A DNA stretch of 64,000 nucleotides from Liolophura sinensis (lineage: Eukaryota > Mollusca > Polyplacophora > Chitonida > Chitonidae): positions 21,154,017 to 21,218,016 of the forward strand of contig NC_088307.1 in NCBI RefSeq assembly GCF_032854445.1. The letters run 5' to 3'. Below are positions 1-64,000 of the stretch, in pieces. The first letter of the stretch is position 1. Every line of letters starts with the position of its first letter. Position numbers and translations under genes: made by a program. Under the pieces are notes generated by a model. It was not told the DNA's origin. It did not search any database and saw only the letters and a program-made list of their open reading frames with translations.

Positions 1-11
1 CATTATTCATC

Positions 12-1046
<1,035 letters not shown>

Positions 1047-1299
1047 TGTGGCAGGGTGGTTAGCGTACTAGCGTGGCACAATAAGCAAGGAGTCTTTCAC
1101 TAATGCGATCGCTGTGAGTTGAAGTCTACCTCATAATGGCCTCTCCGGTCAAAAATGTGAAGGTCTGACAGAAACCTGTGGATGGCCCTGAGTTTCCAGT
1201 GTGCTCTACCTGGTTTCCCCCCACCATATAATGCTGGTTGCCGTCGTATAAGTGAAATGTTCTAAAGTACGACGTAAAAACTTATCAAATAAATAAGTA
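1047..1299 (+). mobile_element. SINE family A, diverged near-full copy
   Basis: This copy carries the tRNA-like head, the middle segment with CTCTCCGG, and the diagnostic tail: GCCGTCGTATAAGTGAAAT, then a degenerate form of the AGTACGGCGTAAAAC block, then AAAT repeats. It is clearly older than the copies at 39.1, 43.9 and 50.3 kb because many positions differ. Confidence 0.85.
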
Positions 1300-2590
1300 G
1301 TATCAACACTTTAGAGCTGTTTTCGTTACTCAAGCACCGGTCATACGAAATGCACTTTACAGAGTATAAATATGCAGTGATATCTTTTTCCTAATTCTGG
1401 CATCAAATCTTATCTTTTTTTATTCATGTTTTTCTTTTGCCATGAAGCTATAATTTGAACAAAAACTCTCATTGTAACTTTATACGCGTATCTTTAGGAT
1501 TAACAAAAGCAATCTAGTTAATCTCTGTGTCGAGAATATAAAGAAGTTCCCGATTATATAAGAGATTATAGAAGAAGAGAAGAGATTATATACTATACGT
1601 TAATTGCGCAGTAATATTAACATAGAAATTAAATATTTTTTTTAATAGAGGCGGAAGTCGGTGTTCTGTTACTCGCACGTATTTCCATCATTTGCTCTCC
1701 ACAATAGACGCCGTTTGGTATTATATTACATTTTTTAAAGATATAGGTCGACATATAGTTTTAACATACCTCGTTAATTTATTTATTATTACATGTTCTT
1801 CTGACTGGCTCTCAATACACAACACAGACTTCTGATTTGCTCTAAATACACAACATATTCTTGAGTACGGCGTAAAACACAAATCAAATCAATAAATAAA
1901 TAAATAGATACTATACACTCTGGGACAAGGCCCAGAGGAAATCCACAGCCCTGCAAAGGTTCACTGTAGCATGGCCTACAAAGTTATTCGTCAGGAATGA
2001 TGCACGTCAGAAAACACGAAAAACTCCATCTCAAACTCAATTTCTAATAATACTGGTTGTATTCGCCTTATCTAAAGTATGCGCAGCGTGATTTTAATCA
2101 ACAGGCGAAACAGTTTTATTGATGAATGCTGATTAGCTAATTAAGCGAGTAAAGTCGAAGCTTAAACGTCAGTATTGTGTGCGCTGCCGGTTATTTTTTA
2201 CGAATCGACTGGTGTGTTATGTCATCAACTAGGCCTATACTAGTCCGTGTTCTGACGCCGAGATGACTTTCATATTGGGTCAATATGATTGAGGAGGCGA
2301 AGATAGAAGGCTGGTCTGTTTTTGGGACTGAAAACACAAAATGGCCACGGAGTGGTTATTTCACTGTACACAACCTCGCGGCTGATTAGAACAGGTAGGC
2401 CTGATTCAAGCATTCCATGCCCTCAGTACTCAACAGTGAACTAACAGCCCAGTCTGACATGGCACCAAGGCGTCGTACTCCGGATTATTTCACTGATAAG
2501 ATGTTTACTTACTGATGTTTCAAACCCATATCACTTTATCAGCTTCACTTTTACAGAAGATTTTCAACAAATGAAAGCGGATGCAATATA
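1300..2590. other. Spacer with a SINE tail fragment
   Basis: The stretch 1855-1909 is a lone family A tail (TTGAGTACGGCGTAAAAC then AAAT units). The segment near 2085-2130 shares a block reading TTTATTGATGAATGCTGA with 17350-17385, so it probably belongs to a dispersed element that I could not delimit. No gene was seen. Confidence 0.5.
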
Positions 2591-3800
2591 ATGTGGATGA
2601 GGTGTGGAAGAGGCGTACACGACCTTACTTTTTGTATCCATGTGTTTAAAGTCACAATGGTTCCCTTTAGAAACATCTTCCGTGTATCTAAGGTATATAC
2701 GGCCGTTTGTATCAACTAGTACACGCAACTGGCTATTCGTTCATCGCAGATTCCGGTGCTCTGTGGCGGCACGTAAAGCGATGTTGAATCCGAATAGGTA
2801 AAGCACCGTATCGACTAGTTTCTGTGGAGAATCAAATCCCAGTACATGTTCCCATAACCGCTCTTCTTCCAACAGCGAAATTACTCTCAGCTCGGACCGT
2901 TCCTTCATGACGTGATCAAGAGTGTTTTTAAGTTGGAGAAACGCAGGGTCCTGCAATAGTTGGAACTTTCTCCCATTGATTTCCAGATAGAGCTAAAAAC
3001 TTATAACTATTTCATACAGTGTCCGTGGTGGATACTCTTCGCCAGATACTTTCCTCACCTCACAAAGGCAGCGTGCGATGCTGTAGCAAACCTCGTCTTT
3101 ACTCATATTTTCCAACGCCGGCTTGATGGGGCTAATGGACTGGTCAAACAATGTGATCTCATTACGCGACCTTTGCCAGCTCTCAAATAATTCCGCTGCC
3201 CATTTGACTTTCTTTCTAGTGGAGGAAGAAAAGCTGAAAGTAAAGAAAATAGCAGAATTATTGTATATCCCAATCTCTGTAGGTCCAGGCTCTAAGCTGC
3301 CACATTTGAATTTTACCTGGTCTGGCGGACAGTTTAAAATGCGGATAGATTTCACCCAATAGTTTGCTTAGGTGTAATCATTTTAGACATAATGGCCTGG
3401 AAAGTTCCGTTAAAAATCAAGTCTGAGATGTGTAGGTACATATCTAGAAACATTTCAAAATTAAAATTTCTCTTGGCACTACGCCCCTATAAAACAGACT
3501 CGCTAGATAATAGTTTCAGTGTAGCACAATTTACCTCCGAACTCCATATCCCTTCATTTCTGCATCGGTCTTGGGAGCTTTGCATCTTTGGCTGCTGGAC
3601 CTGCCAATGGGAGTTCCATGTAAGGGACGATCGGCCGTAGCTTCTTCAACCTCATCAGGAGAAGAAATGTCCTCATAAACGGCATTTTGGGAATAACAGC
3701 CAACTTCTGCTTTCATTCCTCCTTGGGAAAGTTCATAGTCAGACGATGGTTCGGAGGTAAAATCCTCTATTTCGGGATGGATAAAGGCGTCAGTCCAATG
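2590..3800 (-). pseudogene. Crypton-type DUF3504 recombinase-domain gene, decayed
   Basis: Two exons can be read on the minus strand: an acidic upstream piece ending at a GT donor at 3534-3533, and a main exon starting at 3233 after a CTTTACTTTCAG acceptor. The phases join correctly (AG|C, Ser). The main exon encodes TRKKVKWAAELFESW, then LCEVRKVSGEEYPPRTLYEI, LQDPAFLQLKNTLD, EEERLWEHVLG, EHRNLR and YLRYTEDVSK. These follow the order of the DUF3504 domain found in ZMYM2/3/4, QRICH1 and KCTD1, which is thought to descend from Crypton tyrosine-recombinase transposons. In-frame stops interrupt it after YEIVISF and after EHRNLR, so it is not intact as sequenced. It could be a degenerate Crypton copy or a dead member of an expanded ZMYM2-like host family. 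The catalytic Tyr region was not found. Confidence 0.65.
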
Positions 3801-5530
3801 TTCTGATGACTCACATGTTTAGGTTTGGGTAAAAAAATATAACGTCCTCGCACTCTTCCCCTGATATGATTGGAACGATTTGTGAAAAACATACACTGTG
3901 GAAGCATGTCTTTTATAGTGTTATAGTAGACCCAATTTACCAGCCTGTGACCGAAATACAGAAGACACTGATCCGCCTCACACGAAGGACGGTGCTACGT
4001 TATCGCGTGACATTCGTAGGTCTACCCAACATTACATAAGCACCATTTACATGAGTGAAGAAACGCAAATACAGCCGCTGGATTAATCCGAATGAAAGCA
4101 AGAGTATTAGTACAGTCTGCCCATCTAATTTATACACGCTATCACGTGAATGCTATCAAGAGTATTATATAATGCCGATATCGCCTGGAGACAGGGGACG
4201 ATTCTTGAAAAATAATCGACAGCTGCATAACACTGGACTTTGAGTAAGAGAAACGCTTTGCAAATGACGATTCTTGCGAAAATAATCATTTGCTGGGCGT
4301 TTCATATCTGTGAAGGACTAACCGAAGTCATGGCAGTGGGCACCATGTTTCAACACCTACATGTAGCTAACCTATAATCAAAAATTTCGTTTGGGCAAGG
4401 TTTTTCCTTACGCTGATTGTAAACTCTGGTCAAAATATAGAGTTAAATTTAAAAAAAGACTACTCTCGCAGTGTTTATTATGATGAAATTTAATGTTCAG
4501 CGTGAGCAGAATACCATATACTGATTATGGTTTTTTCTCAAAGCCATGAGTCAGCTACCGGATGATTTGAGAAGAGTTGAACTATATTTAGACCAGATTA
4601 ATAGGAAATAACGATTCCTGAAAGTGAAAAAAGTTACAGTTCAAATACAACACAGTTATTTTTATTTTACCTATATATTACAGGTTTAATTACACATTTT
4701 ATTAGAATCAGTACAATATATATTTTTAATACTATGTATTTCCTGTTATAATACGATAAATTTACAACTACCTGGTACGTTTTTACCCACCTCAGCTGGG
4801 TGAGATTCAAAAAATCTATATGCGTTTTTTGTGCATTGTTATTAAAATTACTACGGTAGTTAAAAGTCGACTAAGAGCTTTGTGTACATTCCACCCCCGT
4901 GCGCGTGTCTCCAGCAGTATAATGAAACTTAATTCTATTTCTATTCAATATTAATTTTATTCTGTGTTAATTTTATTCCAAGTATAAATATTAATTGTGC
5001 TATCTGATCAAATACCTATGACACCTTATCGCCATCACCCACTACTTTTCTCTCCGTCATTGGTGATATGAATTCCAATATCCGTCTATATCAACAGATT
5101 ATCCTTGTGTTATTTCGGTTATTGTCATTACATAAAACAGTCACAGTTAATCAGGAATGCGTCATGTTGAAGAATTCATAGGGGAACATCTTTCGTATTT
5201 TGTCTTAGGGGTGATAGCTTCTGAAAAACAGTTAAAAATAAGAAACGAAACACGTAAATGAAAAGATTTTTTTGACCATATAGGCCAATATAAGTGGTTT
5301 TGCAAGTGTCAGATGATCAGTGACAGTCTTCCAACTCAGAAACACCGGCTGTTGGAAGCATCACCTTTTTAGCATCAGCTGGTTGTATAAACACAGGGCA
5401 ATCTCGATGGAAAGGTAAGACTACACATTTCCTAGTTTCTGTCAGAGAGTCTGAATTGATATCATGTTAAGTGCATACACGCAGTGGATTTGGTTTTCTT
5501 TGATTTGCCAGGGTTATTGGTATAGAAGTT
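3801..5530. other. Spacer, no gene recognised
   Basis: AT-rich unique-looking sequence. No exon chain, RNA gene or clear repeat was identified. Confidence 0.5.
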
Positions 5531-5534
5531 TTGT

Positions 5535-5800
5535 TTTCATTTCCCACAATGGCGCTGGAGGCTGGAAACCACTCTCTCTGAGATAGTCAAACCACTGAGT
5601 TGCTGAGACTATCAGATAATAGAAAAATCTGGTCGCGTGTTCGAATCCATCTCTCGCCATTTCAACTGCGATCCTTAGCCCGCAGATTTGACAAGGAACT
5701 TGTCGAAGAATTAGCCCCAACCCCCGGTTTCTTTTACACCAAAAACCTGATCGCCGTCATATTAATGACAAATTCTTGATTAAATCAATCAATCAATAAA
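5535..5800 (+). mobile_element. Possible tRNA-derived SINE remnant, different family
   Basis: A B-box-like GTGTTCGAATCC lies near 5636-5647, with a degenerate tRNA-like stretch upstream and an AATCAATAAATC tail near 5790-5805. It lacks the family A core. The call rests on the promoter-like motif and tail only. Confidence 0.35.
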
Positions 5801-6985
5801 TCAATCTATATAGCCATGTTAAAACACTGATTTCAAGCGAAAGAACGTTCAGCTTTTTTATCACATGAGAATTGAATATTTTTGTCATTTCTATTTGTAT
5901 TTAAAGTATTATATTAGGGACTCATATTGAAACCCCATTCAAATGGTATCTAATTTATCATAACTAATCTGTTAGCTTACCACGATACCAACCTGTTAGT
6001 AACTGGTTACATGTACCAATAGGTGGGTTTCGCGTTCTAGCTCTTTTATCGCTAAAGGTAAAAAAAAAGTCCTACAGTATCACGTGACCTGTCAAATATA
6101 TTATGCAACTATTGCAGGATCACATTTATTGTAACATGGACATCTGAAAAAAGTTTCGCAAAAAGTTATTTAGAGTGGACAAACGACGGAGAAAACTGAG
6201 GGGCTAAACTTGAAAAGTTTATTCTAATAGTAAAGAGATGTCATTTGTGCCTGTGGAACACAGTGAGAGAAGTGATCGGTAAATTAATGTCAACAAAGGT
6301 TGCCTAACACTTGCCACAAGACAGATGATACAGGAGGAATGTTTTTATCTTCAACAACAAAAGATATATAGGCCTACGAGTGCGAGTGGCATGTAGCGTA
6401 CTCTTTACAGCGCATGCGCTGCTGTCTACTCGGATTTAACATCACTGTAACCAATTCACAAGCTTGAAGCCTGTGTGGTATGTTTATACCTTTAGCCTCA
6501 TCACCGATGTTCTAGAACTAACCCATAATCAAAATTTATCAATAAAAGTGTTTTCAGGTAACCGTTCAAAACATACTTTAGATGAACATAATGAACACAT
6601 ATTGAGCATTACATCTTACTGGAGCAACAACTGAGACAGAGTTTTGTGTTTTATGAGATCGCCTGCTGACCTTGACGATGTTCTAGATCTATGTGAAAAA
6701 TTTGCTAGTGTTGGCCGTGATGTAACGCAAGCGTAAAGGTCGGCGCATTCGCTGTAAGGAATATGCTCATCACGTGGCAGTCACCGATCAAGATGCGATC
6801 AAGCCTTAGTCGTGATTTACTCAGTTGACTATATGAAAAATGACTGACGAGTTTGGATGCAAAGTAAGAATTCCACTCTAACTAGACGTACGTGGAGGTC
6901 TGTAAATAGTATGTACACCCTGAAGACTTGGGATCATATCAAAGACTTTTAAAATGGCACTTGTGGTTGCCTCTCGTACGTGATA
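5801..6985. other. Spacer, no gene recognised
   Basis: No coding exon seen. The first exon(s) of the gene at 9.1 kb must lie somewhere upstream of 9147, but I could not pick one out here. Confidence 0.4.
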
Positions 6986-6988
6986 TAG

Positions 6989-7127
6989 TCTTCAGCAACC
7001 TACGGATGGTCGTGAGTTTCTCCCGGGCTCTGTCCGGTTTCCCTTGTGCACCATAATGCCGGCCGCCGTTGTATAAGTGAAATATTCTTGAGTACGGCAT
7101 AAAACATCAGTCAAATAAAATAAATAA
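6989..7127 (+). mobile_element. SINE family A, 5'-truncated
   Basis: Contains the 3' half: ACGGATGGTCGTGAGTTTC, GCCGGCCGCCGTTGTATAAG and GAATATTC-type sequence, ending in AAAT repeats. Confidence 0.85.
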
Positions 7128-7374
7128 GCCTCGCTTTGCACTCAGCACTGAGAGGTTAGAACATGGAAACAAGACAGGTTGGCCTCGTGTGAAGATAATG
7201 TGACTGGGTGGGGTGTTATGCCTGGTGTCTTCGGCATGATACTTCAGTGGCGGCAGCACTTTGGCGGCATGTACTTAACAATTTTTTCAGTCATATGACG
7301 ACTGGGATTCATTAGGTGTTGGTACATACACCGAGTCCTCTTGTGGCAGGGCGAGTTCATGCTGCCAAAGTGAA
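7128..7374. mobile_element. Dispersed repeat family C, rearranged copy
   Basis: Bases 7128-7272 match the minus orientation and 7275-7374 the plus orientation of the element also present at 9605-9870 and 59880-60172. The shared blocks are ATATGACGACGAGGAGT-like sequence, CATACACCG...CTTGTGGC and GCCAAAGTGCTGCCG. The two halves are inverted relative to each other. Confidence 0.55.
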
Positions 7375-7375
7375 G

Positions 7376-7378
<3 letters not shown>

Positions 7379-7446
<68 letters not shown>

Positions 7447-7448
7447 TT
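7379..7448. repeat. (TTTA)n microsatellite
   Basis: About 17 perfect TTTA units. Confidence 0.97.
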
Positions 7449-8470
7449 AACAGGGCTGCGCTGAGATGGGTTGCTGTAATCAGCAGCTTGATGTTCGTTA
7501 CCGTGAATTGCCGCACGATACATCCTGAAGGTTCGTATATTTATGCACATGTGTGGTATCTTGTAGCCACTCTCTAGAAAATAATGTGTTAAATTTAAGA
7601 GAAAGTCTGTTATCTGAGTGATGCTAGAGTGCATTCTAATATTGTAACAGGCTATTCTGTTAAATATAACGAACATATTGTATTAATTCAACATAACGAT
7701 TCTATTATTTTAACAGGAAGTCGTGTTGAATATGACATAATGTTGTGTTTTAATACCAGAATACTTGCTCTGTGACAACAAACTTTTTGTTACACGTAAC
7801 AAAAAATTGGCAGCGAATAAACTCATCAGGCTCATCATTTCCCAAATATTGGAAAAGAAAATGCTTTGGAAATTACAAGGCAAAAAAAACCAAACCTTTC
7901 CTACCTCCATTTCAAAATCGGTGGCGAGTACAATCATTTACTTGTTTTTTACAACACTCCATAAGCGAATAAAAAAACTAGCAAAAACATTGGCGTAATT
8001 TGAATTTGACTCGCCAATAAATCAACATTTCTTTATTTCTTTTATTTAACGTTTCAGAACTTTCTTTACTTTTTTCCGTCATCAATGAAAATTGTTGTCC
8101 CTTTGCATGATACCTGTCAAATTTCTTACTGTTATGCTGAACGTTGTTTTGGAAATTGATCATCCAATTATTGACCTCGAGGATTCATCTTGTTTGAGGC
8201 CTAATATACGAATTCCTGTTTTGACGCTTAGATTTATAATATTAACGATTATATGAACTATTGATGAGCGCAATGAAAATATTGTAATATAGTGACGGTG
8301 ATGATGTTTGAAATTAATAATAACAAAAAAAATGCGCACCGTATAAGTAATATTGAAACTAAAGGGAACCACAGTAAGTCGATGCTTTGACACAAGTGTT
8401 GAAAAATTAAATGACAGGCTGTGTGTTAAGTTGTTTTTATTGTCACATCATACTCATACTTTATGCCGTT
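7449..8470. other. Spacer, no gene recognised
   Basis: AT-rich with short open frames on both strands. None carries a recognisable domain or matching splice phases. Confidence 0.5.
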
Positions 8471-8471
8471 T

Positions 8472-8740
8472 GCTAGAAACGTGCAGTTTTACCCTGAAAG
8501 AAAGTGTTGGGCATACGCTGTTTTCTAGACACGTCCAGTTTTACACTGCAAGAAGTTGTTGATATACGCTGTTTTAAGACACGTCCAGTTTTACCCTGTA
8601 AGAAGTTGGTATACGTTGTTTTATAAACACGTCTAGTTTTAACCTGCAAGAAGTTGGTATACGCTGTTTTCTACACACGTCTAGCTTTACCCTGCAAGAA
8701 GTTGTTGGTATACGCTTTGTTCTAGACACGTTATGCATCA
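8472..8740. repeat. Minisatellite, about 50 bp x 5
   Basis: Copies start at about 8479, 8531, 8581, 8629 and 8677, each reading ACGTCYAGTTTTACCCTG followed by AAGAAGTTGGTATACGCTG. Copies differ by small indels. Confidence 0.9.
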
Positions 8741-9146
8741 CAACAGAGTAACATCAACATGCAAAATGACATCGCTGCTCACGACATGGAAGGGCTATTT
8801 CAGTGCATGCGGTTTAATACGGCATTTTGAGCCCAAACCCCAACGAAGAGCATAATTTGGAATATTAACCTGCTCTTGATTATTTAGTATTCTATATTCT
8901 TATACCACCTTGTGTATATACTCTGTATGTCAAATAATGGAGTACAGTATAAAAGAAGGATTTATCTTTGCTAACGTTCTGAATCATCAAACATCTCCTC
9001 ACTCATTCTTTTAGCCAATAAAAAGCAACAAAATCAGGTGACCGTGAAACAAAAAAATGTTACTCTCGAAAATTTACGCCGTATCTCCAGTCGTGTACAT
9101 ATTGAGCACATAACATCTTAACAGTACTTTCATTTGCCATTTTCAG

Positions 9147-12100
9147 TTCTGGAAGACCAAATACGACAGTTATACGCAGACTGGAGAGATGCCAGCAATC
9201 GTCACGATATCCCGGCCTTGACCAGTCTGTACAGTGATTACGCCATTGTGGTTACTCCCTGTAGGCCAGTCTTAATTGGAAGAGCAGGTAAGGAGGACAG
9301 GGGAGGAAAGGAGAGGGGCAGTGGTTTGATTGATTTTTTTGATTGATATTTTACGCCATACTCAAGAATATTTCACTTATACGACGGCGGTCAGTACTGT
9401 GGTGGGGAAAATCCAGGCAAAGGCCGGAGAAAACCCACCACTATACGCAGGTTGCTTACAGGCATTCGTAGGACGAGATGAAAAGCCAGCATGAACTGGA
9501 CTTGAACTAACAGTGACTGCATTGGTGAGAAACACTTGGGTCATTGTGTTGCACTAACACGCTAACCACTGGGCCTCGGAGGTTGGGTTGGCTCGAGTTT
9601 TTTTACATCGTAATTTACAATTTTTCAGTAATATGACGACGAGGAGTCATTAGATGTGTGTACATACACCGTGTGTCTTCATGTGACAGGACGCGTCCAT
9701 GCCGCCAGAGTGCTGCTGAAGTATTACGCCAAAGACATCAGACACAAAACCCGCCCAGTTTGAATGCACTCACACTTGCCAACCGCGTAGTCAGGCAGCA
9801 GCAAATGCCATTTTTAAAGTATTTGTCTGACCCGACAAGGGTTTGATTTCGGCCACTGATTAGGTTAGACCACTGAAGCCGTCAGTGAGGGAGGGGGATG
9901 GGGATAAGGGTGAACGTTGACTTTTCTCACAGGTAACCACAACATTGCGAGGGATAAACTGTCTTTTCTCGCGCATGGGTGATACAATGGCGACTCAGGT
10001 CCAAGCTGTACTGATTATTGTTTTCTGTCAGTGTGTGAGTGAAACGTTACCCGTTTGCCCACAAAACGTAACAAGCGCAAAGGCTGGACTAAATAATAGA
10101 CTGCACACCTTTTGCCCTAATTATGTGGAACCATAAAAGTGACGTGGTTAGAAAAAACTTAATTGGACAAAAAAACATAACGTAAGAATCATACTGGTAC
10201 GATGTAGAAATTATCTCGTAGCCCTGAGATCTTCATTAAGTCGTGCTCAAAGATCTCGTGCGCATGGCATAATGTGTGTGTTTCTATGAGTCAATTGTCA
10301 CGTGAGCACGACTTACTTGAAATGAAATCATGACTAAAACTTCAAAATTTGTGTTGTTATTTTGTCACCATGCCACTTTTACGGCTCTGTGAAACATCCT
10401 TATGAAGGACAGGCTCTTTATTTTTTTATTTGATTGATTTTTAAATCCCTTCTCAATTAAAAGGGCGGCAAGGGAGCAGGTACTTAGGCCTACTCAAAAC
10501 CGATTGCTGAAGGAGTTTGCATGTCAATACCTCAATCACATAATGCGTTTTTTGGTTGCCCTGGGTCCGTTCTTTTCGGGGCCTTAAATGCAATTAGTGG
10601 TCCATGGTGCCATCTTATGTTGACTTATATGGAGTTCGTTATAGGACACTTGCCTTTGACTAATATATCGTATATCCACACGTGGAAGAGTTCGCAAGCA
10701 AGTCGCCAATAGTCGATGGTGTTGACCAGATGCCCAATAATGTGTCATGTTCATCACAGTATCGTGGCGTTAAGCTTTTATCATTCATTCATTCAGTCAT
10801 CTAATCATTCATTTATTCATTCATTCATTCATTCAACATTGTACCCCGTTAGACTTTTACATTCTGATATTAAGCTAATATCTGTGTTCTGTATTAAACT
10901 GAATAATCTGCTACAGTAACAGAACACATTCTAGCATCACTCTGTTACATTTAAAATAATGTAATTTTTGTTTAAAGTCACTATACTTTTTTGATTTGGG
11001 ATCGGAATTACATGTCGTAGAACGTCGTTTTTTTTTGACCGTTAGTATGGAGATTGCATTGTTAGGATCATGTAAGACGAAATCACTCTTTACAATGAGA
11101 ACTGCACGTTATGAGATATACTCATAACGTCGTTTTTCTTTTGGCCGTTAGTATGGAGATTGCATTGTTAGGATCATGTAAGACGAAATCACTCTTTACA
11201 ATGAAAACTGCATGTTATGAGATATACTCATAACGTCGTTTTTTTTTTTTGACCGTTAGTATGGAGATTGCATTGTTAGGATCATGTAATACGAAATCAC
11301 TCTTTACAATGAAAACTGCATGTTATGAGATATACTACGGTTTTTTGAAAAAATTCACATTGAGAAACGGATTTTAAGTTACTGTAGTGATTGTAGTGAC
11401 GCAAAACGGTCATAAGGTGCGGCGCATGCGCTGCGAGGAGCATGAACCGTGTGCTTATACATGTATACGAGTTTTGCTTTTTTTATTCGTTTCAGCTTAC
11501 ACGAACTTCTACAAAGGCATCCTGGACGCGAAAAAATGGCCTAAGTTTAGAAACGTCGCCTTTGACAGCGTGTTGCAGAAAGATAATAATCTGATAGTGA
11601 CCAAATACAATGAAATAACAACCATGTCCAATGGATCTACAATTTCAGTAAGGTAAGTCAACTCTCTCCTGAAACAGGAACCATAAGGTAGTTGTAAAGG
11701 TTGATGCTTTTGTTAATCAACGAAACCCTTCTCAGATGTTCATTCTGAAAAATGATTATTTAGTAAATTGTACGCACTCTGCCACGTAACATCAACCTGG
11801 CCTTAAAATCTCCCATACATGGAATCTTTTCGAGACACACGAGAAGGGAAAAACGGTTAGTTTTTGGGTGTGGATGCATGTTCAATCATTGCTTAAAGGA
11901 GATTCTTCAACGAACTGGCGTCACTCTATCACAAACGTTTCAGCAACCTAGGCTTTACAATAGCCAGAAAACTAATGGGCAGTTGTAAAAACTAGGGTCA
12001 TATTTACGTGTAACTTTTTACGTCACTGCTTAGGCCTACGTCCGTTCATTCAATTTTCCCTGAATGAGGCTGGCCAAACATGGAGGAGACCCTTTTCAGA

Positions 12101-15100
12101 TGTAGTGCACGTGACAAAAGCATGTGACACCCTTTTCAGATGTAGTTAACGTGACAAAAGCATGTGATTCAGGCATATGAACATTCAACCCTTACCATGT
12201 TCACCTGTCTCAAGGACGTCTAAAAACCACGTTCTAGCTCATCAACTTGACTGGTGTAAGCAATCCACTAAGTTCGAATCCAGAGTATTTCTCGAAATAC
12301 AAAGTAAATCCTTTCCGAATTGTATGAAGCGCGAATACAACAGCGCAGAACACACATACATGACAGTGACATGTGGCAGAACAGCCAAACATATGTGTCG
12401 GATTGAAGACAAGGAACATTTACCGCTTTTCTCATTCGCCTTAAATTTCCACTAGCATAAACCGGTTGTCAATCGCATGTTCCTACAAATTAATTAACCT
12501 CTTCTTTGATTTGGCTAACAAATAGTCCATGGCAATAACATAAATTGACGAAAAAGGGACATTTTCAAGGCCTCGACCGTAGTCGTCATGGTATACATAT
12601 AGACTTGGAAAATGGGATTACTTTTATGAACAGACGTGATTACCACGGGCCCTTTTTGGTTCAGAGGGCCGTAAAACAGGTTAGTTAATTTCGGGCACCA
12701 TACGTTTGACGTCGATTAATGCTAGGGACATTTAATGTGTGTGAACAGCGGTAAATGTTCCTTTATATCCGTCAGTTTGACAGATCTAGGGCTGTTTCAA
12801 AATACTGTTCAAAATGGATTTCCCAGGCTTGAATGAAGGTTAAACAAGATGATATAGTGGAAATGAAACTTTTAATCACTGTAAAAAGTAGCGACTTCTG
12901 ACTAGAACTGCGCAGCTTTCATGCCTATTGATTTGTCACAATACCTGCTCTAGTCAGAAAATTCTCACAGCACAAATCAAAATACTACTGGCTAAAAGCA
13001 TCTTAGTCTCTTTTGATTTTGCTCGTCGAAAAAAGGGACACATAAGACTTTAAAAGAGGAAGTTGTAACTTCCTCGCTTGGCGTTCAGCATGAAGGGGAT
13101 AGTGCAACGACTGGTTGACCCGGATCAGTATAATGGCTCGGGCGGGTCGGCTTACTTGCCTTCGGTAAGTCGTCTCAGTGAAGCAGCACTAAATAAAAGA
13201 GCAGTGGAAATCCGTCCTGCAACAAGGAGGCACATTACACGCACATGCACCCTAATGATTCCTTCGTCGTCATATGACTGAAAAATTGTTGAGCACGACG
13301 TTAAACCCCAAGCACTCACTCACTCACTCACTCGAAAAAAGGGAATGGTGGTGACGCCAGAAACATTGCGTTAAATCAATTGCCTTGGTGGGAGGTGAGG
13401 GCGTGGAGCGGAGTGGGGGTGGTGGTGGGGGTGGGGGGGGGGGGGGGGTGGCTGGGGGCCGTGCCCTATTAGTTAGCTTGTTAATGCAGCGTGAGAAGGT
13501 CCGGCAGCAACCTGCGGGTGGTTGTGGGTTTTCCAGGGCTCTGTCCGTTTTCTTCCCTAACATTTTAATGGCCGACGTCATGTAAATGAAATATTTTTTA
13601 ATTCTGCTTAAAACACCCTTGAAGTAAATATATAAATAAATAAGTAATTGTACTTCGAACTATCGGCATTATCAGCATGATAAAATTGGCAAATATCGAA
13701 CACATTGTGCATGTATAATTTTTTTTACTGCAATTTCTTTTTTTTTTTTCAGCGGCGTCCGTGTACTCGTTAAGGATAAATGGAGACTGAAGATCACACT
13801 AGCAGAGGAATACGCGCCGGACTACTACGCTTATCACGCCTATAATATTCACAAAGCAGACCAAAAACAGACTATCGACAACATTGATCGACATCAAGGA
13901 TATGGTGACCACCACAATGGCAAAAACAACCATAATTACAAGAGCAACCATCATGGGTATAACGATCCCCATGGAAAGCCCAACTATAGTGGGGATGACA
14001 ACCACAATGGCAAGAGCTACCCTTATAGGTATAATAACCACCGGGAAAAGCGCAACTATAATGGGAAAGAGAACTATCATGGCAAGGGCAATCCTGATAG
14101 GTATAGTTACCATCATGGAAAGCCCAACTACAGTGGGGATGACAACCATAATGGCGAGAGCAACCCTTATGGGTATAATAACCACCGTGGAAAGCCCAAC
14201 TATAATGGGAAAGAGAACTATCATGGCAAGGGCAATCCTGATATGTATAGTTACCACCATGGAAAGCCCAACTATAATGGGAAAGACAACCATAATGGCA
14301 AGAGCAGCCCTTATGGGTATAATAACCACCGTGGAAAGCCCAACTATAATGGGAAAGAGAACTATAATGGCAAGGGCAATCCTGATAGGTATAGTTACCA
14401 TCATGGAAAGCCCAACTATGGTGGGAAACACGGCTATAATGGCAAGAGCAACTCTGATAGGTATAGTTACCACCATGGAAAGCCCAACTATAGTGGGAAC
14501 ACAGCTATAATGGCAAGAGCAACCTTGATATATATAATAACCGTCATGGAAAGCCAAACTATAGTGGGGAACACAGCTATAATGGCAAAAGCAACTCTGA
14601 TAGGTATAGTTACCACCATGGAAAGCCCAACTATAGTGGGAACACAGCTATAATGGCAAGAGCAACCTTGATATATATAATAACCGTCATGGAAAGCCAA
14701 ACTATAGTGGGGAACACAGCTATAATGGCAAAAGCAACTCTGATAGGTATAGTTACCACCATGGAAAGCCCAACTATATTGGGGAACACAGCTACAATGG
14801 CAAGAGCAACCTTGATATACATAATAACCACCATGGAAAGCCCAACTATAGTGGGAAACACAACTATAATGGCAAGAGCAACCTTGATATATATAATAAC
14901 CACCATGGAAAGCCCAACTATGGTGGGGAACACAGCTATAATGGCAAGAGCAACCTTGATATATATAATAACCACTATGGAAAGCCCAACTATGGTGGGG
15001 AACACAGCTATAATGGCAAGAGCAACCTTGATATATATAATAACCACCATGGAAAGCCCAACTATGGTGGGGAACACAGCTATAATGGCAAGAGCAGCCT

Positions 15101-16448
15101 TGATATATATAATAACCACTATGGAAAGCCCAACTATATTGGGGAACACAGCTATAATGGCAAGAGCAACATTGATAGATATAATAACCACCATGGAAAG
15201 CCCAAGTATAGTGGGGAAGACAACCATAATGGCAAGAGCATCCCTGGCAGGTATAGTTACCACCAGGGAAAGCCCAACTATATTGGGGATGACAATCAGA
15301 ATGGCAAGAGCAACCATGATGGGTATCATAACCACCGGGAAAAGCGCAACTATAATGGGAAAGAGAACTATAATGGCAAGGGCAACCCTGATAGGTATAG
15401 TTACCGTGACAGAAAGCTCAGCCATAATGGGGAATACAACCATAATGTCAAGGGCAATCCTGATAAGTATAGTTACCATCATGAAAAGCCCAACTATAAT
15501 GTGAAAGACAACCAGAATGGCAAGAGGAACCCTGATAAGTATAGTTACCATCATGGAAAGCCCAACTATAATGTGAAAGACAACCAGAATGGCAAGAGGA
15601 ACCCTGATAAGTATAGTTACCATCATGGAAAGCCCAACTATAATGGGGAAGACAACCATAATGGCAAGAGCAACTCTGATAGGTATCATAACCACCATGG
15701 AAAGCCCAACTATAGTGGGGATGACAACCATAATGGCAAGAGCAACCTTGATATATATAATAACCATCATGGAAAGCCAAACTATAGTGGGGAACACAGC
15801 TATAATGGCAAGAGCAACTCTGATAGGTATAGTTACCACCATGGAAAGCCCAACTATAGTGGGGAACACAGCTATAATGGCAAGAGCAACCTTGATATAT
15901 ATAATAACCATCATGGAAAGCCCAACTATAGTGGGGAACACAGCTATAATGGCAAGAGCAACCCTGATAGGTATAGTTACCACCAGGGAAAGCCCAACTA
16001 TAGTGGAGAAGACAACCATAATGGCAAAAGCATCCCTGACAGGTATAGTTACCACCAGGGAAAGCCCAACTATGGTGGGGAACCCAGCTATAATGGCAAG
16101 AGCAGCCCTGATAGGTATAGTTACCACCATGGAAAGCCCAACTATAGTGGGGATAACAACCATAATGGCAAGGGCAACCTTGATAGGTATCATAACCACC
16201 AGGGAAAGCCCAACTATAGTGGTGAACACAACCGTATTGGCGGGATCAACCTTGATAGGTATAGTTACCACCAGGGAAAGCTCAACTATAGTGGGAAAAA
16301 CAACCATAATGGCAAAAGCATCCCTGACAGGTATAATAACCACCAGGGAAAGCCCAACTATGGTGGGGATGGCAAGAATAACCAGTATGGGTATAATGGC
16401 AAAGACAGCCCTAATGGCAAAGTTGTTGAACATACCTTGCATGTGTAG
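9147..16448 (+). CDS. SnoaL/DUF4440-like domain protein with 24-residue tandem repeats (5' incomplete)
   Basis: Three exons join in phase: 9147-9287 (CATTTTCAG acceptor, GTAAGG donor), 11496-11652 (TTCGTTTCAG acceptor, GTAAGT donor) and 13753-16448 (polypyrimidine plus CAG acceptor, TAG stop). The first two exons and the start of the third form about 125 residues of a SnoaL-like/DUF4440 (NTF2-fold) domain. It begins LEDQIRQLYADWRDASN, with the family-typical ALTSLYSDYAIVV and the terminal strand KDKWRLKITLAEEY. An acidic/Tyr linker follows, then about 34 units of 24 residues with core HGKPNYSG and HNGKSNPDRYSY, rich in N, Y, G, H, K, S and P and without Cys. At least one upstream exon is missing: exon 9147 begins mid-codon and I found no signal peptide. 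Two one-base losses in G runs (near 14495 and 14637) shift the frame; read literally, translation stops at 14653. A possible poly(A) signal AATAAA lies at 16700. The NTF2 fold often binds small ligands or dimerises. A secreted structural or adhesive role is inference. Confidence 0.8.
9330..9583 (-). mobile_element. SINE family A, near full-length, intronic
   Basis: Runs from the T-rich tail through TTTTACGCC, ATTTCACTTATACGACGGCG and the tRNA-like head GGGCCTCGGAGG. It lies in the first visible intron of the SnoaL-repeat gene, antisense to it. Confidence 0.9.
9605..9870 (+). mobile_element. Dispersed repeat family C
   Basis: Same blocks as 59880-60172: ATATGACGACGAGGAGTC, CATACACCGTGTG, CGCCAGAGTGCTGCTGAAG, AAGACATCAGACAC. 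Probably a SINE or other non-autonomous element; no coding frame. Confidence 0.55.
10785..10836. repeat. (ATTC)n microsatellite
   Basis: Imperfect run of CATT units inside the first visible intron of the SnoaL-repeat gene. Confidence 0.9.
11010..11336. repeat. Tandem repeat, 106-108 bp x 3, intronic
   Basis: Three copies, with GTTAGTATGGAGATTGCATT starting at 11041, 11147 and 11255. They are nearly identical apart from the length of an internal T run. They lie about 160 bp upstream of exon 11496-11652. Confidence 0.92.
11653..13044 (+). other. Intron of SnoaL-repeat gene, first part
   Basis: Intronic sequence with a short near-duplicate (ACCCTTTTCAGATGTAG, twice between 12088 and 12146). 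No internal exon was recognised. Confidence 0.55.
13045..13335 (+). mobile_element. SINE family B, 5'-truncated, (CTCA)n tail
   Basis: Matches 44815-45090 over its length: GGAAGTTGTAACTTCCT, GCGTTCAGCATGAA, GTGCAACGACTGGTTGACCC, GAAATCCGTCCTGC, GAGCACGACGTTAAACCCC, then CTCACTCA repeats. It is a second SINE type, unrelated in sequence to family A. Confidence 0.85.
13385..13462 (+). repeat. G-rich run with G-quadruplex potential
   Basis: Runs of three or more G's, including about 16 consecutive G's, in the intron about 300 bp before the repeat-bearing exon. Confidence 0.85.
13490..13652 (+). mobile_element. SINE family A, 5'-truncated, old
   Basis: Diverged 3' half: CAGCAACCTGCGGGTGGT, GGCTCTGTCC, AATGGCCGACGTCATGTAAA, then AAAT units. 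It sits just upstream of the last exon of the SnoaL-repeat gene. Confidence 0.75.
13895..16425 (+). repeat. Coding minisatellite, 72 bp x about 34
   Basis: GGAAAG-CCCAACTA anchors recur every 72 bp from about 13973 to 16347. The unit encodes 24 residues. Two adjacent double units at 14461-14603 and 14604-14746 are identical and each 143 bp long, one base short of two units, which shifts the sense frame. The array contains no stop over long stretches in other frames either, including the antisense strand. Confidence 0.95.
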
Positions 16449-16699
16449 AATACTAAAAATATATTTGGAAAGAGTTAAGGTGTTGTTGCTGTATGAACCT
16501 TATTTAATTAACGATGGAGCGGAACGCAAAATAACATCGATGGTCGCAGCTTTTGCGATTACCCCCTTGTTTCAACATAGCTTTGTTTTCTAAAAAATAT
16601 ACTCATGCCTTAAGAATCAATTGTTACCTTGTATTTGCTTTGCTTTGGGACAAAGGAAACATATGGTTATATGCACACAAAATACACTGGGTCATTCTC

Positions 16700-16705
16700 A
16701 ATAAA
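16700..16705 (+). other. Candidate poly(A) signal of SnoaL-repeat gene
   Basis: AATAAA about 250 bp after the stop codon at 16446. No downstream GU-rich element was checked. Confidence 0.45.
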
Positions 16706-16757
16706 AGCTACGGACGATCAGTTTTGATTAAATCAAAATTAATATATTCTCATTTAT

Positions 16758-16862
16758 TTTATTATTTTTTTGATTGGTGTACACCGCACTCTGATATTTC
16801 TTATATTTGACTTATATGACGGCGGCCAGCATTATGATGAGAGGAAATCGGGCAGAGCCGGT
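16758..16862 (-). mobile_element. SINE family A fragment
   Basis: Tail-proximal piece: TTTGATTGGTGTACACCGCA, TTATATGACGGCGGCCAGC and GAAATCGGGCAGAGCCGG. Confidence 0.85.
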
Positions 16863-16864
16863 AG

Positions 16865-19800
16865 GCAAAATTTTAAAGGCTCGATCGCAACTATGCTAAT
16901 GTAAGCATAGGTATCGGAACTCGTGGAAATCGAGAATTGCATGGAATTCTTGGGACTCCGTGATGTCGTAGAAGGTTTATCTCGCGTTATAACGCCTGGC
17001 AATAGAACATTTTCAATAGTTCAAATATACCACCAACGCTGGACCATTCAAAACGACGACGTGAATTCTGAGTGGCTAATAGGCTTTTGCACGTCGACCT
17101 AATAAACTTAAGTTTACATAAACTTGAGATCAAGAATAAGTTTGAGATCTCCGTACATTATATTCATTTATATTCTTGCCATCATTAGCAAATTTTACAC
17201 AGAAATCGCCGAGGTCACTGAGGTCACGGTTATAAGGCAGGAAGTAATGTCAGGAATTAGTAAAAACTCTTTCTCAATCTTTGTTTCTAATACTTTATAC
17301 ACATGCATTCTCTTATTTAAAGTAAGCACACTATGGTCCTAACCAACACGTTAATCAATTTTATTGATGAATGCTGAATTAGCAGTTCCGCGGGAGGATA
17401 TAACACAGGCTCCAAAGGTCAAGCTTGTCTGTTGGTGGCAGTGATGTAAAGCGGGCGTGGATTGTGGCGCATGCGCTCTTGTCAAGAACTCGTCTCAGCG
17501 CATGACATGCCGCTAGTGCCTGTCAGTATATAGAACTAAGTAGGATGTCTTACGGGAGTATAAAAGTATTCAACTGTTCTTTGGTGGCATGAATTTAGCT
17601 TAACGCTCTGATAACACAACAGAGGTTAGGTTTTGTCCTGTGAGTGGAGGGAAAATGACAAGAAGTGAGAGGGACACACAATCTAATCTGCTATTGTTAT
17701 AATTAACAGTTGCGTGTGTGCTAAACTATGAAATTGTAACTTCCTATCCAAAGTCGGTTGTACCTTCCTATGCAAAGTCGGTTGTAACTTCCTATCCAAA
17801 GTCGGTTGTAAAAACAAAGCAAAAATTTGACGCACCCAGTCCTAGTTTAATCTAGCAACGAACCCGGCTTCGCCCGAGATTGTCAACCCCGTCTCAAAAA
17901 TTACTGGCCATAATGATGTGGTGTTGCATGGCGTTCGTTGGGGACTTTCATGTTTACTTACTTCTACCAATAAAACAAAGTGGATTAGGCCACTTCCGGT
18001 GGGCTAATTAGAATGAATGAATGAAACTTTCTAGCTCTCAGATCCATAAATAGCCACATATGAAGTCGTACATATTCAACATATGAATAACTCTGCAGAA
18101 TAAAATTTTAGTTACACGTTTAAAATAATTTGATAAATTTACAGATATCTTGGCCAGTGATTTTTGCGCCAGTATGCGATCTTTTAATCATATCATATAA
18201 TTTTTCATTGCTGATATTCACAAGCAGGCTTACTAAACAGGAAAAAGGGGGCATAGCAATAAACAATGGAACAATAGGCAAATTCTTCGCCTACCGTAAA
18301 CGTACCGTATCAGATTGAAGCCACACTAATTAGGCCTACATATCTTGTATTTCTTTGATCGCTAATAATTCCTGCATCTGGCGCGAGCGCTTAACGGTTA
18401 GGCGAGTAGTTGAAGTTCAAAAGTTAGTCATATGACTTATATGTATATACTCGCAGTCAGAAGACAAAGAATGAGGTGGACTACCTTTTCAACTGCTGTG
18501 TACATAGATTTACCAATTCAAGGCACCCTTTGCTCATGAAACCTCAGCTCCGTTCCAAACTTGTTTACATAGTGTAACCATCTCGCGGTAGACGGATTTC
18601 CTCTGCCCATGAAACTCACCGCCGTGATAAACGTGTAAGCACAGAGAAACCAACAAGCGGTACTCTAGTTTCCTCTGCTCATGAAACTCACCGCTGTACC
18701 ACACTTGCACAGAAAGAGTAACCGACTCGGGGTACTCTTATTTCCTCTATTCATGAAACTGACCGCCGTGCTACATGTTCTTTTTCAGAGAAGAATTTTT
18801 ACAGGCTAGGCCTGAAAATCAAATAAAACAAGGGCCTTACAGAGTACGATTAGTGTTACCGGTACAGTGGACAAGAGTTAGTGTGTTGTTTTGTTCATAG
18901 AAAAACATATATAAATATCGTGTTGTTCTTACTGGGGATGGTACACGCTCCTTACAACGTATTTGCCGCGTTCGCTTTACATCACTGCCACTACTAGACA
19001 AGCACTAAGCATCACCACTGAGGTCATCGCGCAGAGCTATTTAGTTAGAATCCTATTTTGCGTATTTTAAAGGCAAAGAACACATTAGCATGAAGAACAT
19101 ATCACACGAAAGACCATTAAATATTGTCCGGGAAAATAGATCAATTTATGTCTTTTAGAATATTCTTCAACTATAGTAAAATGCATTTAAAACTTTGGAT
19201 TCTACTGTGGCCTTTTCTGGCCGTATTGGGCTGATGTCACTTCAGCTTCTTTCCACTTGTCACTCATAGATTGCTATATTTTATGTATCTTCATTCAGAG
19301 CTTTAAATGCATTCAACAAATGACCCTTCAAAGAAACAATTTCAAGGCAAAAATATTGCTGTGATGTCACTGATACCCTCTGGGTTCTAACAGACCACTA
19401 TTGAATCTTATGTTTTAAATGTATTTTGATTGGTTAAATTTTTTTCAGTGTTTTCTTTGCCTTTAAAGAGAGAACGCGTGTGTATAGCGTTTCATTAGAA
19501 ACAATGGTGGAAAAAAAAGTTTGTTTTCTGATAACTCCCTGCTTCATCACCGTGATCCCAATGACCTCAGCGTTGTTCTAGATTCCTGCACCAGTTTTGC
19601 TTAAGGTAGTGATGTAAAGCGTTGTTTTTTCAGGGGTGGGGTGGGGTGGGGGGTGCGGGGGTGCAGGAGTCAGCACTTGGGAGCGCACTTTTGTCATTTG
19701 TTCTTGTATATAGGCACATTGGAGGCGAAAAAAACAAAAAAAACAAAAAAAAACCATATGGGCACATTGGTCAGCCTCAGAAAAGAAACAAACTACGTCA

Positions 19801-20365
19801 CATCTGGTATCCACCTACACTGCATAGATAAGCCCTACCATAATTTTTTTTAATTTTTAGGACACCTGGTTTGCTCGTTTCAACCAATAAACGTCATTAT
19901 AGCAGAAATATTTAGTTTCTATTTTCCATGTTTGGTACATCTAATGACCAACATATTCATATCTTTCCTTTCCCAAAAACTGAGAGAAATGTAATTCTTG
20001 CTTTCAGCACTACTTCTATATGTCCTAAATATGAGAAGAAATATGGGTATATACTATAGCTACAGTATCGATTAACACTTCCAATATCATGGAGGGCTGC
20101 TAACATATTCTAGATGGTGTACTTTCGTATTGGAATAAGACAACACAGATTAACAATTAACTACACCAAAAACAATCTTTTAATTCTAACAAATAAAATT
20201 CTATTTCTAGAAAAATTGACACTACCAAATTTAGGCTGTGAACAGTGTTAGATGTCAACATAATTTCCTGTTAGTTTTATGTAGCCTACCATATTTAATT
20301 AACAGAATTATAGATTAGCTATATTTTAAGAGAATAAGCTGCTACATTAACAATTATTCTCATTA
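16865..20365. other. Spacer, no gene recognised
   Basis: Contains a triplicated motif TCCTATCCAAAGTCGGTTGTA-like block at 17740-17815, four diverged copies of a roughly 65-bp unit (TTTCCTCTGCTCATGAAACT) at 18545-18790, and a G-rich run at 19630-19665. Nothing coding was supported. Confidence 0.5.
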
Positions 20366-20370
20366 CCCAG

Positions 20371-21662
20371 ACGACTCAATTTTTCTGAGTACCAGATCCC
20401 GGGTGATTGTTCTCGCTTAGCAGTATACTACGAGTACACGATTCCAGTTTCCACTTCACATAAACGACTCAATTTTTCTGAGTACCAGATCCTGGGTGAT
20501 TGTTCTCCTTAGCAGTATACTACGAGTACACGATTCCAGTTTCCACTTCACATAAACGACTCAAATTTCTGAGTACCAGATCCCGGGTGATTGTTCTCCT
20601 TAGCAGTATACTACGAGTACACGATTCCAGTTTCCACTTCACATAAACCGACTCGGTTTTTCTGAATACCAGATCCCGGGTGATTGTTCTCCTTAGCAGT
20701 ATACTACGAGTACACGATTCCAGTTTCCACTTCACATAAACGACTCGGTTTTTCTGAGTACCAGGTCCTGGGTGATTGTTCTCCTTAGCAGTATACTACG
20801 AGTACACGATTCCAGTTTCCACTTCACATAAAACGACTCAAATTTTCTGAGTACCAGATCCGGGTGATTGTTCTCCTTAGCAGTATACTACGAGTACACG
20901 ATTCCAGTTTCCACTTCACATAAACGACTCAATTTTTCTGAGTACCAGATCCTGGGTGATTGTTCTCCTTAGCAGTATACTACGAGTACACGATTCCAGT
21001 TTCCACTTCACATAAACGACTCAAATTTTCTGAGTACCAGATCCCGGGTGATTGTTCTCCTTAGCAGTATACTACGAGTACACGATTCCAGTTTCCACTT
21101 CACATAACGACTCAAATTTTCTGAGTACCAGATCCCGGGTGATTGTTCTCCTTAGCAGTATACTACGAGTACACGATTCCAGTTTCCACTTCACATAAAC
21201 GACTCAATTTTTCTGAGTACCAGATCCCGGGTGATTGTTCTCCTTAGCAGTATACTACGAGTACACGATTCCAGTTTCCACTTCACATAAACGACTCAAT
21301 TTTTCTGAGTACCAGATCCTGGGTGATTGTTCTCCTTAGCAGTATACTACGAGTACACGATTCCAGTTTCCACTTCACATAAACGACTCAAATTTTCTGA
21401 GTACCAGATCCCGGGTGATTGTTCTCCTTAGCAGTATACTACGAGTACACGATTCCAGTTTCCACTTCACATAAACGACTCAATTTTTCTGAGTACCAGA
21501 TCCTGGGTGATTGTTCTCCTTAGCAGTATAACTACGAGTACACGATTCCAGTTTCCACTTCACATAAACGACTCAGTTTTTCTGAGTACCAGATCCAGGG
21601 TGATTGTTCTCCTTAGCAGTATACTACGAGTACACGATTTCCAGTTTCCACTTCACATAAAC
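20371..21662. repeat. Satellite-like array, about 92 bp x 14
   Basis: Copies are anchored by GGGTGATTGTTCTCC at 20401, 20494, 20585 and so on to about 21598. They are highly homogeneous, with single-base indels. Each unit has ACTCA...TGAGT dyads and a CCCGGG or CCTGGG variant. The 92-bp period is not a multiple of three, so open frames in it are accidental. Confidence 0.96.
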
Positions 21663-22014
21663 AGAAGCATCGATTTCCTACTTTTCATAGCGGATTTCCC
21701 TTTTTCTGCTGACCTTTCAGTCTAAATCTGATTCTGTGGATTAAACTGAATTAGCCTTGGCAGATTTCGGGTTAGTCAGGACTGTTTAAATATGTATATA
21801 TAATTAACTACATCACAGAGCGAACCAGAACAGCAACTGTTCATGTAAATGCATATATAATAGCAATTTACACGCCACAAGCAACAGGACTTCAGCAGAA
21901 ATTGTTAAAAAAAAAAAACAAAATCAATGATGTTAATTGAATAAGTAAACATCACGGGTCCCAAATTACTCAAATTTCCGTGTTGCCAATACATTTAACA
22001 TGCAATAACAACAA

Positions 22015-22495
22015 TGTAAAGGGACCAGGCATCGGGGATGCTTAGTCCACCAGCAGATTCATGATTGATGCAGGAACACAACAATGTAACGGGACCGGGC
22101 ATCGGGGATGCTTAGTCCACCAGCAGATTCATGATTGACGCAGGAACACAACAATGTAACGGGACCAGGCATCGGGGATGCTTATTCCACCAGCAGATTC
22201 ATGATTGACGCGGGAACACAACAATGTAACGGGACCAGGCATCGGGGATGCTTAGTCCACCAGCAGATTCATGATTGATGCAGGAACACAATGTAACGGG
22301 ACCAGGCATCGGGGATGCTTAGTCCACCAGCAGATTGATGATTGATGCAGGAACACAACAATATAACGGGACCAGGCATCGGGGATGCTTAGTCCACCAG
22401 CAGATTGATGATTGATGCAGGAACACAACAATGTAACGGGACCAGGCATCGGGGGTGCTTAGTCCACCAGCAGATTCATGCAGGAACACAATACA
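22015..22495. repeat. Minisatellite, 70 bp x 7
   Basis: GGGACCAGGCATCGGGGATG recurs at 22021, 22091, 22161, 22231, 22298, 22368 and 22438. Copies are nearly identical. Confidence 0.95.
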
Positions 22496-22566
22496 TGTAC
22501 AAGCGATTTTCGCGTATGTGACCTGCGATTTTCTTCTATTTGTTGTTTAACATCGAAAACAAGAAT

Positions 22567-22715
22567 TTTTCACTTTTTACCGACAGTTTTAAGGGTGGAG
22601 AAGACCAGGAGTGCCCGGAGTAAACCACAGACCTTTGGCAAGTTACTGACAAACTTCCCAACCTTATGGTGCTTACATACATAGGCACTATTGGCGGGTG
22701 GAAAGTGGTCTTTAA
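22567..22715 (+). mobile_element. Dispersed repeat family D
   Basis: Blocks GGTGGAGAAGACCAGGAGTG, AAACCACAGACCTTTGGCAA and GTTACTGACAAACTTCCCA recur in variant form at 29405-29545, 31262-31420, around 43805-44240, 59490-59600 (reverse) and 60330-60440. Its nature (SINE or MITE) is unclear. Confidence 0.5.
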
Positions 22716-22719
22716 TGAA

Positions 22720-25200
22720 CGCTAGACTGCTAAACGGCCATTCTAAAATTCCCTGGCCAAAGAAAAGACGTCAACAATGAAGATACTGGGTACGTGGGAC
22801 GAGCTCAGCACCCCAAATTCAAACTCTCCCCACAACCAAATTATGTCACCCATCACCGTTGACGTCACCCCCTAGCAGGCTACTTAATTTGCGATCCAAC
22901 TGATGGGTCCTTCTGTGATCAAGAGGCTAGGAAACTCTGCAGTTAAAATCCACTGTCTTCCTTTCTGGCAAGTGCCTTATATCAGTTCACGAAATTAAGG
23001 GGTTTTGCCATTTTTCAGTCCTGCAACACCTCGCCAGTCTTACCATTGTTGTGCATCAGACCTACAGGACATAAAATTTGTTGTTTCGCCGTCAGCTGGT
23101 CACAGAGGATCGTAAGTAATAAAGGATACAAAATGCATTAAAAAAAAAATAAAAAAAAAAGAACAAACAAAACAGCAGGTCTGGCAATGAGGATTTATTT
23201 AGAATTGAACACTATGAAAGGAAGACTCAGAGAAATCACATCTTGCTGCAGAAATACTTGTTCCTTATGGTCCTGCAACAGAAATGAAAAACACATCCGC
23301 TTTCATAAACCATTATACTGTTATGCAGAATTAAACATGGCCAAAATCATAAAAATATTAAAACAAAATGACGAAAATGACCTATTTGTTGTTTTTTTTT
23401 TTTTTTAACATCTACCAAGGGCGATATGAATTTCATCCCTATACAGATGATCAGACACTAAAAAATAAACGGAATAAAAATTGAACTGAAAATCCACCTT
23501 TTTATTCTGTTCAGTGTTGATTTTTTTTTTATACTTCCTATTTTCAAGGCTTTTCCATCATGTAAATATATTTTCAGCAACGCAGATACAAGCAGAAGTT
23601 ACTTTTGTCACTGGTTGTGCGATCAGATTGTAAGATGTCTTCACTAAAAAAACTTCAGTGAGAGAGTTCATATTAATTCATCACTGCACACCAAGGGCTA
23701 CCTGTTGCAAGATTACCTGAACTTGGAAATTTACGTTCAATCTTCAATATGAGATTGTCGTAAACGTTAAGAAAATACAGGCCGAGTTGGCATTTCAAAA
23801 GTTGCACAAGATCACGTTGGATTGAACGTGTCAGAGTAGTGGGCTCTCGCCAACTAAGGCGGATAAAGAGCATCATTTTACAGTGCTTGCGAGACTGAAA
23901 ATGCATCTTGCACAATCAGGCTGGTTACCTCAACAGCACTGTTTTATAGTAGATACCGTAAAATCACCTCTTTTAGCCACTAAACTTTTTGTGAACTCGT
24001 GACAAGCCGATTCAGGTTATAGTGGCAACCTCAATGAAATTCAGTCCAGCTGATCAAACAGTAACCTTTCTAAGGATCTCCCAAAACGTATGTTTAATAG
24101 CTGAAGACATAATGAAAATATAATCGAGTATTCGATAAAAGGGACATAACTCAGCACAATTTTGTTGGACTTTGTTTATTTTGATACGCTTCCTACTCCA
24201 AGATCTGTCAATCTCGCATGTTGATTGGTATCTATTCATCAAATCCGTTCTGTTAACTGATGGAGCACAGTGAAAGACTAAAACCAAAGGGTTACCAAAT
24301 CTACATGCTTAGTTTTTTTTTTTTTGTAAACCCCATGCTCTTTCATCATTAATTGCACAACTTCTGAGTTCAGTTGTGTACTGTGCAATTCCTGAGATTG
24401 GCTCCTCTTAAGCTAGGGCAAAGCAACTTATTAAATCAACAAATTACCTTGGTCAGAATGATGCATAGTCAACCTCCAAGGTAGCCCACCTTCAAAATAA
24501 CACATCAGATAATTTAGTCTGAAACAAAAAATACACAAACTTGTGATTTTAAATGTTGAACCCCAAATAAATTTGTTAATACACTGCACTGGGATAAGCA
24601 ATTTTCAAGAGCTCGTCTCAGTTGACTCGGGAGTTGAAATCACAAAGATTCATAAAACTCACCATTGTAGGACATCATTGACAATCCCATGGAAGTTCTA
24701 CATGGCAATAAACTGCATCCATGCCTTAACAATTGAAGGTTCACATCCCGAACTGTTAAGGTGACGCTGTGACCGTGCATAAGGGAATTTTATGAAGTGC
24801 AACTCAAAACTATATTTTTTTTGAGAGTTTAATTGTGTGAAACAAAGCAATTTGTATATTAAACACCTAAATATTTTTGTTGAATTTACTGATTTTAGTG
24901 CACTTACATTAATTTGGGAGGTATAATGTTTCTCAAGCACTAAAATATGGTCCTATGCGTTCATGTACAAAAGATTACCTATGAAAAGGTCAAATATTTC
25001 TTTCATTTATTAAATCATTGTTCAAATACCATTCAAGAATGTTTCATTTGTACCCAGTTTTATTAAGTGTAAATCATCAACCTTAGGCCAGTAAGAATGT
25101 GGTCTCAGTCAAGACCAGCAAAGAGCTTCATCGCCCACTTAAAACCACCATGGAATGAGTAAACCCTTGTCCTTCGCCTGCCACTGCATCCCTGTCATTT
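22720..25200. other. Spacer, no gene recognised
   Basis: AT-rich with A and T homopolymers at 23140-23160 and 23392-23406. If the snoRNA host transcript continues past 26.4 kb it might end in this region, but no convincing poly(A) signal was chosen. Confidence 0.4.
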
Positions 25201-25212
25201 AAAGCTGCAGTC

Positions 25213-25640
25213 AAACCATTTAATCCTATGACCTCTGGCCATGGGCTTTCAATCCTGTGACCTCTGTGGCCATGGGCTTTCAATCCTGTGACCTCTGTGG
25301 CCATGGGCATTCAATCCCGTGACCTCTGTGGACATGGGCATTCAATCCTGTGACCTCTGTGGCCATGGGCTTTCAATCCTGTGACCTCTGTGGCCATGGG
25401 CATTCAATCCTGTGACCTCTGTGGCCATGGGCATTCAATCCTGTGACCTCTGTGGCCATGGGCTTTCAATCCTGTGACCTCTGTGGCCATGGGCATTCAA
25501 TCCTGTGACCTCTGTGGCCATGGGCATTCAATCCTGTGACCTCTGTGGTCATGGGCATTCAATCCTTTGACCTGTGGCTGTAAGCATTAAATCCTGTTAT
25601 CTCAATGGCCATTCAATCCTGCGACCATCACAACCATGGC
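25213..25640. repeat. Minisatellite, 31 bp x about 12
   Basis: Unit reads CATTCAATCCTGTGACCTCT followed by GTGGCCATGGG. It decays at the right end. Confidence 0.95.
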
Positions 25641-25794
25641 CATTCCAACCTACAACCTTCACCAAGGGCCAATAAAAAGCACAGAGGTCTAATAAGCCAA
25701 GGCATGTAGTGCAAGCCAAAGTATATGTACGCGTAAATCAGCTAGCTGAAATTGTCATTTAAAATGGATAAGTGAAGAGGTCCTCTATGAAAGT

Positions 25795-25992
25795 TGTGAA
25801 TGATACAACCCCACCAGAAGGTAAATGACATAGCCCTACCAGAATTTAACAATACAGCCCCACCTGGTCAACAATACAACCCTACCGGAAGTTGAACAAT
25901 ACAATCCCACCACAATGTGAATACAACCCACAAAGTGAACGATACAATCCCACCAGAAGGTGAACGATACAACCCCACCACAAGTCAAATAG
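25795..25992. repeat. Degenerate minisatellite, about 25 bp
   Basis: Repeated ATACAACCCCACCAGAAGGT-like units with variable spacing. Confidence 0.75.
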
Positions 25993-26509
25993 TCTTCCAC
26001 ATAAGTATAGTCATATGCCACATGTATTCCAATTTGAGCCTACATTTCAACAGCCAAGCGCAATTCTTCCAGAAACAGTCTTAACAGTGTTATTCTAAAG
26101 GGAAGTAACTCTGGGCACCTAACAAAAGTAGGACAAGGGAACAGGAATGTGTGGCATTATTTTTTTTCAATTGGAGAAGAGGGCTCTTCCGTTGCACGAC
26201 ATACAAGATTTCCATTTGTTTAATGAAATGCTGGGCCAATACGCCATTCCACATTTGTCTACAATAAGCCATTCCACATCTGTATACTTGCCAAAATAAA
26301 CTTCAAGCTGTACACATGCCATCTAAGAAACTGTATAAAGACCACGTGAAGTTGCAAATAACAAAAATATAGAACATGTACCCTGGTTGATCCAGCCATA
26401 TTGTTTCATGAGACAGGAGCCTTGAGACACTGGGCAATTTGAAGGTTGTGCTTATGTACCAGAACTTCAGGGCACCATCGTCCCCGCCCTAAGTGTGTAC
26501 ATGGGCTTG

Positions 26510-26581
26510 ACTCATCAGTTGACAGTTCGTGATCACAGAGTATCATCTGTCCCTATCTGTCAAGTTTCTCATCATCTGAGT
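26510..26581 (-). ncRNA. Box C/D snoRNA, U74-like
   Basis: Terminal stem ACTCA/TGAGT, C box ATGATGA one base inside it, and D box CTGA directly before the 3' stem. The internal guide GATAGGGACAG pairs (one G:U) with the conserved 28S stretch CTGTCCCTACC. Counting five bases from a degenerate D' box points to the C that I recall as human C3820 (U74). The inferred 3' splice site lies 80 nt downstream. Confidence 0.7.
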
Positions 26582-26640
26582 AAAGCTCTACCCCCAACCT
26601 ACATCAACCAAACCTTTATTATTACTGATCAAACTTTGAG

Positions 26641-27450
26641 CAACCATTCCCATCAACGCCAGGACTATCGAGTCTGTGAAACCCGGGCCATTATGGTGAT
26701 CTAACTGCTGGGGTCACCATTCCCATCAAACCCAGGACTATCGAGTCTGTGAAACCCGGGCCATTATGGTGATCTAACTGCTGGGGTCACCATTCCCATC
26801 AAACCCAGGACTATCGAGTCTGTGAAACCTGAGGCCATTCTGGTGATCTAACTGCTGGGGTCACCATTCCCATCAAACCCAGGACTATCGAGTCTGTGAA
26901 ACCTGAGGCCATTCTGGTGATCTAACTGCTGGGGTCACCATTCCCATCAAACCCAGGACTATCGAGTCTGTGAAACCCGGGCCATTATGGTGATCTAACT
27001 GCTGGGGTCACCATTCCCATCAAACCCAGGACTATCGAGTCTGTGAAACCCGGGCCATTATGGTGATCTAACTGCTGGGGTCACCATTCCCATCAAACCC
27101 AGGACTATCGAGTCTGTGAAACCTGAGGCCATTCTGGTGATCTAACTGCTGGGGTCACCATTCCCATCAAACCCAGGACTATCGAGTCTGTGAAACCTGA
27201 GGCCATTCTGGTGATCTAACTGCTGGGGTCACCATTCCCATCAAACCCAGGACTATCGAGTCTGTGAAACCCGGGCCATTCTGGTGATCTAACTGCTGGG
27301 GTCACCATTCCCATCAAACCCAGGACTATCGAGTCTGTGAAACCCGGGCCATTCTGGTGATCTAACTGCTGGGGCCACCATTCCCATCAAACCCAGGACT
27401 ATCGAGTCTGTGAAACCCGGGCCATTCTGGTGATCTAACTGCTGGGGCCA
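26641..27450. repeat. Minisatellite, 73 bp x 11
   Basis: CTAACTGCTGGGGTCACCAT recurs every 73 bp from 26701. Copies alternate between CCCGGGCCATTATGG and CCTGAGGCCATTCTGG variants, indicating higher-order duplication. It lies in an intron of the snoRNA host, next to the U74-like snoRNA, but lacks C and D boxes. Confidence 0.96.
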
Positions 27451-27479
27451 CAATGTCAGTAAAGCCCCATCGGGCCACC

Positions 27480-27725
27480 ATTTTTGCTCAATTCAGGACA
27501 TTCTTTTTGTTAAACCCCAGGCTGCCACGTTGGTCAGTAGCCAAGCCATCCTGATGATCAACTCTCAAGGCGATAATGTTGATCATACCTGGGCCAGCTT
27601 GCTGATCCAACCCCAAGACTATTATGTTGATCATACCCCAGGTCATCATGTTGATCCAACCACAAGGCGATTATGTTCATCAAACTCCTGACCATTATGC
27701 TGGTCAAGCCCAGAAACCATTAACC
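27480..27725. repeat. Degenerate repeat, about 35 bp
   Basis: Loose repetition of GTTGATCATACCCCAGG-like units following the 73-bp array. Confidence 0.6.
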
Positions 27726-28033
27726 ATAAATCTATACAGATACTTGTATAATTGATCACGAAGTCAACCATGCACTGAAGGCTCCACAGCTGTATTGTGT
27801 TTCGCATTTAACATTTTTAGTACATTCACATTTTGATTTTTTAATCCTGCTTTAATTTTCGTACCTGAACATAACCACTAGACACCTGCTCCCCCATCCT
27901 GAAAATAGAATTGAAAAAGGTCAATGACTACATTCCAACCATACTGTTTTTTCTACAAATCTTCCAACTCCTGTTGTTAAAAACAAAAAATGACTGTAGT
28001 CATACATGTAGAGAACTGTAATAATTTTTAGCG

Positions 28034-28112
28034 ATGTGCTCAGAAAAGTTTGGAACGGTAAGTTTTGATATCACATGACATCATTTGGCAGAATGTTAAC
28101 ATCATTGCACAT
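28034..28112 (-). ncRNA. Box C/D snoRNA candidate, target unassigned
   Basis: Stem ATGTGC/GCACAT (6 bp), C box ATGATGT (one base off consensus) and D box CTGA. The strong acceptor TTTTTAACAACAG at 27972-27971 lies about 63 nt downstream, as expected for an intronic snoRNA. The sequence before the D box (CGTTCCAAACTTTT) was not matched to an rRNA site from memory. A related copy lies at 28733-28805. Confidence 0.6.
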
Positions 28113-28732
28113 ACATCAACAAAAATACAACACAGAAATTTGATTACTGGTTTAAAGCCATACTACGAACTTTTCACTGGCACAAAGTCAGTTTTATGGG
28201 GGGTGGGGGGACCCAAGGAGATTCATATTGACCCAAGGTTTCAATTTCTGGGTTATCAGTGACGTTTCACTCTGCAAGTAGGATAAACCTAACATTCTTC
28301 CCCAAAAAAGGTCCTTATTTTTTTACAGATTAATAGAAGTCATAAAAATGCACTTTTGGAGCTCAAACTCCTAGTAAGTTATCAATCTGTCTTGTAGAGA
28401 AACCTTGCAACACCTTTATCAGCACTAGATCTTTAAAAAATAAATTGGGACAGTTCGCAACTTTGTCCCGGGTGAAATTTTACGTTATTTACCATGCATG
28501 CAAACCTTACCTAGATGGTTGAAAGCTGACCAGGGTTCAAGTGGTCATCTTCAATAAGATGTCTATTACAAACTCATGGACTTCAATCCACCAACTGCTA
28601 GAGGTGCAAGGCCTGAACGTACAACTTTCATGCTGACCTGGAATTCAACAAAAAGTTGTTTTTTTTTGTAACATCATCCACTGTAGATCTTACAGATGCA
28701 GTGAAAGATATGTAATTCATATGGTCAAAGAA

Positions 28733-28805
28733 GTGCTCCGAAAATTTGGAACGGTAAATGTTGATATCACAACGTATCATTTGGCAGAATGTTTCATCAC
28801 TGCAC
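28733..28805 (-). ncRNA. Box C/D snoRNA paralogue, degenerate D box
   Basis: Shares AACATTCTGCCAAATGAT, GTGATATCAA and ACCGTTCCAAA with 28034-28112. C box GTGATGA is good, but the D box position reads CGGA and the stem is only GTGC/GCAC. Possibly a dying duplicate. Confidence 0.45.
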
Positions 28806-28825
28806 ATCAAAGAGACAGATGCCAC

Positions 28826-28950
28826 CAGCATGATGGTGGAAGGAAACCGGGCATATTCCAGGGAAACCCACAACCATCTGCAGGTTGCTGCCAGACCTTC
28901 CCACGTGAGGCCAGAGAGGAACTCACAGCAGCTGCACTGGCGACACGCTG
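28826..28950 (-). mobile_element. SINE family A fragment
   Basis: Internal part only: GGAAACCGGGCATATTCCAG, AACCATCTGCAGGTTGCTG, ACCTTCCCACG. Confidence 0.8.
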
Positions 28951-29404
28951 ATGGGTCATCGCATGGTGTTGGCGTGCTATCCACCTCGGGCACGGAGGCC
29001 CCCACCATCAACCTACTCCGTCAATACCTTAGCCACCAAGACCCAGTATCTAGGCAGAAAAACACTGATATCCTCCACTAATGGCAGGACTGAAAATGGC
29101 ATGTCCACGTAATTTGTAGAGAAAAGCATCTTAACCACTTGCCTACAACCAACTGTGCAATTTTGTGTATAGTCACATTCATTGGACTGATTTATGCCAC
29201 ATACAGGGAAGAGAATCTATTTATCAAAACCAGCTGATATTTCTTCTAGAAGCTAACTCCCACCACCCCCACCAAGGCATTAGTGAAATGATTAGTTTTT
29301 AGCCATTTTTGTCAAAGATTACATGTAAAGTCCTGATTTCCCTTTAACTACGCTCAAATCAGTTGAAAATTCTCATCCCTGCGTAATTTCCACATACAGT
29401 ATGT

Positions 29405-29545
29405 AAGATGGTGGTCAGTTTTATGGGTGGTGTAAATCTGAAGTGTTGGAGATAAACCACTGCCGTCTGGCAAGTTACTGACAAACTTACCCACATGAGA
29501 TATACAGATATGCGCATTGTATTGGAGGGAGACTAGTGGTCATCT
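29405..29545 (+). mobile_element. Dispersed repeat family D
   Basis: Shares GGCAAGTTACTGACAAACTT and the GACTAGTGGTCATC end with 22567-22715 and 31262-31420. Confidence 0.5.
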
Positions 29546-29860
29546 ACATCCTCAAATGGTCAGACAAGTTTCACTGACCATTTCTCGTCACCAAGAAACA
29601 TGAATCGTAACCGGAAAATCGGCAAAATTTCTGTGCGTGACTGGGTCATCTACGTCCTCAAATGGTCCGACAAGTTTCACTGACCAGGTCTCGTCCCCAA
29701 GAAACATGAATCGTAACCGGAAAATCGGCAAATTTTCTGTGTGTGACTGGGTCATCTATGTCCTCAAATGGTCAGACAAATTTCACTGACCATTTCTCGT
29801 TACCAAGGAACCATGAATAGTAACAGGAAAATCGGGAAATTTCCTTTCCGTGACTGGGTC
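29540..29860. repeat. Tandem repeat, about 105 bp x 3, spanning a host exon
   Basis: CCTCAAATGGTCAGACAAGT recurs near 29550, 29656 and 29762. The rightmost unit contains the candidate host exon 29804-29859; the other two carry diverged equivalents of it. Confidence 0.88.
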
Positions 29861-29928
29861 TGCAACTGTACCTAGCATGTTCTAGTGTTTTGTAGGCGCT
29901 ATACGGTGTTGAGACGACAGGAGTACAA

Positions 29929-30005
29929 GAGACAGTCAGATTATGAAGCTCAACATGAGAAGTCAGAGAGATTCCCATTTGTTCTTATGTGATCATCATA
30001 GTCTC
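29929..30005 (-). ncRNA. Box C/D snoRNA, U79-like
   Basis: Stem GAGAC/GTCTC, C box ATGATGA (exact), D box CTGA, and internal D' CTGA. The guide before D' (TGGGAATCTC) is complementary to the conserved 28S GAGATTCCCA. The fifth-base rule selects the second A of GAGA, which I recall as human A3809, the U79 site. A candidate 3' splice site is at 29861-29860, 68 nt downstream. Confidence 0.75.
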
Positions 30006-30149
30006 AAGCACAAATCTTCCTAAACCCTGCTACTTGCAATTTGGTAATTAATGTAGCTGGCGACTTTGGGGATACTTTCACAAAAATTTACTCATTTGAC
30101 TGGAGCGTTACGTTTAACTGAAGAATACTTCATGAGTACAACTAAGGCC

Positions 30150-30270
30150 AACATTATGGTTGTGAAAATCAGGCGGAGATTGGTGGAAACCCACAGGCCG
30201 CCTGCATGTTGCTGGCAGACCTTCCCATGTTCAACCAGTGAAGAAACAATCATAAAATGGAACATGAACT
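30150..30270 (-). mobile_element. SINE family A fragment, old
   Basis: Diverged internal part: AAAATCAGGCGGAG, GAAACCCACAGGC, TGCTGGCAGACCTTCCCATG. Confidence 0.65.
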
Positions 30271-30639
30271 CACAACGGCCACACTCGTACCAGCACCAGT
30301 ATGAAGAATGAATCACAAAGGACATGTAGCAATCTAAACATATATTCAGTCACTAAAATGGTACACAGTTCGGGAACAGAACTATAATTTTTTTTTTTAC
30401 ATACTGCCATTGTTGGGCATCTATCTGATGCATGTTCATAGCTTCAGTCATCCAACAGCCAAATAATTATTAAAATTATTAAATCTAACAACAGTTAACA
30501 CTAATGAAATGAAACATTCTGTTCAGGACCCAATCATTTCCACTGGCACCCACTCATTTAGCCACCTCTGGGTCCCAGAGATTTACTTCAATAAAAACCT
30601 ATCAACATCACTGGGCTTGTGTTATTTGCACCTATCACG

Positions 30640-30795
30640 TTTTGACTGATTTATTTATCAAGCATTCTAATGGGGGGAACCCACAAAAACCCCATGACCA
30701 TCCGCAGGCTGCTGGCAGACCTTCCCATGTACAGCTGGAGAGGAAGCCAGTATAGGCTGAACTTGAACTCACAGTGACCGCATTGGTGAGGACAT
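30640..30795 (-). mobile_element. SINE family A, partial
   Basis: TGACCATCCGCAGGCTGCTG, GACCTTCCCATGTACAGC, GAACTCACAGTGACCGCATT. It retains the B-box region but not the A-box end. Confidence 0.8.
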
Positions 30796-31047
30796 CATGT
30801 TTTGCAAAATATCATGTGACCCTGTAATGACCAATGGGAACTAAGAATTACTGAGTATAATAACCAACACTGTTACTCAAGCACATTGAATTACTCTGGC
30901 AAAGTTTACCTTCAGGTTGAAATTCACAGGACAGAAGAGCTGGCACTCCTCGATTCTTACCCAGCTACCACCTGAAACGAAATAGGGAGTTGTTAGAAAT
31001 TGGATGTAAAAAGGATGGGAAATGCACAGATGTACGATGAAAATCAC

Positions 31048-31135
31048 ACTTGCCTCAGTTCGGTGAATAGTGGTAAAATACAGTCATCATACCAACGGTC
31101 AAGAGTAGCAAATATAGTTCACATCATTGGCAAGT
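31048..31135 (-). ncRNA. Box C/D snoRNA, U77/U80-like, copy 2
   Basis: Stem ACTTGCC/GGCAAGT (7 bp), C box ATGATGT, C' box ATGATGA and D box CTGA. The internal guide ATATTTGCTACT is a perfect 12-base complement of the conserved 28S AGTAGCAAATAT, the region of human A1521 (U77/U80). It ends 75 nt before the acceptor at 30973-30972, an ideal distance for intronic snoRNA release. Confidence 0.82.
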
Positions 31136-31261
31136 AGTAAACAAGTCAATCAGCTAATATTCAGGCAGCCCTTCTTTCAATGCCTCACACCAACTCTTAC
31201 TCTTCCTCATAACGTAGCAATTTAAATGCAGAAATTAGTTTTGTTCTTCAAACTGTAAGGA

Positions 31262-31420
31262 TAGTCTGATTAATGTTTTACGCCATGATTATAGGAAATC
31301 ATCACTTATACAATGGACACTGTTTTTATGGGCGAAGAAGACCAGAGTGCCTTTACTGACAGACATACCCATATGTGACAGACAGATATGCACACCATGG
31401 CTGGTAGAAGACTAGTGGTC
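31262..31420 (+). mobile_element. Dispersed repeat family D
   Basis: Contains GAAGAAGACCAGAGTGCC, TACTGACAGACATACCCA and ACTAGTGGTCATC as in the other copies. Confidence 0.45.
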
Positions 31421-32711
31421 ATCAACGAATTGAGAATTATGCAAATCAGCAATACAAACACTATTGATCACATATCACCAAGGCTCCACGAGCAGTGAGA
31501 GCAAGGGAAATCCACAAATTCCGTCCTCAGCCGGGTTTGAACTCGTACACTGACTGCAACCCCAAGGAGCACAAGGGTGAAGACTCGAATCTTCTATGCA
31601 GTTAACGTAACAGCCACAGAAACACACACTGGTGTCTATACATCAAAACGGTTGCATTACTTGGACTGGAGATAAAATAAATTACTCCAAGGGGAGAAAG
31701 TACCAGGTCGTCGTACCTTGCTTCAAGACTGTCAACAGAACCACAAGTCTGTGAAGGAATGAAGCTAAACATCCCCCATGCAGTGGATTGCCACTTGACA
31801 CCATTTTAAGTCCCCAGAATCTATGGATGAAAGAAAACAAACAAAATAGTGTACAGGATATGTGAAAGATGTACTTGTCCATTTCTGCAAATTTGCATTC
31901 TTTAACCTTTGCAAATTTGTATTCTTCAACATCTGCAAATTTGCATAAACATTTGATGGCAAGTTCCAAAGCAGATCTGTCAAAAGCTACATCCATTATA
32001 CTTTGTCTTGCAGAAGGACATTTTACACTTCTGGGTCCAGCTGTTCAAAAGTGTATTAAGACGAAAGCCCTTTATTAAGTTATATAATACTTATATTAAC
32101 TAATATTCACACTTTGTATTAGGTCAAGACACGTATTAAGATTCAAACCTAGCTTCACATTTATGCACTTTTGAACAACTGGCCCCGGCATACTGGTTAT
32201 ACCCTAGACTTCTTTGCACACATCGAAGAGCAATTTCGAAAGCGACTTATCTGCTTAATGTTTCCTCATTAAGGTAATAACTTTGTGCTTTGATAATACA
32301 GTTATTCTGAACATCAGTGTTTCAGTGTCAATGCAGACGAATGTCCTCAAAATATGCATAAATCACTAGGTGAACGTGTCGATAGGTTGACAAAATACTG
32401 TTGGTCATTTTGCAAAACTTGTGAAAATACTTAGGAATTTGCCAAACAATACATAATGTTAATATGCTCCGATATAAATTGAGAGTTTCCAAAACCAGGA
32501 CCAAGATTCATTATGCTATTGGATCACGAGCAGGTAAGTTTTAGTTTTTAAAATAAAAAGAGCTTTATACAGGACATTTATAACCTTACTGTATAACTTA
32601 ACTTTTTAGTAGCCACAATCTGTTTAAGAGTTTGGATCACACTATTTCATATTGTATTTCTTTCTCCTGTGATTTTCACACTCGCACGATATTTGGTAAG
32701 GAACATTTGTG

Positions 32712-32797
32712 CTTGCCTCAGTTCGGTGAATAGTGGTAAAATACAGTCATCACACCAACGGTCAAGAGTAGCAAATATAGATCACATCATTGGCAAG
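32712..32797 (-). ncRNA. Box C/D snoRNA, U77/U80-like, copy 1
   Basis: Nearly identical to 31048-31135 (two internal differences). Stem CTTGCC/GGCAAG with the same boxes and guides. It lies 160 nt after the candidate exon 32958-32988 and about 90 nt before the acceptor-like site near 32622. Confidence 0.82.
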
Positions 32798-33291
32798 TCT
32801 AGTTCCATCAACACAATAAATCATCTACAAAGCTCTGGACGTTTCATTTTTTTTCTTTTGGTTGATTGGGTAAGCTTTAAATAATACGTGCATTAAAATC
32901 TCATTTTTAAGAGTCCTTGGTTTATGTTCACAGACATACAAAAGTTTTGTAAAGTACCTGTTCTCAGCCACATGGACATCTCTGCATTCTGTTGGGGGGA
33001 AAAAAAGAGAGAAAAACATAAGCAATCAGCTATCATTATTAGATTACGCCATGCTCAAAAACATTTCCTTCACAAAGTCCATACAAAAATAGGCCCATGT
33101 CAATGTGGCTTCTATGCTTTTAAGTGATTGGTTTTCTTAAATTCAGTAGAAAAAATTAAAAAAAACAAACAAACACTGAAGTGCTAACATCTGGAAATGG
33201 CAAAATTTAGTACCAAAAAAATCCTGAATTGTTCAATCTTTGTTGAAGACTAGCAATCCAAGATAATACCCGTTGTTCTTTAATGTAACTT

Positions 33292-33369
33292 TGATGTCTT
33301 TCAGCTAGAGCTAATAGTAAAAATGACAATCATTGATTATCAGAAAGTCTCTATCATCATTAGACATCA
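33292..33369 (-). ncRNA. Box C/D snoRNA, U44-like
   Basis: Perfect 8-bp terminal stem TGATGTCT/AGACATCA, exact C box ATGATGA, D box CTGA, and an internal CTGA. The guide before D (TATTAGCTCTAG) complements the conserved 18S CTAGAGCTAATA. The fifth base selects the A that I recall as human A166, the U44 site; human U44 carries a very similar ATTAGCTCTA before its D box. Confidence 0.88.
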
Positions 33370-34433
33370 CAACAGATTCGACGACTTCTGTCATCTTCTA
33401 ACTGTAACTTGATGCAAGCTCAGTTTGCTGAGTACAAATATACTTCCAAATCACCACGACAACTAGCATTGGAATGCGTAATTACCAACTGCCTCAAACT
33501 TTTACCAACATTAATGAATGGAAAATACTCAGTTAAGGCCCATGGCCAAGATAGGCATAGTGCCATCTGGATGCTGTCAAAGGGAAAATAACTCTGATGT
33601 AGCCAAATGAACAATGCCTCTGAGTTATCCTTCCTTGGACAACATTCTGATGGCCCTATTCCTATCTTGGTCATGTTCCATAACCAAGTATTGTCTCCCA
33701 CTGTACTTGCGATTTCCAGATACAAGTTTCAGAATTCTTCACTTTTATCAGGTAAATACAATAGGTCCCCATTCTTGTGTATCATGGGGCCATAAATTCA
33801 CTGTCACCAAAGTCCCAACCATACCAACACCTAAGATGGAAATATGTGAGGACTAGGTTGCTGTGTTTCCTTGTGATTTCCACGAGCTCTTCGGTGTCAT
33901 CCCCTCAAACACATCACTTTTCTAATTTTTTCATTCGTTAAAAAAGGAAAAAGTACTATGTTCTTCACACTATATTTGTTCCTGTGGTACCGTCATCCAT
34001 GAGTGTTCTGCCCTTACCTGGTTGTGGCAGCTCATCATACTTCTGTGATATCTTTTCATGCGTTGTTCAAAGCTCTGGATTAAAATTTCCAGAACATGAA
34101 CTTGTTGGGTCAGCAACTGGATGTTTACGCCACTAGACCATTTGAATTGTTGTGACAGAATGTGTTGTCATTCATATTTGGCAAGCTTCACTCCGAGAAA
34201 CATGAATGAATTGACATTAGTAGTGATATAGAAATACAGCGACCTAGTATTCACAAGACAGCCCCCAGATGTACAATACTCCTGAAAGGAGAGACTTAGG
34301 AAATAGTCTTACGAAATGTTGGATCCTGTAATTCGTCATCACTTCTACTTCTGCCATCTTCATCCAGCACCAAAAGCAAGATATTTACTTCTCAAATCAT
34401 CTGAACAGAAGAACAAAAGTACAACAACTTATT

Positions 34434-34545
34434 TGAGTGGTGTTTTATGCCATGCTCCAAAATATTTCTCTTATATATGACGGTGGCCAGCAGTATGGTA
34501 GGTGAAAACCAGGCAGAGCCCCTGAGAAAGGCACGACCATCCGTA
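34434..34545 (-). mobile_element. SINE family A fragment
   Basis: GTGTTTTATGCCATGCTCC, TATATGACGGTGGCCAGCAG, AACCAGGCAGAGCCCC. Confidence 0.8.
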
Positions 34546-34569
34546 AATACAATAAAGTTAGACTACATT

Positions 34570-34802
34570 CATACTTTCCACGAATTCATGCGTACAAGTT
34601 ACTGAGTTAATTCATGAGTACAAGTTACTGAGTTAATTCATGAGTACAAGTTACCGAGTTAATTCATGAGTACAAGTTACCGAGTTAATTCTATGAGTAC
34701 AAGTTACCGAGTTAATTCATGCGTACAAGTTACCGAGTTAATTCATGAGTACGAGTTACCGAGTTAATTCATGAGTGCAAGTTACCGAGTTAATTCATGT
34801 GA
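34570..34802. repeat. Minisatellite, about 26 bp x 9
   Basis: TTCATGAGTACAAGTTACCG followed by AGTTAA, with few substitutions. Confidence 0.95.
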
Positions 34803-35027
34803 TCAAAACTAAGAACTACAATTTGGAAGAATGATGCAACATTTTCAGTTTAAACTACTATTTCAGTTTAAACTGTACTTTAATCTACTTGACCAGTTAA
34901 TGTTGGTCTCTGCCAGACGCAGACCACAAGTCATAAACTCCTTAAAACTAGGCCATATACTACCGGGCATTCATAAAACTTCACTTGAAAGCCCAACTAG
35001 TCAGAATACAGATCGCTGTTTTATGAC

Positions 35028-35165
35028 ATTCAAGAATATTAAACTTGTACGATGACGGCCAGTATTATGGTGGGAGGAAACTGGGTTAAGCCCAGTTGAA
35101 ACACCAGACTATACACAGGTTGCTTGCAGACCATCAAACTTATGACTGGAGAGGATGGCAGAAAA
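35028..35165 (-). mobile_element. SINE family A fragment
   Basis: TTCAAGAATATTAAACTTGT, ACGGCCAGTATTATGGTGGG, CACAGGTTGCTTGCAGACC. Confidence 0.75.
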
Positions 35166-35344
35166 AGCTGCACTTAATGGAGAAGAAAACTTAAAAACAT
35201 GACACTATAAGCTGAAAAGAGCACATTTTTTTTCTATCTGGTGGTGCCTGCTGCATAATTTTGCCATTTTTCCTTGCCATACACGTAAAGCCTGAAAACC
35301 GCAAAGCTGGCATAGATCGCTGAATCCATTGCGTCCACCATCTT

Positions 35345-37060
35345 TAACACCCTGTAATTTATGCTGGGGATGTGTTGCCTCTCAGCCAAAGACATTTGTT
35401 AAAACTGCCGGCTTGCTCGAGTAAACTCGGAACCTGCGTCCAACATTCCGGTTTCTAAATCATCAAGCGGAAAACGAACTGTACGATTTGCTACCTTCTG
35501 TGAAGATAAGTTCTACCAGAAATGTACGAACTGCACTTCGACTGTTTCTGACACCAATTCTCCTCCTAACACAGACGACTTCAGGACTAGTTCTAAGGCA
35601 AAATGAAGTCACCCATAGCAGATTTTGGCAGTGACTTTATTTATAATTTGTCAACTTGAAGTACATATTAGAATTTTCTTTACGGGTTGCACCTTTGAGA
35701 AAAAGCATACTCTTTTCAATGGTATTTGATATTTAAATTTTCTTTTCCTTTCAACTAATAGTGATGGCAATGGTGAGAGGCTCTTAGATTGTGATGCGCT
35801 AGCACACTAACCACTAGGCCAACATCAGGCTACAGACTTCATTCCCCCCACCCCTTGACAAAATATTCCCCACCTGTCAATTTCTATGAATCAAAATATT
35901 CTTGCAAGGCCTACCACATATCTATATAGATATCCTATCTATTTTTGTTTCCCTGTCACTGCCAGGGCATTTCTTATCCCCTGCCCAAACATCGGAGCTC
36001 ATTATTTCATTCTTTTGTTAGAAACTGCCATAACATTAATATGAAATAATGACACATGTTCTGCTGCTCTTAACGATTATCCAAAATATTAGGGCAGGAA
36101 ACAAGGAATCAAACGTCACTAGCCTACACTAAAACCCATGCAAGGCACCATATGATACTGTCTGTACACATTTAGGGATTCTTTTAAAACTAGTAAAATA
36201 CACAAACTGTGCCAACTTAAAAATGGCTGTACTGTCTCAGAATTGGTGATTGGTGAATCATCATGATCATTCAGAATGAATTCTTCATAGACAAGTTAGC
36301 CACGGCGATTTCAAAAGTTGATGCTGATGCTCTACTTGAAATGAAATTTACGAAAAAAAAATAACTAAAAAAACAAACAAACCATAAAATAGTAACTGAT
36401 TCTGGAGGCATGGTATCTCTGATGATATACAACCAGATATATACCATCAACCCGGCTTGTCTCACATTTCGAACACACGAAAGATACTTGACTTTTTACT
36501 GGGCCTTCATGAACATCTTGAGCATACCTCGTCCGATTTTGTAGGGCTCCTTGCTTTTATCAACACCAATCCAGTCAATAATAAGATTTGTTCAATTTAC
36601 ATTTAAGCTTTATGCCATTGAATAATGCACAATGAATGTGACTCTAACTTTATTTAGGTGAAACATAAAAGTATAAACAACTTTATCTCGAAAAGAAAAT
36701 CGGAACCATTCGCATACGAATGGTGGGACACGCGTGATCTATAGGCGGTGAAGTATCAGGTGCGAGTTTGGACTTAACTCAGAGAGAGAAAAACAAAATA
36801 CGAATTTGATAAACCCTGCCGAATGTTCTGAACCGTTCTTTTGGTAATGTACTGTACAGTGAACATCGATTATCGGATAAGACAACATATTTTGACTCAC
36901 ACCTCACCTCTCTCGGTGCACGGATCTTTCTCGAGTGGTACCTTCTCGAACCACGTGCGTTCTACTCAAGATAAGTTATCCTAACGACTGAATGTAACAA
37001 TCCCATTCATTGGCTGGCAGACTGAAGTCTCCAAACGGAAATTTCACAATAAGGTTTACT
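35345..37060 (-). other. Probable first intron or promoter region of snoRNA host
   Basis: No conserved exon recognised. A short ATG-initiated segment at 35283-35341 ends at a possible GTATGG donor, but its reality is uncertain. Confidence 0.35.
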
Positions 37061-37067
37061 CTCGTAC

Positions 37068-37088
37068 CCTACAAACGGTAGGAAAAGG
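37068..37088 (-). promoter_or_regulatory. Candidate 5'TOP first exon of snoRNA host
   Basis: On the minus strand a CCCTTTTCCTACC tract is followed 20 bases on by a GTACGA donor. 5'TOP starts with very short first exons are typical of snoRNA host genes. Position is by eye only. Confidence 0.3.
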
Positions 37089-37306
37089 GAAATAAATCGT
37101 TTCAGATGATTCTTTTCTTTGATTTTACGTTTTTATTGCGCATAATTTACATGGAAAATTAGAGGTTTGGCTAAAAATCTGGACCACAAAACACTTCCGG
37201 GCGATAATTTTTAGCCAATGGACGTCCTTGTAGTGTACTTGTTGTCTTAAGTTGTAAAGTCGTAAATTCCTCGGTCTTGTTCATGGGTTTGCTTTCGTTT
37301 TCTGGC

Positions 37307-37313
37307 TGACGTG
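37307..37313 (+). promoter_or_regulatory. TGACGTG, ATF6/CRE-like site
   Basis: TGACGTG upstream of the BiP start, with further TGACGT cores near 37350 and 37367. These resemble ATF6 or CREB/ATF4 sites used in BiP promoters. Confidence 0.45.
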
Positions 37314-37451
37314 TTTTTGTTTTTCATACCCCAGCTGTTTTCGGGGACAATGACGTCTCGTTAAAGATGACGTTGCACTCGGAGTTAAAAACAGCGTAAA
37401 AGCGTGAGTGAAACGTGTCGAATCGAGGAAATGGCTAGACTCACACCTTGA

Positions 37452-37470
37452 CCAATCAAATATCGCCACT
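37452..37470 (+). promoter_or_regulatory. ERSE-like element (one mismatch)
   Basis: CCAAT, nine bases, then CCACT. It differs from the ER stress element CCAAT-N9-CCACG in the last base and lies 33 bp upstream of a perfect copy. Confidence 0.6.
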
Positions 37471-37484
37471 TTTCCTTAGGCTGG

Positions 37485-37503
37485 CCAATCAGCGCTCGCC
37501 ACG
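37485..37503 (+). promoter_or_regulatory. Perfect ER stress response element
   Basis: CCAAT-N9-CCACG exactly, with a GC-containing spacer, about 175 bp upstream of the first splice donor of the BiP gene. In animals NF-Y binds CCAAT and ATF6/XBP1 the CCACG half, inducing BiP under unfolded-protein stress. Confidence 0.85.
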
Positions 37504-37539
37504 CAGATAAGTACGCTACAAGACAGCATGTACCGTGTG

Positions 37540-37678
37540 AGTACTGCATTTACATCCAGAAAGAAGTCGACGAGGTAGATCAACTGTGGAAATTTAGGAG
37601 CTTTTACAGCGAGGTCAAGAGTTGTCGTTGTATTAATTTGTCATACACATACGTACAAAGGAAAGAGAACATCATTTG
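37540..37678 (+). other. BiP 5' untranslated exon (approximate)
   Basis: A GTAAGT donor at 37679 follows sequence lacking a usable frame. The next acceptor is at 38519-38520, two bases before the ATG. The transcription start is not fixed. Confidence 0.6.
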
Positions 37679-38522
37679 GTAAGTAAGATGATAGTTGTGA
37701 TAGATCTAGTGCGTTTAATCTGAAGAATTGTTTTAATATTTGACAGCGTACCGGCGGGATGCAAATCGCACCACATGACATTCCCACGTGTGGAAGACTT
37801 TGACAAATGTGGCATTTTGATCAGTGGTATCACACTTCATCAGAAACTGCGAACTGCTCCTTGCATTTTCTTGCCTGTAGTTTTCGTTTATATGTAATTT
37901 TCTGACTTTATTTTAGAAACTTGAATGGCTTTATGAAGATGTTAATTTCACGATCTTCATATTTTTTCAACTTACATACTAGGGAGGTTAGTCTTCTGGA
38001 TCAGTTTGAGCAAGTACACGTATCACTAATGAATCAAGGAACTTTCAATGTTATCACTGAACTGCGAGGTGTCCAAAAAAGATGATCTAATTTTATAGAT
38101 GTATTGGGAAAAGGGCGTAGCAACTTGTACATGAAAGCCAGCAGTCCAGTTACCAAGTCTAGATGTGATATTTAGGAAATTTGCCAATAACTCTCAATTT
38201 TATGGTTATCTTAGTATATTTAGATTTTTATAGGTGTTACTACTTCACATGGTTTAATGCAGTTTAGTCCTCCTCCTGCATTTATAGGTTTATTGGTATT
38301 GCTAGATTACTAGTTCAAATTACCATCTCTGCCGAATTTTGGGGAATTTGAAAGTTGGTTGATATCATGTGGTAGTGTAGATTCATGGAAGACCCAGCTT
38401 TTCGCAATGAACTATTGAAAAGGGGCTCATTAACTAACAAAAGAACAGACCTGCAGTGTGGTCTTTACAGTTGCTTACATTTTGTTTAATTCAGCGTTTC
38501 ATTAACTTTGTTCTTGTCAGAA

Positions 38523-43227
<4,705 letters not shown>

Positions 43228-43284
43228 AGACTAAATTCTATAGAGGATATTTATAAATTGGTCTTTTTGTGTTTTTTTTGATTG

Positions 43285-43400
43285 GGATGGGTTTGTGGGG
43301 GAAAGGGTGTGACGTGAGGGATAAATGTGTGGGGTTGGGATTTGGGAAAGGGAGAGGATATGGGGGGGGGGGGGTAACTCTGGGAGGGTCAGGGGACATA
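43285..43400 (+). repeat. G-rich tract in BiP 3'UTR
   Basis: Many GGG or longer runs, including twelve consecutive G's, begin about 60 bp after the stop codon. It could form G-quadruplex in mRNA. Confidence 0.8.
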
Positions 43401-43730
43401 GACATTATTTCAACAATTTTTGTTACGAAAGTGTTCAAAAGAGCGACTGGTTGTTGTTTGTTGTACATAAGTTTGTATATATCTGAAAACGAATCATGAT
43501 GTTGTAAATCTGTTCTGTACTGGACTGAAAAACATACACATTCATGTTCCTAGCTCTCTGTGCTTTGTAGATAAAGTTCAAGTCTTACAAAAAATGTAAT
43601 CAGCATGTAACGTATGTGTACCACAGCTAAAAACCGTTCCTACAAAGGCTGTAGAGATAATTTATATTTCTGATACAGAATTGTCATTTCGTTGTAAAAA
43701 AAAAAAACCAAAACATCTGATCATTTCAAC

Positions 43731-43736
43731 ATTAAA
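43731..43736 (+). other. Candidate BiP poly(A) signal
   Basis: ATTAAA about 500 bp after the stop, in an AT-rich 3'UTR, the first good signal downstream. Confidence 0.55.
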
Positions 43737-43804
43737 ATGTCATTCATACGAAATATCTCAATTGATGTCTGTTTACTTTTTAATTAAATATGGTTTATTT
43801 ATTT

Positions 43805-44240
43805 AATATTTGATTGGGTTAACATCCCATCAAGAATATTGTGACTCAGTGGATGGCAGCCCATTTTATGAAGGAAACGGGGCCTCCGTGGCTCAGTCGG
43901 TTAGCGCGCTAGCGCAGCGTAATGACCCAGGAGCCTCTCACCAATGCGGTCGATGTGAGTTCAAGTCCAGCTCATGCTGTCTTCCTCTCCGGCCGTAAGT
44001 GGGAAGGTCTGGCACCAACTTGCAGATGGTCGTGGGTTTCCCCCGAGCTCTGCCCGGTTTCCACCCACCATAATGCTGGCCGCCGTCGTATAAGTGAAAT
44101 ATTCTTGAGTACGGCGTAAAACACCGATCAAATAAATAAATAAATATGAAGGAAACAATGGATGCCAAAGTAAACCACAAGCCTTGGGCATGGAGCTAAC
44201 AAACTTAACAGGTGTGGAGTGTAGGCTTGCTGGTCATATT
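43805..44240 (+). mobile_element. Repeat family D copy split by a SINE
   Basis: Left part 43805-43866 and right part 44145-44240 (AAACCACAAGCCTTGGGCAT, GCTAACAAACTTAACA) are separated by SINE 43879-44144. Family D is therefore older than this SINE insertion. Confidence 0.6.
43879..44144 (+). mobile_element. SINE family A, full length with 12-bp target duplication
   Basis: TATGAAGGAAAC occurs at 43867-43878 and 44145-44156. The element has A box TGGCTCAGTCGG, B box GAGTTCAAGTCC, a conserved body ending AGTACGGCGTAAAACACC, and AAAT tail units. It is a good reference copy for the family. Confidence 0.96.
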
Positions 44241-44689
44241 GGTGAAAAATAAGGAGCCTGCGTGAAATGATGGCTCCTTAGAGATGAGAGGTTGCAAATG
44301 TCCTCGTGATCGTTGGTGACTTAAACTTACAAGGCAGGATTAAAGTGGGTTAATCTTAATCCCTTGTCCGAGGATGGGAAATACCAAGTACAGTATAAAT
44401 CCACAAAAGTAGTTCAAGCTTCTGTGATAAGCATGAGGTGCATGATTGAATTATCTACGTAAAGGTTTTTTTTCAATTTTGGGGGATGTTTCCGTGCGTT
44501 CCAGAATATTTCACTTGTACCACAGCAGTAATAACATGTCCTGATTTACAATTACCTAACTCTGGTTTAACCTAAGCCTTCGAAGATCAATAATGAAACT
44601 GGACTATGTAATAGGTTGGATTATGAGATGGTTTTGGTTTGAAGAAACCAGAGTAAACCACCTATCTTTGGCGACTGATTATAAAAAAA
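44241..44689. other. Spacer, no gene recognised
   Basis: Low-complexity and unique sequence between two SINE insertions. Confidence 0.5.
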
Positions 44690-45090
44690 ACTATTCTATG
44701 TTTGACCTACCCACGTTCATTAGCTTGGAGATTGGCTGGCCATGTTCCCTGCTTAGCGTCTGCTTCGGGAGCAGTAGATCCACGATCAATCCTGGGTCGA
44801 GTCACACCTAAGGCTTTAAAAGTGGAAGTTGTAACTTCCTTGCTTGGCGTTCAGCATGAAAGGGATAGTGCAACGACTGGTTGACCCGTATCAGTATAAT
44901 GGCTGGGGGCCTTACTTGCCTTCAGTAAGTCTTCTCAGTGAAGCAGCACCAGATAAAAGAGCGGTGGAAATCCGTCCTGCTACAAGGAGACACATCACAT
45001 ATAATGTAAGGATTCCATATGAGGATTCAGTCATATGACTAAAAAATTGTTGAGTACAACATTAAACCCCAACCACTCGCTCACTCACTC
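44690..45090 (+). mobile_element. SINE family B, longer copy
   Basis: Carries a tRNA-like head with CTGGGTCGAGTCAC (B-box-like) at about 44791-44804, missing from the 13.0 kb copy, then the shared body and CTCACTCACTC tail. Confidence 0.82.
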
Positions 45091-45492
45091 CCAGCTTCGC
45101 TTCCTCATTAAACATGCATTTCTGAATGATGAAAATGAAACCAATCTCAGATTTAACATGTACATCATAAAGGCCAAAGACTTGTGGATAACATGTTCTT
45201 GGCATCAAATTCAAGGCCTTGAAAATGATGGAAGCTGGAGAATATTGAAAATTCCCAGAGTGGGATTGAACCCGTGCCTCTGCACAATGACATAGCCATT
45301 ATAAGGCAAATACCTTTACCACATGTTCTCCCAAATGGGATGTGATGATTGATTGAAACAGGACTAAGTGTACCAGTCCCAGTGGTCATTGATGTTTTAG
45401 GCTGGAATTCAGATTTAAATTGTGGTGGGAGGGTATAATGTACAAATTACATGTCCAAGGCTGATTCTGAATCTGCACCTCATGTGTTACCG

Positions 45493-45662
45493 CATGCTGC
45501 CTTCCTTTCCGGCCGTAAGTGGGAAGGTCTGTCAGCAACCTGCGGATGGTCGTGGGTTTCCCCCTGGCTCTGCCCAGTTTCCTCCCACCATAATGCTGGC
45601 CGCCGTCGTATAAGTGAAATATTCTTGAGCGCGGCGTAAAGCAGCAAATAAATAAATAAATC
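45493..45662 (+). mobile_element. SINE family A, 5'-truncated
   Basis: Begins within GCTGCCTTCCTTTCCGGCCG and runs to the AAAT tail; well conserved. Confidence 0.93.
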
Positions 45663-47335
45663 ATGTGTCACCATAATACATAAAACAAATAAGCAAAGCT
45701 GATATAGATTACTTTATTCACACAAATCTGTATACATGAACATCACACCTGACCATGGCTTTACAAAGAGGCATTTACTGTGGGTTGTAATTACAAGATG
45801 TAGATGACATAAAAAGTCAAATAATATTAACACATATCTGACTTTTGGTAAAATGATTCCAGACAAAAATCAGAACAGCGGGCAACTTACCTCATACAAG
45901 TTAACTTCAACTTGGATAGTTTAAAACAGCTTCATTTGTTCAGCTGACCTTGTATTAGTTGTAAGGACTCCTGTACATTTTGAGCATATAGAAAAATACA
46001 TTTATAATTTACAGGCAATAATAATAACCCAGAATCAAATGCACATGTATCAACAAATCAGATCATAGGTCTGGTATAGTTTATTCCCATTGTCCCAAAT
46101 AAAGCGAACTTGGAAATTTCCTTAAAGCTGTTGCAATAATTATATCATAGAAGTGAATTGGTAATTCTGTAAGGCCTCTAAACGTACTGTACTCACAGAA
46201 TTGTACACATGGATGTGTTTTCTTGAAGAATCCAGATTTAAACATTGCTTTAAGCCTAGTTTATAATAACTGTAAATGCAACTTGGGAAAGCAACAAAAA
46301 TATACATCCCTAACAAAACTAAAAGTACCTTTATAAGATAAAACAAATCTCCCAGAATCGTGGGGAAAATGAGAGGTCAAAATTTTAAGACAAATACAGT
46401 GATGAAATACAGTAATGGAAAAATATAATTTCATAGCCTCATCTTAAAACAAGAAAACAAAAACCCATCAAACTGATACCACTAAAGATGATTCATAGAT
46501 ATTTCCTCCTACCCAATCTAACAAAGGAAAATTCACAACACATATGCTTGAAGGTGAAAGACCTCTGTAGTCCACAGTTTATACAGAATTATGCCTTCAA
46601 CATAGCATACATGATTTGTTATTACTCACACGATTTGAAAATGATTATTGTACTGAAAATATCACATAAAACTATAGCATTATTGGCATTACAAATGACC
46701 TTGGCATTTTACAAGCATACAGTTCTTGATGAAAATAAAAATGGGTGAAGAAACCTTACCTACTGATAAATACAGATATATATTTGCACCTTTTCACTTC
46801 TTACAACTATACATCTCTTCGACTCACACAACTAAATATTTTCATCCCCACATTCTTTCCACACCCTTTCTGAATGCATAACATGAGTCAAATATTTACA
46901 AAATGCGACTATTGTTTTCACTGGTCACAGCATTTTCATTCAAGTAAAATTCGAGTCAAATGAAGTAAATCATGCAAGGTATCAAGTCCCCATCATGTTT
47001 TACCTTCCAACCCCCAAATTCATTCCATAGAAAAAGGAATATTTTGTCAAAAATAACTTTACACGTACAAAGTCTTAGCTAACGTGTTAGCTCTAAAACG
47101 TCAAATGATAAATATTTCACAAAGCAATATCACTAGTGAATATATACAGTAAATGTACTCAAGCACAAATTCACCTGCGAAAGTTTTCAAGAAGACACGG
47201 GGAATTTTAATTTTAATTTTAATCGGAAGTAAGCCCTGTATTTAAAAGTTTATACCTCAGTCATACAGAATATAAGTGAACATATCCTAACAGTGATACA
47301 CATGCAGGAAGTTAATGTCCGTAATTCTTCATTGA

Positions 47336-47513
47336 TTTGTTTATTTATTTATTTATTTGATTGGTGTTTTACGCCGTACTGTAGAATATTTCACTTATAT
47401 GACGGTGGCCAGCATTATGATGGGAGGAAACCGGGCAGAGCCCAGGGGAAACCCGCAACCATCCGCAGGTTGCTGCCAGACCTTCCCACGTACGGCCGGA
47501 GAGGAAGCCGGCA
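47336..47513 (-). mobile_element. SINE family A, partial
   Basis: TTTATT tail units, GATTGGTGTTTTACGCCGTA, ATATGACGGTGGCCAGC, ending at ACGGCCGGAGAGGAAGCC; the tRNA head is missing. Confidence 0.93.
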
Positions 47514-48096
47514 ATTCTTCATTGAAAGCTACACTGTATTAAACCACTGACCTCCATGATCAAATAAAAAAAACAACACCAGAAAAAAATGTATGATAAT
47601 AAGTTACATTTTTTGTTAATAGTAGTCACAAAGAATATACAAACCTTTACATTTATACATAAATTACACTTCTTATTTAAGTTAGTATAAACATGTGAAC
47701 TGCAACAGATTGTTGATAACAATAATAACTTGGTTAAAGGGATACAGCATCTATGCACACTGGCAGACAATGGAGATATGGTTTCCTGGTTTAAATCCGT
47801 TGCGATTGAATAAATCTGCTATGCCTAAAAGCCTCGGGCAATACAGCCAGAGCTGGATTTGAACCTGCGACCTCAATGGTGTGGGAATCACCAACACAAC
47901 AGAGGTAGTCATGAAAGTCTCTACATGGAACTACCATATTTCACCTAGGTTTAGCTTTTTTTCAAGTTACGTGTTTGGCTTGATTCCGATTGTTTCATCC
48001 ACCTTCACACAGGGCCATTTTAGTGAGAGTTTTTTTTTGAGTGAGTGAGTGCTTCGGACATTCACAATTTAATACCAACGTTTTATCCTTAGAATA

Positions 48097-48107
<11 letters not shown>

Positions 48108-48135
<28 letters not shown>
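48108..48135. repeat. (AT)n microsatellite
   Basis: About 14 AT units after an A run. Confidence 0.9.
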
Positions 48136-48146
<11 letters not shown>

Positions 48147-48889
48147 TATACACACATAGCATCAGGACAGGTTATATGCAAACTGAAGTCACAAATTTCT
48201 ACAGTAGTACATCTTTTTGTACAGGTGTGCAGGTGCCTTCCAGGTGGGAAGATAATTCCGCATTATAAGGTGTAAATTCAAAAAATAATTCTAACCAGAT
48301 TCTCATTTATAATACTGAAACAATTTCACTTTGAATACACAGTTTTTGAGTTATATCACTACATTAACAGAGCGATATCCCAGTGCAATAGAAAATCACC
48401 GCTCTACAGCACAGTAGGGCCACTTGCTATCTTCTAACATGTGGCACTCATCTTCAGATCAAACTATAAGCAGAATTATCAATATTTTTGCAATGCTAGA
48501 AGCACAAATCCACTCAAAAAACCACGTCATTCTGAAGATCAAACTACCCTAAATTACTCAACCTTTTCAACCGCCTCTACAACCAGTATTTTGAAACATA
48601 CTGAGAGAGCTATGGGGTGTGGAAAACTAATCTGCACAGTTTTACAAAGCTTGCATCTTTAGTGGCACAAAGGAATCATTATAGCATCATTTTGCAAATA
48701 ACTGTATGCTTAAATTTCATGTATGCTTAAAAAGGGCATAAATGGTTGAAAAGGTTGAAGATAGTAAACTTGTTTAATTCATTTTCTATATTCTATACAT
48801 CACATCATGTTAAACCTGGCACACTGACCTTGATATGCCACACATCAATGAGGTCCCATCACCAAGGGACGCTACTCTATTGTCATGAC

Positions 48890-49015
48890 ATTATGGTGGG
48901 AGGAAACCCGACAGAGCCAGGTGGAAACTCGACAGAGCCAGGAGGAAACCCGACATAGCCAACTGGAAACCTGACAGAGCCAGGTGGAACCCGACAGAGC
49001 CAGGAGGAAACCTGA
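48890..49015. repeat. Minisatellite derived from SINE A
   Basis: About five units of GGAGGAAACCCGACAGAGCC, resembling the GGAAACCGGGCAGAGCCC segment of SINE A in reverse orientation. Confidence 0.8.
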
Positions 49016-49680
49016 CATGCCTAACATCCATAATAGAGAGGTGAATGATTTTTCTAAAATGTCAGCAGGAAATCTGTTCAACCTATATGCAAGAGTTTTG
49101 TTTCTGTTTTTGTCAAAGGTATCCTTTTAGCTGACATACCAGGAAACATCCACTGTCTGATTGCTTATAAAGCACACTGGAGAACGTCCTAAGCTCACTG
49201 CATACATGTACAGCACACACTTTTGTGAGAGATAAATATTCTGGCTAAATATCTTCAGTCTGCTTTCCGTATTGACAGACATATTTACAAGAGGCCGAAT
49301 TGGCCTGGAAACTTCTCCGCCCGCCACACTGATGCTGCAGGAATCAGTCTATACTCATTTCTCTGTATTCTGGCTTTTCACAATGATAGGAACTGAAAAA
49401 AAGAAAACAAAAACATTTAGATCCCACAACAAAACAAACTTGGATTTTCCATTTTCTTATTTCTTAGCGATAACTCGCCTATATTTGGTATTGCTTGAAG
49501 TGTTGCCTGTGAAAACACTTTCAAAAGGCTTTAAATGACACTTTTCATTCCAACACAGAATTTTTTCTGATCAGAAATTAATAATATGTCATCAAAACAG
49601 CTTTTATGTGGCCCTATAAGGTAGATGAAGCGATCAGAGTCAAGAAAAATGTGTCACTTGAAAAATGCTTCCAAAAATAG

Positions 49681-50175
49681 CACCAGCCAGAACTGTCTAT
49701 AGGCTTGTGCTTTGTAAGACAGTTAATATAGCACCAGCAATAACTGTCTATAGACCTGTGCTTTGTAAGACAGTTAATCTACCACCAGCAATAACTGTCT
49801 ATAGACCTGTGCTTTGTAAGACAGTTAATCTACCACCAGCAATAAACTGTCTATAGACCTGTGCTTTGTAAAACAGTTAATATACCACCAGCAATTACTG
49901 TCTATAGACCTGTGCTTTGTAAGACAGTTAATATACCACCAGCAATAACTGTCTATAGACCTGTTCTTTGTAAGACAGTTAATCTACCACCAGCAATAAC
50001 TGTCTATAGACCTGTGCTTTGTAAGACAGTTAATCTACCACCAGCAATAACTGTCTATAGACCTGTGCTTTGTAAGACAGTTAATCTACCACCAGCATAA
50101 CTGTCTATAGACCTGTGCTTTGTAAGACAGTTAATACATGACTGTCTATAGACTTGTGCTTTGTAAAACAGTTAA
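49681..50175. repeat. Minisatellite, 51 bp x about 10, with hairpin
   Basis: Each unit carries AACTGTCT and AGACAGTT 18 bases apart, a perfect 8-bp inverted repeat. The period is a multiple of three, so an accidental frame stays open. Confidence 0.94.
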
Positions 50176-50276
50176 TACATGATGTGACTGTATTTGGCCC
50201 AAAATTTCAACATCACTGTAAAGTGATTCCTTTTGCCATTTTCATTCTTAAGATTTCTATTGACCTTTGGAAGATG

Positions 50277-50555
50277 TTTTTTTTTTTTTTTTTTTTTTTT
50301 TTGATTGGTGTTTTACGCCGTACTCAAGAATATTTCACTTATACGACGGCGGCCAGCATTATGGTGGGTGGAAAACCGGGCAGAGCCCGGGGGAAACCCA
50401 CGACCATCCGCAGCTTGCTGGCAAACCTTCCCACGTACGGCCGGAGAGGAAGGCAGCATGAGCTGGTCTTGAACTCACAGCGACCGCATTGGTGAGAGGC
50501 TTCTGGGTCATTACGCTGCACTAGCGCGCTAACCGACTGAGCCACGGAGGCCCCC
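50277..50555 (-). mobile_element. SINE family A, full length, young
   Basis: Flanked by GGAAGATGTTT at 50269 and 50556. The tail is a pure T run of about 25 on this strand, the body matches the 43.9 kb copy closely, and the head GGGCCTCCGTGGCTCAG is complete. Confidence 0.96.
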
Positions 50556-50690
50556 GGAAGATGTTTTAAGCTTTGTTCTGGAAATTGAATGATACATGTA
50601 CATTGTACTTTATATTACTGGTAAAATACATTTATACTACCAAAAATCACATTTATGAGCCTCTGGAAGAATTGCAAATATAAGTAAAGA

Positions 50691-53535
50691 TTACTCACTG
50701 ATAATGATAGCCATAATGATGAGAATAATGACAGCGATGATCAATTTCACCTGTAGACAATGAAACAATGCCGTCACCATTAATAATATACATTAATAAC
50801 AACAATAATAATTTTACAGCAGTAATTCATTTACGTTCACCTCATTTGAGTTTTTATGCAGTTCATCCGCAATACATGACACATAAGCAGTTCCTTATTC
50901 ATGGGTTCAAATCCAGCTCACCACTGCCTCTGTTGCATACATTGTTCTGGAATTCTGTAAAGCTAATTCATGAGGGTTTTTTCCATATTCAACACTACTG
51001 ATATATCTGAGGACTTATGGACTGGTTTCAGAATAAAAGGTTAATTCATTAACTCGTATAAATATAAATTTTTGGTTTCATTTGCTTGCGTCTTGCTGCA
51101 AGGCTGTCCCCAATGTACATTTATTCACGTGATTGATAGATTCATTTATTTATTTGATCGGTGTTCTAATCCATACTCAAGAATATTTCACTTGGCTGGT
51201 ATTCAATTTCAAAGCTTTTCTTAGTCAAAGTCAAAACCCCTTGATTTTTCGGGGTTATCAAGGCATGACAAAATTGCCTTCAATAACCGGGATTTTCAAA
51301 TCCCGGTATGATGACCCAGGAGGCTCACACCAATATGGTACCTGCGAGTCCAGGTCATGCTGGCTTTCTCTCTGGCTGTACATGGGGAAGGTCTGCCAGC
51401 AACCTGCAAATGGTCATGGGTTTACCCCTCCGGCTCTACTCAGTTTCCTCCCACAATAATGCTGGCCGCTTTATAAGTGAAATATTCCGGAATACGGCGT
51501 AAAAACACCAATCAAATACATAAACAAAATAAATCTTGACAAGAAGCCACAGCCAATCAAGTGAAATCTGGATTTTAGCCTGCGACCTCATTTGTAAGGA
51601 GCCGCACAACCTCATTTGTAAGGAGTCACGCAACCTCATTTGTAAGGAGTCATGCAACCTCACTTGTAAGAGCCACGCAACCTCACTTGTAAGGAGCCAC
51701 GCAACTCATTTGTAAGGAGCCACGCAACCTCACTTGTAAGGAGCCACACAACCTCATTTGTAAGGAGCCACGCAAGCTCATTTGTAAGGAGCCATGCAAC
51801 CTCATTTGTAAGGAGCCACGCAACCTCACTTGTCAGAAGCCACGCAACCTCACTTGTAAGGAGCCACGCAACCTCACTTGTAAGGAGCCACACAACCTCA
51901 TTTGTAAGGAGCCGCTTGCCCGTGGCAAAAGCAAGGCTTTGTCAAGCAAGCGAGGAACCCACAGTAAAAAAATGTTGAAAGACAAAGGTGAAGGTCAAAC
52001 CTTGCAGTTGTTCCACCACATCTGTCGACGTAATCCAGTCGCTCGTGAGCGGAACATGTCCGAATTGCTGGCCAGAGAATCTGTCCACAAAAAGAGAAAA
52101 GATGTCATGTTTGACATACATGTATTTAAATAAAGAGATTATATTTCATAAATTTCATAAAATTAAATTCTATTTAATAAAGAGATTATATTTCACATTC
52201 AAAAATGAACAGTTTGTCCATATATAAATATCACAGAATCCAAAAGGGTCTTCTACCCGGGAATATGTTCCTATATAAGGAATCATAAATCATAAATAGA
52301 AGCCCACAAAGCACAGGGAAGTCCTGAGCAAACCATAGAAAGCCCAGAGGAAACCAAGGAAAGCCCAGAGGAAACCACATAAAGCCCAGAGGAAACAAGG
52401 TACATGTAGAGTACAGGGTTAACCAGACAATGCTCAGAGGAAACCAGAAAGAATCCTTTAAGAAACCAGACACAGTCAAGGGAAAAGGAACATCCAGAGG
52501 AAACTATACAAGTCCACAAAGCCCATGAAAAAATAAAACACAGATAAAACCACAAAGCTCATGAGAAAACCCAGACAAACCCACAGAGCTCATGAGAAAA
52601 CCAGGCAAAACCCACAAAGCCCATGAAAATAACAAAGCTCACGAGAAAACCAGACAAAACCCACAAAGCCCATAAGGAAATAAGACGAAGCCCTTGAGAA
52701 AACCAGATAAAGACCATGAGAAAACCACACAAAGCCCACAGAGCCCATGAGAAAGCCAGACAACTCCCACAAAGTCCATAAGAAACCAGACAAAAGCCAG
52801 GTGAAATCTGCCAAAAGCCCAGTGAAAACATAGAAAGCTCAGGGGAACCAGACACAGTCCACAGGAAACCACACAAATGTCAGAGGAAACCACTAACATT
52901 CCTTGACTAATGTGCTGGAATGGGAATATACTAGAAACACAATCCCAAATTTTAATAAGGACAACACAACAGACGACAGTCAGTTCCCAGAATGATGTGA
53001 AATACATGCACGGCCAAGTTGATCAATTCTCACCTGATTTGTCCTGAAGTTCCTCCAGACGCTCTCCTCTCTCCAGAACCTTGCTCACATTATCCTTCAT
53101 TACACCCACAACCTCATGGACCTGGCCCTGTAACCTGTATGTATATAACAACAATGGCATTATTTATTTATTTATTTATTTGATTGTTGTTTTACCCCGT
53201 ACTCAAGAATATTTCACTTATACGACGGCGGTCAGCATTATGGTGGGTGGAACCAGGGCAGAACCCGGGGAAACCCACGACCATCCGCAACCTTATGGAC
53301 CTGGCCCTGTAACCTGTATGTATATAACAACACTGGGATTAAACATGGCTCCAGAACCCCGCACACATCATCCTTCATTATGCCCACAACCTCATGGACC
53401 TGGGCCTGTAACCTGTACGTATATAACAACACTGGGATTAAACATGGCTCAAGAACCCCACACACATTATCCTTCATTATGCCCACGACCTCATAGACCT
53501 GGCCCTGTAACCTGTATGTATATAACAACAATGGC

Positions 53536-53566
<31 letters not shown>

Positions 53567-55804
53567 GATTGTTGTTTTACCCCGTACTCAAGAATATTTC
53601 ACTTATACAACGGCAGTCAGCATTATGGTGGGTGGAACCAGGGCAGAACCCGGGGAAACCCACGACCATCCGCAGGTTGACAATGGCATTAAACACGGCC
53701 CAGGAATCTGCACACTCATACTTCATCAATATCCAGAGGATATTACACTCAGATATGGTGTGATACAGTGCATGGGTATTGAAGGCTGATGGAACTATGG
53801 TTTTCTGTTGATGTTATATTTTCTTTCAGGCAGACATTTACAAGTCCTGGGCCAAACATTGCACCTTTTCTTCATCATAAAGCTGTTGTTTTGGGAAAAA
53901 TCTGCCTACTGTGTTACAAGTGAAGCCTGTTGTTCTATGTTTGTAATGTTAAAATCTACGACAAATATAATATACATGTAGAAATACACATAGTTTGATT
54001 TATTTATTTGATCGGTGTTTTACCGATCAAGAATATTTCACTTACACGACGGCAGTCAGCATTATGATGAAACCGGCACAGCTCGGGGGGAAACCCACGA
54101 CCATCTGCAGGTTGCTGGGAGACCTTCCCACGTATTGCCGTAGAGGCATGTAGTTTGATTCTGTATGTTAAACCTATTATAATGGGAGGAAACCGGCACA
54201 GCTCAGGGGAAACCCATGCCCATCCGCAGGTTGCTGGGAGACCTTCCCACATACTGCCGCAGAGGCATGTAGTTTGAATCTGTATGTTAAACCTATTATG
54301 ATGGGAGGAAACTGGCACAGCTCAGGGGAAACCCACGCCCATCCACAGGTTGCTGGGAGACCTTCTCACGTACTGCCGCAGTGGCATGCAGTTTGATTCT
54401 GTATGTTAAACCTAATATCAATGAATAATCACAGATAACGAAGGGTCCTCAATGAACAGGAGATACAGAATCTGAAAACTTCGTTCACTGATGTGTATGA
54501 GATTGTGTGCAGATGCATACAATGACAGCATCGTTAAAAAAAATTGTTGCACACCTTTATAGCCAGCTAGTGACCATTCTATATTGAATGGCATGACGTA
54601 ATGAAGGAGCGGCGCACCGTCCTTCTTAATCAACAATCAACCAAATGAAATAAATGTTGAAAAGATACATTCTTCTTGGTTTCTGTGGAATTCATCACAC
54701 ATAAAGATGTCCATGAGATCAAATATGAGATCTATGTCTTTTATCGCAGACCAACGAAATCTTACCTTTCTATTTTTGGATCGCGAAGTCTGTTTGTATT
54801 TACAGTAGGTCCTCTGAAAAAAAAAATGAATTGCTCACATTATTATCTGCATTACTTAATGTATGCATAAATTACAGGTTGATATATATATTCCCAAATA
54901 TTCCCAAAATGACAATTACTTTGATCTTCATACTCCTACCTACACTACATGTATGCTTTGAATTTCCAAATAAACCTGAAGACATTCTAAATGCTTCAGT
55001 TTTTTGTTTGTTTTTCTTTTCAATCCCAAAAATGTCAGCACAGCTTTTATAAATGCGCGTTTCTTACCTCAAGAAGAAATCTTCATCATCCGAGTTTCCA
55101 TCAAGTAGAGCTGTCTGTGAAGCAGAATATAGTCAAAAGCCATGTTAATAATTGAAAACTTTCATTCCGCTTTCAAATTAGAAACACTTAAATATCCATT
55201 ATCAGGGCATAATCCACCGAGGGCCGATATTCCTTTCATTGGTCTGTTTCCCACATTGCCATGTACTGGGAACTGACATGCTCAAATACACACTTTTCTC
55301 ATAAGAATATCTGGTAAAATTTAATATGCATTGACAAGTTTTCATTACACAAGGTATGTCACCGAGGTTAAATACCGGTTAATACGAAAGTACACAGTAC
55401 ATGTCCTTACTAATCTCACCTCCCTGGTACACTTTTTTAAAAATATTTTTAATAAACCTTGTCAGGCCTTGTAAGGACACCCAAAGTTCTGATCGATTCA
55501 CTGTTGAAAAGTCTAAAGTGAAAACCAGGGGGAGATAACTTTCAACAAGATTGGTGAAGCCCACAATGAACCTAAATCAAATAGAATTAGGAATGTATGT
55601 GAAGCAGAAAACCCTTTACCAAATCACAAACATGTAGTTTTATTCAACATCTACATGTATACATGATTTACATTAAGGGCCGACACACATTCGTGTAATG
55701 TATGCGCATTTTTTCTTCCCTTTAATAAACTGCCTTACCCTCTCAATGTCTCTTGAGTTCCGTACATCCTCTCGGTCAAAGCTTCGCTTAAATTTTGGTG
55801 GCAT
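50691..55804 (-). CDS. VAMP4: R-SNARE VAMP4 (trans-Golgi/endosomal synaptobrevin)
   Basis: Six coding exons on the minus strand, 55739-55804, 55068-55114, 54766-54813, 53034-53134, 52001-52080 and 50691-50750, join in phase to 133 residues plus stop. The start MPPKFKR is the VAMP4 N terminus. TALLDGNSDDEDFFLR keeps the dileucine plus acidic cluster that sorts VAMP4 to the trans-Golgi. The SNARE motif includes VLERGERLEELQDKS, with the zero-layer Arg at residue 76. The juxtamembrane LRRQMWWNNCK precedes a C-terminal membrane anchor of about 18 residues ending ISE. Human VAMP4 is 141 residues, so the length is normal. All borders are GT/AG; the donor after exon 52001-52080 is the weak GTTTGA. 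The ATG exon begins at an acceptor (55829-55828), so an upstream non-coding exon exists. VAMP4 pairs with Q-SNAREs in endosome-to-Golgi fusion. Confidence 0.96.
51138..51195 (-). mobile_element. SINE family A tail fragment
   Basis: TTTATTTATTTGATCGGTGT and CTCAAGAATATTTCACTT only. It faces the plus-strand copy at 51297-51532. Confidence 0.85.
51297..51532 (+). mobile_element. SINE family A, 5'-truncated
   Basis: From ATGACCCAGGAGGCTCACAC to the AATACGGCGTAAAAACACC end; it lies in the last VAMP4 intron. Confidence 0.9.
51583..51916. repeat. Minisatellite, 24 bp x about 13
   Basis: AACCTCACTTGTAAGGAGCC plus ACGC. It lies in the last VAMP4 intron and ends about 85 bp from exon 52001-52080. An antisense frame of repeated WLLTSEVA is accidental. 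Confidence 0.95.
52300..52900. repeat. Degenerate minisatellite, about 20-30 bp
   Basis: Repeated GAGAAAACCAGACAAAGCCC variants filling the VAMP4 intron between exons 52001-52080 and 53034-53134. Confidence 0.8.
53158..53680 (-). repeat. Tandem duplication of SNARE-exon fragments with SINE pieces
   Basis: Three partial copies of the 5' half of VAMP4 exon 53034-53134 have exon boundaries equivalent to 53313, 53412 and 53511; the last two spacings are exactly 99 bp (33 codons). They keep the ATACATACAG acceptor and encode QVHEVVGIMKD-like peptide, then diverge to CGVLEPCLIP. The array is bounded at 53160-53288 and 53537-53678 by matching SINE A pieces, so the SINE took part in the duplication. 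Confidence 0.88.
53999..54410 (-). repeat. SINE-derived tandem repeat, about 118 bp x 3
   Basis: A SINE A copy (53999-54150) is followed by two further repeats of its GGAAACCGGCACAGCTCAGG to GAGACCTTCCCAC segment, joined to a GGCATGTAGTTTGATTCTGT spacer. It lies in VAMP4 intron 3. Confidence 0.88.
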
Positions 55805-55964
55805 GATGCTTTCTTGAAGGGGGAAACCTGCAGATGAAGATAAAAGTGTCAGGATTTCCTTTTGGAAAAGTGATTTTCAATATTGGGCCTTCATGTCCTG
55901 GGTTATTTGCAATATTGGGCCTTCATGTCCCAGTTGCAATCAAGCTAACACAGCACAATGAATC

Positions 55965-56165
55965 AGGGGCCTCTCACCAATACAGTCACTGTGAGTTTAG
56001 GTCCACTTCATGCTGGCTTGATCTGCAGTTATACGTGAAAAGTTCTACTAGCAATTTGCAGATGACCCTGGCTTTTACCCAGCCTCTGTCTGTCCACCAT
56101 AATGCTGGCCGCAGTCACGAGTCAAAATTCTCATGTATGGTGTAAAACAGCAGTCAAATAAATAT
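55965..56165 (+). mobile_element. SINE family A, diverged
   Basis: GGGGCCTCTCACCAATACAG, GTGAGTTTAGGTCCA, CACCATAATGCTGGCCGCAG, GGTGTAAAACAGCAG. It lies just upstream of the VAMP4 start exon. Confidence 0.8.
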
Positions 56166-56169
56166 GTAA

Positions 56170-59100
56170 AAATATAAATATTTGGATATTATTATGTAGT
56201 CGAGCTGAAAAGCGATACCACGTGAGTTCATTAGTATTCACACAGCACTCTTCAGGGTGGAGGTAACGTAAGCCCTTTCGTCAGACATACCTTTGTTTAC
56301 ATCAGGGCCAGAGGTTGTTAATATCAGAGGGCAGGACAAACTTTCTAAACCTTTCCCAGTGAATATCGTGTGGTTGACTGTGTGATGAAAGTGATGCTCA
56401 CTGATGGCTTTTTTAGGTAAGATTTTCGAATACAATTTCTCTCAGGGAAAGGGCGTAAAATCTTAGGAAAAGAGAATTTCACGGGTTGTTGATAGGCCAC
56501 TGATCAGTGCCTAACATTACATGTCAGTACAGTTTGTTTGTTTGAGAAGTATTTCATCCGTAGTGCATACCTTGTATTAATTCCTCTTGAATTTTTAGCC
56601 GATAGCTATGTACTCTGTGATGTTCTCTATCACGTCACTAAGAAATACATTAAAGATTGAGTTCTGCATGCCACTGATAAATTCGGTGTAAATTACGTTT
56701 GCTACGTAGACTGAGCGGAAATATTTTAATGTTGTGATACTAGCCAGAGATAGGATATCTCATACATGTACGAAGATTTGTAATGATCCCAAACTAGACA
56801 TAACTCTGACCATTACGCTTATGCTATGTTGTGTTTAAACATTGTTGCAAATGTACATTGTTTCATTTCATGTTCCAGTATGCTGTCACCAGTTAGTATA
56901 TAAATGAAAATGCAACATTTGAGGTTTAGAAGTACAAGTGCACAAACTGTGTTCACTGCTTTAGAAAGGTGATTAATATGGACTAAAAGTTACTCTTAAA
57001 TTTGGTTTTAAAAACAACAAAACATGCGAGATTTTAAAATTTATGTTGAGAATTATGTTAACCCTTTATCTTGCATAAGTCAAATTTTTGTGTATTAACA
57101 GAGAGCATTAAAGTGTGGTCTTTTTAATCTTGGCTTTTTTTTTTAAGTAGACGAATGTGTGAGAAATAAATCCAACCTGAAGCGGAACTCTGACTTGGAC
57201 TGTGTCTTTTTCTTATCTGACGCCAAATGATCTTTACAGCGCGTGTGCCTGGAACCGTAAAATTGGTCCTAGTCCTCGCCTACAGACGTGTTCAGAATTT
57301 AAAAGCTTGATTGTCCAACACTAGAAAACTAAGTTGCATCTGAAATTATTTGACTGTATTAATCAACTAGAGTTCATCCGAACCTGGGTTGCAATCATTT
57401 CACATTTTGTGAAGTAAAGGTGATTACTGTACTAATTATGAATTCCAGGAATCAGTATTACCCCATGTATATTTAGTAATGTCACCTCAGTGACCTATCA
57501 GGCCACACGGAGTACAGACATGCGAACTACAACATTATTGAGTGGTAAACTTCTCTATATTTAAGTGCATCTGCCAAAACTTATGCCAATGCCATGGAGG
57601 CTGAGCTGCCACAATCCAGACAATTCTCAATCTACAATTAGTGTTCTAGGACTTATTGACTCTGGCACTTGGCTATAGTGCCCACGCGCCCCCATGTGGA
57701 ACTCCCAAGAACAAGAATCTGTCATAGGCCCTACAGTAACAGACATACCCCATGTCATATACAATGTACATGTAACATTTGTATATAGCGTTCACACTCT
57801 TTAGGTTGTGTCTAAATGTCGTTTCAAAGTTTACTCAGCGTTATGATGACTGTCAGAATTCTAAAAAGCCTACTGAATCCTTCTACAGTGTGCCCTTTTA
57901 AACTTCTGACATTCATCTTAACACTGAGTCCATCCAGATGGACTACATGTAGTTGGGCTAAGTAAACTTCTTAAAGTAACTAAACACTTTCTGAACAATT
58001 TAGACAAACAAATAGCCAAATTTTAACTGCGAGTTTAGCCTCGACTGAAGGTTAATGTATTTTAACTTGTACAACAGCCAATACCTGCAGAATCACCGTT
58101 CCAGTGTATCTCTTGTTTTGGGGATTTGCACGAGTGGTTTCTTCCGCTTGCTGTTTTGTTGTTGTTGTTGTGTTGTGGAGTACTTGCAAAATCAACTTTA
58201 ACTCGAGCTTGAAGCTTAAGCAGTTGCCGGGGTTACCTCTGTCCTAAAGCTGCACCGATTGTTGATCGACACAATCAGTAATCATGGACGGAGAGAACAA
58301 TCATCGTTCATCTACCACTTCCTAGTCAATTTAACTACTTGAATCACAACAGGTACGATCTTTTTTTCACATTTGTCAACGTCATGTGCATAAAACTCTG
58401 TTTGTGACGCGCAGCATTCTGTTGTAGCGCGAATAACAAATTTCCGACGGAGTTGCCTCCCTTCTCATGTACTTTTAACACAACACACAAGACTGAGAAC
58501 AAGCTCATGAGAGAGCTTAACATTCAGGAGCTTATAGTTTCTTTGAACTGCAAACAAAGCTTGTCCATTAAGGATGCTATACCGGGGATTGCTGACAAAA
58601 ATCTATAGGCATATTCACTAATGAAATCAAATTTTCCATATTTCGTAATGAGGATAGCACAAATTTTCGCTTTTCAGGAAATATCCCACGATTCGCCTAC
58701 TTTTCATGGTGTTAAAATGATTCCTAAGTTTGAAAAAGTTATAATGCGACCCACTTTATATAATTTTTATAAATTCGGAACGTTTAAAACGAGGAAAGGC
58801 GTTCCAGGGTGATATTTTGTGAAAGGTAGGCTATTTACAAGTATTTGGGCTATTCTAAAATCATTGAAAGTAATCGATTCTATTAAATAGCTCTGTTTGA
58901 TTCTTTTTGCCAAAAATCTCCGATAGACCTTTTGCCTCTTTAAGGACAGGTATCACTCCACACGGCTTATAGTTAAACTGCAAAGGGTTTTGGTCAGGAA
59001 CTTTTGCAAGAATGAAACCTATACGGGTACAAGTGACTGTATCGTACTGCTAATTTCAAATTTTTTTTTACCTGGTGATGCTCAGCGTTTCTTTACGCTC

Positions 59101-59485
59101 AGATCCATATAACTATGCGAGAATATTTTTTATATTTCCGGAGATAGGCTCCATGCATATGGTACACACTAAAGAAAAAAATAAAAAAAATAAAAAATGT
59201 TTCGTTTATAAGCACATTTCTGTGGTGAAATGGTAAGCATTTCACAGGTTAGCTGCAATAAACACATCTCTGTGATTACATAGTCTTTATGGGTAGGGCC
59301 TAAACACCACGCTTATTAAATGTAACAGAAATATGTTTATAAACGAAACACTTGTAATGTGTATATATTTGTAGGAGCTTTGATGGTAATAAGTGATTAA
59401 AAACGCTCATGTGACTTATTGCGCATGCTGTTTAATGTTCTTTAAAGGCAACTTGTAATCCATCAATGCCTTGTGTAAATCTACA
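56170..59485. other. VAMP4 upstream region, no exon recognised
   Basis: It should hold the VAMP4 promoter and a non-coding first exon. A GTTGTTGTTGTTG run lies near 58155. No coding exon is supported on either strand. Confidence 0.45.
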
Positions 59486-59879
59486 CTTCACACTTGGGAA
59501 AGTGTGTTAGTAACTTGCCAAAGGTCAGTGGTTTAGCTTAAACACTCCGGCTTCCACAGTCCAAGTGAAAATGGCGTCTAGCAACAATCAAATCAATAAA
59601 AAAGATAAATCAGTAAATAATAAAATGTCACCTTCTTGACATGACATTCCACATGGCAACACTCCAAGGGAATTTGGGGGAAAACTGCAGAATGCACATT
59701 TCGGATATCTTGCAGAAAAATACCATAAAAATGATTTGTTTGAGACCACGACATTATGCGTAAATCCCCCGTGTATCCGAGAGAAACAGATACTGAAATG
59801 TCCCAAGTAGTCACTCAAGCAAGTAGTCCACTATCATGGCTTAAAATGAACGAATGAATGAATGCTTGGGATTAAATGT

Positions 59880-60172
59880 CGCACTTAACAATTTGTCACC
59901 ACGACGAGGAGTGTGTGTGGTATATACTGTATCTCCTTGTGGCTGGGTGAGTCCATGTCACCAAAGTGCTGCCGTCACTGAAGTCTCACGCCCAAGACAC
60001 CAGACCTGACACCCCACCCAGTGACATTATAGACACTGGGCCAACTAGTCTTGTTCCCTTACCGTCACCTCTCAGTGTTGAGGCAGCAACAATTAGTACT
60101 ATTTTTTAAAGTCATTGGTATGACGCGGCTTCAAGGCGGACGCTCTAACCATTTGGCCACCAATATGGTCAT
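59880..60172 (+). mobile_element. Dispersed repeat family C, most complete copy
   Basis: Begins ATTTGTCACCACGACGAGGA, includes CCAAAGTGCTGCCGTCACTG and CCCAAGACACCAGAC, and ends GGACGCTCTAACCATTTGGC, a tRNA-like 5' end in reverse. It may be a tRNA-derived SINE on the minus strand. Confidence 0.6.
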
Positions 60173-60512
60173 AGCCTAAATGACGACACTGCTGGCTCTC
60201 AACGTGATTATTCTTACGCAAGTCCCAGTGTTGTGTAGCCACTGTTCACCGTTTACCTTGGGAAGTATACCCATATACGAGACTTGATAGATCTATTTAT
60301 TTATTTATTTATTAATTTATTTATAAGATTGTTGCTTAACACCATACGAGAAGAATTTTCTACTTATAAGATGACGGTCAGCTTTAGCGGTGGAGGAAAC
60401 CAGAGTGTCCGGTGTAAACCACAGATCTTGCAGAACCATTGCACTGGTCCGAAAGAAGAGCAGCTTGTAAAGTGGACAATGTGGATAACCGAGAAACATA
60501 CACATACACATT

Positions 60513-60752
60513 ATGTATTTATTTATTTATTTGATTGGTGTTTTACGCCGTATTCAAGAATATTTCACTTATACGACGGCGACCGGATTATGGTGGAAGG
60601 AAACCGGCACAGCCGGGGGGAAACCCACGACCATCCGCAGGTTGCTGCAAAACCTTCCAACGTACAACGGGAGAGGAAGCCAACATGAGCTGATCATATT
60701 GACCAGAGGCTCTATGTTCCACGATGACCACTAGGCCACGGAGGCCACCCAT
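60513..60752 (-). mobile_element. SINE family A, near full length
   Basis: TTTATT tail, GATTGGTGTTTTACGCCGTA, ACTTATACGACGGCGACCGG and GGCCACGGAGGCC head; flanked by ATGTATT. Confidence 0.92.
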
Positions 60753-61017
60753 GTATTATAAAATGTATATATTTACAGGTATATTCGACCAGCATGTGTA
60801 AAAAATCTTTGTTTTCATTATAACATGAAATATTTCTTTTAAATATCAAGAAAGAGTACACGCCAAGGTGTTGGCGAAGTCATGCGCGATATGTACAGAC
60901 GTGTATATACCAGATGTTTACAAGATCTGATGCAACTTGAAGCAGCCGTGATCACATGGTGTGTACATAATAATGTCATCGTGAATTCCTGGCTATTTTT
61001 CACATTAACTACAAACG

Positions 61018-63511
61018 TCAAGGAGGCACCGTTCTCCGCCGTACGCCAGGTGGAAGTCTTCGGCGTGCACCGGGTGGAAGTCTTCGTCGTGCGCCTGGCC
61101 GAAGTCTTCTCCGTGCGCCCGGCGGTAGCCTTCTTCGTGCGCCGGGTGGAAGTCGTCTCCTTGCTCCTGGTCGTCTTCGTCTCACACCTTGTGGGAACCT
61201 ACTCCCGTCCTCCGGTCCAACCCCTGTCCCTACCTGTTGCTCTCCTCCTTCGGGAGCTTTTGGGTCATCAACACTTGTTTTAACTTCCGGTCCGACTTTT
61301 TCATCACCGCCGGACACAACTCTTTGTCCCGATCGGATTGGAACTCCTTGTCCAGATTTTACCGGAACTCTTTGTCCAGATTCTACCGGAACCCTTTGTC
61401 CCGATGCTATTGGAACTCTTTGTCCCGATGCTATTGGAACTCTTTGTCCCGATGCGATTGGAACTCTTTGTCCTGATACGATCGGAGCCCTTTGTCCAGA
61501 TTCTATCGGAATTCTTTGTCCAGATTCTACCGGAACCCTTTGTCCCGATCGGACTGGAACTCTTTGTCCTGATACGATTGGAACCCTTTGTCCAGTTTCT
61601 ATCGGAATTCTTTGTCCAGATTCTACCGGAACTTTTTGTCCCGATCCGATTGGAACCCTTTGTCCCAATCCGATTGGAACGCGTTGTCTCAATCCTGTGG
61701 GCACTCTTTCTCCCGATCCTACAGGAACTCTTTGTCCCGATCCAATGGGTACTCTTTGTCTCGATGTTACTGGAGCCTTTGGTCCTGATCTTATTGGGAC
61801 CCTTTCTCTAGAATTTATCGGAACTCTTTGCCTAGAGTCTATTGGAAATATTTGTCTAGAGTCTGTTGGGACTCGTTGTGGCGGTCGTATTGGAACTCTT
61901 TGTCCAGATGTAATTGGAACTCTTTGTCCAGATGTAATTGGAACTCTTTGTCCTGATGTAATTGGAACTCTTTGTCCTGATACTACTGGAAACCGTTGTC
62001 TAGAATCTATGGGTACTCTTTGTCTAGAATCTACTGGAACTCTCTGTTTAGAATTTATTGGAAATCTTTGTCCCGATGTAACTGGGACTCTTTGTCTAGA
62101 ATCTATTGGAACTCTTTGTCTAGAATCTATTGGAACTCTTTGTCTAGAATCTATTGGAACTCTTTGTCCAGAATCTATAGGAAATCTTTGTCCAACGGTT
62201 TGCGAACCACCTTGCCGTACTCCTTGAGGGACCCTTTGTCCGGATCCTATCGGAAATCTTTGTCCAACGCTTTGCGAGCCGCCTTGTCCCATTCCTCCAG
62301 GTACTCTTTTTCCCTGAGCTATTGGCACTAGTTGCGATCCTCCTTGCGGAATCCTTTGTCCCATTCGTTCTCCTGGAGGAAATTTTTGCCCAACGCCTGT
62401 GCCAGATTTTTGTCCAGACCCTTGTGAAATCCTTTGTCCGGATGACGATCGAAACTTTTGACTACTGGAACTCGCATGTTCAGCTCTATTTGCTGCGCTT
62501 TGCGAAACCTTTCCGGTTCCCTGTACGGAATTTTCTCCATTTCCAGGCGCAGGATTTTGTCCAGACTTAGGCTTGGTTTTCTTAACAACATTTTGTACTA
62601 TCTTTCTACAGTGAATGGGAGCAAAACCGTAGCCCTTGCTATCTTTAGGAGACGTCTGGTCGGGTAGCCGCATATCATGTGGGCACATGTAACCCGGAGG
62701 ACATCGACACATGCTCACTGTACGCAAGATGCCGTAGGCATGGTTATAGTAGACACGCCCACACAAACTCTTCGTGGGTTCTGCTGATGAGCAAGGGGGC
62801 TGGAAAATACCAAATAAAAATAACCGTCTTAGCGTTTGACATTTTCTGCATCAACAGCAACTTCATTCATCATTGACTGATTGATTTATTTGATTGGCAT
62901 TTTACGCCTCGCACTCAAGAACATTTCATTTAAATAACAGCGGTCAGCATTATGGTGGGAAAAAATCGGGCAGGGCCAGGGAGAAACCCACGTTGAGTCA
63001 CTGGTTCACCGGTCATGACTCACAGCCTTTATAATAAGACGAAATCAACAGGGGTTCTTTTAGTAGAAAGAAATTGTAAAAATAAAAATAAAAAAACTGC
63101 AGAGAAGAATGGTCAGTCCAGTTTGGACCCTAGCCGCAGGTGCAAGAACAATATCCCACCAATATAAATTCTAACCATGTTTCCCTCTCTGATGTTTCCT
63201 GTATATTTTATGTTATTGCCAGTTATCTGACAAATATTATCTGACGTAGTCGACCAGCTGACTTACCGTGAAGCAGGTAAACTTGTAGGTGTACTCTCCT
63301 GTGTGGAGGTTTTGTGCCACCACCTGTTGTTTAAGCGGTTGTCGCGTGCGTTGTCCTCGTCTCACCATGATTCGGCATCGACACTTCATGTCCTTGACAG
63401 TGATATTAAAAGGAGAGAAACCCACGGCCGACACTGCCGTTAGGCCACGGGAGCACGGCTTTTTCGGGACTCTTGGTGTGCAAAAAGATGTTTCCACGAC
63501 CATTGTTCTCC
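61018..63511 (-). CDS. Cys-rich protein with octapeptide repeats and Arg-rich tail (5' incomplete)
   Basis: Two minus-strand exons join in phase 0: 63267-63511 (TTCTTTCAG acceptor, GTAAGT donor) and 61018-62799 (TTTTCCAG acceptor, TGA stop). The N-terminal part has about a dozen cysteines in the visible 140 residues, including MKCRCR, FTPPCSS and MCRCPPGYMCP, suggesting a small disulphide-rich extracellular domain I do not recognise. A Gly/Ser/Gln-rich linker follows. Then come about 36 octapeptides of form GQRVPIxS or RQRVPIDS (24-bp DNA period), an acidic break (GGDEK...GPED), and six or seven copies of a second octapeptide, GARRRLPP, up to the stop. The first exon(s), probably with the signal peptide, lie upstream of 63511 or outside the window; the exon starts two bases into a codon. 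No frame break is seen. A matrix or mineral-binding role is inference from the repeats and basic charge. Confidence 0.8.
61300..62290 (-). repeat. Coding minisatellite, 24 bp x about 36
   Basis: Repeats of CTAGAATCTATTGGAACTCT (plus strand) plus TTGT. The most homogeneous block is at 62080-62180; the ends are more diverged. Confidence 0.93.
62880..62995 (-). mobile_element. SINE family A fragment, intronic
   Basis: TTTATTTGATTGGCATTTTA, AACAGCGGTCAGCATTATGG, AATCGGGCAGGGCCAGGG. It lies in the intron of the octapeptide-repeat gene. Confidence 0.85.
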
Positions 63512-64000
63512 CTGAAAGAAGATCGAAGAAGGAGAAGAAAACATAAAAAAACATTAAGGAAAAATCGGAAAAATATTGAAGACCACATTTAGGAATAACT
63601 TTTCGCACGCTTTCATCTGAACTTTATGTCATTTTTATGTTTTCTCCACCTTTAATGACAATAATATTACAAGGATAATCATGTTTTTGTCATTTCTTAC
63701 CAGTTGCTTTTTTTTATTTCATTATTCCCCGGAGAATGTTTATTCTCGCATTACATAGGTCTACAAATTAACATTTCGTGACACAAACTGCTAATATTGT
63801 CCGAGAGTTGAACCACAGAGGACCTGTTTTATCCCATACAGAGAATGTAAACAAAATGAAACCAGCCGTAATAGTGTATTTTTCAGTGTAATATCATGGA
63901 GAAATTTTAAAATAAACATAAGTGCCAAAAAATAACAACAACGAAAAAAACAAGAAATAATTATACACAAAATTAGATATTCTAAGGATGCCTTAGAAAG
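63512..64000. other. Right edge, upstream intron of octapeptide gene
   Basis: No signal-peptide exon identified. A GTAAGA donor-like site near 63703 (minus) is preceded by stops in the relevant frame. Confidence 0.4.

Follow-up and report, generated by a model that had tools for sequence, protein, structure and literature searches.

Box C/D snoRNAs of a putative GAS5-like host gene in the chiton Liolophura sinensis

Introduction

Tracing noncoding snoRNA host genes between distant lineages is difficult because their exons diverge. In GAS5, the snoRNAs lie one per intron, roughly 70-100 nt ahead of the 3' splice site. The catalogue available for chicken assigns 9 of its 83 guide families to a gas5-like gene. 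Drosophila UHG-type hosts resemble such genes in being noncoding with several intronic snoRNAs; for Uhg4, the one member compared here, snoRNAs named are Psi28S-2949 and Or-aca5 (PMC9710044). No report of an invertebrate GAS5 appeared in the titles and abstract openings of the papers listed by the literature search, a search outside which most subscription journals lay.

Here we describe a row of ten box C/D snoRNA-like elements on the minus strand of a L. sinensis contig, at 23616-36294 of the 64,000-nt stretch of DNA that was analysed (hereafter the window). We put at roughly 75% the probability that this region (minus strand, ~37.09-23.5 kb) forms a ~13.6-kb host gene for snoRNAs, spliced and probably noncoding, that shares ancestry with GAS5 through its linked cargo.

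The snoRNA cluster

A scan of the 64-kb window for C/D elements returned ten minus-strand hits, all between 23.6 and 36.3 kb, and a single plus-strand hit, outside 22-40 kb. For the minus strand of 23501-37100, where there are ten hits, 100 dinucleotide shuffles averaged 0.46 and never gave more than 4. The elements described here are nine of these ten scanner hits, each with a C box, a D box and a closing terminal stem, together with 28733-28805, which was found by Rfam alone and was missed by the scanner because its D box is CGGA. The remaining hit (31527-31646) was left out as weak, with a 120-nt span and a TTGATGT C box.

The cluster is real, and larger than first described. The original prediction of minus-strand elements with C and D boxes and terminal stems is borne out by the scan against shuffles, but it had counted seven elements where there are ten, and its span of 26400..37088 takes in eight of them, the cluster extending to 23616. 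By guide sequence, eight elements represent six vertebrate GAS5 types, U44, U76 (two copies), U79, U47 (two copies), U74 and U81, and two are orphans (X1 and X2):

36232..36294, minus strand: X1, box C/D snoRNA-like, C box ATGAAGA (scanner)
33292..33369, minus strand: U44-type snoRNA, 18S A166, 8-bp terminal stem, D-box guide TATTAGCTCTAG followed by CTGA (scanner and guide)
32712..32797, minus strand: U76-type copy a, 28S A2350, D' guide ATATTTGCTACTC followed by TTGA (Rfam SNORD24, 45.2 bits, above gathering score)
31047..31136, minus strand: U76-type copy b (Rfam SNORD24, 45.9 bits)
29929..30005, minus strand: U79-type snoRNA, 28S A3809, D' guide ATGGGAATCTCT followed by CTGA (SNORD79 and guide)
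28733..28805, minus strand: U47-type copy a, 28S C3866, degenerate D box CGGA (Rfam SNORD47, 53 bits, above gathering score)
28034..28112, minus strand: U47-type copy b (Rfam SNORD47, 57 bits)
26510..26581, minus strand: U74-type snoRNA, 28S C3820, D' guide AGATAGGGACAG followed by ATGA (guide and shared motif)
24613..24684, minus strand: X2, box C/D snoRNA-like (scanner)
23616..23690, minus strand: U81-type snoRNA, 28S A391, D' guide GAACTCTCTCA followed by CTGA (scanner and guide)

Here 18S A166, 28S A3809 and 28S C3820 are the human rRNA numbers of these target sites. Each assigned guide motif adjoins a D or D' box within a stem-closed C/D frame. The exact U44, U79, U76, U47 and U81 motifs occur nowhere else in the window, and the U44-type element holds the window's only exact TTAGCTCTAG.

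Four matches in the whole window reach the Rfam gathering threshold, two to SNORD47 and two to SNORD24. The U47 copies are identical in 63 of 74 aligned columns (the D box of copy a was read from the Rfam alignment), and no further SNORD47 match turned up in the 609-Mb assembly, with 71 of 129598 first-look candidates scored. The other assigned types fall below their gathering scores: SNORD44 is weak for the U44-type element (13.6 bits versus 40), SNORD79 gives 33.4 bits (47) for U79, SNORD26 gives 31.6 bits (44) for U81, and the snoMe28S-Cm2645 model, with which the U74-type element has AGAUAGGGACA in common, gives 18.9 bits (48). Among the Rfam models proposed alongside the original prediction, SNORD44 and SNORD79 stay below gathering, and SNORD80 passes its cut-off on other contigs. 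The best Rfam match of X1 is snoU54 (23.8 bits; gathering score 35) and X2 matches sn2317 (26.9 bits; gathering score 50). Further low-scoring matches in the region (mir-1803, MIR2871, SNORD93, SNORD37, PK-repBA and others) were taken as chance.

Guide sequences and predicted targets

Searches of the assembly with a 69-base 28S stretch, the 5.8S model and an exact 20-base pattern gave no match to rDNA of the species itself, in a DNA search that skips very common words. Guides were matched to proxy rRNAs: eukaryotic 28S on contigs L006 and L004, both filed under bacterial genomes; L003, a contig assigned to an endosymbiont of the annelid Escarpia laminata, the end of which reads as 28S; and, from a viral collection, the contigs L016 and L019, judged by eye to be 18S from the search pattern onward. 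Because the rRNA patterns used to fetch these proxies include the whole of the U44 and U79 targets and some of the U74 target (CTGTCCC), the U76 and U81 matches alone are independent of the fetching.

Under the 5-nt rule, guides adjoining D or D' found sites on the proxies for U44, both U76 copies, U79, U74 and U81. The U44 guide matches the 18S fragments over 12 bp (CTAGAGCTAATA; predicted base A), the guide of U76 copy a matches the L006 28S over 12 bp (predicted base A), and the U81 guide, which with its D' box is the same as in nematode ceN114, also matches the L006 28S (predicted base A). The U79 guide matches the L006 and L004 28S and the L003 fragment (predicted base A), and the U74 guide matches both the L006 28S and the L003 fragment over 12 bp (CTGTCCCTATCT; predicted base C). 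On the proxy 28S, the predicted C of U74 follows the target A of U79 by 11 nt; the corresponding sites in the chicken table, 3330 and 3319, are likewise 11 nt apart. The L004 28S is divergent; sites on it were found for U79 and U74 but not for U76 or U81. On the L006 28S, U76 alone scores above every one of 40 shuffled guides, and no guide match of X1 exceeds the best of 40 shuffled guides; neither X1 nor X2 had a target on the L006 28S, the L004 28S or the 18S fragments. Because the L006 28S differs at the U47 site, the U47 assignment rests on the Rfam match.

The pair at 31 and 32.7 kb carries the Rfam label SNORD24, which we dropped in favour of U76 on the grounds of guide spacing and of a separate U24 in the genome. 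The pair passes the SNORD24 gathering score and has the antisense stretch TATTTGCTA in common with U24. In the genome's separate SNORD24/U24 (L020), located within an intron of eL8/RPL7A, CTGA comes immediately after TATTTGCTAT, whereas in the window pair TATTTGCTACTC is followed by TTGA, moving the target 2 nt to A2350, that of U76. The D' box is accordingly set for 28S C2352 in the RPL7A-hosted copy but not in the window pair. The same split is found in chicken, with U24 in an RPL7A intron and U76 in the gas5-like gene. As a point of method, guide spacing tells U76 from U24, which the Rfam model fails to do. Directly observed here are the elements, their guide matches to proxy rRNA and the division between U24 and U76.

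Comparison with GAS5

Of the nine guide families in the chicken gas5-like gene, the cluster has six (U44, U76, U79, U47, U74 and U81), and the guide end is the same as in the chicken Table 1 for all six types, D for U44 and D' for the other five. Under random draws, the chance that at least six of eight families belong to the gas5 set (9 in 83) is P = 5.8e-6, a value that is not blind, the guides having been assigned with the GAS5 set already known. The cluster would also resemble GAS5 in its probable arrangement of one snoRNA per intron, its short candidate exons and a candidate TOP-like tract near its 5' end. It differs in the duplication of U76 and U47, in its two orphan elements, in U77/U80 lying outside the window and in U75 and U78 not being recognised there: neither a U75 motif nor an exact U78 motif occurs in the window. 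Five one-mismatch U78 matches all lie outside the cluster; the one at 53839 (minus strand) has CTGA after it, but was no scanner hit.

The GAS5-like character that had been proposed on four guide types is supported by U44, U79 and U74, joined by the two copies each of U47 and U76 and by U81. For three of those types the sites agree (18S A166, 28S A3809 and C3820); the fourth, A1521 (U77/U80), was rejected, its guide, CATAGTTCA, having no exact match in the window (only exact matches were sought) and U80 being located on other contigs. Three U80 matches over the cut-off were found there, each with the guide CATAGTTCA (61 of 91565 first-look candidates scored). U47, U76 and U81 had been overlooked.

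Gene order is not significantly conserved: against the human GAS5 snoRNA order, 10 of 15 pairs are concordant (P = 0.23) and the longest increasing run is 4 (P = 0.29). The neighbour upstream of the cluster is BiP/HSPA5, in contrast to ZBTB37, the neighbour of human GAS5. Among vertebrates, snoRNA order is already variable (PMC2653536).

A rival explanation, which we regard as unlikely, is convergent assembly, in which a broadly expressed noncoding host of this lineage gathered these families of mobile snoRNAs independently of GAS5. The intragenomic mobility of snoRNAs is described as ongoing, and their locations as under 'constrained drift' across eukaryotes, in PMC3511168; U80 lies elsewhere in this genome, order is not significantly conserved, and the U76 copies, which are identical in 84 of 86 aligned columns with flanks at random level, imply that copying without flanks may happen. 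However, independent gathering accounts poorly for six or more of eight families coming from a 9-in-83 set (P ~6e-6, random draws), or for the split between U24 in RPL7A and U76 in the cluster, which mirrors the vertebrate arrangement. The cited study of snoRNA locations reached deeper than Bilateria, and thus does not directly conflict with a linked set here. The best reading of the sequence would be a multi-snoRNA host gene that shares ancestry with GAS5, recognisable by its cargo alone.

The putative host gene

A crude weight matrix, set by hand, served to score acceptors 45-110 nt downstream of the D box. Acceptor-like sites scoring >3 follow six of the ten elements, at 47, 110, 83, 99, 69 and 99 nt after the D box, and the other four (U76 copy a, U79, U74 and U81) have weak acceptors; the mean acceptor score was matched by 0.2% of 5000 random same-strand sets. 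The sites are therefore enriched, and the 63-95 nt first given for nearly all elements holds only roughly. The best donors after random positions provide a scale for donor scores (75th centile 3.81, 90th centile 5.35). The following parts of a putative host transcript were identified:

37080..37092, minus strand: candidate 5' TOP/TCT start TTTCCCTTTTCCT, fitting by position, one of six pyrimidine tracts of at least 12 on the minus strand of 23.5-38.5 kb
36908..37088, minus strand: candidate exon 1, donor GAGAG/gtgagg with score 6.0, stops in all three frames
30910..30971, minus strand: candidate exon after U76 copy b, 62 nt, acceptor 6.6 at 83 nt after the D box, one frame open
28511..28637, minus strand: candidate exon after U47 copy a, 127 nt, acceptor 6.8, donor 5.9, stops in all three frames
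27865..27970, minus strand: candidate exon after U47 copy b, acceptors 7.0 and 7.8, donor 4.0
24448..24518, minus strand: candidate exon after X2, 71 nt, acceptor 6.6 at 99 nt downstream, donor 5.4

The donor of the 62-nt candidate exon scores 3.6, below the 75th centile of random positions, and the candidate exon after U47 copy b has an alternative acceptor at 27898, giving 34 nt with two frames open. Translation covered four candidate exons: no frame is open in exon 1 or in the exon after U47 copy a, one is open in that after U76 copy b, and two in the 34-nt form of that after U47 copy b.

The snoRNAs might be genuine and their host protein-coding, or more than one transcript might carry them, either of which would be compatible with shared cargo ancestry. 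The weak acceptors at U76 copy a, U79, U74 and U81 and the open frames of the 62-nt and 34-nt candidate exons would agree with such a host. We nevertheless consider it improbable, given that the six minus-strand ORFs scanned in this region yielded no Pfam domain, that every frame of candidate exon 1 and of the exon after U47 copy a contains stops, and that all ten elements share one strand, the lone plus-strand hit falling outside 22-40 kb. Finally, it is very improbable that most elements beyond the four Rfam gathering matches are chance C/D look-alikes or dead copies: although U44, U74, U79 and U81 score below gathering, X1 and X2 are without a target and the D box of U47 copy a is CGGA, the assigned guides adjoin D or D' boxes, the exact motifs of five types are unique in the window, and shuffles average 0.46 elements against the ten found.

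For the preferred reading, a probably noncoding host that shares ancestry with GAS5, we infer the transcription, splicing, methylation and orthology of the cluster. RNA polymerase II would start at the TOP-like promoter near 37.09 kb, the short exons would be spliced together, and the debranched introns would be trimmed to box C/D snoRNPs, which would guide fibrillarin to 2'-O-methylate rRNA at the equivalents of human 18S A166 and 28S A391, A2350, A3809, C3820 and C3866. The cargo would have been kept since an ancestor shared with GAS5, with changes in snoRNA order, gene neighbours and probably exons.

Ancestry and significance

The six shared families suggest that the grouping dates back to the ancestor that molluscs and vertebrates have in common. 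Linkage of the GAS5 snoRNAs in the bilaterian ancestor, as originally proposed, is plausible on the basis of these families in one genome and the vertebrate literature, although their order is not significantly conserved. The cluster, BiP and RPL7A all lie on one contig here. The human locations, 1q25 for GAS5, 9q33 for HSPA5 and 9q34 for RPL7A, fall in two arms of one vertebrate paralogon; the ancestral chromosome of the cluster and of GAS5 may therefore be the same.

We think it reasonably likely that GAS5 was no vertebrate invention, and that a noncoding TOP-type host with U44, U74, U76, U79, U47 and U81 was present in the protostome-deuterostome ancestor, its descendants linked since by cargo alone. 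If so, six linked guide families common to a mollusc and vertebrates would place GAS5 among the oldest traceable lncRNA genes, and such linkage by cargo would run against the view of freely drifting snoRNA locations. It would also become testable which functions of GAS5 beyond snoRNA hosting are ancestral.

A minus-strand cluster of box C/D snoRNA-like elements

Across the full 64-kb window, Rfam at gathering threshold returned four matches, each on the minus strand and within 26400-37088:

28036-28110, minus strand: SNORD47 match
28733-28805, minus strand: SNORD47 match
31051-31132, minus strand: SNORD24 match (U76b)
32714-32795, minus strand: SNORD24 match (U76a)

A scanner requiring a C box, CTGA and a terminal stem with at least 4 Watson-Crick pairs found 10 matches on the minus strand of the 64 kb, all at 23.6-36.3 kb, and 1 on the plus strand; 100 dinucleotide shuffles of the minus strand at 23501-37100 averaged 0.46 matches and never exceeded 4. 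The element set comprises nine of these ten matches plus the SNORD47 copy at 28733-28805, undetected by the scanner owing to its CGGA D box; the scanner match at 31527-31646 was left out as weak. From 5' to 3' on the minus strand, the order is X1, U44, U76a, U76b, U79, U47a, U47b, U74, X2, U81. The original prediction of seven box C/D snoRNAs at 26400-37088 was right about minus-strand C/D elements and wrong about their number, ten being used here. It also matched four guide types to the vertebrate GAS5 set, of which U44, U79 and U74 stand.

The U47 identity is based on the SNORD47 matches, and this pair gave the only such matches found in the 609-Mb assembly (71 scored of 129598 first-look candidates). 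U79 fell below the SNORD79 threshold (33.4 bits vs 47), U44 scored just 13.6 bits with the SNORD44 model, and the matches to snoMe28S-Cm2645 and nematode ceN114, which have the U74 and U81 guides, respectively, in common with the cluster, were subthreshold; these four were therefore identified by guide and box and not by family score. Exact U44, U79, U76, U47 and U81 motifs were confined, within the window, to the assigned elements. The U74 motif inside the cluster element has one mismatch to the query form, of which an exact copy lies outside the cluster at 61233 (minus strand). No target was found for X1 and X2 in the proxy 28S and 18S sequences described below.

The two U76 copies are identical at 84 of 86 positions, whereas identity over 150 nt of flank is no higher than random (49.4% and 48.0%; random 50.2, sd 2.7), thus the U76 snoRNA alone was conserved or copied. 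U47a and U47b are identical at 63 of 74 positions, with flanks at 49.7% and 55.8%.

U76 in the cluster, U24 in RPL7A

A genome search with SNORD24 (59 scored of 247351 first-look candidates) gave three matches over cut-off, namely the window pair and one locus elsewhere, and five more far under it:

C13:20634799-20634877, minus strand: true U24, SNORD24 match between eL8/RPL7A exons

One surrounding exon matches Pfam Ribosomal_L7Ae, and two pieces joined match L7a chains of the PDB. This locus lies on the same contig as the cluster, about 550 kb away. Its guide reads TATTTGCTAT followed directly by CTGA, whereas the window pair reads TATTTGCTACTC and then TTGA; by the 5-nt rule, this spacing difference moves the targeted position 2 nt, making it A2350 instead of C2352. 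The Rfam label SNORD24 was consequently rejected for the elements at 31 and 32.7 kb, whose D' spacing gives A2350, the U76 site. According to the chicken table in PMC2653536, RPL7A hosts U24 and a gas5-like gene hosts U76. In our view, no other single argument for common ancestry is as strong as this division of two related guides between the same two hosts.

Guides against proxy rRNA

The rDNA of Liolophura sinensis was sought in its assembly and not found, and eukaryotic rRNA in public contigs was therefore used as a proxy. On the 28S of one such contig, L006, the D' guides of U76, U79, U74 and U81 point to A, A, C and A as the predicted methylated bases. The U79 and U74 bases lie 11 nt apart (2694, 2705), the same spacing as in the chicken table (3319, 3330; PMC2653536). 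Guide scores were 12.9 for U76, 11.5 for U79, 13.8 for U74 and 11.2 for U81, and 40 shuffles per guide gave means of 9.0-9.6 and maxima of 12.6 and 12.3 (U76 copies), 12.5 (U79), 13.9 (U74) and 12.7 (U81). Only U76 exceeded every shuffle by score alone; the case for the U79, U74 and U81 guides is the expected place of the target and not the score.

L006 and two further contigs, L004 and L003, were retrieved with a 28S pattern that includes the U79 target in full and the U74 target in part; for these two guides the contigs therefore confirm the pattern stretch as eukaryotic LSU rRNA (by Rfam, for L006 and L004) and the matches are not blind. The U76 and U81 matches are independent of the retrieval pattern. 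In the divergent L004 28S, sites were found by U79 and U74 and not by U76 or U81, and the 28S fragment ending L003, a contig labelled as belonging to an endosymbiont of Escarpia laminata (an annelid), carries the U79 and U74 sites. The U44 guide pairs over 12 bp with 18S fragments retrieved by a pattern holding the target, with A as the predicted base.

L003 and three other contigs filed under bacteria (L011, L012, L015) have one end that reads as eukaryotic 28S beginning TAGCCAAATGCCTCG, which we take to be the R2 insertion site. These ends are probably host-derived R2 retrotransposon contamination.

Likeness to the GAS5 set

Human site numbers, and the content and order of human GAS5, serve as the reference; the predicted sites correspond to 18S A166 (U44) and 28S A391 (U81), A2350 (U76), A3809 (U79), C3820 (U74) and C3866 (U47). 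Chicken site equivalents, guide ends and host genes are those of Table 1 of PMC2653536, in which the gas5-like gene holds 9 of 83 guide families. The guide end used in the cluster (D or D') is the chicken guide end for all six types. Drawing at least 6 of 8 families at random, with both orphans as misses, has P = 5.8e-6 against the chicken 9/83 set, P = 1.4e-5 when restricted to the 72 entries listing an rRNA site (GGgCD1-72), and P = 2.1e-4 for at least 5 of 8 with the U76 pair uncounted; these values are size guides only, as all families were weighted alike and guides were assigned with the GAS5 set known.

Gene order shows no significant conservation, with 10 of the 15 pairs in agreement (P = 0.23) and a longest increasing run of 4 (P = 0.29). 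The guide for 28S A1521 (U77/U80) that the original prediction placed in the cluster did not appear, its exact motif being absent from the window; three copies of U80 lie elsewhere in the genome, two on contig C8 and one on C5. The U75 motif had no window match with up to one mismatch, and the U78 motif had no exact one; its five one-mismatch matches in the window were all outside the cluster. At 53839 (minus strand), about 17 kb upstream on the same strand as the cluster, a one-mismatch match to the U78 guide is followed by CTGA, without a scanner match.

Candidate host gene and neighbours

Acceptors were sought with a crude hand-set matrix, taking the best site 45-110 nt after each D box. 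The mean best score was 2.88, a value reached by 0.2% of 5000 random sets from the same strand, for which the figure was -0.16; four elements (U76a, U79, U74, U81) had a weak acceptor or none. Candidate exons of 34-127 nt follow U76b, U47a, U47b and X2. Candidate donors scored above 5.35, the 90th centile among random best donors, at exon 1 (6.0) and at the U47a (5.9) and X2 (5.4) exons, and were ordinary at the U76b (3.6) and U47b (4.0) exons (75th centile 3.81).

Four candidate exons were translated: stops interrupt every frame of exon 1 and of the exon after U47a, and one frame is open in the 62-nt candidate and two in the 34-nt candidate. Pfam had no match in the six minus-strand ORFs scanned in the cluster region. 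A protein-coding host, or more than one transcript, is unlikely, its support including the four weak acceptors and the two candidate exons not closed in all frames.

The pyrimidine tract at 37092-37080, one of six nearby in all, is compatible with a TOP start. Zebrafish and human snoRNA host promoters, including that of GAS5, have TOP/TCT starts alongside canonical ones (PMC6954239). By eye, minisatellite-like tandem repeats occupy 26650-27450, in the putative intron preceding U74, with a shorter array at ~34600-34800. The neighbouring gene lies about 1.4 kb away, in divergent orientation to the snoRNA host:

38490-43227, plus strand: BiP/HSPA5 gene, HSP70 exons and KDEL end

For its C-terminal part, the best 120 of 7912 relatives include named sequences from Pinctada (84%), Pecten (83%) and, at 81-83%, lynx, scorpion and rotifers. 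Elsewhere in the window, long low-complexity frames are open on both strands at 13640-16499, the plus strand repeating an (H)HGKPNYSG-type unit; a repetitive frame of 610 codons with a QRVPI(D/E)SG-type repeat lies at 61018-62850 (minus strand); and a DUF3504 domain fragment lies at 2741-2992 (minus strand; Pfam 5.1e-9), a domain frequent in mobile-element-derived genes.

Ancestry of the cluster

There is good support for a multi-snoRNA host carrying the greater part of the GAS5 cargo. The cluster would be a very distant further host gene of the GAS5 type, and shared ancestry of its host with GAS5 is likely. We put at about three in four the probability of a spliced, probably noncoding snoRNA host that shares ancestry with GAS5 through its cargo, its transcription, splicing and methylation being what we infer. 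Somewhat less firmly, a noncoding host of GAS5 cargo would probably have existed already in the protostome-deuterostome ancestor, the link being cargo alone. Confidence in these ancestry readings is slightly reduced, and that in a coding host slightly raised, because part of the rRNA test used proxies retrieved by target sequence and two candidate exons are not closed in all frames. Such a history would represent deep linkage of snoRNA cargo in a noncoding gene, to be set against the published evidence for snoRNA mobility (PMC3511168).
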